Positions 1 to 64,000 of a stretch of 64,000 nt of DNA are shown here, one piece after another. The translations under genes were made by a program, and so were the position numbers. Origin of the DNA: Bacteroidaceae bacterium (lineage in GTDB: Bacteria; Bacteroidota; Bacteroidia; Bacteroidales; Bacteroidaceae); assembly GCA_017509605.1 (NCBI GenBank), contig JAFWPH010000006.1, forward strand, positions 1 to 64,000. Reading direction: 5' to 3'. Each line of letters starts with the position of its first letter. The stretch's first letter is position 1. The notes beneath the pieces were generated by a model that saw nothing but the letters and a program-made list of their open reading frames with translations, did no database searches and was not told where the DNA came from.

Positions 1-209
1 AGGACGCTTTATCCGCTCTGTCCTGAAGTCTATAGCTTCAATCTTCTGTCATTGTTTTTGACGGTAGCTTGTCTCGGCCCAATGCCCCAAGGCATGGGCC
101 GCTACTGCTTATTGTCTGTTGTCTCAGTCTGTCAAAGAACTTCTCTTGCGAAACTCGGAAAACATGCCGTGTGCGTTAACAGCACCGCTTTTCTTCCGAG
201 TTGCGGATG
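1..209 (-). other. Leader region of an rRNA operon (16S gene off the left edge)
   Basis: Read on the minus strand, this stretch follows a strong promoter and contains the boxA-like element TTCTTTGAC at 131-139, then a run typical of the leaders I know ahead of 16S rRNA in Prevotella and Bacteroides (a GACAACA segment and an ATGACAGAAGAT-like segment near 45). There is no convincing coding sequence on either strand. The 16S gene itself is not in the window, so the assignment is inference from leader resemblance plus promoter strength. It could instead be the 5' region of another highly expressed non-coding transcript. Confidence 0.55.
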
Positions 210-241
210 CAAAGGTATAACGATTTTCCGGACTGGCAAAA
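210..241 (-). promoter_or_regulatory. Strong Bacteroidota-type promoter firing leftward
   Basis: On the minus strand a TTTTG -33 element (complement of 237-241) is followed after exactly 19 bases by TACCTTTG (complement of 210-217), matching the TTTG-N19/20-TAnnTTTG consensus. It points out of the window into the putative rRNA leader. Confidence 0.7.
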
Positions 242-453
242 CTTTTCAGCAATTTTTTTTCATCAAAACGCATTTTTTTGCGTTTCAAGGGCTGAGAAGA
301 GGTGAAAAACTAATTATATATAAGATTTTCGTCAAAAACAGGTCAAGAAAAGACTGGTTACGGTGAACGTCATTTGGGTGATTAGACAGCCATCAAAGAG
401 GATTTCATGGAGATGTTTTGGAAGGGCCATAGTGACCGATACCAATAAAGAAC
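242..453. other. Gene-free spacer between the leftward promoter and the DUF3737 gene
   Basis: AT-rich upstream of the promoter (about 242-340), then ordinary sequence. I see no supportable gene, RNA or repeat. A short plus-strand open frame across 52-366 crosses the promoter and leader and has no recognisable protein features. Confidence 0.5.
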
Positions 454-484
454 ATCATTCAGCGAGGTTCTTTCGCTGAATGAT
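454..484 (-). terminator. Hairpin overlapping the DUF3737 stop codon
   Basis: A perfect 12-bp inverted repeat (454-465 with 473-484, 7-base loop) spans the last codons and the TGA stop (455-457) of the minus-strand DUF3737 gene. The downstream U-run is weak (GTTCTTT), so it may be a terminator or an mRNA 3'-end stabiliser. It would close the moxR-bat-PAP2-DUF3737 transcript ahead of the leftward promoter. Confidence 0.5.
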
Positions 485-1312
485 GATACAGTCTGCAGGT
501 GGCAGTATGTTCTCGTCGATGGTGATACTTCCCACACTGTCCACCTCAATGCGTCCGCTTCTGGGATTCTTGATGTTGGTCACACTGCCACGGATATCAG
601 CTTGAAGGGTGGTGTCCTCGAACATGCGGTCGCAGTCCTCTCCGAAAGTGCAGTCTTCCAAGACCAGATTCTCCACATAACAAAGAGGTTGTTCTCCTGT
701 GATGTGGCACCTCACCAACTTGAGGTTCTTGGAATGCCATCCGAGATACTCCCCATTGATTTCGGAGTCGTAGATGACCACATCCTCACATTCCCAGAAA
801 GAGTCCTTGGTGGTGATCATGGCATGGTGCACCTCCACCCTTTTGCAGTACTGGAACACATATTTGGAATCCGTGTTCAGTCCATCGACATAAACATCGT
901 TACAAAACATGAAAGGATAAGTACCTTCATGCATGGTGACGTTTCTCACTTTCAGCCCATCTATCCTCCACAATGTCTCGTCAGCGTCGTTGAATGTGAC
1001 ATTCTCCAATTCCACGTTTCTCATTTCCCTGAACAGTTTGGGCGCATGGATAACCGTGTCGCGCATCACCATGTTGCAACTATACCATATAGCGGAACGT
1101 GCCCCCACCTCGAAAACGCAGTCAGTAATGAGCGAGCCATCAACATGCCACCAAGGGTACTTGCCAATAAAGCGGCATTTGTCGGCCTCGATGTTCTTGC
1201 AGCACTTGATGCCCGATTCCCCTTCAGTGATAGTAACATTTACGAGTTTAGTATCGTGAATAGCAAATAAAGGGCGTTCGCCACCAAAATACCGATTCCT
1301 TATAATTTCCAT
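455..1312 (-). CDS. DUF3737 family protein (beta-helix-like)
   Basis: A 285-residue protein with no signal peptide or membrane segment. The sequence is a succession of roughly 20-residue rungs of short alternating strands (for example ENVTFNDADETLWRID, LVRCHITGEQPLCYVENL), with regularly spaced Cys, Asn and aromatic residues, as in single-stranded right-handed beta-helices. I recognise it as the DUF3737 family, which is common in gut bacteria and has no established function. The start is ATG at 1312, matching the family's usual beginning (MEIIRNRYFGGERPLF). It lies 70 bases downstream of the PAP2 gene on the same strand and may be the last gene of that transcript. Family assignment is fairly sure; biochemical role is unknown. 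Confidence 0.8.
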   Translation of the reverse strand: MEIIRNRYFGGERPLFAIHDTKLVNVTITEGESGIKCCKNIEADKCRFIGKYPWWHVDGSLITDCVFEVGARSAIWYSCNMVMRDTVIHAPKLFREMRNVELENVTFNDADETLWRIDGLKVRNVTMHEGTYPFMFCNDVYVDGLNTDSKYVFQYCKRVEVHHAMITTKDSFWECEDVVIYDSEINGEYLGWHSKNLKLVRCHITGEQPLCYVENLVLEDCTFGEDCDRMFEDTTLQADIRGSVTNIKNPRSGRIEVDSVGSITIDENILPPADCIIIQRKNLAE

Positions 1313-1382
1313 TTTAATGTTGTTTCTTCATATAAAATAAAAAAAGAACTTGCCGAAAGCGAGATGACAACAGGACATGTCC

Positions 1383-2078
1383 TTAGGATATTCCATTATA
1401 TACGGCCAAAATGGCAATACATATATAATTAAAGAAGATGACCGCCATAAACATATTGAGGTCAGACTTGAGATATCCAGTGGAAGTGAACTGTACCGAA
1501 ATGAGTTTGACCTCATCGGTATTCTTTAACAAACGACTCAGCAAGAAATAAAACACCGTGCCAAAGATGCATCCGCAGATCAACCCCACGACGATGTCGC
1601 CAAGGAAATGCACGCCCAGATAAAGACGAGTGAAAGTGGTGATAGACGACCAGAGGAAGAGGACGACAGTGAGTTTGCCGTATCTGAACAACCAGCTGAG
1701 GAACATGGCCATAGAGAAGGAGTTGCAGGCATGTCCGGAGAAGAATCCGAATTTGCCACCCCTGTAATTATCAACCACATCGATGAGGTACATCAGTTGA
1801 GGGTCCTGAGTGGGTCTCCATCTTGCCACTGTAGGTTTGACCAGGCCAGAGCAGATCATATCAGCGAATGCCATCATCAGCCCGAGTACGATGAGAATGG
1901 TGAATCCCCTCTTGAGCGTGTTGTTACGGAAAATAATAATGAGCAGCACGACAACAAGCAACGACCATGCGAAGGTGTTGGTGATGATGTTCATGACATT
2001 GTCCCAGAAGAGCGACTCACTGCCATTGATGGCAAGTGTGGCCTGATGATCAAACTCGTTTAAGTCGTTAATGTTCAT
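1383..2078 (-). CDS. PAP2 family membrane phosphatase
   Basis: A 231-residue polytopic membrane protein of the PAP2/type 2 phosphatidic acid phosphatase superfamily, which removes phosphate from lipid phosphates such as undecaprenyl or phosphatidylglycerol phosphates. All three signature motifs are present: KPTVARWRP (K-x6-RP), FFSGHACNS (the PSGH-type motif, with F in place of P), and TRLYLGVHFLGD (SR-x5-H-x3-D type with the catalytic His). Five to six hydrophobic helices alternate with these loops. A TTG six bases upstream is possible, but ATG at 2078 (MNINDLNEF) is the better start. It sits 32 bases after batE on the same strand. The exact substrate cannot be read from sequence. Confidence 0.88.
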   Translation of the reverse strand: MNINDLNEFDHQATLAINGSESLFWDNVMNIITNTFAWSLLVVVLLIIIFRNNTLKRGFTILIVLGLMMAFADMICSGLVKPTVARWRPTQDPQLMYLIDVVDNYRGGKFGFFSGHACNSFSMAMFLSWLFRYGKLTVVLFLWSSITTFTRLYLGVHFLGDIVVGLICGCIFGTVFYFLLSRLLKNTDEVKLISVQFTSTGYLKSDLNMFMAVIFFNYICIAILAVYNGIS

Positions 2079-2110
2079 AATCAAAAAGATAATTGCTCAA
2101 TGAAGGTGTT

Positions 2111-2932
2111 TCAGATTACTTCGATTGCATCGACAGGCACCCATCCGATCTTGCCCTCTTCCAGTTTTATTTCTCTCCATCCCTTCATGGAAGCATCCTC
2201 GACATGCACTTTGGATCCTTCGTGGATGACAAAAAGTTCGGTGCTGCTCTCATTAGGACTGCTTTTGACCACGATGCTGGGAGCGATCACGATGGCATAG
2301 TCTCGGTTGGTGAGTGTGCGATGCTGGCTATAGGCGGCGAGGTTGGCCACAACGCAAACCACGCACATGACCACTGCCCCATAGAATCCTGTTTTTCTCA
2401 TCCAGATGGCACTGGTGAAGAGATATGCGAGGAAGAGCAGGAGCATCAGAATGAAAGAAGCGATGGCCACGACTGCCCACTTGTCAATGCTCATGCAGTT
2501 GACCACACTCCGGGCCCATGTGACGAAGAACATTTCCGATGGAGGTGTGACCTTATCCACCGTCTTTCCTCTTGCCAGTGCGAGATTAGCCCTGATGTCT
2601 GCATCTCCCGGGTCGAGCAGGAAAGCCCTCTCATAGCATATAATGGCCTGAGGGATATTGTCCAGTTTGTAGAAGCAGTTGCCCAAGTTATAATAATAGA
2701 CAGGTGACTCTCCCTCGATGGCCAGCAACGACTCATACATCTGTGCGGCAGTCTCGAAATCATCTTTCTTGTACGCGGAGTCAGCGGCCTCTTTGGTAGC
2801 CCCCTCGATGATACTGACCTTTCGGAGGTTGCTCGACACCGTGTTGTCGTTTTTCCCTGTTTTGCCATTTTGTGCCCACGAGTCTGCACAGAAGATGGCG
2901 GTCAAAAATAATATGATATATATTTTTCTCAT
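2111..2932 (-). CDS. batE: BatE: TPR and SH3b protein of the Bat operon
   Basis: A 273-residue protein: signal peptide (about 1-20), tetratricopeptide repeats (about 57-125, e.g. PVYYYNLGNCFYKLDNIPQA), two transmembrane helices (about 150-172 and 180-198) and a C-terminal SH3b-like domain ending WREIKLEEGKIGWVP. This order is typical of BatE in Bacteroidota. The Bat proteins were linked to aerotolerance in Bacteroides fragilis and are thought to form an inner-membrane/periplasmic complex with the VWA proteins and MoxR. The start overlaps the batD stop by four bases (ATGA), implying translational coupling. Role is by family; exact biochemistry is unknown. Confidence 0.88.
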   Translation of the reverse strand: MRKIYIILFLTAIFCADSWAQNGKTGKNDNTVSSNLRKVSIIEGATKEAADSAYKKDDFETAAQMYESLLAIEGESPVYYYNLGNCFYKLDNIPQAIICYERAFLLDPGDADIRANLALARGKTVDKVTPPSEMFFVTWARSVVNCMSIDKWAVVAIASFILMLLLFLAYLFTSAIWMRKTGFYGAVVMCVVCVVANLAAYSQHRTLTNRDYAIVIAPSIVVKSSPNESSTELFVIHEGSKVHVEDASMKGWREIKLEEGKIGWVPVDAIEVI

Positions 2933-4785
2933 TTCCTTTTCTTTATGATGTTTTCCATTTCGCTGATCACGTCAGAAGCCTCCTTGAAAGTGTTGTCCAT
3001 CGTCTCGGCAGGGTCACCTGGAGCATATCGGGCGAACTCGCAATCGTTGAGACAGTTCATGAACTTATCTGTCAGCGCCTGTTCAATGTTCCTCTCCGCA
3101 AGCTTTTCAGATATATTCTCCTTATTGAGATTCTCCATCGGTATGCTGAGTTTATCACTGACATATCCCATCAAAGCCCTGAGCACTTCGTCGTAGAACT
3201 CATTGGTCTGTCCTTTTCTCATCAATTCGGCAGCAGCCTTCAGTCGTTTTCCTGCCACCTTGTTGGCTTTCCGTCCCTTTACGGCAGCGATATTGGCATT
3301 TTTGGCGGCATACCTCCGTCCAAGAATTGCCATCGCCACAAAAGCGAGGAAGGCCAGGGCGTATGCTATCCAGTAGTTTTTGGTGGCGAAGAAATGCCTT
3401 CCCTTATGTCTTGGGTGAGCGTCCCCCGTCTTGATGAAGCGGATATCCTGGTTGAGTGTTCTGACAGTCTGGCCTCCGTTTGTGAAGTCCGAGACGGCCT
3501 GACTTGAATTTCCCGCACCCTTTTCCACTTTGACAGTGTATGGTTCAGTGGAAATGGTTTTGTAAGCATTGGCATTGACATCGAAGAACACGAAATTGAG
3601 TGGGGGAATCGTGTAGGTACCGGCAATTCGTGGCACCGCCAGATACTCGAACTGCCTTGTTCCGGCCAATCCTCCGTTAGTGATTTTGAAGTCATCGTTC
3701 ACCTTTGCGTCATAGACCTCGAAATCCTTCGGGAAATTCACCGTTGGTGTGGATATCAGCTTCATATTACCGACTCCCTTGACGTTCACCTTCATGGTGA
3801 TGGCGTCGTTGGTCTTGAACTCATTGCCATTGATAGAGGATGATATGCTGAAAGAGCCGACGGCGCCAGAGAATCCCTCAGGTTTTTCGGGCAATGGGCT
3901 GACATGGACCACGATTTTCGGTGTGACAATCTTCTTCTTCAGTTCGATCATGCCACTGACACCATTGAAGAAGGCATCGACGGGGTCAATGGCTCTGTTG
4001 ACCTGCTCCACGACTCCTTCGAAAGTCAGAGATGGTATCTCGATATCTCCGGTCTGCTGCGGGAAGAGCACATACTGGCTCCACACGACGGTATGGTAGT
4101 TACGTCCGTTGTAACTCTCCACAGAGAACTGTTTTGTTCTGGGCAAGGGCAGTTCCTGAATTTGGAATCCGTCAAGGCTTGGCAGTTTGCCATCGAGTTG
4201 AGTGAGGTTAACCAAGGTATAGACCTTGTATGTGAGCAGGACGGCCTCTTGTTCGTGTACATTAGTCCGGTTGACTGTTGCCGTCATGAAGAGGTCGCTG
4301 TTCGACACACTGCCAACGGACCTGGTGGGTCGTGACGCAGAAGACTGTGGTGTTCCCCCCTGTTGCTGTGCGTGATTACTGCCTTGTCCTATGGGAGCCA
4401 CATTGATGGTGAGCGTGTTGGACTTGATGGTCTTGCCATCTACTTTTGCCGTAGCCTCCCCGAGTGTGTATTTACCGGCCTTGCTGCAAAGCAACACATA
4501 GGTGTAAGTGACTGAGCTGGAACGGGAATAATGTCCGTTGACAATCTGAGTGCTGCTCTGCCTTGATGTGCTGGGGCCGTAGATGACTTCGAATCCCTTG
4601 AAGTTGGGTGCATCGAAGTCAGAGTGGTCGAAGGTGTTGATGGTGAATTGCACCCGGAACTGGTCGCCCACCTCCACATGTGAGGGTGCGTTGGCAGTGA
4701 TGGTGATGTCTTCGGCTGCGAGATGCGTCAGCATCACCAGGAAATATGTCAAAAAGAGAGATAACCGTTTCATAACAATAATCAT
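2929..4785 (-). CDS. batD: BatD: large periplasmic membrane-anchored protein
   Basis: A 618-residue protein with an N-terminal signal peptide (start either at 4785 or four codons later at 4773, MKRLSLFLTYFL), a long periplasmic region of repeated beta-sandwich units, one transmembrane helix near 465-487 (NYWIAYALAFLAFVAMAIL) and a cytoplasmic helical tail rich in Lys and Glu. Length and architecture match BatD (oxygen-tolerance protein family). It follows batC by only four bases and overlaps batE. BatD is believed to present the periplasmic face of the Bat complex; the ligand is not known. Confidence 0.88.
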   Translation of the reverse strand: MIIVMKRLSLFLTYFLVMLTHLAAEDITITANAPSHVEVGDQFRVQFTINTFDHSDFDAPNFKGFEVIYGPSTSRQSSTQIVNGHYSRSSSVTYTYVLLCSKAGKYTLGEATAKVDGKTIKSNTLTINVAPIGQGSNHAQQQGGTPQSSASRPTRSVGSVSNSDLFMTATVNRTNVHEQEAVLLTYKVYTLVNLTQLDGKLPSLDGFQIQELPLPRTKQFSVESYNGRNYHTVVWSQYVLFPQQTGDIEIPSLTFEGVVEQVNRAIDPVDAFFNGVSGMIELKKKIVTPKIVVHVSPLPEKPEGFSGAVGSFSISSSINGNEFKTNDAITMKVNVKGVGNMKLISTPTVNFPKDFEVYDAKVNDDFKITNGGLAGTRQFEYLAVPRIAGTYTIPPLNFVFFDVNANAYKTISTEPYTVKVEKGAGNSSQAVSDFTNGGQTVRTLNQDIRFIKTGDAHPRHKGRHFFATKNYWIAYALAFLAFVAMAILGRRYAAKNANIAAVKGRKANKVAGKRLKAAAELMRKGQTNEFYDEVLRALMGYVSDKLSIPMENLNKENISEKLAERNIEQALTDKFMNCLNDCEFARYAPGDPAETMDNTFKEASDVISEMENIIKKRK

Positions 4786-4789
4786 TTAC

Positions 4790-5479
4790 TTACCAGTCCT
4801 TTTGCAGCCTTCGTGGTTGTCTTGTCTGTTTCTCCTTCACCTTACGCTGCACGTTCTTCTCATCCTGCTGAGCCGAGTTGAGCAATTGGTCTGCGGCTTC
4901 CTGGCTCATATCCTGCTGGTTTTTCTTTTGTTCCTGTTGTTGAGGCTGTTGTTTATCCTGTTGTTCTTGTTTCTTGTCGTCTTGGTTTTGGTCTTTGTTG
5001 TCTTGGTTGTTGTTTCCTCCCCCACCCCCGTTGTTCGGGTTGTTCTTGAGCATATGCTGCGCCATGGCGAGGTTGTATCGTGTCTCGTTGTCATTGGGGT
5101 TGCATCTGAGGGAAGCCTTGTAAAGTTCCACCGCATCCTTGTAGTTTCTGGATGCATACTGCAAGTTTCCCATATTGTGGTAGATTTTTGCTTTTTTCAG
5201 GCTGTTGTTCCCCACCAGTTCGAGAGACTGCATATACCTTTGGTAGGCCGTTGAGTCCTGCCGTTGCATCGTGAGCGCATTGCCAAGATTGAAGTACGCC
5301 TCCGCAGATGGTTTCTTTTCGATGGCCTTGGTGTAATACACCTCAGCCTTGTTGAAAGCATTCTGTCGGTATGCGGCATTGCCCAGGCGAATGTAGTCGC
5401 GGTCGGAGGTCTGCGCCCCGACAGCGACACAATAGGCAATTGTCATGATCGTGAGTATGTATCTATTCATATTCATCAT
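4790..5479 (-). CDS. batC: BatC: TPR protein with Gln/Asn/Lys-rich tail
   Basis: A 229-residue exported protein: signal peptide (1-22), three or four TPR units (about 28-145, e.g. AEAYFNLGNALTMQRQDSTA), then a low-complexity tail from about 150 with a Gly run, Asn repeats and long Gln/Lys/Asp stretches. The TPR part points to protein-protein interaction inside the Bat assembly. Three consecutive Met codons at the start (5479, 5476, 5470) leave the exact initiation point open; all give the same signal peptide. It lies 23 bases after batB and four before batD. Confidence 0.85.
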   Translation of the reverse strand: MMNMNRYILTIMTIAYCVAVGAQTSDRDYIRLGNAAYRQNAFNKAEVYYTKAIEKKPSAEAYFNLGNALTMQRQDSTAYQRYMQSLELVGNNSLKKAKIYHNMGNLQYASRNYKDAVELYKASLRCNPNDNETRYNLAMAQHMLKNNPNNGGGGGNNNQDNKDQNQDDKKQEQQDKQQPQQQEQKKNQQDMSQEAADQLLNSAQQDEKNVQRKVKEKQTRQPRRLQKDW

Positions 5480-5502
5480 CTTATCATCATTCGGTCACAG
5501 TG

Positions 5503-6540
5503 TCATTCACTTTTTTTCACTTGCTTAGAGAAGACATTGAAGTTGCGGAGCAATGGGTTCTTCTTCTCAGCGATGCAGAGGTCTATCAAAAGTACCACAA
5601 ACAAGAGTATTGCGACTGCCACGAACTGCTCATCATACTCAGAGAACATCTTGGCAGAGATGTCTGCCTTCTGCATGTCGTCCAGTTCCTTCGACAGCAG
5701 CATCTGCGCTCTCTCCGTTTGGTCCACATGGATATAGACGCCGTCTCCGGCCCGCGCAATATCTTTTCCCACGCTCTCGTTGAGTCGTGTGATGACCGTC
5801 TGTCCTGTGTTGTCAGTCTTGTAATTGCCTCCTCCCATGGGTATAGGTCCACCTGCTTCGGTTCCGACGGAGAGCACGAAGATTCTGATTCCAGCCTTCT
5901 TGGCTTCCTTGGCAGCCTCAACGGCACCATCCTCGTGGTCTTCAGCGTCGGTGATGAGAATGAGGGCACGTCCCACATTCTTTGTGGTGCTGAATCCGCG
6001 TTGTGCTTGCGATATGGCTTGTGCCAGCGCCGTTCCCTGCACACTGATGGCAGAGGGTTCCATCTGGTCGAGGAACATCTTGGCCGACACGTAATCGGAA
6101 GTCACGGGCAAAAGGGTAAGTGCCTTTCCCGCGAACATCACCAGTCCGATGCGGTCGCTGTCGAACTGATCGACCAACTTGCTTACAATCATCTTGGCCT
6201 TCTCGAGTCTTGAAGGCTGAATGTCCCGGCAAAGCATGGAGTTGGACACATCGACTGCGATGACCACTTCTATACCTGACCGTTTGACCTCCTCATTACG
6301 TGTGCCATACTGTGGACGTGCCAGCATGAACACAGCAAGTGTCAAAGCCAGCATCATCAAGGCGAACTTGAGGTTACGCCGGATGACAGAGACCTCAGGC
6401 ATCAGATGCTTGAGCAGTTCAGGGTCGCCAAACTTTCTCAGGTTCTTCTTCATCCTCCTCTGGTACAACCAGTAGATGATGATGAACAACGGCACAAGTG
6501 CAAGAAGGTATAAATATGTGGGATGTGCAAATCTAAACAT
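5503..6540 (-). CDS. batB: BatB: VWA-domain membrane protein
   Basis: A 345-residue protein with two N-terminal helices (about 8-27 and 58-77), a von Willebrand A domain (about 88-295) and a C-terminal helix (about 308-330). The MIDAS metal site is complete in its first motif (AVDVSNSM, DxSxS), with the T and D motifs at VQGTALAQ and LITDAEDHEDG. This is the classical BatA/BatB plan, with the VWA domain in the periplasm held between helices. It works with the MoxR-type AAA+ ATPase encoded upstream. Gene order A-B-C-D-E supports calling this one BatB. Confidence 0.9.
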   Translation of the reverse strand: MFRFAHPTYLYLLALVPLFIIIYWLYQRRMKKNLRKFGDPELLKHLMPEVSVIRRNLKFALMMLALTLAVFMLARPQYGTRNEEVKRSGIEVVIAVDVSNSMLCRDIQPSRLEKAKMIVSKLVDQFDSDRIGLVMFAGKALTLLPVTSDYVSAKMFLDQMEPSAISVQGTALAQAISQAQRGFSTTKNVGRALILITDAEDHEDGAVEAAKEAKKAGIRIFVLSVGTEAGGPIPMGGGNYKTDNTGQTVITRLNESVGKDIARAGDGVYIHVDQTERAQMLLSKELDDMQKADISAKMFSEYDEQFVAVAILLFVVLLIDLCIAEKKNPLLRNFNVFSKQVKKSE

Positions 6541-6626
6541 GTTTTGTTTCTTTGTCTATATGTTGAAGGAGCCAAGTCTGTGCATCATGTGATCACTTCA
6601 GTCAGAGAGGAAAGTCCTCTTGTCTG

Positions 6627-7616
6627 TCAGGGGAGTCTTCTGAGCACGACAACGCGCAGCAAGATCTCAAGCAGCAGCACACAAAGCGCGGCCCAAGCGA
6701 AAGGCTCGAACAACTCGTTGCGTTTGCTATACTCTTTCACATTGAATTTGGTTCTCTCCAGTTTGTCAATCTCCTTATAGATTTCCTCCAGCTCGGTGTT
6801 TCGGGTAGCCCTGAAATAGCGTCCTCCGGTTGATTCCGAGATGTCGGTCATTGTTTTCTCGTCGATTTCCACAGGCATCATGACCGTTCCACCTGTAGGG
6901 AGCGGATAAGGAGCCATGCCATTCTTACCAATACCAATGGCGTAGATTCTCACTTTGTTCTTTTTCGCGATCTCAGCTGCAGTGACGGGCGAGATGTTGC
7001 CACAGTTGTTGACGCCATCGGTGAGCAAGATGAGCACTTTGGATTTGGCCTGGCTATTGCGCAATCGGAGCAGCGCGTTCATGATGCCGTCACCGAGAGC
7101 TGTACCATCCTCCAGAATACCAGTTGCAGCCATATTGCAGTCCACGTCATTGTATAGGTTCATCAGCACTGCATGGTCTGTAGTCAGGGGGCACTGTGTA
7201 TAAGCCTCGCCCGCGAAGACTGTCAGTCCGATATTGTCGTTCTGTCTGCTTTCGATGAACTGTTGTGCGATTTTTCTCAGGGCTTCCACTCGGTTTGGTT
7301 TGAAGTCCTGCGCCAGCATACTGGTTGACACATCGACCGCCAACATGATATCGACCCCTTCCACGTCCGTATCGCTCCAAGTGTTCTTGCTTTGGGGTCG
7401 AGCGAGTATAATCACGACCAAAGCAAGCAGTATGTTTCTCAACAAGAAAGGCATGTGCATGAGGTACATCCGCCATGTTCGAGGCACGTACCTGTACTTG
7501 GCCACTTCCGGCATCTTCATCGCCGGTTGGCTTTTCTTGCTTCTGAGCACATACCAGACGATGTAGGGTATGAGTGCGAGCAAGAGCACGAACATATATG
7601 GGTTTTTGAATACCAT
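6627..7616 (-). CDS. batA: BatA: VWA-domain membrane protein
   Basis: A 329-residue paralogue of the next gene: two N-terminal helices, a VWA domain with MIDAS motif AVDVSTSM near 92 and LILLTDGVNN near 195, and a C-terminal helix (FEPFAWAALCVLLLEILL). Together with BatB it is expected to form the metal-dependent protein-binding part of the Bat complex. The start is ATG at 7616, 11 bases after the preceding gene. The 86-base gap before batB shows no clear promoter. Confidence 0.9.
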   Translation of the reverse strand: MVFKNPYMFVLLLALIPYIVWYVLRSKKSQPAMKMPEVAKYRYVPRTWRMYLMHMPFLLRNILLALVVIILARPQSKNTWSDTDVEGVDIMLAVDVSTSMLAQDFKPNRVEALRKIAQQFIESRQNDNIGLTVFAGEAYTQCPLTTDHAVLMNLYNDVDCNMAATGILEDGTALGDGIMNALLRLRNSQAKSKVLILLTDGVNNCGNISPVTAAEIAKKNKVRIYAIGIGKNGMAPYPLPTGGTVMMPVEIDEKTMTDISESTGGRYFRATRNTELEEIYKEIDKLERTKFNVKEYSKRNELFEPFAWAALCVLLLEILLRVVVLRRLP

Positions 7617-7627
7617 TGTCTTTCAGT

Positions 7628-8716
7628 TTAAATATTCAACAGAATAATACGATAGGTGATATACCCAGCGACGCATGTCAGCACCAACGCCGCCACGATA
7701 ATACTTATCACGAGCACTCTCTTAATGATTGACGATCTCTTCTCCACCACCACAATCTCAGTAGGTTGTTGCTGTTCTTTCTCTTCTTTCTTGGTGGTGT
7801 TGATAAACTCTATGGCCGTGACAAGGTTACGGTCGTTCTCATTGACCAAGGTGCTGTATTTGGCGAACTTCACAAGGTCGGCAGTTGTGAAGAGTTCATT
7901 GAGTTCGTCAATTGCCATGGGGTCATCTATTTGCTGCAACCGTTCAATGATTTCTCCAGAAGTCATCTCCATGGCGTTGAATCCATAACGTTCGTTGATA
8001 TACTGTCGCAGCGTGTCTGTGAGTCTTGTATAGTACTCCTTCGAATCCTCGCTCTGCCACATCTTCTCCTCCCGGATCTTCTCGATCTTCTGCATAGCGG
8101 CCTTATGGGGCGGGATATGCGGTTTGAGTTTGATACGTTTAATGATGGGTTTGTTGTCATTGAGCCTTGCTGCCACGTACAGGAGCAGTATGGTGAGTAT
8201 GACTACGAGCAGCGATCCCCAGACCACCCCTTTCCATTCATTCCAGTCAAAAGGAGGTGTCATGACTGGTTTCATGCCAGCGATTTGTTCAGGATGCAGC
8301 GTATCGACCTCGAAAGTGAGCACTTTGAGAGCCATGCTTTTCGACTCATAGATCTTGTCACCCACCTTCACTTTCATTGGTGGTATGCGGTAGAGTGTTG
8401 TATCGAACGAAGTGACGGTATAGCTCTTAGAGAGTGTGAACCGTTTGTTGTCATTGATCCACTGTGTGTCGGGTTCTGTTGATGACAAGACCTCGATACC
8501 GGGAGTGATCTGTTGCAAGGAGTCGAAGACCGGCATTTCCACCACTGTACCTTTGTCGGCTGTCACATTCAAGTGGATCTGTGTCTGTTCTCCGATAAAG
8601 ATGGCAATAGAGTCGATTTTGGCTTCCACATTGACCTGTGCCATGGCACATGCCACGTAAAGAGCCAGTAGAACGGCCGACATTGCAACACGTCGAATAT
8701 TAACTATTCCTTCCAT
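7628..8716 (-). CDS. Bat-operon protein with two membrane helices, short BatD-like
   Basis: A 362-residue protein found at this position in Bacteroidota bat operons. It has a signal peptide (about 1-26), a periplasmic beta-rich region (27-160), a transmembrane helix (about 167-188, VVWGSLLVVILTILLLYVAA), a cytoplasmic helical region with a charged segment (190-320) and a second helix near 334-358. The N-terminal part resembles one BatD-type beta domain (QTQIHLNVTADKGTVVEMP). It is separated from its neighbours by 2 and 11 bases. A structural role in the Bat complex is inferred from context; no enzymatic motif is visible. Confidence 0.75.
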   Translation of the reverse strand: MEGIVNIRRVAMSAVLLALYVACAMAQVNVEAKIDSIAIFIGEQTQIHLNVTADKGTVVEMPVFDSLQQITPGIEVLSSTEPDTQWINDNKRFTLSKSYTVTSFDTTLYRIPPMKVKVGDKIYESKSMALKVLTFEVDTLHPEQIAGMKPVMTPPFDWNEWKGVVWGSLLVVILTILLLYVAARLNDNKPIIKRIKLKPHIPPHKAAMQKIEKIREEKMWQSEDSKEYYTRLTDTLRQYINERYGFNAMEMTSGEIIERLQQIDDPMAIDELNELFTTADLVKFAKYSTLVNENDRNLVTAIEFINTTKKEEKEQQQPTEIVVVEKRSSIIKRVLVISIIVAALVLTCVAGYITYRIILLNI

Positions 8717-8718
8717 TG

Positions 8719-9588
8719 TCAGCTACGTTTTTTAAAGAGGCTGAGGAGCGCCTTCACATAATCCTCGTCAGTGCGTATGGACACGCTGTCGATGTTGCTG
8801 TGGGTGAAGATATCCTTGAGATACATCTGATACTTGATCCATGCCTCATGATGCGCCAGTCTGACTCTGCGTGACGATGTATCGACGTATGTCTCCTCGC
8901 CAGTCTCAGCGTCTCGCACCTTCATCAGTCCCACATCCGGCAGTTCAGCCAGTCGTTGGTCGTAGATTTGTACCGCGACCACATCATGTTTGTGATTGGC
9001 GATCTTGAGTTGCTGCTGCATCTCGTGCCTGTCGAAGAAATCACTGAGCAGGAACACGGTGCATCGTTTCTTGATGGCGTTTGTCATGAACTTGACGGCC
9101 TCTCCGATGTTGGTCAGTTGGCTTGTGGGCTGGAAGTCGAGCAGTTCGCGTATGATATAGAGTATATGCTTTCGTCCCTTCTTGGGTGGTATGAATTTCT
9201 CGACCTTGTCGGAGAAGAATATCACCCCGATTTTGTCCTTGTTCTCGATGGCCGAAAACGCGAGTGTAGCCGCCACTTCGGTAGCCATCTGGCGTTTGGT
9301 CTGGCTGATGGTGCCGAAATCGAGGCTTCCGGACACATCGACCATGAGTATGACAGTCAGTTCTCGTTCCTCCTCGAAGACCTTGACATATGGTCGGTTG
9401 AAACGAGCCGTGACGTTCCAGTCGATGTCCCTGACATCGTCTCCGTACTGATATTCCCTGACCTCAGAGAATGCCATACCTCTTCCCTTGAAGGCAGAAT
9501 GATACTCACCCGCGAAGATGTTCTGCGACAATCCTCGGGTTTTGATCTCAATCTTCCTTACCTGTTTTAGTATCTCCGATGTTTCCAC
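8719..9588 (-). CDS. DUF58 domain protein of the MoxR-Bat system
   Basis: A 289-residue cytoplasmic protein of the DUF58 family, which carries a VWA-like fold. The N-terminal half has the typical GRGMAFSEVREYQYGDDVR and DIDWNVTARF motifs, followed by a MIDAS-like MVDVSGSLDFG near 95. Members almost always sit beside moxR and are thought to receive its chaperone-like ATPase activity. The start appears to be GTG at 9588 (METSEILKQVRKIEIKTRG matches the family N-terminus; the next in-frame Met is far downstream). It lies 46 bases after moxR. Confidence 0.88.
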   Translation of the reverse strand: METSEILKQVRKIEIKTRGLSQNIFAGEYHSAFKGRGMAFSEVREYQYGDDVRDIDWNVTARFNRPYVKVFEEERELTVILMVDVSGSLDFGTISQTKRQMATEVAATLAFSAIENKDKIGVIFFSDKVEKFIPPKKGRKHILYIIRELLDFQPTSQLTNIGEAVKFMTNAIKKRCTVFLLSDFFDRHEMQQQLKIANHKHDVVAVQIYDQRLAELPDVGLMKVRDAETGEETYVDTSSRRVRLAHHEAWIKYQMYLKDIFTHSNIDSVSIRTDEDYVKALLSLFKKRS

Positions 9589-9634
9589 TGATTTGAATCT
9601 TTAGTTCTTTCGCCTTTCAGGGGTATTGCTGGTA

Positions 9635-10630
9635 TCAGGGCACCTCTACTTTGTTGAGGATCTTGCTGATGATTTCCTCAGAAGTCACGTTGCTGGCCTC
9701 GGCCTCGTAAGTGAGTCCGATGCGGTGACGCAGCACGTCGTGAGCCATTGCTCTGACGTCTTCTGGTATGACATATCCGCGACGTTTGATGAAAGCGTAT
9801 GCCCTGGCCGCCAAAGCGAGGTTGATGGATGCGCGTGGTGAGCCACCGTATGAGATGAGTCCGTTGAGGTCACCCAGCGCGTATTTCTCCGGATATCGTG
9901 TGGCGAAAACGATGTCAGCGATATACTGTTCTATTTTCTCGTCGAGATAAACCTGTCGCACCACTTCCCTTGCATCAATGATTTCCTGCGTGGTCATCAC
10001 TGGCTTTACGGTAAGGCTTTGTCCTGAGATGTTCTCGCGGATGATTTTCTTCTCCTCGTCCAGTTTAGGATAGTCGATGACCACCTTGAGCATGAAACGG
10101 TCCACTTGTGCTTCGGGCAAAGGATAAGTACCCTCCTGTTCTATAGGGTTCTGTGTGGCGAGCACAAGGAAAGGCTTGGGCAGAGGGAAAGTCTCGGTGC
10201 TGATAGTGACCTGTCGTTCCTGCATAGCTTCGAGCAAAGCGCTCTGCACCTTTGCGGGTGCGCGGTTGATTTCATCAGCCAGCACAAAATTGGCGAAGAC
10301 AGGTCCTTTCTTGGAGATGAATGAACCATCTTTCTGGCTATAAACCATCGTACCGATGACGTCGGCAGGAAGCAGGTCGGGTGTGAACTGTATTCGGCTG
10401 TACTTGGAGTCGATAAGCGATGCCAGTGTCTTGATGGCAAGTGTCTTGGCGAGTCCAGGGACACCTTCGAGCAGGATGTGTCCATCGGACAACAATCCAA
10501 TCAGCAAAGAGTCAATCAAATGTTTCTGTCCCACGATGACCTGGTTCATACCCGTCACGAGGTTGGTCACGAATCCACTCTGACGTTCAATTTTCTCATT
10601 TAATTCACGAATATCAATAGCGTCTGCCAT
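9635..10630 (-). CDS. moxR: MoxR-family AAA+ ATPase
   Basis: A 331-residue soluble AAA+ ATPase of the MoxR family, chaperone-like enzymes that remodel or activate VWA-domain partners. Visible motifs: Walker A GVPGLAKT (about 57-64), Walker B FVLADEINRAPAK, sensor 1 LATQNPIEQEG, arginine finger region LPEAQVDRF, and a C-terminal lid domain ending in the family pattern DVRAMAHDVLRHRI. Full length for the family. It is the first gene of the bat operon, with a promoter about 110 bases upstream and six downstream genes that include three VWA-type proteins, its likely clients. Confidence 0.92.
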   Translation of the reverse strand: MADAIDIRELNEKIERQSGFVTNLVTGMNQVIVGQKHLIDSLLIGLLSDGHILLEGVPGLAKTLAIKTLASLIDSKYSRIQFTPDLLPADVIGTMVYSQKDGSFISKKGPVFANFVLADEINRAPAKVQSALLEAMQERQVTISTETFPLPKPFLVLATQNPIEQEGTYPLPEAQVDRFMLKVVIDYPKLDEEKKIIRENISGQSLTVKPVMTTQEIIDAREVVRQVYLDEKIEQYIADIVFATRYPEKYALGDLNGLISYGGSPRASINLALAARAYAFIKRRGYVIPEDVRAMAHDVLRHRIGLTYEAEASNVTSEEIISKILNKVEVP

Positions 10631-10685
10631 AGTGTATGTTATTTTAATTTAATGGTTTACTCAACTAACTATCATGCCAATAAGT

Positions 10686-10719
10686 CCTCCACATCGAGCT
10701 TAAGGAATCGTGGTGGAGG
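10686..10719 (-). other. Hairpin in the moxR leader
   Basis: An inverted repeat (CCTCCAC at 10686-10692 with GTGGAGG at 10713-10719) would lie in the mRNA leader between the predicted promoter and the moxR start. Function unknown; no riboswitch class is recognised. Confidence 0.35.
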
Positions 10720-10741
10720 GGGCAGGAAATCATATTTCATG

Positions 10742-10749
10742 CAAAGTTA
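10742..10749 (-). promoter_or_regulatory. Probable -7 element of the moxR-bat promoter
   Basis: The minus strand reads TAACTTTG here, an exact match to the TAnnTTTG -7 consensus, inside an AT-rich stretch and about 110 bases before the moxR start. The upstream -33 box is not clear. Confidence 0.55.
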
Positions 10750-10895
10750 CCGATTTATGTTTAACACATGGTCTTAAAATTTCCTAAAAAACCTTGTATC
10801 AGTCCAAATTTAAGAGTATTTAAGACTATTGTGCATGACATACAACTATTCTGCCATTCGAGAATCATCCATCACGAAAGGCCCTTAGTAGTGGT

Positions 10896-10936
10896 AACCG
10901 CGGGAGCATCAAGCTTCGCTTCATGCACCCGCGGTT
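10896..10936. repeat. Dispersed hairpin element, copy 1
   Basis: A 41-base near-perfect hairpin: outer arms AACCGCGGG and CCCGCGGTT are perfectly complementary, inner arms pair with one mismatch, and the loop is TTC. On the minus strand it is preceded by small GTCCCTGAxGGGAC-type palindromes near 10947-10962 and 10982-10997. A diverged copy with the same order of parts occurs at 22851-22915. It lies between the HU-LysM gene end and moxR. There is no following U-run, so it is not a standard terminator. Confidence 0.65.
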
Positions 10937-11003
10937 GTTAAAAGTCGTCCCCTCAGGGACATATGGACATGTTATTGAAAGACGTCCCTTTCAAGGACAT
11001 GGG

Positions 11004-12479
11004 CTATGGCAGTTTGATTTCCGTGCCGATGAAGACGTTGTCTGGGTTGCGGAAATTGTTGTTTCTGATGATGGCGTTGACAGAGTCCTTGGTGCCATAG
11101 AACATGAGTGAGACGTCGGTCAGAGACTGTCCCTTCTGAAGGATGTAGGTGGCAGGTCGTTTCTGCTGTGCAGCGTCTTTAGCGCCATTGTCTGCATCGG
11201 GCTTGGTTTTTGAGGCATCAGCCTCAGACTTGGTGGGATCTGCTGCAGGCGCAGCATCCGAAGCCGTAGCTGCGGATTGTTTGTCATCTGTGCTGGCAGG
11301 TTTTGCCGGCGCTATCTTTTCTTTCTTCTCGACGACTTCCTCAGCATCCTGTCCTACGGGCAGGTCTTTTACTTTTTCTGATGACTCTTTGTAGAAATTG
11401 AAGAAGAAGGCCAGGACACAGAAGGTAATCAAAGAGAGGAACACCCATAAGAATCGGCGTGTGTGATGTGCTTTCAGTTTCTGTATTTTGTTCACACGTC
11501 TGAACAAACGTTTGACATTGTCTGTTGAAGAACGCCCAGTGTCATTATTGTTCTGAGCGTCCTCTGGTTCGGAGGTAGCGGGCGTGGGGTCCTCCTCCGT
11601 ATGCTTGTCCTGGGGTTGTGCCACGTTTGCCACTGTTGTGTCTGTATCGTGGCTCGACTGTGACGAAGTCTGTTTCTCCAAAGTGTCAGTCACAAGGGGT
11701 TCAGAGGAATCATTCTGTGTTTGTTGTCCTTCAGATTCAGGAGAGGTACCGACCAGTTTACCAGTACGGAGGAAGGCCAGTTTGCGGAATGTCTTCCTGT
11801 AGTTGGTTTCCTTCTCCTCAAGGAGGGCCATTGCGTTCTCAAGCTCCGCTTTGGCCTCTTGGTATTCTTTCTCCGCTTCCGCGATGCTCTCTGGTGTGGG
11901 AATCAACAAGTCAATTCCTCCAAAGGCATCCTGGTTGTCTCCAATCATGATTTCCAGTCCTTCTTCCGCATCCTCCTCGTTTTCTTGGAGGTCTGTTGGT
12001 TCTTTGGTCAGATCCTGCATCTCCATGAGTTTGTCGCTTGCGGCCTGAGACATTTGGTCTTGTGCTTCGTCAGCCGATTCGGAGTTGTCGTTATCAATGA
12101 CTTCCATCACGTCAGCATCATCCCCTTCCGGGAGTTCATTCGATTCAGAAGGAACAGGATTGGCTTCAGTTGTGACACCCTTTCCTTTCCCTGTGAATGC
12201 CGGGTCGGGGGTGAACGACACCTTTTTGTATCCCTTGATGATTATTCTCTCACCATTGTTGACGTTAATGCTTTCCCTGTCTTTCACTTCCACTATTTTG
12301 AAGGTGCCCAGTCCTTTCACTTTCACCATTCCGTCGTTGATCAACGCCTCCTGGAGTGTGTTCCAGAACTCCCTCATCACTTTCTCGGCGGTAGCCATTG
12401 GCATGCCCGTTTTTGCGTATATATCGTGTGCGAGGCTCTCTATCAAGCCCCCCATAGAAACTTTTCTGTTTTCCATCAT
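11004..12479 (-). CDS. Membrane-anchored HU-like DNA-binding protein with LysM domain
   Basis: A 491-residue fusion. Residues about 8-98 form an HU/IHF-type domain (KVMREFWNTLQEALIND, then VKVKGLGTFKIVEV and KKVSFTPDPAF). A long acidic, Ser/Thr-rich linker follows, with a coiled-coil segment near 190-235 (AEKEYQEAKAELENAMALL), then a transmembrane helix near 343-365 (FLWVFLSLITFCVLAFFF), a Lys/Ala-rich periplasmic spacer and a C-terminal LysM domain (about 440-491, YILQKGQSLTDVSLMFYG). The predicted topology places HU in the cytoplasm and LysM at the peptidoglycan. It starts 53 bases after a small HU gene. A chromosome-to-envelope tether is inference; DNA binding has to be shown. Confidence 0.8.
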   Translation of the reverse strand: MMENRKVSMGGLIESLAHDIYAKTGMPMATAEKVMREFWNTLQEALINDGMVKVKGLGTFKIVEVKDRESINVNNGERIIIKGYKKVSFTPDPAFTGKGKGVTTEANPVPSESNELPEGDDADVMEVIDNDNSESADEAQDQMSQAASDKLMEMQDLTKEPTDLQENEEDAEEGLEIMIGDNQDAFGGIDLLIPTPESIAEAEKEYQEAKAELENAMALLEEKETNYRKTFRKLAFLRTGKLVGTSPESEGQQTQNDSSEPLVTDTLEKQTSSQSSHDTDTTVANVAQPQDKHTEEDPTPATSEPEDAQNNNDTGRSSTDNVKRLFRRVNKIQKLKAHHTRRFLWVFLSLITFCVLAFFFNFYKESSEKVKDLPVGQDAEEVVEKKEKIAPAKPASTDDKQSAATASDAAPAADPTKSEADASKTKPDADNGAKDAAQQKRPATYILQKGQSLTDVSLMFYGTKDSVNAIIRNNNFRNPDNVFIGTEIKLP

Positions 12480-12532
12480 CCTTACTGATTAGGGGTATTC
12501 TATAAATTGTCTTTGGAAATTCTGAGGTCCGA

Positions 12533-12808
12533 TTAACTGTTACACTTATCCTTATAGGCCGGACTTACATGGAAAGCCAAGTCCTCTCGTTCAGGAACGA
12601 CCGTGGTCTTTTTGGTTTTGGGGTTATACATTCTCCAGCTCTGTTTCTGTTTCAAGGAGAAAGTGCCAAAGGAATAAACCGACAAAGTGTCGCCCTGAGC
12701 CAATGTGTCGTACATACTGGCAAACATCGTGTTAAGCACCGTATCCACATCTGTTGCATCCACTTGGCTCTTGGTGGCCACCTCACTCAATAATTTCTTA
12801 TAATTCAT
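12533..12808 (-). CDS. Small HU/IHF-like DNA-binding protein
   Basis: A 91-residue protein of the bacterial HU family: two N-terminal helices (LLSEVATKSQVDATDVDTVL), then the beta-arm region SVYSFGTFSLKQKQSWRMYN with the GTF turn, ending in a Pro-containing arm and VSPAYKDK. It resembles the HU N-terminal domain of the next gene but lacks any extension. The two are adjacent and co-oriented, so they may form heterodimers; this is inference. The upstream spacer holds a 12-bp tandem repeat. Confidence 0.85.
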   Translation of the reverse strand: MNYKKLLSEVATKSQVDATDVDTVLNTMFASMYDTLAQGDTLSVYSFGTFSLKQKQSWRMYNPKTKKTTVVPEREDLAFHVSPAYKDKCNS

Positions 12809-12837
12809 AAATTTATATCACTAAAGTATTTTGTTAA

Positions 12838-12873
12838 ATGGGAGTTAAAATGGGAGTTAAAATGGGAGTTAAA
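12838..12873. repeat. Three tandem copies of a 12-bp unit
   Basis: ATGGGAGTTAAA is repeated three times without a mismatch, followed by a degenerate fourth copy to about 12884. It sits between rimO and the small HU gene, about 30 bases upstream of the HU start. Confidence 0.8.
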
Positions 12874-12924
12874 GGGGGAGTAAAGCACTTTCGTGCTGGA
12901 CGATACCACTGCAAAAAATAAACA

Positions 12925-14223
12925 TCACACTTTCTCGCCATAGAGATCGAATTCCTCAGCTCCTGTGATTCGCACATTGTAGAAAGCGCCTATGCGTAGT
13001 TTCGCTTGTGCCATGGGTATCAACACCTCGGGATCCACTTCCGGTGAGTCGAACTCGGTGCGTCCCACATAGTAGTCACCTTCCTTCCGGTCGATAATCA
13101 CTCTAAGCGTCTGCCCCACCTTTTGTTCATTCAGTTCCGCGGCGATACGTTGCTGGATGCGCATGATTTGTGAGAGCCTCTGCTGTTTGACCTCCTCAGG
13201 CACCTCGTCCTTGAAATGCCGTTTGGCGTATGTTCCGTCCTCCTCGGAATAGGCGAAAGCTCCCATGCGGTCGAAGCGCGCCCATCGGACAAACTCTTTG
13301 AGTTCTTCAAATTCCGCCTCTCCTTCACCAGGAAATCCCACCATAAGAGTTGTGCGCAGATGAATGCCAGGCACTTCCTCCCTCAGTCGTTGGATGAGTT
13401 GGTAGGTGTCCTCTTTAGTGACGTGACGTCGCATGTTGGTCAGTACCTTGGTGCTGATATGCTGTAAAGCGATGTCGAGGTATCGGCAAACGTTCTTTCG
13501 CTCACGCATGACCTTGAGCAATTCGAATGGGAAGGCATGTGGATAGGCATAATGCAATCGTATCCACTTCACACCCTTCACATCGGAGATTCTCTCCACG
13601 AGTTCGGCTATGGCTCGTCGGTGGTAAAGGTCGAGGCCGTAGTAGGTCAGCTCCTGCGCTATGATTTGGAACTCCTTCACGCCCTGCCCAACGAGATACT
13701 CCACTTCAGCCACTATCTCCTCCATAGGTCTTGAGACGTGTTTACCAGTGATGATGGGTATGGCACAGTAGGCGCATTTCCGGTCGCATCCCTCAGCAAT
13801 CTTCACGTATGCGTAGTGATGTGGTGTGGTAAGGTGTCTTTCGAACGAGAGATTGCGGTCAGTAGCCACTCCGAGGTCGGCAATCAGTTCATTCCAGTTG
13901 AACTTGCCGTAGAACTTGTCCACCTGTGGTATTTCCTTGTTCAGTTCCTTGAAATAGCGTTCGGAGAGACAACCCATGACGAAGAGTTTTTTCAGTCGTC
14001 CTTCTTCCTTGGCCTGGCAGAACTCAAGGATGGTGTTGATTGATTCCTCCTTGGCGTCTCCGATGAATCCACAAGTGTTGATGACCGCTATCTCCCCCCG
14101 AGGGTTCTCCGTGTCGTGGGTCACGCGGTAGCCCGCCATCTCCAGCTGGTGCATCAGTCGTTCTGAATCGACCAGATTCTTGGAGCACCCCAGGGTGATG
14201 ATGTCTATGGTGTTCTTTTGCAT
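12925..14223 (-). CDS. rimO: Ribosomal protein uS12 methylthiotransferase RimO
   Basis: A 432-residue radical-SAM methylthiotransferase that adds a methylthio group to an aspartate of ribosomal protein uS12. The UPF0004 domain has its three cluster cysteines (TLGCSKNLVDSE, INTCGFIGDAKEE, VMGCLSERY). The radical SAM domain has the CxxxCxxC motif in GCDRKCAYCAIP near 140, and a C-terminal TRAM domain follows (about 365-432). The LGCSKNLVDSE opening is characteristic of RimO rather than MiaB or MtaB. It begins 14 bases after ftsY and is co-oriented with it. Confidence 0.95.
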   Translation of the reverse strand: MQKNTIDIITLGCSKNLVDSERLMHQLEMAGYRVTHDTENPRGEIAVINTCGFIGDAKEESINTILEFCQAKEEGRLKKLFVMGCLSERYFKELNKEIPQVDKFYGKFNWNELIADLGVATDRNLSFERHLTTPHHYAYVKIAEGCDRKCAYCAIPIITGKHVSRPMEEIVAEVEYLVGQGVKEFQIIAQELTYYGLDLYHRRAIAELVERISDVKGVKWIRLHYAYPHAFPFELLKVMRERKNVCRYLDIALQHISTKVLTNMRRHVTKEDTYQLIQRLREEVPGIHLRTTLMVGFPGEGEAEFEELKEFVRWARFDRMGAFAYSEEDGTYAKRHFKDEVPEEVKQQRLSQIMRIQQRIAAELNEQKVGQTLRVIIDRKEGDYYVGRTEFDSPEVDPEVLIPMAQAKLRIGAFYNVRITGAEEFDLYGEKV

Positions 14224-14237
14224 GTATTGGCTTGTGG

Positions 14238-15194
14238 TTACTCTTTTCCGAAGAGCGACTTGACGAACTCCATCTTATTGAAGGCCTGCAGGTCGTCCAT
14301 GCCCTCGCCAAGTCCTATATATTTGACGGGTATCTGGAACTGGTGTGAGATGCCGATGACCACACCGCCCTTGGCGGTGCCATCGAGTTTGGTGACCGCG
14401 AGAGATGTCACCTCTGTAGCCTTGGTGAACTGCTTGGCCTGTTCGAAGGCATTCTGTCCGGTAGATCCGTCGAGGACGAGCAGCACCTCGTTTGGTGCGT
14501 CGGGTACAACTTTCTTGAGCACGTTCTTGATTTTGGTCAGCTCATTCATCAGTCCGACCCTGTTATGAAGGCGTCCTGCGGTGTCGATCAGCACCACGTC
14601 CACATTGTTCTTCACAGCAGAAGACAAAGTGTCGAAAGCCACGGATGCGGGGTCGGCTCCCATCTTCTGTTTGATGACAGGGACGCCCACTCTTTCTCCC
14701 CAGATACAGAGTTGCTCCACCGCTGCGGCCCTGAAGGTGTCGGCCGCTCCGAGGCAAACGCTGAGTCCTTGTTGTTTGAAGAGGTGTGCCAGTTTGCCGA
14801 TGGTTGTGGTCTTCCCCACCCCGTTGACACCTACGACGAGTACGACGAAAGGTTTTTTCGCGGATTGCACATCGAAGCCATCCACCTGGCTGTTGTCGTT
14901 ATCGACAAGCAGCGATGACATCTCCTCGTAAAGTATGTTGTTGAGTTCGTCGGTGCTGACATACTTGTCGCGAGCCACGCGTTTCTGGAGTCTGTCGATG
15001 ATCTCGAGTGTGGTGTCCACGCCGACATCGGAAGAGACGAGCACCTCCTCAAGATTGTCGAGCACTTCATCATCGACTTTCGACTTCCCTGCAATGGCGC
15101 GGGCAATTTTCCCAAAAACAGTCTCTTTGGTTTTCGACAGTCCGTTGTCGAGCGTTTCTTTGTTCTTCTTTTTAAAGATATCGAATATTCCCAT
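14238..15194 (-). CDS. ftsY: Signal recognition particle receptor FtsY
   Basis: A 318-residue SRP GTPase that docks ribosome-SRP complexes at the inner membrane. N domain about 20-100; G domain with P-loop GVNGVGKTTTIGKLA, G3 IDTAGR, G4 TKLDGTAKGG, and the closing IGLGEGMDDLQAF. The start is set at ATG 15194 (MGIFDIFKKKNKE, the usual Bacteroidota N-terminus) rather than an upstream in-frame Met at 15227. The long acidic A domain of enterobacterial FtsY is absent, as is normal in this phylum. It follows the ribosomal protein genes after a terminator at 15359-15391. Confidence 0.95.
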   Translation of the reverse strand: MGIFDIFKKKNKETLDNGLSKTKETVFGKIARAIAGKSKVDDEVLDNLEEVLVSSDVGVDTTLEIIDRLQKRVARDKYVSTDELNNILYEEMSSLLVDNDNSQVDGFDVQSAKKPFVVLVVGVNGVGKTTTIGKLAHLFKQQGLSVCLGAADTFRAAAVEQLCIWGERVGVPVIKQKMGADPASVAFDTLSSAVKNNVDVVLIDTAGRLHNRVGLMNELTKIKNVLKKVVPDAPNEVLLVLDGSTGQNAFEQAKQFTKATEVTSLAVTKLDGTAKGGVVIGISHQFQIPVKYIGLGEGMDDLQAFNKMEFVKSLFGKE

Positions 15195-15358
15195 AATGAA
15201 AATGTAGTTGTCTATAAGTACATGCAAAATTAAATAAAAAAATCCACAAACCCATCAAATCATCCAAAAACTTTACAGCAACCACACTGGCGGTAACCGC
15301 AGTGGTGTAATTGTTGGAAGGACAATGGGTCAGGCATATATTATCGCAGTCAGCAATG

Positions 15359-15391
15359 AAAAAACCTCCCCGAAATCGAATCGGAGAGGTT
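15359..15391 (-). terminator. Intrinsic terminator of the rpmB-rpmG-DUF4295 operon
   Basis: On the minus strand an 11-bp stem (complement of 15381-15391 with 15363-15373, one mismatch) is followed by a run of six U. It lies 30 bases after the DUF4295 stop. Confidence 0.85.
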
Positions 15392-15420
15392 ATACCATTA
15401 AGGGATAGTCCAAGGCGTGG

Positions 15421-15573
15421 TTATTTCTTAAGATAATCCTTAACGCTCTCAGATGGAACCATTTTCTCTTCAAAAGCATAAGCGCCGGTCTTGGGCGACT
15501 TGTACATTCTGATAACCTTGCTGAACGAACGACCGTCCTTGTTCTGGAGGGTTGCGACTGTTTTCTTTGCCAT
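15421..15573 (-). CDS. DUF4295 small basic protein, probable ribosomal protein of Bacteroidia
   Basis: A 50-residue basic protein, MAKKTVATLQNKDGRSFSKV at the N-terminus and SESVKDYLKK at the C-terminus. It is the DUF4295 family, restricted to Bacteroidota and almost always encoded directly after rpmB and rpmG, as here (12 bases after rpmG). To my recollection the Flavobacterium johnsoniae ribosome structure revealed this type of protein as a large-subunit component named bL38; I could not check that. ATG start at 15573, TAA at 15421-15423. Its size makes it easy to miss in automatic gene calls. Confidence 0.88.
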   Translation of the reverse strand: MAKKTVATLQNKDGRSFSKVIRMYKSPKTGAYAFEEKMVPSESVKDYLKK

Positions 15574-15585
15574 AGACTGCGAATA

Positions 15586-15774
15586 TTATTTGATTTCCTT
15601 ATGAACAGTGTATTTCTTAAGGATGGGGTTATACTTCTTGAGCTCGAGGCGCTCGGGATGATTCTTGCGGTTCTTAGTAGTGATGTAGCGTGATGTTCCA
15701 GGCAGACCGCTTTCCTTCATTTCTGTGCATTCGAGGATAACCTGTACTCTGTTGCCTTTAGCTTTCTTTGCCAT
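15586..15774 (-). CDS. rpmG: 50S ribosomal protein bL33
   Basis: A 62-residue protein matching bL33: [18 protein letters not shown], then [20 protein letters not shown] and a basic C-terminus ending YTVHKEIK. It has a single Cys and so is the zinc-free type. It lies between rpmB (19-base gap) and the DUF4295 gene. Confidence 0.96.
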
Positions 15775-15793
15775 ATTCTTGTTCTCCTATTAA

Positions 15794-16054
15794 TTACGCG
15801 ATTACTTGAACATCCTTCCACTGCATGAAACCCTTATCGACGGCTCTTTTGAGGGCTGCATCGAGACCAATCTTGTTGATGAGACGGAGACCTGCACCAC
15901 TGACATTCAAAACAATCCAACAATCTTCTTCTACGTAGTAGAATTTCTTAGTGAAGAGGTTCACATTGAAGCGTCTCTTCGTTCTGCGCAGTGAGTGGGA
16001 AACATTGTTACCTACCACTGACTTAATACCTGTAATCTGACAAACTCGTGACAT
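15794..16054 (-). CDS. rpmB: 50S ribosomal protein bL28
   Basis: An 86-residue ribosomal protein: start [20 protein letters not shown], then [20 protein letters not shown] and the C-terminal helix. ATG 16054 is chosen over an in-frame Met 69 bases upstream because it matches the universal bL28 N-terminus and leaves a leader of about 70 bases from the promoter at 16132-16163. First gene of rpmB-rpmG-DUF4295. Confidence 0.96.
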
Positions 16055-16131
16055 ATACTTTTTACGTTTATTATTATCTGTTTTTATCCTTGTCGGGGAA
16101 CTTTCAGTTTGGTCAGTACCCAAACAGCGTG

Positions 16132-16163
16132 CAAATTTAGCCTTTTTTCTTCAACTGGCAAAA
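16132..16163 (-). promoter_or_regulatory. Promoter of the rpmB-rpmG-DUF4295 operon
   Basis: The minus strand has TTTTG (complement of 16159-16163), a 19-base spacer, then TAAATTTG (complement of 16132-16139). This is an excellent fit to the Bacteroidota housekeeping promoter. Confidence 0.75.
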
Positions 16164-16305
16164 TTTTCTTTATTATTTTTTGATTATGGTGCAAAAAAAG
16201 GGAACAAGTTGGTGTAAAATGCAGTCAAGCGTACGTTATTTCCATAAGTCACAACAGATTCGTGAATGATCTGGACACACTGGATGGTAATACATAGGAT
16301 GCCAA

Positions 16306-17535
16306 CTAAAGGGCAAAGTTGCCTGAGACATGGAGCATGGACAGGAAATAGACCATGCCGACATAGTATCGCCATTTACCTGTTGGTGGCTGGACATCCC
16401 AGAGTCTCTGGACATATTCGCGAGCCAGAGCGCGGTCTTGTTCACTGTCGCTGTCGGCCAGTGCGAAAGCTCCGACGGCATTTGCTCCTGCCATACCTTC
16501 GGTATAGTTGCCTGTAGGCTCAGTGCCATCAAGGTTGAACTGTCCGTCTTTGAATCCGTTGTTTTTGAAGAACAGCAGTGTTCGGCGCATCATCGTGCGC
16601 TGTTTTTCCTTGTCCTTTCCCGAGAGATAATAGTCCATACCGACGTTCATTGGGCAGCGAATAGCATCGTACATGTATCTGTCGGTATTGTAGTCGAAGT
16701 TGGGGCGTCGATATGGTTTTCCGTTGAAGAGGCAGTAGTCAGGGTAAAGTCCGGTCAAGGAGTCCTGCGCGGCCTCCAAGAGCCATCGAGCTTTATCGGC
16801 AGCCTCACTCCAGAAGTTGTTGTTCGCATCGGCTTTCTTAGCCCATAGCTCCAAGAACGCAGGCAGACAATATGAGGGATCGCTGTACCAATGTACTTCC
16901 TCGTTAGGAACGAAGGTGACGAGACGGGTAGAGTCGTCGAAGAGGTTATATACCCCAGTTTTTTTTCCGTCCTTATTGGTTATCTTGTGTAGGATTTCAT
17001 TGGCCTCGTCTGCATATTTTGTTTCGTTCCATTTATCGGCGGCGAGGAAGAGAGCGGTGACGAAATAAATCTCCCCATCGGATGCATTGCTTTGGCCTAT
17101 TTGTTTTCCGTCAAGCGCACACTGCCAGCAGAAATAGCCATCCCATGGACTGTCTGCAGGATAGGCCATGTGTTTTTTTGTCCATCGCCATAGTTTGTCG
17201 AACACCTCGCGTTTATTGAGTTGCAGGCTGATCATCATGCCGTATGACATCCCTTCTGTCCGTACGTCGTTACTACCTGTATCGACGATGATGCCCATCG
17301 AGTCTCCGACTTCGTAATAGACGCTTTTCTCTCCGTCGGCATCATACTTGGTGATGTCGCCTGGGGTGAAGAAGTGGGTCCAGATGCTGTCGATACGCGC
17401 TTGCACTTCAGCATCGCTCTTGCCGAGAAGAGATGAGAAGAGGTTATTGGAAACAGTATTCACAGATTGTTGTTTCTGTTGACATGCTGTCAGCAATAGA
17501 GCCATCAGGGTCAAGGATGATAATAGTCTCTTCAT
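16306..17535 (-). CDS. Glycoside hydrolase family 8 lipoprotein (Rex-like exo-oligoxylanase)
   Basis: A 409-residue lipoprotein; Cys follows the lipobox LLTA near residue 18 from ATG 17535, the better start, with another Met four codons upstream. The rest is an (alpha/alpha)6 barrel of family GH8: TEGMSYGMM supplies the expected catalytic acid Glu, ASDGEIYFVTALF is the conserved DGE segment, and YDAIRCPMN carries the expected general-base Asp. The overall pattern (WRWTKKHM, SPWDGYFCW) is closest to reducing-end xylose-releasing exo-oligoxylanases. The gene is not in a polysaccharide utilisation locus. Family is firm; substrate (xylo-oligosaccharides) is inference. Confidence 0.88.
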   Translation of the reverse strand: MKRLLSSLTLMALLLTACQQKQQSVNTVSNNLFSSLLGKSDAEVQARIDSIWTHFFTPGDITKYDADGEKSVYYEVGDSMGIIVDTGSNDVRTEGMSYGMMISLQLNKREVFDKLWRWTKKHMAYPADSPWDGYFCWQCALDGKQIGQSNASDGEIYFVTALFLAADKWNETKYADEANEILHKITNKDGKKTGVYNLFDDSTRLVTFVPNEEVHWYSDPSYCLPAFLELWAKKADANNNFWSEAADKARWLLEAAQDSLTGLYPDYCLFNGKPYRRPNFDYNTDRYMYDAIRCPMNVGMDYYLSGKDKEKQRTMMRRTLLFFKNNGFKDGQFNLDGTEPTGNYTEGMAGANAVGAFALADSDSEQDRALAREYVQRLWDVQPPTGKWRYYVGMVYFLSMLHVSGNFAL

Positions 17536-17594
17536 TATTGACATCAAAACATGTTAATTTTGAGATTGACAATCAAGACAGCGTTATGTCAGAA

Positions 17595-17774
17595 CTATTT
17601 TTTTGTTTTCATAATGATGAACAACACTGCGATTGAGAACAAGATACAGACCAAAACGCAGAGGACGAGATATAGGTTGAAAGAGATGAACCCCTTGAGA
17701 AATAGTGCTACAAGGATGGCTAACGCCACAGTCTCCACGATGGCTGACAATATAATACCTTTTTTTCTGCTCAT
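17595..17774 (-). CDS. Small two-helix membrane protein (59 residues)
   Basis: ATG at 17774 and TAG at 17595-17597 give a 59-residue product beginning MSRKKGIILSAIVETV. It has a basic N-terminus, two hydrophobic helices (about 7-27 and 33-55) and a basic tail ending IIMKTKK. The charge pattern suggests both ends are cytoplasmic. It lies between omega and the GH8 gene on the same strand, with gaps of about 60 bases on each side. I do not recognise the family. Helix pattern and clean reading frame support a real gene, but there is no homology evidence. Confidence 0.55.
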   Translation of the reverse strand: MSRKKGIILSAIVETVALAILVALFLKGFISFNLYLVLCVLVCILFSIAVLFIIMKTKK

Positions 17775-17835
17775 AATATGGAACTAAAAACTAATGTAGT
17801 TTGTTCATTGACGCAAGGGATTAAAATGTTATCTC

Positions 17836-18180
17836 TCACAAACTCTCGTCATTCTCCTTTGGATTCCTCCAGTGTATCTTTCCCTCCAGATACTCCTGTG
17901 TGGCGATGAGCGATGGTTTGGGCAGATGTTCATAGAATTTGGAAATCTCTTCCTGTTCCTTATTCTCAAACTTCTCGTCAAGTGAATTGTCTTCACCGCC
18001 GAATTCAGCTATTTTCTGCTTGATCTCCTCCTTCATCTCCACCTGAATCTGGTTGGCACGTTTAGCAATGATGGCCACTGTCTCGTAAACGTTGTGAGTA
18101 CCTTCATCGAAAGCGGCAAGGTTACGGGTGATGGTAGTGGTGATTTTTTTCTTGTCTCTATCTATCTTCTTGAAATCCAT
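17836..18180 (-). CDS. rpoZ: RNA polymerase omega subunit (Rpb6-like, Bacteroidota type)
   Basis: A 114-residue protein beginning MDFKKIDRDKKKITTTITRN. The central NVYETVAIIAKRANQIQVEM segment is the omega/Rpb6 signature (VYE...I..RANQI), with a charged C-terminal extension typical of Bacteroidota. Omega aids folding and assembly of the beta' subunit. ATG 18180 is chosen; an in-frame Met 63 bases upstream lies close to the promoter and does not match the family. A -7 element (TAACTTTG) occurs about 95 bases upstream. Confidence 0.85.
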   Translation of the reverse strand: MDFKKIDRDKKKITTTITRNLAAFDEGTHNVYETVAIIAKRANQIQVEMKEEIKQKIAEFGGEDNSLDEKFENKEQEEISKFYEHLPKPSLIATQEYLEGKIHWRNPKENDESL

Positions 18181-18276
18181 ATTGATGATGTTTTTGTTAA
18201 TGGTTAATATTTCTAAAACGTCGGACAGCTGGTTCTCCAACAATCATGTCTTCTCTTTGTTTTGTGAATTAAAATG

Positions 18277-18284
18277 CAAAGTTA
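18277..18284 (-). promoter_or_regulatory. Probable -7 element of the rpoZ promoter
   Basis: The minus strand reads TAACTTTG, followed by GCATTTTA, about 95 bases before the rpoZ start. The -33 element is not obvious. Confidence 0.5.
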
Positions 18285-18318
18285 TCAAATTTCTATGAGA
18301 TGAAAGATTCTTGTATAG

Positions 18319-18349
18319 AAAAAAAAGAATGCACAGCCAAAATCGGCTG
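18319..18349 (-). terminator. Probable terminator after the lipid-headgroup cluster
   Basis: On the minus strand a short CAGCC/GGCTG hairpin with a six-base loop is followed by TGCATTC and eight U. It lies 27 bases past the HAD gene stop. The stem is short and the U-run offset, so confidence is moderate. Confidence 0.45.
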
Positions 18350-18376
18350 GGATAGAGAACAGAAGGGAAAGTTTTG

Positions 18377-19132
18377 TTATTGCGGCTGATTATTGTTATC
18401 TGACGACAAGAAGACATCCTCCAATGCTTTGAAACCCTCGATGATGGCATCTGCGGCGGAGCCGTCGGGCTGTTCATCAGTCCAGCCGATGCCCTTGAAC
18501 CATACGGTTTTGCATCCGATGGACTTGGCTGGAATGATATCCTTTGAGTATGAGTCGCCGATGACAGCCACCTCGGTAGGCTCGAGGCCGAGTGCCTCCA
18601 CGCCCAGTTGGAAGATGCGCGGGTCTGGTTTTCGCACCCTCACCACCGCCGACTCGATGACCTCGCGGAAGAAAGGCAGTTGGAAGTCGTCGAGAACGGT
18701 GTGGATATTGCCGTAGAAGTTCGATACCAAGACCATGGGATAACGCTTGGACAGGCGTTGGAGAATGGGTCGGTTGGTCGTCAGTACGTTTTCGACATAG
18801 TGGTAGCAATCGTGGGCGATGGTGTCAGTCCAGGATTTGATGAGGTCTTCTTTTTGTGGGTCATAGGGCAGATGGAGATATCCTTGTTGCACGAGGAAGC
18901 GGATTTCTATTTCCACCTTCACCCGGAGTACGTCGAGGAAGTTGTGCTGAGGCTGGATGATTGGATTCCTCGCCAATGTCCTTTCACCGTGGACATACGC
19001 CTCACGGAACCGCTCCTTGGTGAGGGTCAGTTGGCAGTGTTTATAGGCTTGCCACAGGACTTCAGACCAATGCACGGAAGGTGTGTCGATAGTGCCGCCG
19101 TAGTCGAATATGAGGGCTTTGACGTTGTTCAT
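18377..19132 (-). CDS. HAD-superfamily hydrolase, last gene of the lipid-headgroup cluster
   Basis: A 251-residue soluble HAD-type phosphatase. Motif I is IFDYGGTIDTP: the nucleophile Asp is present, but the second position of the usual DxDGT is Gly, so the usual acid/base Asp is missing and catalysis may differ. Motif II is VLVSNFYGN, motif III RVRKPDPRIF and motif IV VAVIGDSYSKDI. The cap lies between motifs I and II. It starts three bases after the CDP-alcohol phosphatidyltransferase gene. A natural guess is dephosphorylation of a phosphorylated headgroup or a precursor alcohol phosphate. Confidence 0.85.
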   Translation of the reverse strand: MNNVKALIFDYGGTIDTPSVHWSEVLWQAYKHCQLTLTKERFREAYVHGERTLARNPIIQPQHNFLDVLRVKVEIEIRFLVQQGYLHLPYDPQKEDLIKSWTDTIAHDCYHYVENVLTTNRPILQRLSKRYPMVLVSNFYGNIHTVLDDFQLPFFREVIESAVVRVRKPDPRIFQLGVEALGLEPTEVAVIGDSYSKDIIPAKSIGCKTVWFKGIGWTDEQPDGSAADAIIEGFKALEDVFLSSDNNNQPQ

Positions 19133-19135
19133 ATT

Positions 19136-20080
19136 TTATTCTTTGTATAAGCTGTCCGCCATCCTTTTGCAGAAGGCCTCGTGGCGGTGACGCATGTAGA
19201 AATAGAGGGCGGTCAGCACAGTCAGCTCAAAGAGGAGGTACAGCCACGGTTCGTCAATCAGACAGCTGATATACAGAGCGATGGCGCGTGTATTGAAGGT
19301 CAGGATGTTGGCATACTTCATCAACGGCAGACTGCCCTTTCGGAACTCATCGCGGATGTTTTGTGGTATGTTTTCGCCATAGGTGTCCTTTAGTTTTGCC
19401 ATGAACTTCTGGAATTGAGGTGTCTGCGCCTCTTGCTTGGCTGTATATCTGGAATAGAAGAACATGAAGGCTTTCCAAAGGGGTTCTTTCGTGAAAGAGA
19501 TGCTTCGGTAAATTTCCATCTGTTGCTTTGCATTGTCGAGTTCGCTTCCAGCCTTTCCCTTGATGAAGAAAAGATGGATATTGCGGTAATAATCAGACAG
19601 TCCACACTGACGTGAATGGCACAGCACACCACACGTCATGCCAAGGGGGAATCCCCACCACCCCCACTCCACATCTGTAAATGGGATGGGGCGATGGAAA
19701 AGGCGGAAAAAGATAGCCCAATAGATGCAGAAGAACCATGCATCGCCAGCAAACCCGTCGAGCATACGACCGACCCGAGTCTTCTTTCCCGTCATACGGG
19801 CAAGTTGTCCGTCGGCACTGTCGTAGAAATTCGCCCACATCAGCAACAGCACCCCGGCGATATTGTGCCAAATATCAGAGAAATAGAACATCACTCCCGC
19901 CACTATGCCGAGGATGATAGACAGGATGGTCACCACATTGGGGTGGACATTGAAACGGTTGAAGAACAGCGCCCATTGATAGCCAATGGGACGAGTGAAG
20001 ACGATGTCGAGCCATTCCTCAGTGTCCTGTGACTTCCATGTGGCTTCTATCTCTTTCTTATGATGATTCTTGGTTCCCAT
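19136..20080 (-). CDS. CDP-alcohol phosphatidyltransferase family protein
   Basis: A 314-residue polytopic membrane enzyme that joins an alcohol to a CDP-activated partner. The signature reads DSADGQLARMTGKKTRVG, then RMLDGFAGD; that is D-x2-DG-x2-AR-x8-G-x3-D. The final Asp, expected three residues after the fourth one (x3), is displaced by one (DGFAGD, x4). Five to six helices follow, and a soluble loop and tail contain a conserved-looking QKFMAKLKDTYGENIPQ segment. It starts two bases after the ATP-grasp gene. Its neighbours suggest it uses a CDP-headgroup or CDP-lipid made by the adjacent nucleotidyltransferase; the product is not known. Confidence 0.86.
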   Translation of the reverse strand: MGTKNHHKKEIEATWKSQDTEEWLDIVFTRPIGYQWALFFNRFNVHPNVVTILSIILGIVAGVMFYFSDIWHNIAGVLLLMWANFYDSADGQLARMTGKKTRVGRMLDGFAGDAWFFCIYWAIFFRLFHRPIPFTDVEWGWWGFPLGMTCGVLCHSRQCGLSDYYRNIHLFFIKGKAGSELDNAKQQMEIYRSISFTKEPLWKAFMFFYSRYTAKQEAQTPQFQKFMAKLKDTYGENIPQNIRDEFRKGSLPLMKYANILTFNTRAIALYISCLIDEPWLYLLFELTVLTALYFYMRHRHEAFCKRMADSLYKE

Positions 20081-20082
20081 GA

Positions 20083-20934
20083 TTATTGCTTTAATGTGGT
20101 CATGATTCTGTCGGCGATGGCGATGGAAGCCCTGTCACGGCAACGGGAGAAGCTCGGCCAGTCGTTGAAGTCGATGATGCGGAACTGTCCCAGTTGATCG
20201 ACGACACAGTCACCACCATAAACAGGTACGTTGAGATAAGTGGCCAAACGGTCGGTCTCAGCCTTCAAAGCCAGTGCATCGAAGGGATACTTGTTTGGCG
20301 CGCCATTGACACGCTCATCGCCATACTTGCTGTGGTATGGGTCGGCATAGTCCCAATCGAAGAAGGAGGTTCCTTCCACGCTGTAGAATTTCACGAGGTC
20401 GCCTACAAGATGTTGCGAGAGCACCACCCTTTCCACTCCTCTGTCCTTGAAGTTCCGAAGTCCCGCCATGAGCGCTATCTTGTCCTCTATGAAAGATACA
20501 TCGTCCTTGCTTTGGGCGCACTGGTCTCCCCTTTTGAGCCAGAGCGGAAAAGAGAGTTGCTGTGGGAGTGGAAGTTTGTCAGTCAAGGACAGCACATAAG
20601 AACACGGCATAGGGGTGTTTAGACGTTCCATCACATTGGTGAGCGCCGCTTTTCCACATGCCTCGATACCATAAGGTGAGTTGACCACTCTGTCGGGATG
20701 CGTTCGTTCAAACTCTTTCAAAAGCTTGATTCCACTGTTTCCTCTGAGCATCGTGAAGATGATGTCGTAGTCAGACAGTTTTGCATCGGCAGACAGTTCG
20801 TCCTCTCCCAAGAAATCGACTTGTTGTTCCCTTTCCTCCAGACGTTTCACCACGGCCATGAAGATGTCGAGGTCGTTTTTCGTCATGTTAGGTGAGAACA
20901 CCTCACTACGCATTATGCCAAGCAACTTTGCCAT
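20083..20934 (-). CDS. ATP-grasp-like protein in the lipid-headgroup cluster
   Basis: A 283-residue soluble protein. The N-terminal third looks like a pre-ATP-grasp Rossmann-type lobe. The middle contains a Lys-bearing strand (FPLWLKRGDQCAQ), and the C-terminal part has the ATP-grasp metal-site pattern GGDCVVDQLGQFRIIDFNDW, with Asp/Asn ligands as in RimK-like ligases. ATP-grasp enzymes couple a carboxylate to an amine or thiol with ATP. Here the partner genes suggest addition of an amino acid-like group to a headgroup, but that is inference. One base separates it from the nucleotidyltransferase stop and two from the next start. Confidence 0.7.
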   Translation of the reverse strand: MAKLLGIMRSEVFSPNMTKNDLDIFMAVVKRLEEREQQVDFLGEDELSADAKLSDYDIIFTMLRGNSGIKLLKEFERTHPDRVVNSPYGIEACGKAALTNVMERLNTPMPCSYVLSLTDKLPLPQQLSFPLWLKRGDQCAQSKDDVSFIEDKIALMAGLRNFKDRGVERVVLSQHLVGDLVKFYSVEGTSFFDWDYADPYHSKYGDERVNGAPNKYPFDALALKAETDRLATYLNVPVYGGDCVVDQLGQFRIIDFNDWPSFSRCRDRASIAIADRIMTTLKQ

Positions 20935-20935
20935 A

Positions 20936-21676
20936 TCACTTTGTTGAAGAAATTAAAAACTCCTCCGCCTTGACGATGTCGGAGGCGTGGTCCACATCCA
21001 GAATTTTGGAGAAAGGCCTTGCTTTGAGCCGTAGTCCGTCGGCCACCAACTGCCTTTGGAAATTTCTCATTCTCGACATACCCTGTTCCATGCAACGGTG
21101 CAAGGTTTGAATCGACTTGCCGTCCAGACAATAAATGCCCCCGGAGATGAAACGACACTCTGCATGTTGCACTTGATTCGCCTCATTCTGAAGGAAATCC
21201 TCCATAGAATCATAAAAGCCTGTTATGTCGAGTTTTTTGTTGGTTGAGACATAGAGTGGTTTCTCATCATCGATGAAGTCGGTGACGGCCATCATCCCGT
21301 CATAGTCCGACGACCTGTATTCCTCGATATATTCCTTGAACTCATCCTCTCGAAACACTGTATCAACAGTGGTGAGGCAAAACTTGCCCTCGCCAAGGTA
21401 AGGACTCAGCTCATAAAAACTGTGCATTGAGCTCGGTGTGGTCTTCACCACCACCTTCAGCGGCACTTTTGAGTCCATCCTGTTGAGATGTTCTTGTACG
21501 AGACTTGTGAGGTTGTTGACAATCACCACGACCTCCTCCGCCTCGCAGTCTGTAAAGATGCGTATCAATCTATCAATCATCGCTTCTCCATTCAGTCGGA
21601 CAAGTGGTTTTGGCACTTGAATACCTTCTTGCGAAAGTCTTGAACCTTCACCTGCGGATATGATTGCGAATTTCAT
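20936..21676 (-). CDS. Sugar/alcohol-phosphate nucleotidyltransferase
   Basis: A 246-residue GT-A-like nucleotidyltransferase. The signature AIISAGEGSRLSQEG..VPKPLV (about 4-26) is the NTP-binding G-x-G-x-R-x(n)-PKPL loop, and TTVDTVFRED near 120 supplies the metal-binding Asp. Family members activate sugar phosphates, phosphocholine or inositol 1-phosphate as CDP, UDP or similar. With a CDP-alcohol phosphatidyltransferase in the same operon, a CDP-activated alcohol (for example CDP-inositol-like) is the most economical guess. It begins 29 bases after the flippase-like gene. Confidence 0.82.
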   Translation of the reverse strand: MKFAIISAGEGSRLSQEGIQVPKPLVRLNGEAMIDRLIRIFTDCEAEEVVVIVNNLTSLVQEHLNRMDSKVPLKVVVKTTPSSMHSFYELSPYLGEGKFCLTTVDTVFREDEFKEYIEEYRSSDYDGMMAVTDFIDDEKPLYVSTNKKLDITGFYDSMEDFLQNEANQVQHAECRFISGGIYCLDGKSIQTLHRCMEQGMSRMRNFQRQLVADGLRLKARPFSKILDVDHASDIVKAEEFLISSTK

Positions 21677-21705
21677 TGGAAAATGGTAATTGATTATCTT
21701 GAATC

Positions 21706-22764
21706 TTACAATTCCTTTTGAGGAGGTGGCTCGTCCTTGGGTTGTCGGAGGTCGGCGAAGCTCCTTATGCCCGTTTCCTTGTTATTGGCCACCTTGATAA
21801 GCGCCAGTCCTATGGCCGTCCAGAACAACTCCCTGACTCGGCATATAATGGATATGAAGATACCCACTTCTCCGGGCAAGTTCAGGGACGAAGTGGACAT
21901 GGCGAAGCCGCCCTCTCGTCCTCCCAGTTGCAGTGGCAGGAAGAAGAGCAGGTTGGCGAACAGAGATGTGAATGCCAGGATGTAGATGGCATGTAGGAGT
22001 ATGTCGTCAGCATCGGTGAACATCTGTAGCATGAAATAGATTTCGAGGCACTGCATGTAGCGTCCGACAAACTCGAGTGCGAATGAGCCATAGAAACTCT
22101 TCTTGTTCTGGGACTGTAGCTGTGAAATTTGATTGTCGATGTTCTGGAGGTCGTTCTGATGGTTAGCCTCGAACTTCGCCGCCCATTTTTTCAGTCCTGG
22201 GATACGTCCGATGAAATGTATGATTTTCACCACCATACCGTTCTTGTATCCTTTCACGAAGAGGTAGATTCCAAGCGCGCAGAAGCAGGCTATGCAGAAA
22301 AGGAGGATACCCATGGTGACGTTGACAGGCATGAGGATGACATACAGCATCACAGCAGTGGCCCAGAACCAGAAATGGGCGAAGATATGCATCATGCCGA
22401 ACAGCACCACCGATGATGTAGCTCTTTGAACACCGATGTAGGGCTTCATCTCCATGATTTTGTAAGGTTCTCCACCCATAAGTCCACCAGGGGTGGCATA
22501 ATTGAGCGCGAATCCAGAGATGGTGACCTTGAGCAAACGCCAGAACGACACAGGGCAGTCACCGCTGCCCTTGATGATGATGCGCCAAGTCCATGCATTC
22601 ATGACGTAGAGCACCAGCCACAGGCAAAGGATGGGTATGAGCCAGTAACCAGCCCGTTTGAGGTCGTTCCAAAGTGTCACGAAACTCACCTTGAAAGTGA
22701 GGATCATGATGACGATGGCTACCAAGCCGAAAAAGAAGAATATGTTTCTGGTCTTATTGCCCAT
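21706..22764 (-). CDS. Flippase-like membrane protein (lysylphosphatidylglycerol synthase TM/UPF0104)
   Basis: A 352-residue protein with about eight transmembrane helices, of the lysylphosphatidylglycerol synthase transmembrane (YbhN/UPF0104, AglD-type) family. Signature elements are FALNYATPGGLMGGEPYKI near 85-105 and LGGREGGFAM in a C-terminal loop. Members move or modify polyprenyl or phospholipid intermediates across the membrane. ATG 22764 (MGNKTRNIFFFFG) is chosen; an in-frame Met at 22881 would translate through the repeat element and gives an unlikely hydrophilic extension. First gene of the five-gene cluster; presumably it flips the finished lipid. Confidence 0.83.
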   Translation of the reverse strand: MGNKTRNIFFFFGLVAIVIMILTFKVSFVTLWNDLKRAGYWLIPILCLWLVLYVMNAWTWRIIIKGSGDCPVSFWRLLKVTISGFALNYATPGGLMGGEPYKIMEMKPYIGVQRATSSVVLFGMMHIFAHFWFWATAVMLYVILMPVNVTMGILLFCIACFCALGIYLFVKGYKNGMVVKIIHFIGRIPGLKKWAAKFEANHQNDLQNIDNQISQLQSQNKKSFYGSFALEFVGRYMQCLEIYFMLQMFTDADDILLHAIYILAFTSLFANLLFFLPLQLGGREGGFAMSTSSLNLPGEVGIFISIICRVRELFWTAIGLALIKVANNKETGIRSFADLRQPKDEPPPQKEL

Positions 22765-22850
22765 GAAGAAAAAAACAGAAATACCCCGCAATGGGCATTT
22801 GATACGATGGGCGACCCTAGGGTCGGTGTGTGGAGGTTTATTTCGAGAAT

Positions 22851-22915
22851 CCGCAGGTGCATTCAGCTTCGCCGCATGCACCCACGGTTATTGAGAGATG
22901 TCCCTTTCAGGGACG
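22851..22915. repeat. Dispersed hairpin element, copy 2
   Basis: Same structure as the element at 10896-10936. On the minus strand a GTCCCT-GAA-AGGGAC palindrome (22901-22915) is followed by CAATAACCG and a long imperfect hairpin with the inner GCGAAGCT core. It lies between the pdxA stop and the flippase-like gene and has no U-run. Confidence 0.65.
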
Positions 22916-22922
22916 CTGTTGG

Positions 22923-24020
22923 CTACAGCGTGGCGTCGTCGTCCACTTGGTCGAGTTTGAGTTTGTCGCTGTCGTCCCTCTTCTCATAATATTGCTTCTT
23001 CAAGGGGTGAGCGTTAACCTCATCGAACCTTTTTCGGTTTCTGACGATGTCGATAGCCATGTAGATTGACTCTCGGAACGACTCAGTGGATGCAATTCCC
23101 TTTCCAGCGATGTCGTACTCGACAGCCTGCGCCGGTGCAGTGCGGACTATGGGGAGTCCGGCCGTGTAGTTCACGCCACCTTCGGGGAAGAGAGTGCGGA
23201 AAGGTACGAATCCTTGGTCGCGGTACATGGCGAGTACAGCGTCGAAATGAGTGAAGAGGTCTGAGCCGAAGAACTCATCCACGGGATAAGGTCCGAAGGT
23301 GAGCAGTTTCTTCTCGTTCATCTCCTCAATGGCCGGTTCGATAATCTCATATTCTTCAGAACCTGGACCGCCACCGCCTTGCGGATTGAGCGAGAGCACG
23401 GCGATGCGTGGGCGCTCGATATAGAAATCGCGTTGGAGAGCCTCATTGAGCACAGCTATCTTCTCCTTGATGAGGTTCTTGGTCAGTGTGGAGGAGATCT
23501 TGCTGATAGGTATATGTGTAGTGACGAAAGCCACGCGCACGTTGTCCTTGACCAGCATCATCAGTGACTGGTGTCCGTCGCCCGCGATGCCTTGTATATA
23601 CTCCGTCTGTCCTGGGAAGTTGATGCCCTGGCTCTTGATGGTGCTGCTGTTGAGTGGTGTGGTGACTAAAACGTCGATTAGTCCCTTGTTGAGTTCCGAC
23701 AAAGCCTTGTCGAGCGACATGAGCGCCGCCTTTCCTGCCTCAGAAGTCGGTTGTGAGAAATTCACGATGATCTCGCTGTCACCGAAACAGTTGACCATAT
23801 ATACCCTTCCCTCTCCAGCCTCGGAAGCTGAATGGACGACGGTGAGATTGGTCTGGTTGTCGATGGCCTTTTTATGATAAGCCGCCACCTTAGGCGATCC
23901 ATAGATGATGGGTGTGCACATATCGAGCATTCCCTCCTCGCCGAAAGTCTTCAGCACCAGTTCGTAACCGATGCCGTTTATGTCTCCGTGGGTGATGCCC
24001 ACCTTTATCTTATTATCCAT
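22923..24020 (-). CDS. pdxA: 4-hydroxythreonine-4-phosphate dehydrogenase PdxA
   Basis: A 365-residue NAD-dependent enzyme of the DXP-dependent vitamin B6 pathway, giving the aminoacetone phosphate used by PdxJ. Family hallmarks: KVGITHGDINGIGYELVLK at the start, LVTTPLNSSTIK, the metal-binding His segments GDGHQSLMMLV and VTTHIPISKI, and the C-terminal NYTAGLPIVRTAPAQ with YDIAGKGIAS. Slightly longer than proteobacterial PdxA, as usual in Bacteroidota. Third gene of rlmN-DUF4837-pdxA, 50 bases after the lipoprotein gene. Confidence 0.94.
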   Translation of the reverse strand: MDNKIKVGITHGDINGIGYELVLKTFGEEGMLDMCTPIIYGSPKVAAYHKKAIDNQTNLTVVHSASEAGEGRVYMVNCFGDSEIIVNFSQPTSEAGKAALMSLDKALSELNKGLIDVLVTTPLNSSTIKSQGINFPGQTEYIQGIAGDGHQSLMMLVKDNVRVAFVTTHIPISKISSTLTKNLIKEKIAVLNEALQRDFYIERPRIAVLSLNPQGGGGPGSEEYEIIEPAIEEMNEKKLLTFGPYPVDEFFGSDLFTHFDAVLAMYRDQGFVPFRTLFPEGGVNYTAGLPIVRTAPAQAVEYDIAGKGIASTESFRESIYMAIDIVRNRKRFDEVNAHPLKKQYYEKRDDSDKLKLDQVDDDATL

Positions 24021-24070
24021 AAATGAGTTTATAATTATTTACTTCTATATTTAGTGATTATTATACAATG

Positions 24071-25117
24071 TCAATTTTTGTCCTCTTGATTCTCCTCGGG
24101 CAGTGGATTGAGGGTGTAAAGTGCGGCCTCGAGTTTGCGCACCATGCCCCTCTTGTTCTTCTCGGGTGCATAGACAAATCCTTCAGCCACGACGATCATG
24201 CCCCGGATGGTGTCAACGATAGAGTGCGCCACAAACGGGCCTCCCATCATGTCGTTTTTCATATCCCATAGGCCTCGTGCCTCCTGCGCGTAATGTCCAC
24301 GAACGTTGATGTCCTTCAGTATCACGCTCGGCTTGTAAGTTTGCATATACATTCCAGGTTTCTCGCCAGGGATGTTCTCCCTCATGAACGAGTCCCGTAG
24401 TGCGATATACACACCTCTGTCAAACACATGCTTCGAGACATAGGGATAACTGTAGATCACGATGTTCTGCAATCCGGAAACGGCATCATTGGAAGCCCAG
24501 ATGAAATTGTCACCCTTCTTCATTTTGTTCAGTTCGATAGGGATGAAGAACTCGCATCCGAACATCTCCTTGACGGCCTTCTCGAACTTGACATTATGCT
24601 CATCTTGCAGGTAAGTGGCCTCACGGTTGATTTCCTCGTCGGTGAAGAAGTTGAGGAGGAAGTTGGTGTTCTCGGTGATGTAGGTGGAAACGGCAACGAC
24701 ATCCGGTCCTTGGATGGTGAGTATGGTCTGTGGAGAAGAGAAGACATCACGTTCGAGTTTGAACTTGGCCATGGTGTATTCTTTCGGATTGACGACAATT
24801 CGGATGATGTTCCGGAAGAGGTTGGTGATACGGTCGTAGTGTGCCGGTGTGATGTGTGACACTTTGAAATAGGCCTCGTCTCTGGGCAGTCCCTTCATAG
24901 GTGTCTCCAGCACGGCGAGTATAGACTTGCCCACATACCCGTCATAGACGGAATCCTCGGCCACGATCATAATTTCGTAGGGGTTGCCGCTTGAGATGGG
25001 TGTGAGTATGGACGTGATGTTCTTTCTGATTCGTCTGTCACGACTGCTGCATGAGAAAGATGACACGACGATCATGGTCATCAGCAGCAATATCAGTGTA
25101 GTGTTGAGTTTTTTCAT
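24071..25117 (-). CDS. DUF4837 family lipoprotein
   Basis: A 348-residue exported lipoprotein: signal peptide with a lipobox ending SSFSC (Cys near 23) and no membrane helix thereafter. Segments such as GNPYEIMIVAEDSVYDG, VLETPMKGLPRDEAYFKV and GLWDMKNDMMGGPFVAH match the Bacteroidota family DUF4837, whose function is unknown. It lies between rlmN (22-base gap) and pdxA, an arrangement I know from other Bacteroidales, suggesting only transcriptional linkage. Confidence 0.85.
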   Translation of the reverse strand: MKKLNTTLILLLMTMIVVSSFSCSSRDRRIRKNITSILTPISSGNPYEIMIVAEDSVYDGYVGKSILAVLETPMKGLPRDEAYFKVSHITPAHYDRITNLFRNIIRIVVNPKEYTMAKFKLERDVFSSPQTILTIQGPDVVAVSTYITENTNFLLNFFTDEEINREATYLQDEHNVKFEKAVKEMFGCEFFIPIELNKMKKGDNFIWASNDAVSGLQNIVIYSYPYVSKHVFDRGVYIALRDSFMRENIPGEKPGMYMQTYKPSVILKDINVRGHYAQEARGLWDMKNDMMGGPFVAHSIVDTIRGMIVVAEGFVYAPEKNKRGMVRKLEAALYTLNPLPEENQEDKN

Positions 25118-25139
25118 ACGTTCGATTCATTTAATGTGT

Positions 25140-26201
25140 TTATTCTATATGATTGACCGAAGCCTTTTTTCTTTCTTGTTCCGCTGTGTTGAGCATGCCG
25201 CAAGCCGCGAAGATGTCCTCTCCACGTGATGCCCGTATGGTGGCGAAAAGGCCGTGTCGGGTGAGATAGTCCCTGAAGACCACCATCTTGTCCATGTCCA
25301 CACCTTCGAGAGGCACGTCCGGAATCTGATGGAAGCGGATGAGGTTGATCCGGCAATCCAGTCCCTGTAGGAGTCGTACGAGTTCCTTGGCGAAGGTGAG
25401 GCTGTCATTGAGTCCTTTGAACAGGATGTACTCGAATGAAAGGCGTCGCTGGTGACTGAAATCGTAATTGCGAAGCACCTCCACAATCTGCTCAATGCCC
25501 ATTTGCTTCTCAGCGGGCATGAGCGAGAGTCGCTGTTCGGGTAATGGTGAGTGCAGGCTGATGGCCAGATGACACTCCGATTCCTCGAGGAAACGGGTAA
25601 GGTTCTTTTTAAGTCCCACGGTGGAAACTGTGATGCGGTGTGGGCTCCAAGCCAGTCCATATGGTGCGGTGATGATGTTGATGGCCCTCATCACCTCGTC
25701 AAGGTTGTCGAAAGGCTCTCCCTGTCCCATGAAGACGATGTTGGTGAGTTGTTCTGACTGGTCCACGGACAGCACCTGGTTGATGATGTCTCCAGCGGTC
25801 AGATTTCCCCCGAATCCTTGTTTGCCAGTCTGACAGAAAAGGCAGTTCATCTTGCATCCCACCTGGCTGCTGACACACAATGTGGCTCTGTCACGTTCGG
25901 GAATATAGACCGTTTCCACAAAACCGTCTTGTGATGTATGGAACAGGTATTTCACTGTGCCGTCGGTTGAAGTCACCGCAGTGACAGGCTCGCTGCGTCC
26001 GATAATGTAGTGCTGTTCAAGCAGTTCTCTGTTCTTCTTTGAGATGTTGGTCATCTGCTCGATTTCCGTGACCCGCTTGTCATAGAGCCATTGCGCCATT
26101 TGCTTAGCTGTGAAAGCGGGCATACCCCACTGACGTGCCACGTCGGTGAGTTGCTGCAAATCCATACCCAGCAAAGGAATCTTCTTTTCCATATCAGACA
26201 T
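25140..26201 (-). CDS. rlmN: Dual-specificity RNA methyltransferase RlmN
   Basis: A 353-residue radical-SAM enzyme that methylates C2 of A2503 in 23S rRNA and A37 in some tRNAs. The CxxxCxxC cluster motif lies in VGCKMNCLFCQTGKQGF near 115, followed by VFMGQGEPFDNLDEVMRAI, RITVSTVGL and the C-terminal catalytic Cys in AACGML. The N-terminal helical domain (QWLYDKRVTEIEQMTNISK) is complete. First gene of the transcript; a TAAATTTG -7 element sits 66 bases upstream. Confidence 0.95.
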   Translation of the reverse strand: MSDMEKKIPLLGMDLQQLTDVARQWGMPAFTAKQMAQWLYDKRVTEIEQMTNISKKNRELLEQHYIIGRSEPVTAVTSTDGTVKYLFHTSQDGFVETVYIPERDRATLCVSSQVGCKMNCLFCQTGKQGFGGNLTAGDIINQVLSVDQSEQLTNIVFMGQGEPFDNLDEVMRAINIITAPYGLAWSPHRITVSTVGLKKNLTRFLEESECHLAISLHSPLPEQRLSLMPAEKQMGIEQIVEVLRNYDFSHQRRLSFEYILFKGLNDSLTFAKELVRLLQGLDCRINLIRFHQIPDVPLEGVDMDKMVVFRDYLTRHGLFATIRASRGEDIFAACGMLNTAEQERKKASVNHIE

Positions 26202-26266
26202 CAGTGCTTAATTGTCTTGACAAGGCTAATGGCGGTTGAAATTGCCACATATCCCGTCATAAAATG

Positions 26267-26274
26267 CAAATTTA
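26267..26274 (-). promoter_or_regulatory. Probable -7 element of the rlmN promoter
   Basis: The minus strand reads TAAATTTGC, 66 bases before the rlmN start, in AT-rich sequence. The -33 box is unclear. Confidence 0.5.
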
Positions 26275-26543
26275 GTCATTTTCTGAAATATGAGGCGAAG
26301 ATAAGTCTTAAATAATGAAAATTTTTTATCATCTGGATTTCGGAATATCGGGATGACGTGATAACGGTTTTTGCTGGCGGATTGAAAAAGGGGGAGGGTT
26401 CACAAGCTACGGGCATATTTAAGCAAGCCTCCGCTTGCACGCTCAAAAGGAATGTGGGCTTTCAACTTTTGACATCAGCAAAGCAAGCAGTACGCCTACT
26501 TACCCCACAGTCAAGATGCTCATGCAGCCCTCCCCATACAAAA
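26275..26543. other. Gene-free spacer after the TonB receptor
   Basis: No coding sequence is supported. It contains a small hairpin (GCAAGC/GCTTGC at 26423-26438) that could end the TonB-receptor transcript, but no convincing U-run follows. The stretch 26380-26530 is more GC-rich than the flanks and has no recognisable repeat partner in the window. Confidence 0.4.
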
Positions 26544-28640
26544 TCAGAGATTGACGTTGATTTTGGCTCCCGCCATCACCCAGAAGCCCGGCTGCCGGAC
26601 ATTTCCGATGTCGTAGTAGCGGTAGGATGTGAGGTTGTTGGCCTCGACATACAGTTGGTAGTGGGGTACATCCCATGAGAGTTTGAGGTCGAGGAGCCCA
26701 TAGGGATGATAGGGCCTTGTGGCAGCCTCATAACTGTTGTTGCCTTCCTGGTCCACAGTTGGTGTGTATTGCACAAATGAGCCCATACGCTGTTGCCAAC
26801 GATAGGTGAGCAAGGCATTCAGATGCGAGATTATCCGTGAAGAGAGTGAAAGCACCAACTTATGCCGCAAGTAATCCATGGCATAACTGCTTGCGTAGAT
26901 TTCCACATCGTCCTTGCGTTTCTGGTGTATATACGTGTAACTGGCTGTCAGCTGGTTGAGCGGGAAGTCCGGGTTGACCCATTCTCTGAAATCGATGGAT
27001 CCGTTGAGGGAGAAGCCCATGTTGTCGGCCTTGAAGTTGGAGGCATGGAAGGTGGTGTAGTTGTTGGTGCTGTCGCTTGGCCACATCACCCAGTCGATCA
27101 TGTTTTTCTGTTTGCGGTAGAAAGTCCTCACCTCCCCTTTCAGTCCATGCTGATGGAATGTCGCTCCGATATTGAACTCATCCGTTTCCTCGGGTTTGAG
27201 TCCAGTGTTGCCTTCCTGTGTCGGGCTCTTGTAATAAAGGTCAGTGAAAGTGGGCATCCGCTGCGCTTTATTCCATGAAGCATAAAGGCGCAAAGAGTTG
27301 TTGGGCCTGTAACTGATATCGACACCTGGGTAGAGGCGGTATCGGTAGTCGAGCGCTGTGTTCATGTTGGCCATCAGTCCGACGCTGATGGTGAAATGCT
27401 CGAGCACCACATCATGTTCGAGGAAGTAGCAGATGTTGGTTCGGTTGTCGCGTTTCGTGTAGAAACGTCCGTCTCTTCCCAGCACACTCACATATTCCGG
27501 TTCAGCGAGCGGTCGTCCGAGGCTGGTGGAGAGGATGCCCTCGTTTCTCACCTCCGCACCGATTACAGATGTTCCTAGCTTCCATGTTGTCGAGGCATTG
27601 AGACTTGCTCCATAGACATCCGTGAGGTGGAAATTCTCCCCGGTTTGTGTGCCTCGAATCAGTTGGTAATGGTCGAGCGCACGGTTGAAATATAGTGTGG
27701 GGTGTAGGGAGACCTTTCCGTGGCTATGTGCGCTGACTGATGCCATGTAGCGTCGGTTGCTCTCATACTGGTTGGGGAAACGCCCCGAGTAGAAGGTATT
27801 GGCGCCATAGTTCATGCCACTCATGCCGAGTTGCCAATCCACATCGGTGCGGTTGGCAAGCACTCCACCTTGGTAGAAGGCATTGAACTTCTCGAAATCG
27901 CCATTGTCCACCCCTCCGTCAGAACGGGTGAACGCCCCACTGAGGCGGTTGTGCAAAGTCCCCGTATTGAGTGTTGCCGCAGCGTTGGTTCCAAAGGTGC
28001 CGAAACTTCCGCCTTTGGCTCCGAGAGAGAGTTGGTTGTCGTCGTTGTGCTTGGTGACGATGTTGATGGCTCCGCTGAAAGCGCTGGTGCCATAGACACG
28101 ACTTGCCGCCCCCTCGAGAATCTCGATGTGGTCGATGTCTTCAATAGAAACAGGGAAGTCGGCGGCGAGGTGCCCGGTGTGTGGCGATGAAATATTCACA
28201 CCGTTAAGAAGAATCACGATTTGGTCGTGCGTGCCGCCATTGATGCTGATGTCCGTTTGAATACCATAGCCACCGCGTTGCCGGACATCGACGCCGGCGG
28301 CCAGTTTGAGAATGTCGTTGACGCTGTTGACAGGCGCCTGTTGGATTTGTTCGCTCGTGATGAGCGTGACTGTTCGTGCTGCCTGGTTGAGCGCCAGCGG
28401 CACACGGCTTGCCGTGACCTCCACATCGTCGAGTTCCATCTGTCGTTCCTCCTTCTCCCCTTCCTGTCGTTCGACTTGAGCGAAGACAGAATTCGGATTG
28501 GCGAACAGCAGTGTTGAAGCCGTCAGCACGCCAATCTTGATCTCCTTGCGGAGGCTGACGAAGATGGCGTAGTTCTTGCGACAGAACCTTGTGAACGTCA
28601 CTGTTGGATTACCAAGCCTGATGTTTTGCTTGTTGTTCAT
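26544..28640 (-). CDS. TonB-dependent outer-membrane receptor (BtuB/FepA-like)
   Basis: A 698-residue receptor. An unusually long N-terminal export region (about 1-54, hydrophobic part near IGVLTASTLLFANP) precedes the TonB-box-like VEVTASRVP. The plug (about 75-190) has the typical DILKLAAGVDVRQRGG, ISINGGTHDQIVILLNGV and EILEGAASRVYGTSAFSGAI segments, and a 22-strand-type barrel ends with the aromatic C-terminus INVNL. There is no carboxypeptidase-like N-domain, so this is a classical receptor and not SusC. The substrate (vitamin, siderophore or other) cannot be inferred, and no cobalamin riboswitch is visible upstream. Confidence 0.88.
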   Translation of the reverse strand: MNNKQNIRLGNPTVTFTRFCRKNYAIFVSLRKEIKIGVLTASTLLFANPNSVFAQVERQEGEKEERQMELDDVEVTASRVPLALNQAARTVTLITSEQIQQAPVNSVNDILKLAAGVDVRQRGGYGIQTDISINGGTHDQIVILLNGVNISSPHTGHLAADFPVSIEDIDHIEILEGAASRVYGTSAFSGAINIVTKHNDDNQLSLGAKGGSFGTFGTNAAATLNTGTLHNRLSGAFTRSDGGVDNGDFEKFNAFYQGGVLANRTDVDWQLGMSGMNYGANTFYSGRFPNQYESNRRYMASVSAHSHGKVSLHPTLYFNRALDHYQLIRGTQTGENFHLTDVYGASLNASTTWKLGTSVIGAEVRNEGILSTSLGRPLAEPEYVSVLGRDGRFYTKRDNRTNICYFLEHDVVLEHFTISVGLMANMNTALDYRYRLYPGVDISYRPNNSLRLYASWNKAQRMPTFTDLYYKSPTQEGNTGLKPEETDEFNIGATFHQHGLKGEVRTFYRKQKNMIDWVMWPSDSTNNYTTFHASNFKADNMGFSLNGSIDFREWVNPDFPLNQLTASYTYIHQKRKDDVEIYASSYAMDYLRHKLVLSLSSRIISHLNALLTYRWQQRMGSFVQYTPTVDQEGNNSYEAATRPYHPYGLLDLKLSWDVPHYQLYVEANNLTSYRYYDIGNVRQPGFWVMAGAKINVNL

Positions 28641-28695
28641 TGTGATTTGTTTGTTAATAAAAAAAGAATTGCAGTTGTTTCAATGCAATGCAATG

Positions 28696-28703
28696 CAAAG
28701 TTA
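28696..28703 (-). promoter_or_regulatory. Probable -7 element of the TonB receptor promoter
   Basis: The minus strand reads TAACTTTGC, 56 bases before the receptor start, followed by three direct CATTG repeats in the leader. The -33 element is weak. Confidence 0.45.
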
Positions 28704-28895
28704 GCACATAAAAATGAAAAGATGAGGTTTCGTTCCTAAAAATATGCAAAACATACGCGGGGCGATGTCACAGACTATGGGCTTTTGGCCTTTCAAGACC
28801 GATGCTGTGATGGAAAAACAAAATTGCCGAAGTTACTGTGTCTCGGAAATGAGAAGAAAAACCTGTTTTCCTTTTCTATTTCTCTCGACTTTTCG

Positions 28896-28903
28896 TAACT
28901 TTG
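28896..28903 (+). promoter_or_regulatory. -7 element of the propeller/AraC regulator gene
   Basis: TAACTTTG matches the -7 consensus exactly, about 25 bases before ATG 28928. It overlaps a possible upstream TTG start at 28901, which therefore would not be in the transcript; this decides the start. Confidence 0.6.
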
Positions 28904-28927
28904 CCCCATGTTCCAACCGCACAGAGC

Positions 28928-30673
28928 ATGAAAAGACTATTATTCCTATTATTATTAGCCGTGCAGATTCACGCTCAGTCATCGGAGCCATCCCAATCGT
29001 CGCCCAAAGACACGTGTGAGATGGCGAAGATTGAGGCGGAGCGATTGCCAGACCTTCACATCCCCCGTGCCGGTCATCACACCTTTTTATTGGATGGTGA
29101 GATTACAGTTTTCGGAGGACACACCAGCGGTTATGTGCTCACTCCTACGGCAGAATACTTCAGTGACGGTGAATGGCACCAGATGCAGATGGTTTACTCC
29201 CACGACAATGGAATAGCAGTCACCTTGGATGCAGACAATGTGCTTTTGGCCGGAGGTCATGAGAAGAACTTGGGTATCGGTCAGAGTTACGAAGTGGAGA
29301 TGTACCACCCCGCCACCCATAGTTTCAAGGGATTCGGTTGTTTGGAACAGAAGCGTGTTATGGCAAAAGGAGCTTTGCTGGATAGTGGACGAGTTGTCAT
29401 CTCAGGCAATTGGTACGCAGATGATGACATTGAGATGTATGATGTCAAAAGCCGTCGTTTCAGTCATGTCAAAGACGTGTCCACAGACCGCAGTTTTGTC
29501 CATATTCTGCGTATCTCAGGTGACGATGCCATCATATTCAGCACAAACGACAAAAAGGGAAAGCCTCAAACCGACGTTATTGTCGATTGTCTGAAAGGAG
29601 AGTCCTTCAGCGCACCTATTCTCAATGAATGGGCGATTGGATCCTTTCCCCATCACTGTACAGACGGTTTTATCGGCGATGAGGCGAAAGGTCAATATGC
29701 ATATTTGATGGCAGGTGTCAACGATGAAGGTCGTTTGGGTATCATAGAGGTTCGCGACACCATTTTCTCCCTGCTGCCCACCAGCACACCGATACCGACA
29801 AAAGGCTTATCGGGAGAAATCATTACTTACCACCCAAGTGTCGTCGTTGACCGCAGAAGCTGTCGTGGTTATGTTTTTGGCACCTGCCAAGACCATCGGG
29901 TTTATATCCTTGCCATCGACTACCAGAAGCGTCCTTCCCCTCTCACCCTCTACTACACAGACCCACAGGATGAGATCTGCCACAAAAGTGGAAGTAATGC
30001 CATCTTGACCGCCGACGGCAATCTGTTTATCTGCGGCGGCATCGTCGATAGCAATTTCACTCCACTTGCCTCTGCTTGGCTGTTTCACTTGAGTACCGAC
30101 GAATCCCTTGTCCCAGCAAAAGGGAAGAACCTCTATTGGTGGAGTGCAGCGGCCTTGCTACTGACGATATTCATCGGATATGTGATATATCATAGGCGAA
30201 GCCGTAGCACGGCTGTCAGTCCAAATACGGAATCAGCCCCCATCACTGCCGCCGATATCACTGATAGCCGCATAACAACTGCTGACATCATAGACAACTC
30301 AAAACTTCCAACAACCCATGAAGTACGAGAAGAATCGCATAACAGCGACCTTCTCACCAGCATCTGCCAATTGATGGAAGAGCAAAAGCTCTATCTGAAC
30401 AGCGAATTGAAGTTGACAGACATCTCCGAACACCTTTGCGTCCACCGCAACCAAGTATCCGACTGCATCAACACACAGGCAGGTTGCACTTTCGCCCAAT
30501 TTGTCGCCAACTATCGCATTGAGCATGCCAAACGGTTGTTGAGCGAACATTCCAACAAAAAGCTATCTGCCGTATGGGCAGAGTCGGGTTTTGCTACAGA
30601 GCGTTCATTCCTGCGCACTTTCAAAAACGTCACAGGGATGACACCTTCAGAGTGGCGCAGTCAGCATACCTGA
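28928..30673 (+). CDS. Membrane-spanning AraC-type regulator with periplasmic beta-propeller
   Basis: A 581-residue one-component sensor. Signal peptide about 1-17 (MKRLLFLLLLAVQIHAQ); kelch/galactose-oxidase-like beta-propeller about 25-390, with repeats such as DNVLLAGGHEKN, GRVVISGNWYAD and GNLFICGGIVDSN; a transmembrane helix about 402-420 (WWSAAALLLTIFIGYVIY); a linker with repeated ITxADI motifs; and a C-terminal AraC/XylS double helix-turn-helix (about 485-580, LKLTDISEHLCVHRNQVSD and ERSFLRTFKNVTGMTPSEW). No kinase or receiver domain is present. The propeller presumably senses a periplasmic ligand, and the AraC part would control the secreted-protein genes that follow. The ligand is unknown. 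Confidence 0.82.
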   Translation: MKRLLFLLLLAVQIHAQSSEPSQSSPKDTCEMAKIEAERLPDLHIPRAGHHTFLLDGEITVFGGHTSGYVLTPTAEYFSDGEWHQMQMVYSHDNGIAVTLDADNVLLAGGHEKNLGIGQSYEVEMYHPATHSFKGFGCLEQKRVMAKGALLDSGRVVISGNWYADDDIEMYDVKSRRFSHVKDVSTDRSFVHILRISGDDAIIFSTNDKKGKPQTDVIVDCLKGESFSAPILNEWAIGSFPHHCTDGFIGDEAKGQYAYLMAGVNDEGRLGIIEVRDTIFSLLPTSTPIPTKGLSGEIITYHPSVVVDRRSCRGYVFGTCQDHRVYILAIDYQKRPSPLTLYYTDPQDEICHKSGSNAILTADGNLFICGGIVDSNFTPLASAWLFHLSTDESLVPAKGKNLYWWSAAALLLTIFIGYVIYHRRSRSTAVSPNTESAPITAADITDSRITTADIIDNSKLPTTHEVREESHNSDLLTSICQLMEEQKLYLNSELKLTDISEHLCVHRNQVSDCINTQAGCTFAQFVANYRIEHAKRLLSEHSNKKLSAVWAESGFATERSFLRTFKNVTGMTPSEWRSQHT

Positions 30674-30700
30674 GTACCCCATCGTCCTCTCTACCCCCCT

Positions 30701-30738
30701 AAAAACGACTGACATTTTGCAAACTGTCAGTCGTTTTT
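30701..30738 (+). terminator. Intrinsic terminator after the AraC regulator
   Basis: A perfect 14-bp stem (30701-30714 with 30725-30738) around a 10-base loop, ending in a run of five T. The A-run on the other arm makes it possibly bidirectional. Its 3' arm also contains one half of a TGTCAG direct repeat. Confidence 0.85.
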
Positions 30739-30780
30739 GTATATTGTCAGTTCACCTCACCCACTTTCATTATATATTTG
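30725..30780 (+). promoter_or_regulatory. Promoter and candidate operator of the two secreted-protein genes
   Basis: The -7 element TATATTTG (30773-30780) lies 30 bases before the next start. Upstream, TGTCAGT occurs twice in direct orientation, at 30725 and 30745, exactly 20 bases (two helical turns) apart, as expected for AraC-type dimer sites. The -33 box is poor, consistent with activator dependence. Operator assignment is inference. Confidence 0.45.
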
Positions 30781-30810
30781 TGATATCATTAATCATCAAA
30801 ACCAAGAATT

Positions 30811-31287
30811 ATGAAAAGAACCATCCTTCTGTTATTGATTCTCATCTATGCCGCCACAACGTGGGCTCAGTCAGACACACAGTGGCTTGTGGTTTGGCAG
30901 AAAAGTGGTGAGAAGACCTACATTGAGTTGACCGACGAACCAGTGACGACCTTCGAGGATATGCAGTTGGTCATCCGCACCAGCCGGACAACCGCCGCTT
31001 TTCCTTTAGAAGACGTGCTGCGCTACACCTTCGAGGGTGTGATGACCGCCATCAATGCCCCTAAACTCAAGACGGGTGAAATCGTCTTCCGGCAGCATGC
31101 CGCCGATATGACCTTTGATGGCCTTGCCGACGGCACTGAGGTCAGCCTCTACTCGATGGACGGCAAGTTGCTCCACACTCAGTCCGCCCGTTCGTCACTT
31201 CAGACTGTCGTCTCTTTAGCAGGTTACCCAAGCGGTACCTATATTGTGAAAGTTGGTCACGCAACCTATAAATTCATGAAACGATGA
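30811..31287 (+). CDS. Small secreted protein with C-terminal sorting-like domain
   Basis: A 158-residue exported protein: signal peptide 1-19 (ILLLLILIYAATTWAQ), a small N-terminal domain about 22-80 with FPLEDVLRYTFEG, and a C-terminal domain about 95-158 (VSLYSMDGKLLHTQSA, ending GTYIVKVGHATYKFMKR). The latter resembles type A sorting domains of type IX secretion cargo (G-x-Y-I-V-K-V then a basic end). The gene overlaps the next by four bases. I do not recognise the full family. It may be a surface partner of the 822-residue protein encoded next. Confidence 0.65.
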   Translation: MKRTILLLLILIYAATTWAQSDTQWLVVWQKSGEKTYIELTDEPVTTFEDMQLVIRTSRTTAAFPLEDVLRYTFEGVMTAINAPKLKTGEIVFRQHAADMTFDGLADGTEVSLYSMDGKLLHTQSARSSLQTVVSLAGYPSGTYIVKVGHATYKFMKR

Positions 31288-33752
31288 AAAAGTTCTTCTA
31301 CCTTTATAAGCCAGTGTCAGCCCTCATGTTCATACTGATGGTTTGCCAACAAGTTCAGGCCCAGGAAGCCTTCTACATCTACCGCAACGATGGCGACTTC
31401 AACGGCTTCTTCTTCGATGATGTGAAAAGCATCTCCTATTCCAAGTACGACCTCGACTCCATTGAGCACGATGTCTATGTCGTTGAGGACATCGAGTTGA
31501 ACGACACCATCTATCGTATTCCCCTTGCCGCCATCGACTCCATGGGTTTCCAGCAGCCAGAGATTATCATCAATGAGAACCTATACGAGATTAACGGTCC
31601 TGACAGTCCAGTGAGATCAGGCGGCTTGGGCTACTACTTCGAAGACGAAGACGGCTACACCATCAGATGGTCTTGCGATACCGAAGCCCCCCACCTTCCA
31701 GAGCCTGGCATGATTCTTTATACGCGCTCTTGGAAAAGCAACAGTTATTTGCTCCAGCGCTATGAAGTGATTGATGAAGGTCCGTTTGTTGGCAAAGTGG
31801 TGTCCGTGTCGAGTCCGGAACCATCAGGCTATCTGGGCTGCTCGTGGTACACAGTGGTCTGCGAACCCGTTGACGACATCAGCGATGTGTTTGAGCAGCT
31901 GATATCGGTGGAGCGTCTTGGAGTTGACTCGAATGGCAACACCCGTCGGCGTATGGCCGGTCTTGACAAAGTTCTCCGTCGTGTGAGCGACAGCAAGGAC
32001 TTGACCATTGTGAACCTCGACGGTCACTTTCCCTTCAGCCGTGGCAACGACGACTTCGAATTTCGTGTGAGTCTCGACATGTCGCTGAAAGTCCAAGCCA
32101 ATGTGGCGTACAATATCTCTCGTCAGGACATCCATATCAGCGTTACCCTCAAGGAAGACGCCGAGGTGGGAGTGAGTTTCTCTGCCAAAGCCAACCTTGA
32201 AGACGTGACGACCTGGCATGTGGGTGGTCTTCCTGTCTATTTCCCCAGTCTTCTGCCCATCTTCCAGATAGACCCGTCGCCCGAAGCCTTCATCAAGACC
32301 ACGGGAGACCTGAGTGTGAGCGTCTCCACTCCCAAATTCGCCTATCATGGCACCCAGTACTTCCATCTTGGCACCGATGGTTTGAGAGGTTCGGTCAACA
32401 ACGACCCCACATCCCCTGGTGACGGGAACAAGAGCAACGGTTGGAGTTTCTCTGTTGCCCTCAATGGGTCGTTGCAGGCCGGCAGCAACTTCCCCATGAA
32501 ACTCGAGACCAACCGCTGGGCTAAGAAAGGCATCTATGCCGCAGTTGGCGCCAATGTCTATGTAGGTCCCAAGCTCTCCGCCTCCTTTGCCATCGACCCA
32601 GTAGCAGCCGCCAAGGGCGAGCTCTATGATGCCTTGAGCAGCACCATGATCAAATTCTCGCCAGTCTGTTCAGTATGGGAAGGCATCGGCGAATACTCCT
32701 TCCGCAACAAACCCACCACCAAGACCAAATTCTTCGAAGGCGAGAACAGTTTCTTCGATGTCTCACTTAAACTCTTCCCCGACTTTGAGACTACTGTAGT
32801 CACTCAGCAACCAGAAAGCAACAATAGTCTTTCCTCCACAGTGAAGGCAGACATCTTCCCTCGAGGTTACAGTTTGCCATACGTAGTAGGTCTGGCGGCT
32901 TACAATAGCAAGAAAGAACTCGTCAGCAAGAACTACGAAACGCCAATAGAAGGTGAGGAATGGAATGGAAGAAACCACGAGCACACCTATAGTTTCTTCA
33001 ATTCTTACGAGCAACTATCCAGTGATGTAGAAGTGATAGATGGTACCTACACCATCGTTCCCCTCATCAAAGCCTTTGGCTACGATGTACCTGTGTTCAG
33101 CAGTGGTGTGGAGGTCCATCGTGATTTGCAACCCTATTTGTCCTGGCCCCAAGAAAGCGCAAAAGAAGGCGACGGTGACCCGACCACAGGTTTCGTTGCT
33201 ATCGCCGGCCTTTTGCCCGATGATGTCGTGATATTCGAGATGGTCCGGAGCATGACCTACACCTATGAGAGAAAGGATTCGTGGAGATGGATTGACCGTG
33301 CCTTAGGTAGGTATGAGCACAATATTGAATACGAGAAAGAGAACACGACAGAAGGAGCCGGAGGAGCTAGTTTTGCAGACAGAGGTGGCTATGGTGGCGA
33401 GTTCGATGGTGATGTCCACACTGGTGTATGGAAGCGTCTCGGTGCCGAAACGGCAGGTGCGAGACTCTATTTCCTCACCAACCACTGCAATTCCAGTGAG
33501 CATGAGACAGGGGAATATATCTTTGACCCATATACATTTCTAACCGATGCCGGTAGCACCTACACTGTCAGTAGGCACTATGAGGCCTGCACCTATCGGG
33601 CAAAAATCTTACGCCGTGATGGACGTGTGTTCTATACGAAAACGTTCGACCTATGCGGATACGGGACAAAAACAAATGATTATCGCACTTCTTACAACCA
33701 GAAGATGTACCCTCCTGGATATTCAGACTATTATGTGACATTCAGTTATTAA
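31284..33752 (+). CDS. Large secreted protein of unknown function
   Basis: An 822-residue protein with a signal peptide (about 1-26, ending VQAQ). An N-terminal module (27-110, AFYIYRNDGDFNGFFFDDVK and IPLAAIDSMGF) is related in style to the preceding small protein's N-domain and recurs in Bacteroidota surface proteins. A long beta-rich body with alternating hydrophobic and acidic strands follows. No catalytic motif or membrane anchor is recognised. The start overlaps the previous stop (ATGA), so the two are coupled. It is probably regulated with the preceding gene by the membrane AraC protein. Codon use resembles its neighbours. Confidence 0.65.
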   Translation: MKKFFYLYKPVSALMFILMVCQQVQAQEAFYIYRNDGDFNGFFFDDVKSISYSKYDLDSIEHDVYVVEDIELNDTIYRIPLAAIDSMGFQQPEIIINENLYEINGPDSPVRSGGLGYYFEDEDGYTIRWSCDTEAPHLPEPGMILYTRSWKSNSYLLQRYEVIDEGPFVGKVVSVSSPEPSGYLGCSWYTVVCEPVDDISDVFEQLISVERLGVDSNGNTRRRMAGLDKVLRRVSDSKDLTIVNLDGHFPFSRGNDDFEFRVSLDMSLKVQANVAYNISRQDIHISVTLKEDAEVGVSFSAKANLEDVTTWHVGGLPVYFPSLLPIFQIDPSPEAFIKTTGDLSVSVSTPKFAYHGTQYFHLGTDGLRGSVNNDPTSPGDGNKSNGWSFSVALNGSLQAGSNFPMKLETNRWAKKGIYAAVGANVYVGPKLSASFAIDPVAAAKGELYDALSSTMIKFSPVCSVWEGIGEYSFRNKPTTKTKFFEGENSFFDVSLKLFPDFETTVVTQQPESNNSLSSTVKADIFPRGYSLPYVVGLAAYNSKKELVSKNYETPIEGEEWNGRNHEHTYSFFNSYEQLSSDVEVIDGTYTIVPLIKAFGYDVPVFSSGVEVHRDLQPYLSWPQESAKEGDGDPTTGFVAIAGLLPDDVVIFEMVRSMTYTYERKDSWRWIDRALGRYEHNIEYEKENTTEGAGGASFADRGGYGGEFDGDVHTGVWKRLGAETAGARLYFLTNHCNSSEHETGEYIFDPYTFLTDAGSTYTVSRHYEACTYRAKILRRDGRVFYTKTFDLCGYGTKTNDYRTSYNQKMYPPGYSDYYVTFSY

Positions 33753-33753
33753 A

Positions 33754-33805
33754 GGGGGGGGTAAAAAAGAGTTAAGAGTTAAGAATTAAGAGTTAAGAAA
33801 AAAAA
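33754..33805. repeat. Simple-sequence tract: G8 run and AGAGTTA-type repeats
   Basis: Eight consecutive G (33754-33761) directly after a stop codon, then several AGAGTTA/AGAATTA units and an A9 run. It lies between convergent genes and has no coding potential. Confidence 0.7.
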
Positions 33806-33826
33806 TAATGTCCTGTGCGTAGCGCA
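33798..33826 (-). terminator. Possible terminator after rmuC
   Basis: On the minus strand a short TGCG-CTA-CGCA hairpin is followed, after 10 bases, by nine U. It lies about 65 bases past the rmuC stop. The stem is weak, so this is tentative. Confidence 0.3.
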
Positions 33827-33890
33827 TAATTCCCATGAGCGTAGCGAGTTTACTTCCATTTTTACTCCCGCATTGAGTTGATAATAGCTC

Positions 33891-35282
33891 CTACTGAGCA
33901 GGTGGCAGAGGGTTTTTCGCACTTGGCTTGGCTCCGAGTTGTATGAGTTTGTTGGCAGTAGTGATGATGCTTTGTCCGTGAGGCTCGAGTTTGGCCTTCG
34001 CGTTGTCGAACGACTTCTGGGCATTTTCGAGTGCCTTGCCGAGCGCCTCGTAATGCTTGAGGAATTGCCCCACGCGGTCGAGCATCTCTTCCGCCAAGTG
34101 ATAGACCTGCTCATGCTGCTGTGCCTGCTTGATTTGCGTCCAGGTGTGGTTGATGATGCGCAGAGCTGCGAAAAGCGTCTGTTCGTCGGCAATGAACACA
34201 TTCTGCTCCATGGCCTTGCGCCAGAGGTCAGGCTGGGCGTTGAGCGCTGTCCAAAGCGCCCCTGAGTGGGGGACGAACATGATGACATAGTCCATCTTCA
34301 CCTTGGGCGGCTGAATATAAGAGGAATAGTTCTTTTGCGACAGTTCCTTCACATGTCGGTTGATGCTGTCTATGTGGAGTTGCAGGAAACGTTGTTTGTC
34401 GTCCTCGTTCTCCGCATTGACATAGTCGATGAAGTTGGCCAGCGACACCTTGGCGTCGATGATGACTTCCCTTTGCTGGTCGAGATGCAGTATGACATCG
34501 GGCCGCATGGAAGCGCCGTCGTCGGTCTTGACCACATTGCCGTTTTGGTCGCGGATGACCGATTGTGTATCGTAGTGGATGCCCTTGGTGAGGCCTTGAG
34601 AGGCAAGCAGTTCGTCGAGCACCGTCTCTCCCCAATCGCCCTGCACTTTCGTGCGTTGTTTGAACACCCGTGCCAGTTCATCGGCGCTTTGTTTGGCAGA
34701 CTCGCTTTGCCGCATCATGTGCTCGATGTTGGTGCGCATCTCTGTGGTCATGGCAGTCTGTTTGATGGTGTTGTCGTCCATGGCTTTCTTCATCTTGTCG
34801 ATGGTCTCGCGTAGTGGCGTGACGATAGCGCCGATATTGGCATTGCTCGATTCGGCAAATTCTTTCTGTCTATCCCGCAGCATATCGTTGGCGGCGTTCT
34901 TCACCTGTTCCGTCATACGGAGGATGGTCTCGTCGAACCTCTGTTGCAGTGCCTCGATAGCATCTTTGTGCCTTCGTTCCTGTTCCTGCATGGTTTGCTG
35001 GTGGAGTTTGTCGCTCTCCTTCATCTGCCGGTCGTAAAGGTCGTGCTGGGCGTTGATGTCGCGTTCATAATCCTCGTTGACCGCATTGATGTCGGCCTCA
35101 TACCTTTCCTTGGCCAGCCGCAGTTCTTTCTCGCAGTTGTCCTTGACCGCCTGCAGTTGGTACTGCAAGAGTTCTATTTGGGTGGATAGTTTTCCGTTCT
35201 TGTTTTTGCCGATGATGGTGCCAATCAGCCATCCCAAGATAATTCCAAATAATGCAGCGATGATGATATAAATAATGTCCAT
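33891..35282 (-). CDS. rmuC: DNA recombination protein RmuC homologue
   Basis: A 463-residue protein: N-terminal membrane helix (about 4-23, IIIAALFGIILGWLIGTII), long coiled coil (about 28-150, rich in Glu, Arg and Gln), and the RmuC domain (about 150-430) with nuclease-like motifs QGDWGETVLDELLASQGL, MRPDVILHLDQQREVIIDAK and IMFVPHSGALWTAL. RmuC limits recombination at inverted repeats; the fold is related to restriction-type nucleases. Last gene of the co-oriented set with nspC (15-base gap), uvrD-type helicase and a small secreted protein. Confidence 0.92.
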   Translation of the reverse strand: MDIIYIIIAALFGIILGWLIGTIIGKNKNGKLSTQIELLQYQLQAVKDNCEKELRLAKERYEADINAVNEDYERDINAQHDLYDRQMKESDKLHQQTMQEQERRHKDAIEALQQRFDETILRMTEQVKNAANDMLRDRQKEFAESSNANIGAIVTPLRETIDKMKKAMDDNTIKQTAMTTEMRTNIEHMMRQSESAKQSADELARVFKQRTKVQGDWGETVLDELLASQGLTKGIHYDTQSVIRDQNGNVVKTDDGASMRPDVILHLDQQREVIIDAKVSLANFIDYVNAENEDDKQRFLQLHIDSINRHVKELSQKNYSSYIQPPKVKMDYVIMFVPHSGALWTALNAQPDLWRKAMEQNVFIADEQTLFAALRIINHTWTQIKQAQQHEQVYHLAEEMLDRVGQFLKHYEALGKALENAQKSFDNAKAKLEPHGQSIITTANKLIQLGAKPSAKNPLPPAQ

Positions 35283-35297
35283 GGCAGTAACATGCTA

Positions 35298-36485
35298 TCA
35301 ATCCATTCGGTCGCGGTAGTCCTGGTAGGAGAAAGAGCGGAGCAACTGGAAGGAGCCGTCGCTATGGAGCATGCCGATGGAGGGGTGTGAGATGCCATTG
35401 AACATGTTGGTTTTCACGGTGGTGTAGTGGATCATGTCCTCGAAGATGATCCGTTCGCCCACTTGCAGTTCATGGTCGAACTGCCAAAGTCCCATGAAAT
35501 CGCCACTCAAGCAGCTGTTTCCACCAAGGCGATAGATGTGTTCTCCCTTTCTGGCATCGTCGAGGCTTTCGCTTTCGATGGTCACTGCTCCGCGAACCTC
35601 TGGATGATAAGGCATCTCAAGGCAGTCGGGCATGTGGCAAGTGAAACTTACATCAAGAATGGCCGTTTTCACACCTGAATTCTCCACCACATCGACCACC
35701 GAAGCCACCAGCGGTCCAGTCTGCCAAGCGAAGGCAGACCCAGGCTCAAGAATGACCTTGAGCCAGGGATAACGTTTTCTCAATCCCTTGAGCAGTCCAA
35801 TCAAATGTTCCACATCATAGTCCTTGCGTGTCATGAGGTGTCCACCTCCGAGGTTGAGCCATTCAATCTGGTCGAACCAACGTGAGAACTTGTCCTCGAT
35901 ATGGACAAGGGTGCGTTCGAGCGCGTAAGAATCGTTTTCACAATGGCAATGCACATGGAAGCCACGGATGCCCTCAGGCAGTCTTTCTGGCAGGTCGGCC
36001 GCCATGACGCCGAAGCGACTTCCCGGCGCACAAGGGTTATAGAGCAAGGTCTCTATCTCAGAATATTCCGGATTGACGCGCAGTCCGACTTGCACGGGTT
36101 CCTCGTCATTTCTATTGTGTTCCACAATCAGTGGGTAGAACCGTTGGTACTGACTGAGAGAGTTGAACGTGAGGCACTTACTGCAAGCCAGGATTTGCTT
36201 GAACTCTTCCTCGGTATAAGCAGGTGAATAGGTATGCGCCCTGCTGCCGAACTCCTCGAATGCCAACCTCGCCTCGAAAAGCGAACTGGCTGTGGTATGG
36301 CTGATATACTCACGGAAGATGGGAAAGGTTTTCCAGAGCGCGAAGGCCTTGAAGGCGAGGATGATCTCCGCCCCACTCTCCTCCGCCACCCGATGAATCA
36401 GTTGGAGGTTACGTCGGAGCAAGTCCTCTTCCACCACATAGCATGGTGAGGGAATCTGGTTGAGATGAGCTGTAAGTTTATCCAT
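35298..36485 (-). CDS. nspC: Carboxynorspermidine decarboxylase
   Basis: A 395-residue PLP enzyme of the alanine-racemase fold that decarboxylates carboxy(nor)spermidine, the last step of the alternative spermidine pathway used by Bacteroidota. Features: N-terminal TPSP-like IPSPCYVVEEDLLRRN, the PLP-Lys in LAFKAFALWKTF near 44, LNLGGGHLMTRKDYD, EPGSAFAW and the active-site Cys region GNSCLSGDFMG. ATG 36485 (MDKLTAHLNQIPSPCYV) is used; an open frame continues upstream to 36710 but overlaps the helicase gene and is not protein-like. It starts 23 bases after the helicase stop. Confidence 0.93.
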   Translation of the reverse strand: MDKLTAHLNQIPSPCYVVEEDLLRRNLQLIHRVAEESGAEIILAFKAFALWKTFPIFREYISHTTASSLFEARLAFEEFGSRAHTYSPAYTEEEFKQILACSKCLTFNSLSQYQRFYPLIVEHNRNDEEPVQVGLRVNPEYSEIETLLYNPCAPGSRFGVMAADLPERLPEGIRGFHVHCHCENDSYALERTLVHIEDKFSRWFDQIEWLNLGGGHLMTRKDYDVEHLIGLLKGLRKRYPWLKVILEPGSAFAWQTGPLVASVVDVVENSGVKTAILDVSFTCHMPDCLEMPYHPEVRGAVTIESESLDDARKGEHIYRLGGNSCLSGDFMGLWQFDHELQVGERIIFEDMIHYTTVKTNMFNGISHPSIGMLHSDGSFQLLRSFSYQDYRDRMD

Positions 36486-36508
36486 TGTTGATTGGTTCGT
36501 TTGAGTGA

Positions 36509-38893
36509 TTACCCGATGACTGTCAGTCGCGCGTATTTGACGAGCAGCACCTTCGATCCGGAGTTGTCGAACTGCACGGTCACCTTGCATCCATCGCCAG
36601 CCCCACTGACCGATGTGATGGTTCCCGGTCCGAACCGGTCGTGACGAATGCGGCTGCCCACATGGAGATCGGCTGGTGGGGCCGAAGGACTGGCTTGAGT
36701 AGAAGAGCAAGAAGAGCTAGAAGAACTAGGGCGACTAGAAGAACTAGTGGGACTAGTGGGACTAGGGCGACTAGGGCGACTAGGGCGACTATAAGAACTA
36801 GTGGGGATAGTGGGACGGGAAGTGGAGGGGGCTTGGTTTGTCCTGTAGGAAGAGAAGACATCAGTACTGCTCTTCCTAACCCAGGGCAGTTCCACGTCCC
36901 TGTTCACAGGTCTCGAGTTGCCTTTGCCCGTCTCGATGTAACATCGGTCGATGTCGCGGAGGAAACGGCTGGGATTTCCGAACTCCATCTTTCCGTATCT
37001 GTAGCGGCTCTTAGCGTATGTCAGGAAGCAATGTGTCTTGGCCCTGGTGATGGCCACATAGAAGAGCCGTCGTTCCTCCTCCATCTCTCGCAGGGAGCCC
37101 GAGCCCATCTGGCTGGGGAAGAGGTTCTCCTCCAGTCCCACGACGAATACGGTCTGGAATTCCAGTCCCTTGGCAGAGTGAACGGTCATCAGTGTGATTT
37201 TCTCCTCTGAATCGCCCTTATCGGTATCGACATCCGAGAGGAGAGACACCTCAGAAAGATAATCACTGATGGAGACATTCTGATTGTCCTCTTCCTGTCG
37301 GCTTTTCACGAAGTCGTCAAGACCGTTGACCATTTCGTTCACGTTCTCCTGCCGGCTGAGGTTCTCCACTGAATTGTCCTGATAGATATCATTGATGATG
37401 CCACATTCCTTGACAATCGTCACTCCCGCTTTATCAGCAGTTTCCGTTGCTGCCAGCTGTTGGAAACGCTGAATCATCTCCCTGAACTTCACCAGGCGCG
37501 TCAGTGTGGCCCCGCTGATCGACAGTCCAAGTCTTTCGGGATGCAGCAACACCTCCCACAGGCTGACGTGGTTTCGGTTGGCCGTCTCGACAATCTTGTT
37601 GAGGGTTGTATTGCCAATCCCTCGTGCGGGATAGTTGATGACTCGTTTGAAGGCCTCCTCGTCATCGGGGTTGACAGCAAGACGGAAATACGCGATGATG
37701 TCCTTGATTTCCTTTCGCTGGTAGAACGACAGACCGCCATAGATCTTGTAAGGCATGTTGTTCAGTCGCAGTTCGTCCTCGAAAATACGGCTCTGTGCGT
37801 TCGTACGATAGAGGATGGCGAAGTCGGAGTAAGCGCATCTTTCTTTCCGTATGAGTTCCTTGATGCTCCTCACCACAATCTCTCCTTCCTGCTTGTCGGA
37901 ATAAGCCTCGAAGAGGTGGAGTTTGTCGCCCGTTTCCTTATCGGAGAACACATCCTTACGGATTTGCCGGCTGTTCTTAGCGATGAGGCTGTTAGCGGCA
38001 TTGACGATGTTCTGTGTGGAGCGGTAGTTCTGCTCCAGTTTGAATAGTCTGGCGTTGTTGTAGAGGTTACGGAAAGTGAGGATATTGTCGATGTTGGCGC
38101 CTCTGAACGAATAGATGCTCTGGGCGTCGTCGCCGACCACACAGACATGCTGATGCTTTTGGGAGAGTTGCCAGACGATTCTGTGCTGGGCAAAATTGGT
38201 GTCTTGGTACTCATCCACGAGAATGTACTTGAATCGTTGCTCATATCGGTCAAGGATTTCGGGATGCTGTTCGAAGAGTCTGTGTGTGTAGAGCAGGATA
38301 TCGTCGAAGTCCATGGCCTGCGCGTTGCGGCATCTCTCCTCGTATCTGTGGAAGATGTCGGAGAAAGCCGGCACCCGTTCTCGCACATCGGTCTGCATGT
38401 TCGCGGGGTTGTCTTTGTATTGTTGGGCATCCACCAGTTGGTTCTTGGCATTGGAGATACGATTGAGCAGTTCGGCTGGTTTATAGAGTTTGTCGTCGAG
38501 TTGCATCTCCTTGATGATGGTCTTGATGAGCGACTTGCTGTCGGTGGTATCATAGACCGTGAAATTGTTGCCGAATCCGATAGCCTGGTGCTCGGCCCTG
38601 AGTATTCGTAGAAACACGGAATGGAATGTTCCCATCCACACATACCGTGCCACCTCATTGCCCACTTGGGCAGCAATACGCGTTTTCATTTCGTTCGCCG
38701 CCTTGTTGGTAAATGTAAGTGCGAGTATGGACCATGGAGTGTAGCCGAGTTCCTTAATGAGGTATGCCACCTTATATGTAAGCACACGTGTTTTGCCAGA
38801 CCCAGCGCCCGCAATGACGAGAGAGGGTCCATCACAGTATTCCACGGCGGCTTTTTGTCCAGGATTGAATCCTTCGAGCAGATTGTTCTCCAT
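36509..38893 (-). CDS. pcrA: UvrD/PcrA-type 3'-5' DNA helicase
   Basis: A 794-residue superfamily 1A helicase for repair and removal of recombination proteins. Motifs: Walker A GAGSGKTR near 31, Ia LTFTNKAANEM, II VDEYQDTN, III GDDAQSIYSFRGA, IV LEQNYRS, V TLMTVHSAKGLE, VI FYVAITRAK. A Ser/Arg/Pro/Thr-rich linker (about 694-731) is encoded by a 9-bp minisatellite, followed by a C-terminal Tudor-like domain (VGSRIRHDRFGPGTITSV). It lies six bases after the small secreted protein gene. PcrA and UvrD cannot be separated by eye; the tail favours the PcrA type. Confidence 0.93.
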   Translation of the reverse strand: MENNLLEGFNPGQKAAVEYCDGPSLVIAGAGSGKTRVLTYKVAYLIKELGYTPWSILALTFTNKAANEMKTRIAAQVGNEVARYVWMGTFHSVFLRILRAEHQAIGFGNNFTVYDTTDSKSLIKTIIKEMQLDDKLYKPAELLNRISNAKNQLVDAQQYKDNPANMQTDVRERVPAFSDIFHRYEERCRNAQAMDFDDILLYTHRLFEQHPEILDRYEQRFKYILVDEYQDTNFAQHRIVWQLSQKHQHVCVVGDDAQSIYSFRGANIDNILTFRNLYNNARLFKLEQNYRSTQNIVNAANSLIAKNSRQIRKDVFSDKETGDKLHLFEAYSDKQEGEIVVRSIKELIRKERCAYSDFAILYRTNAQSRIFEDELRLNNMPYKIYGGLSFYQRKEIKDIIAYFRLAVNPDDEEAFKRVINYPARGIGNTTLNKIVETANRNHVSLWEVLLHPERLGLSISGATLTRLVKFREMIQRFQQLAATETADKAGVTIVKECGIINDIYQDNSVENLSRQENVNEMVNGLDDFVKSRQEEDNQNVSISDYLSEVSLLSDVDTDKGDSEEKITLMTVHSAKGLEFQTVFVVGLEENLFPSQMGSGSLREMEEERRLFYVAITRAKTHCFLTYAKSRYRYGKMEFGNPSRFLRDIDRCYIETGKGNSRPVNRDVELPWVRKSSTDVFSSYRTNQAPSTSRPTIPTSSYSRPSRPSRPSPTSPTSSSSRPSSSSSSCSSTQASPSAPPADLHVGSRIRHDRFGPGTITSVSGAGDGCKVTVQFDNSGSKVLLVKYARLTVIG
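36711..36810. repeat. 9-bp minisatellite rich in CTAG inside the helicase gene
   Basis: About eleven 9-base units, most ending in CTAG, with variants GAACTAG, GCGACTAG and GGGACTAG. CTAG occurs at 36717, 36726, 36735, 36744, 36753, 36762, 36771, 36780 and 36798. The period keeps the reading frame and encodes the Ser/Arg/Pro linker before the C-terminal domain. Confidence 0.85.
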
Positions 38894-38899
38894 CTGTAG

Positions 38900-39313
38900 T
38901 TATTGCCTGGTAAACACCAGTGTCTTGGGTAGTTTCACGTACTTATTGCCTTTAATGCCCTTGATATACCCATCTTCTTGTTGTATCTCAAGGCTTTCGG
39001 CAGTGACTTTCAGTTTGAGGTCCTGTGCATCGGAACCTTTCTCCGAGACGACCCTGACCACGGCCGTGTCTTCGTTGATGTCCTTGACCTTGAGGAACAT
39101 CCAGCAGCCGTTGATTTGGCCTTGCAGAAAGCCGTAGCACATCTCGAGTTCCAGTCCCGGCACCTCAATGGCCTCGTCGTAGAGGTTGAGTTGGCACTGG
39201 ATGTTGAGTTCGGCGTTCTTGAACTTTCCCTTGAACAGGGAATCGGTTGCTTCCTGAGCCAATATGGTCATGGGTAGCATCATCATGGCCAACAAAGTAA
39301 GATATTTCTTCAT
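38900..39313 (-). CDS. Small exported protein of unknown function
   Basis: A 137-residue protein with a signal peptide (about 1-19, MMLPMTILAQ) and a compact beta-rich mature part (LNIQCQLNLYDEAIEVPGLE, GCWMFLKVKDINEDTAVVRV). It has two Cys in the mature part besides no lipobox, so it is likely periplasmic. The family is not recognised. First gene of the transcript with the helicase, nspC and rmuC; a -7 element (TAATTTTG) lies 31 bases upstream. Confidence 0.65.
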   Translation of the reverse strand: MKKYLTLLAMMMLPMTILAQEATDSLFKGKFKNAELNIQCQLNLYDEAIEVPGLELEMCYGFLQGQINGCWMFLKVKDINEDTAVVRVVSEKGSDAQDLKLKVTAESLEIQQEDGYIKGIKGNKYVKLPKTLVFTRQ

Positions 39314-39343
39314 TTCGCGAAAGGATAATTCAGTTTAACCCCA

Positions 39344-39351
39344 CAAAATTA
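39344..39351 (-). promoter_or_regulatory. Probable -7 element for the small-exported-protein/helicase transcript
   Basis: The minus strand reads TAATTTTG, 31 bases before the start of the 137-residue protein, in AT-rich sequence. The -33 element is uncertain. Confidence 0.45.
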
Positions 39352-39442
39352 GCATTTATATCTCATAAAAAGAAACAATACCGTCGGGATTAGAAAAAAT
39401 TAACGATAAGCAGAACAAGAAATAACCACTCAACCGGGGCCA

Positions 39443-41038
39443 TTACTGATTGCGTGGAGCAAGGACAGGGGTGATGACATGTCCGACACATCCGCTGGGC
39501 TGTTGGATGTTGAGAATAGCCGCCACCGTTGGAGCGATATCCGTGATATGGTAGGTGTTGTCGTCCCATCCTTTGGGAATGCCAGCCCCATAGAAAAGCA
39601 ATGGAATATGGCAGTCGTAGGGATTCCAGACACAATGAGCGGTACCCATCAACGGATTGTCGTAGTTGTAAGGGTCGGACACCTGAGCATTAGGGATAAT
39701 CTGTATCTGCCCACTACGTTTGGGATGATATCCATTGGCTGTCATGGAGCGCAAGGGTTCCGGCAGGTACGCTGGTATATTCTTGAGGTCGAAAGCGTAA
39801 GCCACATTCTTGCTCTTCATCAGATGTTCACATACCAAGTCGATGACTTCTTGCCTGTCCACTTCATACTCCTTGATATTCTCCTCATGCAGGAACACTT
39901 GATTGACATAAACATCCTTGATGATTTTGTGATCAACCCGGAAGTGCTTTCTGGCGATGGAATCAAGTTCGTCGCGCAGGACATTGCCAAGCAGATAGCC
40001 AGTCGGCACCTTGTGCTGGTCGAGGAAGGCAATGTTGTTGGCGCCTCCATGGTCGGCAGAGAGAAATACGACATAGTTGTCTTTTCCCACTTTGGTGTCG
40101 AGGAAAGAAAGGAAGGCAGCCAAGTCTTGGTCGAGTCTGAGGTAAAGGTCTTCGACGTAAGATGAATTAGGTCCGACCCGGTGTCCGATATGGTCGGTTG
40201 CAGAAAGGCTGATGGCGATGAAATCGGAGATATCGTCCTGTCCAAGTTGTTCGTTCTCAATGGCTTCACGTGCGAAATCCAGTACGATGGTGTTGCCGTA
40301 AGGCGAGGTGCGTATCTCAGTTCCCACAGGCATCTCAATGTCCGGGTTCTTTGGTGCGCTCTGTTTGTATGTGTCCTCATCGTAAAGGAAGTTCCATCCC
40401 TTGTTGAGATACTGTTGAGCCAGTCCCTTGTCATTAAATGTGTTCACCCATTGTGGGAGTGAGTGCATGTAATAGGTGCTGGTGATGAATTTTCCAGAAT
40501 TAACATCAACCCAGTAGGCGGCATTGGCAGAATGACCAGCAGGCAGAATGGCTCCCCTGTCTTTCAGTGAGACCCCAATGACCTTGGAGCGGAAGTTGGT
40601 GGCGATGCGCAGTTCGTCGGTGACAGTGGTGACTTGCAGGTTGTGCGGTGAAGCCGACTTCTCTCCATCCACGCCCACGGGTTTGACATTGAGGTCCGCC
40701 ACAGTCCCCACATACGTGCCATCCAGATACATGCTGTTGGAGATGATGCCCGTTAGCGCAGGCACCGACCCTGTATAAATGCTTGTATGGCCCACTGCAG
40801 TGACAGAGGGGAGATAATTGATGAGTGTCCGGTTGCAGTTGTAGCCTTCGTTCATCATGCGTAGGAAGCCACCTTCAGAATACCTTTCCTGATAACGGAT
40901 GAGGTAGTCCCAGCGCATCTGGTCCACCACGATGCCTACAACAAGGCGTGGACGTTGGAAATATTTCTGTGCATGGACATTGACTGCTGCCAACAAGATG
41001 ACCAGTGACAGGGTAAGTCGGATGATTTTCTGCGTCAT
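39443..41038 (-). CDS. pafA: PafA-type alkaline phosphatase
   Basis: A 531-residue exported phosphomonoesterase of the alkaline phosphatase superfamily. Signal peptide about 1-24 (LTLSLVILLAAVNVHAQ). Zinc ligands appear in IVVDQMRWDYL, in SLSATDHIGHRVGP, in FLSADHGGANN and in the late YDCHIPLLFYG. The nucleophile Thr is in LPSVTAVGHTSIYTG. The LKDRGAIL segment carries the Lys-x-Arg pair that marks PafA phosphate monoesterases rather than phosphodiesterases. ATG 41038 is chosen; an earlier Met would overlap the DUF1015 gene. It acts in the periplasm to release phosphate and lies 25 bases after the DUF1015 stop. Confidence 0.92.
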   Translation of the reverse strand: MTQKIIRLTLSLVILLAAVNVHAQKYFQRPRLVVGIVVDQMRWDYLIRYQERYSEGGFLRMMNEGYNCNRTLINYLPSVTAVGHTSIYTGSVPALTGIISNSMYLDGTYVGTVADLNVKPVGVDGEKSASPHNLQVTTVTDELRIATNFRSKVIGVSLKDRGAILPAGHSANAAYWVDVNSGKFITSTYYMHSLPQWVNTFNDKGLAQQYLNKGWNFLYDEDTYKQSAPKNPDIEMPVGTEIRTSPYGNTIVLDFAREAIENEQLGQDDISDFIAISLSATDHIGHRVGPNSSYVEDLYLRLDQDLAAFLSFLDTKVGKDNYVVFLSADHGGANNIAFLDQHKVPTGYLLGNVLRDELDSIARKHFRVDHKIIKDVYVNQVFLHEENIKEYEVDRQEVIDLVCEHLMKSKNVAYAFDLKNIPAYLPEPLRSMTANGYHPKRSGQIQIIPNAQVSDPYNYDNPLMGTAHCVWNPYDCHIPLLFYGAGIPKGWDDNTYHITDIAPTVAAILNIQQPSGCVGHVITPVLAPRNQ

Positions 41039-41063
41039 GATATACGAAGTGATTAATGTGAAT

Positions 41064-42311
41064 TTATGACAATTTGTGGATGACGAGTCCACTTCTGAGT
41101 TTAGGTTCGAACCATGTGGCCTTAGGAGGCATGATATTACCGCTGTCGGCGATGTCCATGATTTGTTTCATGCTGACAGGATAGAGGGCAAGGGCGAGTT
41201 TCATCTCTCCGCTATCGACGCGTCGTTTGAGTTCGCCAAGTCCTCGGAGTCCACCCACGAAATCTATGCGTTTATCGGACCTCAGGTCCTTGATGCCAAG
41301 GATTTGGTCGAGGATGTACTTGGAGGAGATAGACACATCGAGCACCCCGATAGGGTCGCGGTCGTTGAATGTATCGTTCATGGCCTTGAGGCTGTACCAC
41401 GTTCCCTCGATATAGAGCGAGAATTCATGAAGTTGCTGAGGCCTGTATTCTTTCTTACCTTTTCTTTCCACAAAGAAATGGACCTTGAGCGCATCAATGA
41501 GTGTGGCGTGTGTGTGTCCGTTGAGGTCGCGCACCACTCGGTTATAGTCAAGAATGGTGAGTTGGCTTGCAGGGAAGCATACGGCCATGAAATAGTTGTA
41601 TTCCTCGTCGCCACGATGATTGGGGTTGAGTTTTTGTTTCTCGGCTCCCACCAAGGCCGCAGCTGCCGAGCGGTGATGCCCATCAGCGATGTACAAGTTG
41701 GGCATTTTGGCGAACTGTTCAGTGACTGTCTGTATATCCTTATCATCACTAACAATCCAGAACTGGTGTCGGAATCCATCGATAGGTGCGATGAAATCGT
41801 ATTCGGGTTCAGTGGCAGCATATCGGGAGATGAGTTTTCCAAGGACCTCATTGTCGGGATAAGCGAAGAACACTGGCTCGATATTGGCGTCGTTGACCCT
41901 GACATGCTTCATGCGGTCTTCCTCCTTATCGCGTCGTGTCAGTTCGTGCTTCTTGATGACGCCCGTCATATAGTCGTTGACATACGCTCCCACAACCAGT
42001 CCGTACTGTGTCTTGCCGTTCATGGTCTGCGCATAGATGTAGTAGTTTTCCTTGTCGTCCTGCTTCAGCCATCCATTGGCCTGGAAGCGTGCGAAGTTCT
42101 CCGCTGCCCTCTCATAAACCCTTGGATCGTACTCACTGGTACCTTTTGGAAAGTCAATTTCAGGTTTGATAATGTGATAGAGGGACATCTCGTTATCCCC
42201 TGCCTCTTGACGAGCCTCTTCAGAACTGAGCACATCATATGGACGACATTCTATCTTTTCGACTAATTCACGTGGTGGTCTGACACCACGAAAAGGTTTT
42301 ACTATTGCCAT
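41064..42311 (-). CDS. DUF1015 family protein linked to serine biosynthesis genes
   Basis: A 415-residue soluble protein of the DUF1015 family. Hallmarks are VKPFRGVRPPRELVEKI at the N-terminus, CRPYDVLSSEEAR, IADGHHRSAAAALVG in the middle and GLRGLGELKRRVDSGEMKLAL towards the C-terminus, with two conserved His in the ADGHHR motif. Its job is not firmly known. In many Bacteroidota and anaerobes it travels with serA and serC, as here, so a role in phosphoserine or serine metabolism is likely. It follows serA after a terminator-like hairpin, so read-through or an unseen promoter must drive it. Confidence 0.86.
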   Translation of the reverse strand: MAIVKPFRGVRPPRELVEKIECRPYDVLSSEEARQEAGDNEMSLYHIIKPEIDFPKGTSEYDPRVYERAAENFARFQANGWLKQDDKENYYIYAQTMNGKTQYGLVVGAYVNDYMTGVIKKHELTRRDKEEDRMKHVRVNDANIEPVFFAYPDNEVLGKLISRYAATEPEYDFIAPIDGFRHQFWIVSDDKDIQTVTEQFAKMPNLYIADGHHRSAAAALVGAEKQKLNPNHRGDEEYNYFMAVCFPASQLTILDYNRVVRDLNGHTHATLIDALKVHFFVERKGKKEYRPQQLHEFSLYIEGTWYSLKAMNDTFNDRDPIGVLDVSISSKYILDQILGIKDLRSDKRIDFVGGLRGLGELKRRVDSGEMKLALALYPVSMKQIMDIADSGNIMPPKATWFEPKLRSGLVIHKLS

Positions 42312-42342
42312 AGTTGGTTACGGGTTAGTTAATGAAAAACAG

Positions 42343-42382
42343 AAAACCCGAACTAATCGCATCGGCTTCATAATTCGGATTT
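42343..42382 (-). terminator. Terminator between serA and the DUF1015 gene
   Basis: On the minus strand an 11-bp stem (with two G-U pairs) and a 15-base loop is followed by UUCUGUUUUU. Located 49 bases after the serA stop. It may be only partially efficient, since no promoter is clear between here and the DUF1015 gene. Confidence 0.7.
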
Positions 42383-42431
42383 CCTGTTCTGATTGATTTA
42401 TGCCTTCATCATACAGGAGGCTGTTGTTTTA

Positions 42432-43349
42432 TTATTTGTTCACCTGGAACTTCGTGATTCCCTCTTTGATGAATCCCACAATCTGCTTGGCGGCTGCGAT
42501 ACCCGCATTGACATTGGCCTCGGCGGTCTGTGCACCCATCTTCTTGGGGGTAGAGAAATAGCGGCCTTCGAATTGCTGGAATTCGGCGTCAGCATCGGGT
42601 TTGATGTCGGTGACGTACTTGAGGTCAGTGCGCTCAGCCAACAGTTCGAGAAGTTCCGGCTCGTTGATGACCTCCTTACGCGCGGTGTTGACCAGAATAC
42701 CACCCTTCTTGAGGGTATTCACAAGTGCCTTGTTGATGCTCTGTTTGGTCTCAGGGGTTGCGGGTATATGGAGTGACACCACATCACTGGTGGCGAACAG
42801 TTCCTCCTGGTTGGCAACGGCATGTACCCCGGCAGCCTCAATGACTTCGGCTGGGCAGTATGCGTCGTATGCCTGAACGTTCATGCCGAATCCCTTAGCG
42901 ATACGTGCCACATTGCGGCCAACGTTTCCGAAAGCGAGGATACCAAGGGTTTTGCCCATGAGTTCAGTACCAGCCTTACCGTTATAGAAGTTGCGCACTG
43001 CGAAAACGAGCAGTCCGAAAACGAGTTCAGCCACGGCGTTGGCGTTCTGACCCGGTGTGTTCATTACCACCACTCCGTGAGCAGTAGCGGCATCAAGGTC
43101 CACATTGTCGTAACCGGCACCGGCACGTACTACAATCTTGAGTTCCTTGGCTGCATCGAACACCTCATTGTCGATTTTGTCACTGCGGATGATCAGAGCG
43201 GCGGCGTCAGCCACAGCTTCCAGCAGTTGCTGCTTCTCAGTATATTTCTCGAGCAGTGCGAGTTCGAGACCTGCTGCCTCTATTTCTTTCTTGATGCCTT
43301 CCACAGCCACAGCTGCAAAAGGTTTCTCAGTAGCAATCAGTACTTTCAT
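42432..43349 (-). CDS. serA: D-3-phosphoglycerate dehydrogenase, lysine type
   Basis: A 305-residue short-form phosphoglycerate dehydrogenase, first step of serine synthesis. NAD-binding motif LGILAFGNVGRNVARIA near 145; substrate-binding GAGYDNVDLDAA; catalytic Arg in ILVNTARKEV. Where most family members have the catalytic His (PHxGA), this protein reads TPKKMGAQTAEA, with Lys, as in the lysine-type enzymes described from Entamoeba and related to Bacteroidota ones. There is no C-terminal ACT domain. ATG 43349 is preferred over a TTG at 43364. It follows serC by 18 bases. Confidence 0.93.
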   Translation of the reverse strand: MKVLIATEKPFAAVAVEGIKKEIEAAGLELALLEKYTEKQQLLEAVADAAALIIRSDKIDNEVFDAAKELKIVVRAGAGYDNVDLDAATAHGVVVMNTPGQNANAVAELVFGLLVFAVRNFYNGKAGTELMGKTLGILAFGNVGRNVARIAKGFGMNVQAYDAYCPAEVIEAAGVHAVANQEELFATSDVVSLHIPATPETKQSINKALVNTLKKGGILVNTARKEVINEPELLELLAERTDLKYVTDIKPDADAEFQQFEGRYFSTPKKMGAQTAEANVNAGIAAAKQIVGFIKEGITKFQVNK

Positions 43350-43367
43350 TTGTTCAATGGTCAATGG

Positions 43368-44435
43368 TTAGTGATTAGCTTCGAACTCCTTCATGCAAGC
43401 GACGAGGGCTTTCACGCCTTCGATTGTCATTGCGTTGTAGCAAGATGCGCGGAAGCCGCCTACAGAACGGTGACCCTTAACACCTACCATACCTTTCTCG
43501 GTAGCGAACTTGAGGAAGTCAGCTTCCAGTTCCTTATATTCGTCTTTCATCACGAAACAAAGGTTCATGACAGAGCGGTCCTCCTCGTTAGCAGTTCCAC
43601 GGAAGAACTTGTTGCGGTCGATTTCGTCATAGACAATCTTGGCACGCTCATTAGCCCTTCTGTCCATTTCCTTCACACCACCCTGAGCCTTGATCCACTT
43701 GAGGTTCTGCAGTGCGCAGTAGATGGGCACTACTGGAGGTGTATTAAACATACTGCCCTTCTCCACATGTGTGCGGTAGTCGAGCATTGTAGGTATCTGT
43801 CGGCTCACTTTTCCAAGAGCCTCGTCCTTGACAATGACGAAAGTGACACCAGCCATGGAGAGGTTCTTCTGGGCACCACCGTAGATGCAATTGTACTTGC
43901 TGACGTCAACGGGACGGGAGAAGATGTCGGATGACATATCAGCAATAAGTGGAACGGGTGAATCGAGTTCCTTACGGATTTCAGTACCGTAAATGGTGTT
44001 ATTGGTAGTGATATGGAAATAATCTGCGTCAGCAGGCACAGTGAAATCCTTAGGAATGTATGTATATGTGGCCTCAGCCGATGAAGCTACTTCTACCACC
44101 TCGCCGAACAACTTGGCTTCCTTCATGGCCTTCTTGGCCCAAACACCTGTGTTGAGATAAGCAGCTTTCTTTTCAAGGAAGTTGTAAGGAACCATACAGA
44201 ATTCGAGACTTGCTCCACCACCAAGGAAGATGACTGAATAACCCTGTGGGATGTCGAGCAACTCTTTGAAGAGTGCCACAGCCTCATCTACTACTGGTTG
44301 GAAATCCTTAGCACGGTGGCTGATTTCCATCAAAGACAATCCCGAGTTGTTGAACTCCAGACATGCCGCTGCTGTAGCCTCAATGACTTCGCGTGGAAGA
44401 ATCGATGGTCCAGCGTTAAAGTTGTACTTTTTCAT
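43368..44435 (-). CDS. serC: Phosphoserine aminotransferase
   Basis: A 355-residue class V aminotransferase converting 3-phosphohydroxypyruvate to phosphoserine with glutamate. Features: [18 protein letters not shown] at the start, the PLP-Lys in [12 protein letters not shown] near 195, [11 protein letters not shown] just before it and FRASCYNAM near the C-terminus. First gene of serC-serA, with a good promoter about 90 bases upstream. Full length for the family. Confidence 0.96.
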
Positions 44436-44522
44436 TTCTTTTTGCTATATAAATACTTATTGTCTTCTCTTGAAAAAACATTCAAGCACATCCCATCTCA
44501 ACTGTGTGCTTGAAATTCGATG

Positions 44523-44554
44523 CAAAATTACACATTTCCGCATATTCTGACAAA
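44523..44554 (-). promoter_or_regulatory. Promoter of serC-serA
   Basis: The minus strand has TTTG (complement of 44551-44554), a 20-base spacer, and TAATTTTG (complement of 44523-44530). Good consensus match. Confidence 0.7.
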
Positions 44555-44603
44555 CAATTTTGGATAAAAAGATATTAGGCGAATGTTTTTATCAAGAACT
44601 TTA

Positions 44604-44615
44604 TCGAGAACTCGA
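44604..44615. promoter_or_regulatory. Small palindrome between divergent promoters
   Basis: TCGAGAACTCGA, a 5-bp inverted repeat with a two-base centre, lies upstream of both the serC promoter and the divergent FAS1/Sus promoter. Possible regulator site; short enough to be chance. Confidence 0.25.
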
Positions 44616-44754
44616 AATAAATATTCATGAAAAATCCAAGTTCAATTCCAGTAAGAGAACCATCGAAAAGAAAAGGGCGCCAACGGCCAGAAATCATTCA
44701 AATCTTTCATGTGTTAAAAAACCTTAATCACTATATTAAATCGGTTGTTTTATA

Positions 44755-44785
44755 TTGAAATAGCGTTAAAAAAAGATTAAGTTTG
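44755..44785 (+). promoter_or_regulatory. Promoter of the FAS1-SusCD locus
   Basis: TTG at 44755-44757, 20-base spacer, TAAGTTTG at 44778-44785. It predicts a leader of about 165 bases before the first FAS1 gene, unusually long for this window. Confidence 0.65.
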
Positions 44786-44874
44786 CAATTTGTAAGTGGA
44801 ATGACACTGGGAATAAGCCATTCGTGGTAAAGATAATCTTTACAACTGATGGTATCCAGTAGTAACATAGCTAA

Positions 44875-44929
44875 CTAACGTTAGAAATTGCAACTAACTA
44901 TATGTATGACTGAATTTGCAACTAACTAT
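44875..44929 (+). repeat. Direct repeats in the FAS1-SusCD leader
   Basis: TTGCAACTAACTAT occurs twice without mismatch (44888-44901 and 44916-44929), 28 bases apart. It is preceded by the perfect palindrome CTAACGTTAG (44875-44884), which shares the CTAAC core. All lie in the predicted 5' leader of the first FAS1 gene. Confidence 0.8.
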
Positions 44930-44957
44930 TATAATAACAATAATTATCTGAAAAGTT

Positions 44958-47849
44958 ATGAACAGACGCTTAAGTAAATGTATGCGCAATTGGCTGAAAG
45001 CCACTTGCGTGCTCACACTCTGCGCCGGTAACTATTCATGCACAGACGACTACAAGTTGGACGACAGCACTCCTTCGTGGTTGGACTCGAGCATCTATAA
45101 TTACCTATCAGAGAAGGGCAATTACACGAACTTCGTCAAGCTAATTGACGATTTGGACTACGCGGAAGTTTTGGCAAAGACAGGTAGTAAGACATTGTTT
45201 GTCGCAGATGACGACGCCTTTGCCAAGTTCTACCAGAACAACAGTTGGGGAGTAAGCGATTACTCACAACTGAGTTTTGCCCAGAAGAAACTTCTGCTGA
45301 AGTCCGCCATGTTGAACAACGCTTATCTGTTGGAAATGCTTCCCAACCTCTCCACTGCCAATGGCATAGAAGAGAACATGTGCCTCAGGCGTGAGACCTC
45401 GGTTGACGTGACCGACTCCATCACCCATCTGACCGCTTCAGAGCTTCCTGTCAGCTACAACCCTGACGACAAAGACTACTGGACCCGTTTCCGCGACCCG
45501 TCGAAAGGTGGCATTTATTTGGCAATGGACAACACCACGCCAATGATGACCCATTTCATTGCCGGTCAGATGAGTGAGAACAACATCACTGATGCAGACT
45601 TTGAGATTCTGCTTGGCACGAGCCGCGAGAAAAACGACGCTTACATCTACAACAGTAAGGTGCTTCAGCAAGACATCGTCTGCCAAAACGGCTATATCAA
45701 CGTTCTTGACCGCGTGCTCACCCCCTACCCCAACTTGGCAGAGGTGATCCGCACCAACGGCAAGAGCAACATTTTCAGTCACATGATTGAGCGTTTCAGC
45801 GCCCCGTTCTATAACGCCGACTTGACCAACCGTGTTCAGTTGTTGGGCAACAATGTCGATTCAGTATGGGTGAAGCGCTATTTCTCCAAGCGTTCTCAGG
45901 GCAACGAGGCCTTAAGGAACGACCGTAACACCAACCCAATAGGAGATCCGACAGGTAAAGACGTGGCTTTCTTCCTGAACTTCGACCCAGGATGGAATTT
46001 CTACCAGAGCGATGACCGCACGACCAAGGAAGAAGACATGGGTGTGATTTTCGCCCCGACTGACAGCCGTTTGTTCGACTATTTCTTCAGTGCTGACGGT
46101 GGTGGCCGCTTCCTTCTTGAGGCCTACGCTCCCGACATGATGAACAGCGTGACCAGCCCAACGGATTTTGAAGGTATATACAAGGTGATAGACCAGATTC
46201 CACTGAGTGTAATCCAGGCTCTGATCAACAACCTGATGAAGGTGTCGTTCAACTCCTCCGTTCCGAGCAAGTTCGAGACCATCAAGGACGATGCTCAAGA
46301 CCCGATGGTAGATGAGGAAGACCTTCAGTACATCGAGGATGTACTTCTGGCCAACAACGGTATTGTCTACCTGATGGACGAGGTGCTGACCCCCGCCCAG
46401 TACGCAGCAGTATCAGCCCCAGCCTATGTGGCTCGCGACATGCAGATTTTCAAGTACGCCTTCTCGAGGGAGACCCTTGACATCCAGACCAACTTCTACG
46501 CTTACTTGTTGGCCATGAGTTCAAGATTCAGTTTCTTCGTTCCATCCGATGAGAACTTCTGGTATATCGACCCCGTTTCTTTCGCCAACCAAACAGGTGA
46601 GCAACGCGCGTACCTTATTTCATGGGATGAGACAAACAACCGTCCCAAAGCCACAGCCTACGAGTATATCTATGACTACACCACAGGCCAGGGCTATATC
46701 GGCCAGCCCCTGTCGAACGTATCTTTCAGCGACAACCAGCTCTACAACCGTTTGCGCGACTTGCTGAACACGCACACCATTGTGCATGAGGACGATACAG
46801 AAACCACTGGCATCGACGAGACGAAGACAGGTATTGAGTGCGACAAGCACTATTTCCTCTCCAAGAGCGGTTCTCCCGTTTATATTGAGAACGCCACTCA
46901 GCGCGACAAGGGTTGCGTGGTGAAAGGCGGTTGGCAGTTGGCTGACGGCAGCGAGTGCAAGGTGATCCGCTTCGACGACAAGACTGCCGAAACCAACGGT
47001 AACGGTAACGGTATGGCTTACGAGATTGACGGTCCGATCCTTCCCACCATCGAGTCGGTGTTCAGCGTGCTGTACAATGACTCCACCAACTTCAACGAGT
47101 TCTACAAACTCTGCCAAACCGATGTTGAAGTGCTGAAGGAAATCGGCATCACCGCCGCCACCGACCAGCGCAAATACACTATTTTCGTCAGCGACAACGG
47201 ACTTCCCTGCTACGACAAGACCACAGGCAGCCGTGTTTCCACAGCCACCAACGTGAGGTTCTTCAACAATTACCGCTACACGGTTTATATCCCGACCAAC
47301 GAGGCAGTACTCGACGCCATCGACCGCGGTCTTCCCACATGGGAAAGCCTTCGCGAGCTGCTTGAGCTCGATGTGGATCCAGAAGAGCGGACAGAACTGA
47401 CAGAAGCAGAGGAGAAGGCCCGTAACGAGAAGTGCCTGGCCATGGTAACCACGCTGGTAAACTTCGTGAAGTACCACTTCCAGGACAACAGCATCTTCGC
47501 CGACAACCCCTCCCTCCAGGAAACCCAGTATGAGAGTTCGACTCTGAATGTGGAAACCGGCGTTTACTGCAAACTCGCAGTGTCCTCACAAGGCAACGGT
47601 TCCCTGTCGGTGAAAGACTTGGCAGGCCACACCCGCAACGTCACAAGCAAGAAGAACATCATCACCCGCGACTACACGTTCAACGCCGCCACCAACCCAC
47701 AGACGATCAGCGCCAGTTCGTTCGCTGTGGTTCATGGCATCGACGGTGTTCTCGACCATAAGTCATACACAAACGGACGGTACGATTCCGACTGGGCATC
47801 ACTTGCAGCCGCAAGGAGGTATCTCCACACATATCGTATCATCGAATAA
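44958..47849 (+). CDS. Fasciclin-domain lipoprotein with about four FAS1 repeats
   Basis: A 963-residue protein with a basic N-terminus and an atypical lipobox (NYSC, Cys 28, followed by Thr-Asp-Asp, compatible with surface export). At least three complete H1/H2 FAS1 pairs are visible: KTLFVADDDAF (near 77) with NVLDRVLTP (near 247), GVIFAPTDSR (near 360) with VYLMDEVLTP (near 468), and a last one with VYIPTNEAV (near 774) and VVHGIDGVLD (near 922). A further H1-like FSFFVPSDENF lies near 523. FAS1 domains mediate adhesion to proteins, glycans or partner subunits. First gene of the SusCD locus, 12 bases before SusC. Ligand unknown. Confidence 0.83.
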   Translation: MNRRLSKCMRNWLKATCVLTLCAGNYSCTDDYKLDDSTPSWLDSSIYNYLSEKGNYTNFVKLIDDLDYAEVLAKTGSKTLFVADDDAFAKFYQNNSWGVSDYSQLSFAQKKLLLKSAMLNNAYLLEMLPNLSTANGIEENMCLRRETSVDVTDSITHLTASELPVSYNPDDKDYWTRFRDPSKGGIYLAMDNTTPMMTHFIAGQMSENNITDADFEILLGTSREKNDAYIYNSKVLQQDIVCQNGYINVLDRVLTPYPNLAEVIRTNGKSNIFSHMIERFSAPFYNADLTNRVQLLGNNVDSVWVKRYFSKRSQGNEALRNDRNTNPIGDPTGKDVAFFLNFDPGWNFYQSDDRTTKEEDMGVIFAPTDSRLFDYFFSADGGGRFLLEAYAPDMMNSVTSPTDFEGIYKVIDQIPLSVIQALINNLMKVSFNSSVPSKFETIKDDAQDPMVDEEDLQYIEDVLLANNGIVYLMDEVLTPAQYAAVSAPAYVARDMQIFKYAFSRETLDIQTNFYAYLLAMSSRFSFFVPSDENFWYIDPVSFANQTGEQRAYLISWDETNNRPKATAYEYIYDYTTGQGYIGQPLSNVSFSDNQLYNRLRDLLNTHTIVHEDDTETTGIDETKTGIECDKHYFLSKSGSPVYIENATQRDKGCVVKGGWQLADGSECKVIRFDDKTAETNGNGNGMAYEIDGPILPTIESVFSVLYNDSTNFNEFYKLCQTDVEVLKEIGITAATDQRKYTIFVSDNGLPCYDKTTGSRVSTATNVRFFNNYRYTVYIPTNEAVLDAIDRGLPTWESLRELLELDVDPEERTELTEAEEKARNEKCLAMVTTLVNFVKYHFQDNSIFADNPSLQETQYESSTLNVETGVYCKLAVSSQGNGSLSVKDLAGHTRNVTSKKNIITRDYTFNAATNPQTISASSFAVVHGIDGVLDHKSYTNGRYDSDWASLAAARRYLHTYRIIE

Positions 47850-47861
47850 ATATATACAGTC

Positions 47862-50800
47862 ATGAACAAGATAAAGTTTATCCTTACGACAATAGCGCTG
47901 TTCTTTTTCATGAATTCAGCGATGGCTCAGCAGCGAATCTCAGGTAGGGTGTGGAGTGACCTCGACGGCCCTGTCATGTTGGCAAACGTAGTTGAGCGCG
48001 ATGCTAACAACCGTATCGTTGAAGCAGCCGTGACCGACATGAACGGTAACTTCTCGATGGTTGTGAAGAATCCCAAGGACCATCTGGTCATCTCTTATAT
48101 TGGTTACAAGACCGTGAACATCCCCATCGGCAACCGTACGAAGTTCGACATCAAGATGGAGGACAACACGATGATCCAGGAAGTGGTTGTTAAAGCCAAG
48201 CCCAAGGTTCAGAGCAACGGTTTGGTGATTCCTGTGAAAGAGGTATCCGTAGCCACCCAGCGCATGAGCATGGAAGAAGTTGAAGGTCTTTCCTTCGCGT
48301 CTGTGGATGAAGCCATGCAGGGTAAGATCGCCGGTTTGGACATCATCTCTAACTCAGGTAACCTGGGTTCAGGTACGAGCATGCGTCTTCGTGGTGTGAG
48401 CACCATCAACGGTAGCGCAGAGCCTCTGATTGTGGTCGATGGCAACATCTTCGACCTTCCGACCGACGTATCTCAGGTGAACTTCGAAGACCTTGACAAC
48501 GAGGAGCAGTTCGCCACCCTTCTGTCGGTGAACCCCGAGGACATCAAGGACATCAACGTGCTGAAGGACGCCGCCGCTACCGCCATTTGGGGTGCCCGCG
48601 GTGCAAACGGTGTGATTGAGATCACCACCCGCCGTGGTTCCGCCGGTAAGACGAAAATCAATTTCTCCTACCGCTTCACTGGCAAGTGGTCTCCTGAAGG
48701 TTTGAACATGCTTGACGGTGACGGCTATACCATGATGATGAAGGAGGCTTATTTCAACCCGCGTCAGAGTGGTGCGACCAGTAACATGGTGGAGTTGAAC
48801 TACGACCAGAGCCGTCCGATGTACTACTACAACTTCAACAAGAACACAGACTGGGTTGACGCAGTGAACCAGTTCGGTCAGACTCACAACTACTACGTGA
48901 CGCTGAGCGGTGGTGGTGAGAAAGCCAAGTTCCGCATCTCTGGTGGTTACGACCATGAGACCGGTACCATCATCAAGCAGTACCTTGACCGTTTCTCCAC
49001 CCGTATGGTGTTGGACTACGACGTGTCAGACCGTATCCGTTTCTCTACCAACTTCGCTTTGACCTATACAGACAACCATAGGAACTGGGACGGCAGCAGC
49101 ACATCGGGCATTCTCGGAAAGGCCTACAACGCCATGCCCAACATGTCGATTTACGAGTACGACGAGTTCGGCAACCTGACAGGCGACTTCTTCAAGATGC
49201 TTCCTACCGCAGCCGCTGAAGGTGTCACTGCTGACGGTTATTCGTCAAGATACCTGAGTGACATGAAGAACAACGGCAACCCTGTCGCCATGTGTCACCA
49301 AGCTTGGAACAACCAATCAACTTACCGTATCACCCCTCAGTTCAACCTTCGCTATAAATTGCTGGGCAAAGACAGCGAGAGCCACCAACTCGACCTGAAC
49401 GCTGAGGTTTATATGGATATATACAATCAGTCGGACAACAGTTACTTCCCCTCCTCTCTGACCACCAACAGCTGGACATCAGGTGTGAACACAACGAGCA
49501 ACTACGAGTACAAGAGCCTCGCTCTCACCAGCCGTGAGTCGTTGATTTTCATTCCTCACTTCAATTCAGAGAAATGGTCAATGAGCATGATGGGTCGTTT
49601 TGAGTTCACCTCGGGTAACGGTACAAACCAATCCAGTGACCAGAGCGGTTTGCCTACAGGCGTCAGTTCTTCACGTGCTCATGCTTACCTTCAAGGCAAT
49701 GGTTCAGGCACGAGCGAATGGCGCAACGCCGCTTTCTTAGGCACCATCCACGCTGCTTATGGTGAGGACGGTAAATACGCAGTGGACCTCACTCTCCGCG
49801 CTGACGGTAGCACCAAGTTCGGTTCGGGCAACAAGTGGGGAACCTTCCCAGGTATCTCAGGTCGTTGGAACGTGAGCGACGAGAAATTCTTCGCTCCTTT
49901 GGTTGAGACCGTGAACCTTCTGTCCGTTCGTTTCGGCTGGGGTCGTGTAGGCCGCGAGCCAGGCAGTGAATACTTGATGTACAACAAGTACGGTGATTAT
50001 GGCAGTTATGGTAACATCGACTACAACCGTTCGATGGTGGCCATCAACCCAACGAACTTGCGTCTGACAGACCTCAAGTGGGAGACCATTGACTCATGGA
50101 ACCTCGGTTTCAACCTCAACCTTCTTGACGACCTGCTCCAGTTCGACCTCAACATCTACAACAAGAAGTCGAAAGACCTGCTGATGTCGAACGTAGGCAT
50201 CCCCTCAAGCACAGGTTTCAGCAGCCTTGCCTGGAAGAACGTAGGAACATTGGAGAACAAGGGATGGGAGTTGTTCATGAACACGAGCAACCGTCTGTTC
50301 AAGAAAGGCAAGTTCTCGATGAAGGCCTCGTTCAACATCGCCCAGAACATCAACACCATCACAGCCATGGACAATTCAGTGCTGGAGTCGATGAACAAGG
50401 AATACTCCTACAACAACGAATACCTGCAGCGTATTCAGATTGGCAATGCAGTAGGTTCAATCTACGGTTTCCGCTTCAAGGGTGTTTATCGCTATGATTA
50501 CGAGCACAGCGGCTACACTGAGGAATCGTTCAACACCTACGGTGACAACACAGCATACGCAGCTGAGCAGAAAGGAGAGAACGCCACTGTTCCAGTAGCC
50601 CGCGACGCAGAAGGCAATATCCTTTATGACTCGAAGGGCAGACCCCTCCACATGTACTTCAACTACGGCGGTCTGAACTATGAGTTCAAGGGTGGCGACA
50701 TGATGTACGAGGACGTCAACGCAGACGGTCAGATCAATGAGCTTGACATCGTTTACCTCGGCAACTCCAACCCGAAGATCAATGGTGGTTTCGGCCTCAA

Positions 50801-51269
50801 CTTCAACTATGGTGACTGGTCGTTGAAATTCAGTTTCAACTACCGCATGGGTAACAAGATTGTGAACCGCGCCCGTCAGAACAACGAGTCGATGCGTTCG
50901 AACATCAACCAAAGCCAGGCAGTGGCATGGCGTTGGAGAAAGAACGGTGACATCACCGAGATTCCCCGCGCTCTGAACTCGGGTATCATCGCCTCTTACA
51001 ACATGCTGGCCAACAGCCGCTACGTAGAGAAAGGCGACTATCTGCGCCTGCAGTATGTGCAGTTGATGTACAACTTCCCGAAGAAGTTGATCAAGGACTT
51101 CGGTCTTGAGAGTGTCAGGTTGTCAGCCTCTGCCAACAACTTGTTCGTTCTGACCAAATACACGGGTGTGGATCCGGAAGTATCTTACGGTGCATGGGGT
51201 GTTTGCTACGACAATTCCAAGACCCCGAGACCCAAGTCTTTCACCATCAGTCTTAATGTGGGATTCTAA
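47862..51269 (+). CDS. SusC/RagA-family TonB-linked outer-membrane transporter (first pair)
   Basis: A 1135-residue SusC-type protein: signal peptide 1-22, carboxypeptidase-like N-domain about 24-105 (ISGRVWSDLDGPVMLANV, ISYIGYKTVNI), TonB-box region QEVVVKAKPKV, plug about 135-255 with MRLRGVSTINGSAEPLIVVDG and DINVLKDAAATAIWGARGANG, then a 22-strand barrel ending SFTISLNVGF. It imports large oligomers with its SusD lid, driven by TonB-ExbBD. It lies 14 bases ahead of the SusD gene. No substrate can be deduced because no degradative enzyme is encoded nearby. Confidence 0.94.
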   Translation: MNKIKFILTTIALFFFMNSAMAQQRISGRVWSDLDGPVMLANVVERDANNRIVEAAVTDMNGNFSMVVKNPKDHLVISYIGYKTVNIPIGNRTKFDIKMEDNTMIQEVVVKAKPKVQSNGLVIPVKEVSVATQRMSMEEVEGLSFASVDEAMQGKIAGLDIISNSGNLGSGTSMRLRGVSTINGSAEPLIVVDGNIFDLPTDVSQVNFEDLDNEEQFATLLSVNPEDIKDINVLKDAAATAIWGARGANGVIEITTRRGSAGKTKINFSYRFTGKWSPEGLNMLDGDGYTMMMKEAYFNPRQSGATSNMVELNYDQSRPMYYYNFNKNTDWVDAVNQFGQTHNYYVTLSGGGEKAKFRISGGYDHETGTIIKQYLDRFSTRMVLDYDVSDRIRFSTNFALTYTDNHRNWDGSSTSGILGKAYNAMPNMSIYEYDEFGNLTGDFFKMLPTAAAEGVTADGYSSRYLSDMKNNGNPVAMCHQAWNNQSTYRITPQFNLRYKLLGKDSESHQLDLNAEVYMDIYNQSDNSYFPSSLTTNSWTSGVNTTSNYEYKSLALTSRESLIFIPHFNSEKWSMSMMGRFEFTSGNGTNQSSDQSGLPTGVSSSRAHAYLQGNGSGTSEWRNAAFLGTIHAAYGEDGKYAVDLTLRADGSTKFGSGNKWGTFPGISGRWNVSDEKFFAPLVETVNLLSVRFGWGRVGREPGSEYLMYNKYGDYGSYGNIDYNRSMVAINPTNLRLTDLKWETIDSWNLGFNLNLLDDLLQFDLNIYNKKSKDLLMSNVGIPSSTGFSSLAWKNVGTLENKGWELFMNTSNRLFKKGKFSMKASFNIAQNINTITAMDNSVLESMNKEYSYNNEYLQRIQIGNAVGSIYGFRFKGVYRYDYEHSGYTEESFNTYGDNTAYAAEQKGENATVPVARDAEGNILYDSKGRPLHMYFNYGGLNYEFKGGDMMYEDVNADGQINELDIVYLGNSNPKINGGFGLNFNYGDWSLKFSFNYRMGNKIVNRARQNNESMRSNINQSQAVAWRWRKNGDITEIPRALNSGIIASYNMLANSRYVEKGDYLRLQYVQLMYNFPKKLIKDFGLESVRLSASANNLFVLTKYTGVDPEVSYGAWGVCYDNSKTPRPKSFTISLNVGF

Positions 51270-51283
51270 CAGAAAAAACGATT

Positions 51284-53116
51284 ATGAGAACAAATATATT
51301 CAAAACAATAGCCATCTTCGGCGTCGTTGCCTCGGGTCTGTTGTTCACTTCTTGTGAAGACTTCCTGACCATCACTCCCTCGTCTCAGATTGTAGAGGAG
51401 GATTTCTGGGAGGACAAGACAGACTTGGAGAATGTTGTAGCCGCTTGCTACGGCCGCATGATCCGCAGCGACATGACCGAGAAGTACATCGTCTGCGGTG
51501 AGCTTCGCTCCGACAACTTTGTCCAGAAGTCAGGCAACGGAAGCAACAACATCCGCAATATCATGAACGGAAACTTGATTCCGAACAACAATATGTTTTC
51601 ATGGAGTTGTTTCTACAACGCCATCAACTATTGCAACAAGGTTCTGGCTCACGGTCCTGAGATTGTGGCCAAGGACGAGAGTTTCTCACAGGGCGACTGG
51701 GAGCCTATCAAGGCGGAGATGCTGGCTTTGAGAGCACTCAACCATTTCTACCTTGTCCGCACCTACGGTGAGATTCCATACGTGACCACCGACTTCAACA
51801 ATGACAGCCAGTACATGCTCCAGCCTCAGGTGACTCAGGAGCAAGCGCTTGACAGCATTATCATGGATTTGGAGGAAGCCAAGAACTACGCGATGGAGAG
51901 TTACGGCAACACCATCTACAACAAGGGACGTTTCACCAAGAAATCCATCTACACGCTTTTGGCCGATGTCTATCTCTGGCGCGCGAGCAAGAACACCTGT
52001 CCTGACTCAGTGGCTGTATATGGCAACCAGGCCACAGAAGACTACCGTAAAGTGGTGGAATATTGCGACTGGGTGCTCAACGACATCATCAAGGACCGCA
52101 CCAAGGAGCTCAACGAGAGCGGTGCAGTGCTTGGCGGTCTGAACTTTGACTTGACGCTCGATGACCTGTTCATCCAGAATGAGCAGACCCCAGGTGCCTC
52201 GGTGATCCGTTCCAGCAACATCGGTGCTTACAATTACATCTTCGGCCGTGGCAACTCCTCCGAGAGCATCTTCGAGTTCCAGTTCGACAACAACAGTGGT
52301 AACACAAACAGTTCGCTTTCGGGCTATTACCTGTCATTCGGAACCACCAACACAGCAGGCAGCATCGTTCTGTCGGAAGCCATCTTCGGTTCTCCGCTTG
52401 AGGACTTGAACTCATCAGCTCCAACCTCAGTCTATACCAAGACTGACTATAGGAAATGGGAGAACATGCTCTACACCAGTGCCCAGCAGACCGAATATCC
52501 TTGCTGCAAATACATTCTCAATAATGTCTCTCAAGGCGCAGGTTCATCCAACACAGTGACAGACAACTCCTCTTGGAACAACAATAATAGCCAGTCGAAG
52601 AAATCGATGAACAACTCCAACTGGATTCTCTACCGTCTGAGCGACATCGTGCTCATGCGCGCTGAGGCTATCAGCCAGATTTCCACCTCTCAAGAAGAGT
52701 TGCTGGAGTCAGTGAAGAGCATCCGCGAGATCTTCAAGCGTTCCAACCCATACGCATATGCCACTTCCAACAACCATGCATCAACAGACTCACTCAACAC
52801 CGAGTTCTTCTCTGCCTCAGGCGAGATGCTCGAGGCCCTGGTCATGTCAGAGCGCCAGAGAGAGTTTGTCGGTGAAGGCAAGCGTTGGTTCGACCTTGTT
52901 CGCTACGCGCAGCGCCGTGGCAGCACAGCAGCAATGTTCGACCGGTACCTCGGCCGTAAATACGGCGACAACAAGGATGCCGTTAAGTCGAAACTATCAA
53001 CGATAACGTCCCTGTTCAGCCCCATCTTCAGAGACGAGATGTATGCTAACCCATTGCTCCATCAGAACAGTGTATGGATCACCTCTGAGAGCACTTCAAA
53101 AACTGATAACCTATGA
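51284..53116 (+). CDS. SusD/RagB-family surface lipoprotein (first pair)
   Basis: A 610-residue lipoprotein with Cys 24 after LLFTS, followed by Glu-Asp as in exported surface lipoproteins. SusD features: DFLTITPSSQIVEEDFWED at the N-terminus, the TPR-like helices with EMLALRALNHFYLVRTYGEI, KKSIYTLLADVYLWRA, and the C-terminal MSERQREFVGEGKRWFDLVR. It should form the lid over the preceding SusC. Its stop overlaps the next FAS1 gene by four bases, which ties that lipoprotein to the transporter. Confidence 0.94.
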   Translation: MRTNIFKTIAIFGVVASGLLFTSCEDFLTITPSSQIVEEDFWEDKTDLENVVAACYGRMIRSDMTEKYIVCGELRSDNFVQKSGNGSNNIRNIMNGNLIPNNNMFSWSCFYNAINYCNKVLAHGPEIVAKDESFSQGDWEPIKAEMLALRALNHFYLVRTYGEIPYVTTDFNNDSQYMLQPQVTQEQALDSIIMDLEEAKNYAMESYGNTIYNKGRFTKKSIYTLLADVYLWRASKNTCPDSVAVYGNQATEDYRKVVEYCDWVLNDIIKDRTKELNESGAVLGGLNFDLTLDDLFIQNEQTPGASVIRSSNIGAYNYIFGRGNSSESIFEFQFDNNSGNTNSSLSGYYLSFGTTNTAGSIVLSEAIFGSPLEDLNSSAPTSVYTKTDYRKWENMLYTSAQQTEYPCCKYILNNVSQGAGSSNTVTDNSSWNNNNSQSKKSMNNSNWILYRLSDIVLMRAEAISQISTSQEELLESVKSIREIFKRSNPYAYATSNNHASTDSLNTEFFSASGEMLEALVMSERQREFVGEGKRWFDLVRYAQRRGSTAAMFDRYLGRKYGDNKDAVKSKLSTITSLFSPIFRDEMYANPLLHQNSVWITSESTSKTDNL

Positions 53117-55140
53117 TACTCGATATAATTAAAAACAACACTTTCAAGGGTGCGCTCATTGCCGTATCCTTGGGGCTGGGTCTCGCCAGTTGTTCAGAGA
53201 AAATCGACGAGTCTGACCTCTACACGTTCACCGGTGAGATGATGGTGGACCACTTCGAGAACAATCCTGAGACCTTCAGCAGTTACCTCGAGGTTCTTGG
53301 CCAGGTTCATCCCAGCAAACGTTCGAAATCCACAATGAAGGAACTTTTGGACGCTCGCGGTCACTACACCTGTTTCGCTCCGACCAACAAGGCCATCGAC
53401 GAATACCTGGACTCGATGCTGACCATAGGAAAGGTGTCGAGCAAGGATTTATCCCAGTTGCCTGACTCTGTGGCAGAGGACATCGTGTTCAACTCCATCA
53501 TCGACAACAACATCGAAGAGGCATACGCCAGCACCGACTTCCAGCCAGGTGCCCTTCAGCGCACGAACATGAACGGTCGTTATGTGGATATCAGTTACAG
53601 CAACGACAGTGTAACAGGTGTCAGCCTCATCTACGTGAACACCAACTCCTTGATTATCGACAAGGACATCGAGGTGGAGAACGGCTACATCCACACCATC
53701 GACAAGGTGCTATCCCCATCTACCGCCACCATCGCCGACTTGGTGGAGAACACGCCCAACACCCAGATTTTCGGTATGCTTCTGAAAGCCACTGGTTGGG
53801 ATGAGAAACTCTTGGGTTATAAAGATGAGGAATACGAAGAAGGCGACTATGCTGGTACAGCTGCCAACGACGGTCGTTTCTCGGGCTATTATCCTGAGAC
53901 CCGCAACACAGGCTACACCATTTATGTGGAAACAGACTCTATCTTCAACATGTACGGCATCACCGACATTGAATCGTTGAAGAAATACTTGCAGGACAAT
54001 GGTTATTACAGCGACGCCAACTTCGACGACGACTACTCCAATGAAGACAACGCCGTGAACCAGTTCGTTTCCTACCACCTGCTCCCCGAGCAGTTGACAT
54101 GGAACCGCATGGTCATCTTCTCGAACGAGAAAGGCTTCTTCAACGGTACTCCTAACGACGGAACCCAATTCCAGACCAACGTGTGGGAATACTACGAAAC
54201 CATGGGCAAGCAGCGCCGCAGTCTGAAAGTGACAGGTATCCGCGGTGGTAAGCGCCTGAACCGTTGCTCTGTCTATAACCAGATCAGCTACCGCGAGATT
54301 GGCGCCGACCCAGAGGGTATCAAGATCAACCAGACCAACGGCAAATACAAGAACTCAGCGATGAACGGTTACTACTACACCATCGAAGACCTTCTGCTTT
54401 GGAGCGACGTAGTGGCCTACAAGGTGCTGAACGAGCGTATGCGCTACGACATCTGCTCTCTGCTGCCAAAGATGATCACCAACAACTGCCGATACAACAA
54501 GTCGAACAACTGGTTCTTCACCAAAGACTATTTCGACAACATCATCAACGTAACGGACGAGACCTCTCTGGTGTACCTGCCCAACCAGAACTATGAAGGC
54601 GGTGCCAGTGCCGGCGGTGGTTCATGGACAAACTACCAGACAGACGAATTCAACATCGGCGGTATTTATGACTTCACAATGAAGTTGCCTCCCGTGCCTT
54701 ACACAGGAACATACGAAATCCGCTATGGTGTGAATGCCAACGGCAACCGTGGAATGGCACAGATATACATTGGTACCAATCCCAACAACCTCCCTGCCGT
54801 GGGTATTCCTATCGACCTTCGTCTGACCGGAACCTCTTTCGGCTGGGTGAGCGACACAGAGCTTGACGCCGACGGTATTGAGGAAAACGACAAGGCCATG
54901 CGCAACAACGACTACATGAAGGGTCCCAACTACTTCTACCCAGGCGACGGTCAGGCCGGACGTGTGAGCAGCATCTGTCTGCGCCGCATCATCTATCGTG
55001 GCCAGCTGGAAGCCGGCAAGACCTACTACGTAAGGTTCAAGTCAGTACTTGAGTCGAAGAGCACCGAGTTCTTCTATGACTATCTTGAGTTTGTACCCCG
55101 CTCAGTCTATAACGGCGACGTGGCAGAAGACAAGTGGTAA
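53113..55140 (+). CDS. Fasciclin-domain lipoprotein with C-terminal beta domain (second FAS1 protein)
   Basis: A 675-residue lipoprotein (Cys 27 after GLAS). Two FAS1 regions are visible: the first with H1 CFAPTNKAIDEYL (near 85) and H2 YIHTIDKVLSPS (near 191), the second, diverged, with TIYVETDSIFNMYG (near 268) and GYYYTIEDLLLW (near 417). From about 514 a separate jelly-roll-like domain follows (YDFTMKLPPVPYTGTYEIRY, ending YVRFKSVLESKSTEFFYDYL), which could bind a carbohydrate or protein. It overlaps the SusD gene by four bases and precedes the third FAS1 gene by 35. Binding partner unknown. Confidence 0.82.
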   Translation: MILDIIKNNTFKGALIAVSLGLGLASCSEKIDESDLYTFTGEMMVDHFENNPETFSSYLEVLGQVHPSKRSKSTMKELLDARGHYTCFAPTNKAIDEYLDSMLTIGKVSSKDLSQLPDSVAEDIVFNSIIDNNIEEAYASTDFQPGALQRTNMNGRYVDISYSNDSVTGVSLIYVNTNSLIIDKDIEVENGYIHTIDKVLSPSTATIADLVENTPNTQIFGMLLKATGWDEKLLGYKDEEYEEGDYAGTAANDGRFSGYYPETRNTGYTIYVETDSIFNMYGITDIESLKKYLQDNGYYSDANFDDDYSNEDNAVNQFVSYHLLPEQLTWNRMVIFSNEKGFFNGTPNDGTQFQTNVWEYYETMGKQRRSLKVTGIRGGKRLNRCSVYNQISYREIGADPEGIKINQTNGKYKNSAMNGYYYTIEDLLLWSDVVAYKVLNERMRYDICSLLPKMITNNCRYNKSNNWFFTKDYFDNIINVTDETSLVYLPNQNYEGGASAGGGSWTNYQTDEFNIGGIYDFTMKLPPVPYTGTYEIRYGVNANGNRGMAQIYIGTNPNNLPAVGIPIDLRLTGTSFGWVSDTELDADGIEENDKAMRNNDYMKGPNYFYPGDGQAGRVSSICLRRIIYRGQLEAGKTYYVRFKSVLESKSTEFFYDYLEFVPRSVYNGDVAEDKW

Positions 55141-55175
55141 TTAAAGACAATCAACCGATATAATTATAGGAAAAT

Positions 55176-56957
55176 ATGAACAGAAACTATCATAAATGGT
55201 TAGGTGGAACCTTGATGGCGATGGCATCATTCGCGTTCCTCGCCTCATGTTCCGACGACCATTTCGACATAGACCCTGGAGTATCAAGCCGTCAAACCCT
55301 GTGGGAGAGCATCAAGTCGAGATCCGAACTCTCTCAGTATGCCGACATTCTGAGCAGAACCAAATACTCCAAGAATGAGAAAACAAAAACGTCTCAGACC
55401 TACGCCGATTTGCTGAACCACGACCAGACCTTTACCATCTGGGCTCCGAAGGACGGCACATTCGACTACGACTACTACAGCAACCTGCTGAACACAGGCA
55501 AGGCTGAAGACTCATACAAGGTTGAGAAAGAGCTGCTCCGCAACAGCATGACTCGTTTCAGCCATGTGATGACCGGCAACGACAAATTGGAACTTGACTT
55601 GTTCAACAGCAAAACAGCGGTCTTCGATTGTGGGCAAGGTATCATCAAGAACCAGAAGATTGTGACCCCCAACATCGGTGCCTCCAATGGTGTGCTGCAT
55701 ATCACAGAGGGTGCGGTGGAATACCAGCCCAATGTGTATGAGTTTATCGCCTCCCGCAGCGACCTCGATTCTCTGAACACATACATCAAAGCCTACGAGA
55801 AGTTCGAATTCAATGAGTCTCAAAGTACTCAGGGACCGACAGTGAACGGCCAAATCACATGGGTAGATTCAGTGACCTTCTTGTCGAACGATTATCTTTA
55901 CGGAACACTTCATGCATTCTTGAATCGTGAGGACAGTCTCTACGCCATGATCATGCCCACCAACAAGGCTTGGTCGGAGGCTCTGGAGAGAACACAAAAA
56001 TTCTACAAGTATAAGAGCCAATACGTGCAGACTATCGTACGCGTGGATGCCGACGGCAACGAAAGCACCTCATCAGTGACCACCGCCTTGTCGGATTTGG
56101 AACGCGACTCGATGACCAACCTCTATTCCAAGAATGCCATTATCGGTGACTTTGTGTTCAACGCCCGCTACCAGCACGGCTATTCTTATAAGGACTTCAA
56201 CAAGGCAGGCGCCTGCGACTCGCTGATTAACACCATCAACAGGGTGTTCTACGACCCCGTGAACGCCTCCCTGTTCGACGGGCAGGAGCCCATCGAGGTC
56301 AGCAACGGCTATGTTTACGTGGTGGACAACTTCAACCTCAAAGTCGAGGACGGTTGGGGTGAGCCGATGGAGAACCAAGCCGAGGAATTCAGATACATAG
56401 ACAGTTACACGGGTTGTACTCCAACCTCGCTGAATCTCAAACAGCGTTTCCGCGTTGAGGATGAAAATGATCCAGAGATCATGGTTGACAGTATTGTTGA
56501 GGTTAAACTGCTCCGCACCGTCCAGACTTCCTCCGCCGCCAACCCGTCGATCACTTTCAAGCTGCCGGAGACCATGTCGTGCAAGTACGACATCTATGTT
56601 CTGATGGCCTACAACACAGAAGCCAACCTTCCCAACAAGTTCAGGGCACAGATCTCTTACCACACAGCCGATGAGAGCAGGTCGTCGATGGAAAACACGA
56701 ACTTGACTGTTCCCGAGGGCATGGCAGGTGAAGGACGCGACTTTGAGAACCGTCCTCCACGTATAGAGAACGGACAGTTGGTGTATGTTGACAGCATCTT
56801 AGTGGCTAAGGACTTCGAGTTCCCCGTCTGCTACAAAGGCCTGAGCGACGCTTACGCCACGCTCCGTCTGAACAGTTATGTGACATCACGTCAGACCAGC
56901 CAGTACAGCCGTGAGATGTGGATAGACCAGATTGTTCTGAAAGCAAAGGAAGAATAA
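55176..56957 (+). CDS. Fasciclin-domain lipoprotein with C-terminal beta domain (third FAS1 protein)
   Basis: A 593-residue lipoprotein (Cys 25 after FLAS, then Ser-Asp-Asp, a likely surface-export signal). Two diverged FAS1 regions: FTIWAPKDGTFDY (near 86) with NGVLHITEGAVEY (near 171), and YAMIMPTNKAWSEAL (near 256) with NGYVYVVDNFNL (near 378). A C-terminal beta domain from about 450 (SITFKLPETMSCKYDIYVLM, ending EMWIDQIVLKAKEE) parallels that of the preceding FAS1 protein. Gene order FAS1-FAS1-SusC suggests it serves the second transporter. Function is unproven. Confidence 0.8.
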   Translation: MNRNYHKWLGGTLMAMASFAFLASCSDDHFDIDPGVSSRQTLWESIKSRSELSQYADILSRTKYSKNEKTKTSQTYADLLNHDQTFTIWAPKDGTFDYDYYSNLLNTGKAEDSYKVEKELLRNSMTRFSHVMTGNDKLELDLFNSKTAVFDCGQGIIKNQKIVTPNIGASNGVLHITEGAVEYQPNVYEFIASRSDLDSLNTYIKAYEKFEFNESQSTQGPTVNGQITWVDSVTFLSNDYLYGTLHAFLNREDSLYAMIMPTNKAWSEALERTQKFYKYKSQYVQTIVRVDADGNESTSSVTTALSDLERDSMTNLYSKNAIIGDFVFNARYQHGYSYKDFNKAGACDSLINTINRVFYDPVNASLFDGQEPIEVSNGYVYVVDNFNLKVEDGWGEPMENQAEEFRYIDSYTGCTPTSLNLKQRFRVEDENDPEIMVDSIVEVKLLRTVQTSSAANPSITFKLPETMSCKYDIYVLMAYNTEANLPNKFRAQISYHTADESRSSMENTNLTVPEGMAGEGRDFENRPPRIENGQLVYVDSILVAKDFEFPVCYKGLSDAYATLRLNSYVTSRQTSQYSREMWIDQIVLKAKEE

Positions 56958-56989
56958 CGTTCTTGATAACACTTTAACAGCGATATACA

Positions 56990-59900
56990 ATGAAAAAGAA
57001 TATATTTATGAATATCCAGCAGTGCATTCTCAGGTTCGGTATAGGTCTGATGATGTTGTCAGGAGCGACCGTCATGATGGCTCAGGACTATGACGACGAT
57101 GAATCCTCTGCTACCACTGAGAACGAGGACAGCATAGCGCTTGCCAAGCGCCGCGCTGCCAAGAAGAAGGTAGAGCCTACCTACGAGATGAAGTCTGTGA
57201 GCGGTTATGTGGTTGACGCAGCCACCAAACAGCCCATAGACGGTGCCAGGGTGCAGGCCTACAACAACAACCGCTACTCCGTCATGACCGACGAGACAGG
57301 ACACTACACCATTCAAGTTCCCGTGTTCGTGACCTCACTTTATGTGACAGTTCCAGAATATAATGATGTTCAAGTGCCCACCCTCGAAGGTACAGCTCCT
57401 ACAGCCAATCTTTACAGCAGCCGCCTGAACGGCTACTACAAGAAGACCACTGGCATTACCTCAGAGCGCACAGCCACTGTTGACCTCTCGAGCGCTGTTT
57501 CCGTTGACAACGAGATAGAGAACCAACTTGCGGCCGACATCCACACCATCAACCGCAGCGGTATCAAAGGACAAGGTGTAGCCATGTTTATCCGAGGTTT
57601 GAACTCCTTGAACATCAATGCCCAGCCATTGGTGATTCTGGATGGTATCTTCATGGACTTGCAAACCGACCGCTCCTCCATCCACGACGGTTTCTTCAAC
57701 AACATCCTATCCGGCATCGACCCCGAGGACATCGAGAGCGTTCAGGTGCTGAAGAACGCCACCGCCCTTTATGGTACTCGTGGTGGCAACGGTGTAGTGA
57801 TTATCAACACGAAGCGTGGCAAGAGCATGGCCACCCGCATCAATGTGTCGGTTTATGGTGGTTTCGAGACAACCCCCAGCACAACCAAGATGATGAACGG
57901 CAACCAGTATAAGAACTATGTGAGCGAACTGATCGGTACGACAGAGGAAGGTATGGAACACAGTACAGCAGCGTACTCCATCCCATTCCTCAACGACAAT
58001 CCCGATTACTACTGGTACCCCATGTACCATAATAACACAGACTGGTCAGAGGATCTCTACCACACTGCATTCACCCACAATTACAAAGTGAATGTTCAAG
58101 GAGGTGATGACATCGCCATGTACAACCTGTCGTTAGGTTACTCCAATGCCCAATCGACAGCCAAGGAGAATGGTTTCGACCGCCTGAACATCCGTTTCAA
58201 CACCGACATCAAACTGGTGAAGAACCTCAGCACCAAACTTGACGTTGCCTATAGCCGCATGACCTATAACCTGCGCGATAACGGATGGGCAGAGAATTAC
58301 AATTCAAGCACCATCACCTCTCCCAATGTCCTGGGTTTGATTCAGGCGCCATTCCTCAGCAAGTACGGCTACTATACTGGCGAAGACGGCAAACTCCACC
58401 AGTCGAGCGTTTACGCAGGCAAGACCATCGACGACAACTATCCCTTTGGCTTCGCTTCCGCTTACGGCACCAACACGGCTCTTGCCAATCCATACTGGAT
58501 TCTCGAAAATGGTGACGGTGACAACAAGAACACCCAGGAGGTAACCCAGTTCAACTTGAACGTGATGCCCAAGTGGGAAATCAACAGATACTTGACGCTG
58601 ACCAACCGCTTCGCTTATCAGTTGAACCGCCACAACGAGAAGAGTTATATTCCAAAGGCCGGTACTCCAGTCTATGCATTGGAAGGTCTTGGTGATGTGA
58701 CCAGCCGTTCTCGCAGCCTTTTCGGTAAGGAGACTTCTCTTTATGAGGACCTTCGCCTCGAATGGAAGAGACGCTTCGGCGCTCACGACTTCGATGTGTT
58801 CGGTGGTTTCCGCTTCACCTCGAACTCCTTCAGCGACAGTTACACGACAGAGTACAACTCAGGTAACGACAAGATGCCCGACTCGGGTAACGAGTTCCGT
58901 GAGCTGGATGGTAGCGATGATGAGTGGCGAAATATCGCCTACTATGTTCAAGGCGCTTACAACTACATGGAGAAATACTATGTAGAAGCCACATTGACTG
59001 CCGAGACTTCTTCCCGCTTCGGTCTGGAAACCGACGGCGGCATGAAACTCGCAGGTGTGAACTGGGGTATTTTCCCATCTGTACAATTAGGTTGGGTCAT
59101 CACCAACGAGCCATGGATGAAGACCAACAACTTGGTGAACTACCTGAAGTTGACAGCAGGTTACGACATCAGCGGTAATGACAATATCGGTTACTCACTG
59201 AGCCGCACCTACTTCCAGGCCACTCCGTTCATGCACAACGCCATCGCCCTGAAATTGACGAACATTGAGAACCCGAAAATCCAATGGGAAAGCACCCAAA
59301 GGTTCAACATCGGACTTCAAGGGTCGTTCTTCAAGGACAGAGTTCAGGCTGGTGCAGAAGTGTATTTCAGCACAACCAGCAACCTGTTGACTCTGAAATC
59401 GCTTAACTACATGGCAGGTCTTGGTGAGTACTGGACCAACGACGGCAAACTCCGTAACTCAGGTGTAGAGGCTCACGCCAACATCGTCCTCCTGAACACC
59501 AAGAACTTCACTTGGCAGATTGGTGCTTCTATGGGTCACTACAAGAACAAGATTGTTGACCTTCCCGAGAACAGTTACACCACCAAGATTTATGGTGGCG
59601 AGATATTGACGAGCAAGGACAACCCCGCAGGTTTGTTCTACGGTTTCAAGACCGCAGGTGTGTTCGCTACAGACCAAGAGGCCTCAACTGCTTACAACGG
59701 CAATGATTACCTGAAGTATCCGACCGGCATCGAGTTGAAGCCCTACAACAACTTCAGCGCTGGTGATGTTCATTTTGTGGACCTCGACGGCAACGGTGTC
59801 ATCAACGACAATGACAAGACCGTCATCGGTGACCCCAATCCCGACATCTTCGGTTCAGTCTATACTAACTTCACCTACAAGAAGTGGAGTCTTGACTTCA

Positions 59901-60337
59901 ACTTCAAGTACTCAGTGGGCAATGACGTTTACAACTACCAGCGCTCACAACTTGAGGGAGTGAACAACTTCTACAACCAGACGACAGCCGCCGTGAACCG
60001 CTGGACCTGCGAAGGACAGCGCACCGACATCCCCCGGGCCTGCACCACCACCAGTGAGGCATGGGTGAACAACGAGCGTTTCTCCGACCGTTGGATAGAA
60101 GACGGTGGATACTTCAAACTTAAGAAGGTTCGCCTGTCGTACCAGACTCCACTCAACCTGAGCTGGATGCAGGGTATCACCGTCTGGGCCGAGGCCAACA
60201 ACCTGTTCACCCTGACGAAGTACACAGGCTCCGATCCCGAGTTCTCCTGCGGCAACAGCGTGCTCTACCAGGGCATCGACGCCGGCTTGCTCCCCTCGAA
60301 CCGCAATTTCAACATCGGTGTGAGAATCAACTTGTAA
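56990..60337 (+). CDS. SusC/RagA-family TonB-linked outer-membrane transporter (second pair)
   Basis: An 1115-residue SusC-type protein. After the signal peptide (about 1-32, ending VMMAQ) comes an acidic then basic stretch (DYDDDESSATTENED, AKRRAAKKK) not usual in SusC. Then follow the carboxypeptidase-like domain (about 68-150, VSGYVVDAATKQPIDGARVQ), the plug (about 180-290, MFIRGLNSLNINAQPLVILDG, VQVLKNATALYGTRGGNGVV) and the barrel ending NFNIGVRINL. It is clearly diverged from the first SusC of the locus, so the two are not a recent duplication. It is followed by its SusD after 34 bases. Confidence 0.93.
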   Translation: MKKNIFMNIQQCILRFGIGLMMLSGATVMMAQDYDDDESSATTENEDSIALAKRRAAKKKVEPTYEMKSVSGYVVDAATKQPIDGARVQAYNNNRYSVMTDETGHYTIQVPVFVTSLYVTVPEYNDVQVPTLEGTAPTANLYSSRLNGYYKKTTGITSERTATVDLSSAVSVDNEIENQLAADIHTINRSGIKGQGVAMFIRGLNSLNINAQPLVILDGIFMDLQTDRSSIHDGFFNNILSGIDPEDIESVQVLKNATALYGTRGGNGVVIINTKRGKSMATRINVSVYGGFETTPSTTKMMNGNQYKNYVSELIGTTEEGMEHSTAAYSIPFLNDNPDYYWYPMYHNNTDWSEDLYHTAFTHNYKVNVQGGDDIAMYNLSLGYSNAQSTAKENGFDRLNIRFNTDIKLVKNLSTKLDVAYSRMTYNLRDNGWAENYNSSTITSPNVLGLIQAPFLSKYGYYTGEDGKLHQSSVYAGKTIDDNYPFGFASAYGTNTALANPYWILENGDGDNKNTQEVTQFNLNVMPKWEINRYLTLTNRFAYQLNRHNEKSYIPKAGTPVYALEGLGDVTSRSRSLFGKETSLYEDLRLEWKRRFGAHDFDVFGGFRFTSNSFSDSYTTEYNSGNDKMPDSGNEFRELDGSDDEWRNIAYYVQGAYNYMEKYYVEATLTAETSSRFGLETDGGMKLAGVNWGIFPSVQLGWVITNEPWMKTNNLVNYLKLTAGYDISGNDNIGYSLSRTYFQATPFMHNAIALKLTNIENPKIQWESTQRFNIGLQGSFFKDRVQAGAEVYFSTTSNLLTLKSLNYMAGLGEYWTNDGKLRNSGVEAHANIVLLNTKNFTWQIGASMGHYKNKIVDLPENSYTTKIYGGEILTSKDNPAGLFYGFKTAGVFATDQEASTAYNGNDYLKYPTGIELKPYNNFSAGDVHFVDLDGNGVINDNDKTVIGDPNPDIFGSVYTNFTYKKWSLDFNFKYSVGNDVYNYQRSQLEGVNNFYNQTTAAVNRWTCEGQRTDIPRACTTTSEAWVNNERFSDRWIEDGGYFKLKKVRLSYQTPLNLSWMQGITVWAEANNLFTLTKYTGSDPEFSCGNSVLYQGIDAGLLPSNRNFNIGVRINL

Positions 60338-60371
60338 TCATTCATCCATACAATCAAGAAAGACGTATAAT

Positions 60372-62405
60372 ATGAAAAAGATATCAATTATAGGTTTACT
60401 GTCCATGTCGCTTGTAGCCGGTCTGACGACCACTTCCTGCGAGGACATGATGACCATCGACACCGACCTGAACAACTACACTTCAGCCAACGACACACTG
60501 TACTCCTACTGGGGTATCCTGAAATGCGTTCAGGACGTGGCTGAGCGTCAGGTGATTCTCGGTGAGCTTCGCGGTGACCTTGTGAGCACCACCGAAAACG
60601 TGACCGACACGCTCTTCGCCATCGCCAACTTCAACAACCCCAAGGACGGTTCGTGCAGCATGCTGAAGGTAAGCGACTACTACAACGTCATCAACAACTG
60701 CAACCTGTACATCGCCAATGCCGACACTTCTTTAGTGAAGAGCAACAAGAAGTACATGATTCCTGAGTATGCCCAGGTTCAGTCCATCCGTGCCTGGACA
60801 TATCTTCAGTTGGTGAAGAACTACGGCGAGGTGCCTTTCATTACAGAGCCCATCAACTCTCTTGATGTCATCGACAACTTTGACTACCATAACAACCTGG
60901 TCAATAAGGACAATCTGCTGGATAAGTTCCTCGACCTGGGTTTAGACAAGTTTGTTGATACTGAATACCCGCACTATCAAAGCTACAACAGCGGTAGCAG
61001 TGTGGAAGCAGCTCTGTGTTATATTCCAGTCCGCCTGGTACTCGGTGACATGTACCTACTCCGCGGTGCCAGCAAAGAGGACTACAGGGCAGCAGCGCAG
61101 TACTACTACGACTACCTGAAGAACAATACGGGTAACGTGACTCGTCAGTATGTACAATGGAAAACCTCACGCGTAACCGCTTCGGGTTATACATCAGAAG
61201 GCCAAGGCCAATGGGGTAGTTGGGGAAGTGTTTATTCCACCGCCAACCGTGCTACAACCAATGATGTCATCACCTCTATTCCATCAGCCTCCAACCAGCA
61301 GTATGGCACGATGCTGATGCGTGTTGCCGACATTTATGGTTTCACTCCATCTTCGAGCCAGACCACCAACGTCAGCGAGAATGATGAGGGCAATGAAGAG
61401 GTGACTTCCTCTGGTGCTATCAGCGTGGCTTTGAACTTAAAGCCTCAGACCACGCCTTCACCAGCCTACACCACACTGAACCGAGTGCAGAACTATGTCT
61501 TCTACGACCTGAGCACCTCTACTCCCCGTCGTACCGACTATCCTGTAGGCGATGCCCGCTATGAGTATTCAGTGTTTGAAACGACTTATGAAGGTGATCC
61601 ATACGTTTATTGCGCCAAAGCCTCACGTTTAGGACAGTTCTACTACACCATCCCTATCTACCGCAAGAGTCTGATCTGGCTGCGTCTGGCCGAGGCCATC
61701 AACCGCGCCGGATTCCCCCAGTACGCCTTCGGTATCTTGAAGGACGGTCTGTGCGAGGACAACATGCCCCAGATGGACACTCGTCGTGAAATCAAACTGC
61801 GCATGACTGAGGAAGGCGACACCGTCTTCACTGAGGATGGCTCGACAATCAACGACACGATCTACGTTCGTTATGTAAGAACCAACTCCCGTGGTGCCCT
61901 CTACTATGTAGATAGCCTTGAGGTACAGAATTTCTTCCTGCCTTTCACAGAGACCGTTTGGCAGAACAACTTTGGTATCCATGCCCGTGGTTGTGGTTAT
62001 GGCACTTGGAACAGTGTCGATTACATCACCACGAACCTCACTGGTTTCAACGACTCCACCAACTACACCTACGACCGCATGCTTGCAGAACAGGGAGTGG
62101 ATGTAACCACCGCTTCCGAGGCTGAAATCATCAATGCAGTGGAGAACGTCATCGTTGACGAGTTAGCCCTTGAGACCGCGTTCGAAGGCAACCGTTTCAC
62201 TGACCTGGTGAGAATCGCTGAACACAAGAACGCATCTGGTTTCAAAGGCACAGACTGGCTGGCAGGCAAGGTAGCCGACCGTGAGCTGTACTACAATCCG
62301 CTCACCCTGGAATCCAGTGGCGAACGCAACAGCGAACTCTACAACAAGTTGCTCGACCCGTCGAACTGGTACTTCACACTACCAGCATGGAGGACCAACA
62401 AGTAA
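60372..62405 (+). CDS. SusD/RagB-family surface lipoprotein (second pair)
   Basis: A 677-residue lipoprotein with Cys 23 after TTTS, followed by Glu-Asp. SusD features: VQSIRAWTYLQLVKNYGEVP, PVRLVLGDMYLLRGA, RKSLIWLRLAEAINRAGF and ETAFEGNRFTDLVRIAEHKN. It is slightly longer than the first SusD, and it carries a Ser/Thr/Asn-rich insert between about 280 and 370. Last gene of the locus; a strong terminator follows 29 bases after the stop. Confidence 0.93.
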   Translation: MKKISIIGLLSMSLVAGLTTTSCEDMMTIDTDLNNYTSANDTLYSYWGILKCVQDVAERQVILGELRGDLVSTTENVTDTLFAIANFNNPKDGSCSMLKVSDYYNVINNCNLYIANADTSLVKSNKKYMIPEYAQVQSIRAWTYLQLVKNYGEVPFITEPINSLDVIDNFDYHNNLVNKDNLLDKFLDLGLDKFVDTEYPHYQSYNSGSSVEAALCYIPVRLVLGDMYLLRGASKEDYRAAAQYYYDYLKNNTGNVTRQYVQWKTSRVTASGYTSEGQGQWGSWGSVYSTANRATTNDVITSIPSASNQQYGTMLMRVADIYGFTPSSSQTTNVSENDEGNEEVTSSGAISVALNLKPQTTPSPAYTTLNRVQNYVFYDLSTSTPRRTDYPVGDARYEYSVFETTYEGDPYVYCAKASRLGQFYYTIPIYRKSLIWLRLAEAINRAGFPQYAFGILKDGLCEDNMPQMDTRREIKLRMTEEGDTVFTEDGSTINDTIYVRYVRTNSRGALYYVDSLEVQNFFLPFTETVWQNNFGIHARGCGYGTWNSVDYITTNLTGFNDSTNYTYDRMLAEQGVDVTTASEAEIINAVENVIVDELALETAFEGNRFTDLVRIAEHKNASGFKGTDWLAGKVADRELYYNPLTLESSGERNSELYNKLLDPSNWYFTLPAWRTNK

Positions 62406-62433
62406 GGGATCAAAAGTAAGAAATCCTCTTTAT

Positions 62434-62474
62434 AAAAAATCCCGTCAGCCTATTTGTGGTTGACGGGATTTTTT
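62434..62474 (+). terminator. Terminator of the FAS1-SusCD locus
   Basis: A 14-bp stem (AAAAAATCCCGTCA at 62434-62447 with TGACGGGATTTTTT at 62461-62474) around a 13-base loop, ending in six T. Closes the 17.5-kb gene set. Confidence 0.9.
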
Positions 62475-62580
62475 GTGCATTTATCTAAGAAATAGGACTT
62501 GGAGCAGTAAAAATGCTACGAAAAATGACTTGAAAACACTTAATAAAGCATGTTTTTGTAAAAAATATCGATAAAAATGT

Positions 62581-62608
62581 TTTGAATTTAAAAAAAATTA
62601 TAATTTTG
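62581..62608 (+). promoter_or_regulatory. Promoter of the OmpA-family gene
   Basis: TTTG at 62581-62584 and TAATTTTG at 62601-62608 in very AT-rich sequence, 32 bases before the start. The 16-base spacing is shorter than usual, so the -33 assignment is uncertain. Confidence 0.5.
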
Positions 62609-62640
62609 CAGTCGATTAACACCAAATTAAAACAGGTTTT

Positions 62641-63795
62641 ATGAAAAAGATTATCTTAAGTGCATTTATGTGTGTAGCAACGCTCTGTGCAAGCGCGCAG
62701 AACGCTACTGTCAACAGCAAGTTCAGTGACAACTGGTTCTTTGGAATCGGTGGTGGTGTTTACGAACCCACTGTAGGCCAGTCCGTATTCTCTGACATGC
62801 GCCCAGAAGTGAACATCGAGTTGGGTCGTTACTTCACACCTGAGTTTGGTATGCGTGTGAACCTCATCGCTGGCATCAACGACAACAATGCCATCGGCAA
62901 CCGCAAAACCAACCTCCCCTGGGTAGGTATTCAGAAGACCGCCATTGACTTCAGCAATCTTAGCCTCGATGCTTTGGTGAACCTGAACAACTTCTTCGGA
63001 GGTTACACAGGCCAGCCACGTCCTTTTGAGGTAGTAGCCGCCGCCGGTATTGGTTGGGGTCGCTATTACGGTGTCAAGGACACTCCTATCGACGCTAACT
63101 ACGTGACATCCAAGTTTGAGCTCGACTTCAACTTCAACGTTTCCGAAGCCGTTCAGATTGGTATCAAGCCAGCCATCACATACAATTTCCAGGACAACAA
63201 GTCAGACCTTAGCGTCAACAGCTCTTACCTGTCACTCAGCGCTGGTCTGGTTTACAAGTTCGGCAACAGCAACGGCACTCACAACTTCAAGCTCTGCGAC
63301 AAGAAGTACACTCAGTCAGAGATGGACGAGCTCAACGCCCGCATCAACGGCCTCCGCAACGACTACGAGAACCGTCTGGCCAACGCCAACAAGACCATCA
63401 AGGATCTTCAGGACGCTCTCGCAGCTGAGAAGGCTAAGGACAAGACAGTCATCGTGAACAAGACGACTACACAGCTCGCTCCGGTAGTGATCTTCGACAA
63501 AGGCAAGAGCGTGATCAACAGCACTCAGCAGCCATCCGTGAAGATGATTGCCACTTACATGAAGAACCATCCGACCAGCAAGGTGAACATCAAGGGTTAC
63601 GCTTCTCCAGAGGGTAGCTTCGAGGTGAACCAGAAACTGTCTATCGCTCGTGCTGACGCAGTTTACAACATGCTGACCAAGACATACAAGATTGACCCGG
63701 CTCGTCTGACTAAGGAAGGCCTTGGCCCGACCTCAGAGGTATTCGACGAGAACGACTGGAACCGCGTATGTATCTTCATCGAGGAGAGCAAATAA
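62641..63795 (+). CDS. OmpA-family outer-membrane protein
   Basis: A 384-residue protein: signal peptide 1-19 (ending CASAQ), N-terminal eight-stranded barrel (about 25-215, DNWFFGIGGGVYEPTVGQ), a short coiled coil (about 225-265, DELNARINGLRNDYENRLAN) and a C-terminal OmpA/MotB peptidoglycan-binding domain (about 280-384) with VVIFDKGKSVINS and NIKGYASPEGSFEVNQKLS. Codon use looks highly optimised, consistent with a major envelope protein. Probably monocistronic: own promoter and a terminator at 63832-63868. Confidence 0.93.
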   Translation: MKKIILSAFMCVATLCASAQNATVNSKFSDNWFFGIGGGVYEPTVGQSVFSDMRPEVNIELGRYFTPEFGMRVNLIAGINDNNAIGNRKTNLPWVGIQKTAIDFSNLSLDALVNLNNFFGGYTGQPRPFEVVAAAGIGWGRYYGVKDTPIDANYVTSKFELDFNFNVSEAVQIGIKPAITYNFQDNKSDLSVNSSYLSLSAGLVYKFGNSNGTHNFKLCDKKYTQSEMDELNARINGLRNDYENRLANANKTIKDLQDALAAEKAKDKTVIVNKTTTQLAPVVIFDKGKSVINSTQQPSVKMIATYMKNHPTSKVNIKGYASPEGSFEVNQKLSIARADAVYNMLTKTYKIDPARLTKEGLGPTSEVFDENDWNRVCIFIEESK

Positions 63796-63831
63796 TCCTT
63801 CGCTGAGAACAACAACTCAACATTCATAAAC

Positions 63832-63868
63832 GGAAGGTGCGTCAAAAGACTGGCGCACCTTTCCTTTT
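63832..63868 (+). terminator. Terminator after the OmpA-family gene
   Basis: GGAAGGTGCG (63832-63841) pairs with CGCACCTTTCC (63854-63864, one bulged T), followed by TTTT. 37 bases after the stop. Confidence 0.8.
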
Positions 63869-63945
63869 CTATAAGATAAGCATCAATACCCTACCCTTTT
63901 ACGCCCCACATGTTCCCATCCCCAATGACCTATACCCCATCATCA

Positions 63946-64000
63946 ATGAAGATCCTTATCCTCAGCACATTTACATTCTTTTTCCTTCCCTTGTCGGCTC
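63946..64000 (+). CDS. Start of a secreted protein, cut by the window edge
   Basis: ATG at 63946 opens an uninterrupted frame reading MKILILSTFTFFFLPLSA, a typical signal peptide with a basic start and hydrophobic core, up to the window end. Two in-frame upstream Met codons (63910, 63925) would add hydrophilic residues in front of the signal and are less likely. Identity of the protein cannot be told. Confidence 0.5.
   Translation, partial: MKILILSTFTFFFLPLSA

Follow-up and report, generated by a model that had tools for sequence, protein, structure and literature searches.

The closest described counterpart of the locus analyzed here is the xus system (xusABCDE-xyn10C) of Prevotella bryantii and Bacteroides, in which two SusC/SusD pairs and a surface binding protein are encoded in one unit (PMC7848910, PMC8002723). 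Sus-type outer-membrane utilisomes, described for levan and dextran in B. thetaiotaomicron, are complexes of SusCD with accessory lipoproteins (PMC7618045). The locus of interest, in which two SusC/SusD pairs are encoded together with three FAS1 proteins, lies in a window of 64,000 nucleotides (the whole stretch of DNA analyzed, positions 1 to 64,000 of contig JAFWPH010000006.1 of a gut-type Bacteroidaceae bacterium). FAS1 proteins are best known as adhesion molecules of animals and plants; within the open-access literature searched, next to nothing is described of what they do in Bacteroidota. No description of FAS1 genes with SusCD was found in the open-licence PMC literature, which is weak evidence of novelty. 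A paper on a mussel symbiont reports one highly transcribed FAS1 gene, the SusCD genes of that symbiont lying elsewhere.

The original prediction described seven co-oriented genes in the order FAS1, SusC, SusD, FAS1, FAS1, SusC, SusD between one promoter and one terminator, and the open reading frames and the profile searches agree with this description (Table 1; the genes are named A, C1, D1, B, E, C2 and D2). Curated cut-offs of Pfam and NCBIfam were used, namely 22 bits for Fasciclin (PF02469), 368 bits for TIGR04056 and 23.1 bits for SusD_RagB (PF07980). A, B and E all matched PF02469 above its cut-off, and two genes, C1 and C2, qualified as SusC, each adjoined by a SusD gene. C1 also contains carboxypeptidase-regulatory-like and plug domains, and its identity to C2 is about 25-27%. 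Read by eye, A, B, E, D1 and D2 begin with a signal peptide and a lipobox cysteine followed by acidic residues, and C1 and C2 have ordinary signal sequences; on this reading A, B and E are predicted to be outer-membrane lipoproteins encoded beside SusD, as SGBPs are. The gaps along A-C1-D1-B-E-C2-D2 are 12, 14, −4, 35, 32 and 34 bp, so that of the two overlaps or near-overlaps that had been claimed, a single true overlap is left, the 4-bp ATGA at the D1/B junction. The terminator is the top-scoring site of a terminator scan in the region, and an OmpA-family gene begins past it at 62641. As predicted, Pfam/NCBIfam profile searches found no CAZyme, peptidase or regulator within the block. Among the usual components of a PUL, a linked HTCS or sigma/anti-sigma regulator is therefore absent from the window block, and a glycan-degrading enzyme in the cluster is absent from the window copy and present in some relatives.

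Table 1. Features of the FAS1/double-SusCD block, with positions in the window.
Feature	Position	Strand	Description	Length (aa)	Evidence
Promoter	44755..44785	+	Bacteroidales-type promoter: −33 TTG, 20-nt spacer, −7 TAAGTTTG		Pattern match
A	44958..47849	+	FAS1 lipoprotein	963	Pfam Fasciclin 7e-14, 52.5 bits; lipobox NYS-C28
C1	47862..51269	+	SusC/RagA TonB-dependent outer-membrane transporter	1135	TIGR04056 683 bits
D1	51284..53116	+	SusD lipoprotein	610	PF07980 (89.7 bits) and PF14322; PDB SusD relatives
B	53113..55140	+	FAS1 lipoprotein	675	Fasciclin 6.9e-13, 49.3 bits
E	55176..56957	+	FAS1 lipoprotein	593	Fasciclin 29.1 bits
C2	56990..60337	+	Second, dissimilar SusC/RagA transporter	1115	TIGR04056 588 bits
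D2	60372..62405	+	Second SusD lipoprotein, divergent	677	PF07980 30.7 bits; paralogue alignment
Terminator	62431..62477	+	Intrinsic terminator ending the unit		20 counted pairs, 7 GC, loop 7, T-rich tail

Because a generic sigma-70 scan was uninformative (19 sites versus 17.5 expected), promoters were sought with the Bacteroidales −33/−7 pattern. A promoter-like TTG-N20-TAAGTTTG begins at the very nucleotide that had been given as the start of the locus, and its core is kept in a congener locus (L078). When the corresponding loci of 60 relatives were compared, the −7 element TAnnTTTG was present within 150 nt upstream of A in 32 of them, versus 5.1 expected, and occurred at background level at all six internal junctions. 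Since promoter elements are enriched solely before A, these results support the view that the seven genes form one putative transcription unit with one promoter; an arrangement in two separate operons was rejected, no internal junction showing promoter-like enrichment. The leader between the promoter and the start codon of A is roughly 170 nt long and contains a direct repeat, TTGCAACTAACTAT, present twice, 28 bp apart, at 44887-44930. This repeat is absent from the leaders of the relatives compared, among which no conserved leader motif was found.

The eight FAS1 domain matches of the genome, which is 88% complete, are confined to three places, the window (contig C3) and two further contigs, C62 and C36, both of which carry the identical order A-C1-D1-B-E-C2-D2. 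When the three copies were compared, the best match of every gene was its positional counterpart and never a neighbour of the same type, with identities between copies of 48-63% for C1, 33-39% for D1, 27-35% for E and 34-43% for A. The C36 and C62 copies are closer to each other than either is to the window copy in all seven genes. Combined with the positional best matches, this indicates that the whole unit was copied and that its genes diverged together. Six of the 15 SusD genes detectable in the genome belong to the three cassettes, which are also the only places where tandem SusCD pairs were found.

With A as query, matches were obtained in 36 of 101 genomes, nearly all of the strong ones within the same family. 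In the loci retrieved by A alone (n = 32), C1, D1, E and C2 were ordered on one strand in every case, D2 was present in 31, the remaining locus being at a contig end, and B was present in 24. Searches with B, one across the taxonomic order and one with an alignment of B against a named collection, yielded 33 complete blocks. Rumen and gut MAGs of Bacteroidaceae and Prevotellaceae contain such blocks, as do Alloprevotella rava, oral taxon 473, Paludibacter and termite-gut lineages; in 71 of 71 blocks all genes share one strand, with median gaps of 11-36 bp at the standard junctions. When pairwise distances were computed for six of the genes in 66 loci, the distance matrices correlated with one another (r 0.73-0.94), the maximum after permutation being 0.14 for A versus D2. 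The FAS1 sequences diverge fast (about 30% identity) and the gene order stays constant. The gene order thus recurs, as the original prediction had proposed to examine, both in dozens of further genomes and at the C62 and C36 loci of this one, and a chance neighbourhood is ruled out by this synteny at paralogous and orthologous loci. Judged by gene order and divergence, the cassette is widespread in Bacteroidales, ancient and inherited as a unit; the joint FAS1-SusCD system that had been proposed is strongly supported by the conserved order, the single transcription unit and the joint divergence. Scattering of FAS1 genes away from SusCD in relatives had been named as an outcome that would speak against such a system. 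A and E are not scattered, whereas B also stands alone, in 34 loci; in a few others it is doubled or tripled. Six-gene cassettes that lack B (L090, L091, L094, L096, L097, L098, L106 and L107) occur in more than one clade, indicating that B was probably lost repeatedly.

We then considered the anatomy of the three FAS1 proteins. The AlphaFold model of A (m446ba9527573; mean pLDDT 85.2) aligned to 7asg with a VIA-align Z of 18.1 over 509 residues (model 33-937; global rmsd 12.5 Å), and to the four FAS1 domains of TGFBIp/periostin with Z 17-18 over 507-522 residues, the global rmsd of these alignments being large because the domain angles differ. Profile comparison matched segments 1, 2 and 4 of A to the FAS1 domain of B (probabilities 98, 92 and 97), and segment 3 is FAS1 by structure only. 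A is therefore predicted to be a rod built from four FAS1 domains that are arranged as in TGFBIp/periostin. In the model of B (m42b7e2c3fc49; pLDDT 86.8), a FAS1 domain (40-204) is followed by a second, divergent FAS1-like domain to about residue 431 and by a predicted CBM-like beta-sandwich (440-664), whose best matches are a xanthan lyase module (6f2p, Z 9.8), 7ehg (9.2) and CBM4/CBM6/CBM35 modules (7-8). The likeness of the sandwich to CBMs is a fold match at Z 7-10, and Z below 8 is common according to the aligner's own warning; the match is suggestive of glycan binding by the C-terminal domain of B. E shares with B a homologous FAS1 domain, which is N-terminal in E (hhalign probability 98.6), and the C-terminal region of E is of no assigned fold; for the C-terminal regions of these two proteins, a relationship was rejected (hhalign probability 2.1). 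Searches of the PDB by sequence returned nothing except FAS1 domains for each of A, B and E. The FAS1 fold is thus shared with TGFBIp and periostin, and in A it is repeated four times in tandem, but the proteins of the cassette differ from these adhesins in that they are predicted bacterial surface lipoproteins encoded with SusCD and in that B adds a CBM-like domain.

We consider it likely that the cassette captures glycan fragments at the cell surface and imports them in a TonB-dependent manner, with the FAS1 lipoproteins acting as surface glycan-binding proteins. The one promoter precedes the genes of five predicted outer-membrane lipoproteins (three FAS1 and two SusD) and two SusC barrels. 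The FAS1 lipoproteins may fill the SGBP place that SusE/SusF and XusE occupy in ordinary PULs. They would be grouped about both SusCD 'pedal bins', with A serving as a rod and B holding a long glycan chain by means of its CBM-like end. Oligosaccharides would then be handed to two transporters of different specificity, and what keeps the two pairs in one locus may be that their products differ or that they have a common FAS1 scaffold. The depolymerising enzymes would come from elsewhere in the genome or, in some relatives, from flanking genes. That so fixed a set of FAS1 and paired SusCD genes has stayed together at amino-acid identities of about 30% suggests a testable job for FAS1 in glycan capture, and makes the reason why two SusCD pairs co-occur directly testable.

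The cassette resembles the utilisomes in its SusC barrels, SusD lids and accessory surface lipoproteins, and the closest solved SusC of C1 and C2 alike is 8aa4. It differs from them in that its two SusCD pairs are dissimilar, that a surface glycoside hydrolase is lacking, and that FAS1 proteins take the place of Ig-like SGBPs. A utilisome is a complex of SusCD and accessory lipoproteins; a putative complex of the cassette products is suggested by conserved gene order and joint divergence. In its strongest form, this idea holds that all seven products are obligate members of a single supercomplex, with FAS1 rods linking the two different SusCD transporters into one machine for glycan import. 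We advance it tentatively, as less likely than not; if true, it would mean a utilisome with paired transporters, an architecture not reported before, that occurs in Bacteroidales with several copies per genome.

The cassette shares with xus its two SusC/SusD pairs and putative surface binding proteins in one unit, and one of its clades, that of the C36 copy, shares flanking xylan enzymes too. The differences are that the xus pairs are directly adjacent (xusA-B-C-D), whereas at least one FAS1 gene separates the pairs of the cassette, and that xusE and a GH10 xylanase gene follow the xus pairs, whereas the window copy is followed by its terminator and then the OmpA-family gene, with the GH10 genes elsewhere. 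The three FAS1 lipoproteins, the existence of an enzyme-free clade and the constant presence of both pairs in the fetched loci also set the cassette apart. Since the two defining features of xus (adjacent pairs, and GH10 and xusE downstream) were not found, we do not class the cassette as xus, although one of its clades probably acts on the same substrate; the cassette hints at an alternative to the xus xylan system. No canonical xus locus was found elsewhere in the genome at its 88% completeness.

It could be argued that the locus is simply a normal PUL with few enzymes, with a double SusCD arrangement like that of xus and with SGBPs that by chance have the FAS1 fold, so that only the binding proteins would have been exchanged. 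Tandem SusCD pairs are indeed known elsewhere, in the arabinan and pectin PULs of B. thetaiotaomicron (PMC8002723). However, the xus pairs are adjacent and one of them can be missing (PMC7848910), whereas every locus retrieved by A has a FAS1 gene before the first pair, at least one FAS1 gene between the pairs, and both pairs. A whole clade of the cassette, moreover, is without any enzyme, and we regard this explanation as unlikely. The absence of enzymes is not an anomaly in itself. The genome holds four or so GH10 genes, one GH67 gene and about 28 GH43 genes, and most of these are distant from any SusCD gene. No CAZyme was seen among the examined neighbours of the SusCD loci on C63 (with SusE/SusF), C4 (with SGBP-B and HTCS) and C14, the only SusD found close to a GH43 gene is on C65, and of the GH10 genes only the one on C17 is near a SusC-like ORF, which is cut by the contig end. 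Enzyme-free SusCD loci are thus usual in this genome, and a missing enzyme is no special sign; the emphasis that the original prediction placed on the lack of a degradative enzyme is true of the block and is weakened by the loci on C63, C4 and C14, with no CAZyme among the neighbours examined, and by the location of most GH43 and GH10 genes away from SusCD genes. On C65, a fructan-type PUL (L227:6422-18240) comprises SusC, SusD, two lipoproteins, GH32, an MFS transporter and a PfkB-like kinase.

A purely structural role for the FAS1 proteins has also to be weighed, in which they would bind no ligand of their own and would serve only as spacers, or as anchors in the membrane, setting the distance between the transporters; a comparable role has been proposed for DUF1735 proteins (PMC11216935). 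Such a role would be consistent with A, modelled as a long FAS1 rod in which no binding domain was detected, and with an order of FAS1 genes that is kept despite their fast divergence. By contrast, B, with its CBM-like domain, its two- to threefold duplication and its occurrence alone, fits a ligand binder better, and as an account of all three FAS1 proteins the structural role appears improbable.

The glycan in question can be approached through the genes that flank the cassette in relatives. A tree of 76 C1 sequences, in which the "xylan clade" was picked by eye with no formal test and for some members of which flank data were available, groups the C36 copy with L086, L191, L108, L107, L080, L081 and L195. 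The flanks contain GH115, GH43 plus esterase, GH95, HTCS and GH30 plus esterase (L086/L196); GH115, GH10, GH43, GH67 and an MFS transporter (L108/L212); GH67 and an MFS transporter (L195); a GH43 xylosidase, GH30 and a SASA esterase (L191); GH10 and GH67, just upstream (L080); SASA (L081); and GH43 (L107). An HTCS or HTCS sensor domain flanks L196, L167 and L180. Xylan enzymes were not seen at the clade members L077, L079 and L082, no enzyme lies directly beside the C36 copy, and no glycan-degrading enzyme was seen beside the C62 copy. From these gene neighbourhoods, the most likely substrate of the C36-containing clade is glucurono(arabino)xylan.

The C1 tree places the window copy apart from the C36 copy, in another large clade. 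Among 85 proteins flanking the clades of the C62 and C36 copies, a Pfam tally gave nine GH43, three GH67 and two GH115 proteins. In the window-type clade, also with 85 flanking proteins, none of these three families is among the 25 commonest families listed (13 of them seen at least twice); the flanks there contain LpxD, LpxC and other housekeeping families, with scattered GH families among the 25 (GH2 twice, others once). As these neighbours are mostly housekeeping genes, the context gives no substrate for the window copy. Within the family, GH10 was found in 20 of 28 genomes with A and in 9 of 33 without A (Fisher p 0.0008), the association of GH67 with A was less clear (p 0.06), and the pectin control GH28 went in the same direction more weakly (22 of 28 versus 19 of 33, p 0.10), all three tests ignoring shared ancestry. 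Eight A-positive genomes of the family, including that of Alloprevotella rava, lack GH10, indicating that xylan is not the general substrate of all copies.

The lpxD-lpxC neighbourhood is that of Alloprevotella and relatives, and a serC neighbourhood is that of the genus of the window genome. In L139, L144, L147, L153, L154, L157, L162, L165 and L178, lpxD-lpxC directly follow the cassette and share its strand. Lone B genes come after purM-prfA-pyrF in L138 and L150, and purM-prfA-pyrF precede lpxD in L202.

The original prediction had suggested that the FAS1 modules bind a protein or glycoprotein ligand or bridge the two transporters; a protein or glycoprotein ligand is not supported by the xylan enzymes around the related clade and the modelled CBM-like domain of B, and a glycan is the better supported ligand. 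The fullest version of the protein-ligand alternative, in which the FAS1 proteins would be TGFBIp/periostin-like adhesins for host or plant glycoproteins and SusCD would import peptides as RagAB does, could draw on the predicted end-to-end match of A to the four-FAS1 array of TGFBIp/periostin, on RagA being among the solved relatives of C1 and C2, and on the oral Alloprevotella without detected GH10 in the window-type clade, yet it seems improbable, because the flanks of neither clade contain a clear recurrent peptidase partner, the recurrent partners, where there are any, are glycan enzymes and esterases, B carries its CBM-like domain, and the closest solved relative of C1 and C2 is not RagA.

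The stand-alone copies of B (L126-L138, L140-L143, L146, L148-L150, L152 and others) often adjoin a gene for a large secreted protein of about 1130-1300 aa, the one in L128 ending in a dockerin-like domain, and others have GH2, GH3, GH95 or GH127 enzymes as neighbours. Two genes upstream of the C62 copy encode a secreted protein of 991 aa with weak similarity to HpiC1 (L009:237-3209) and a PETase/chlorophyllase-like esterase (L012:17160-18056).
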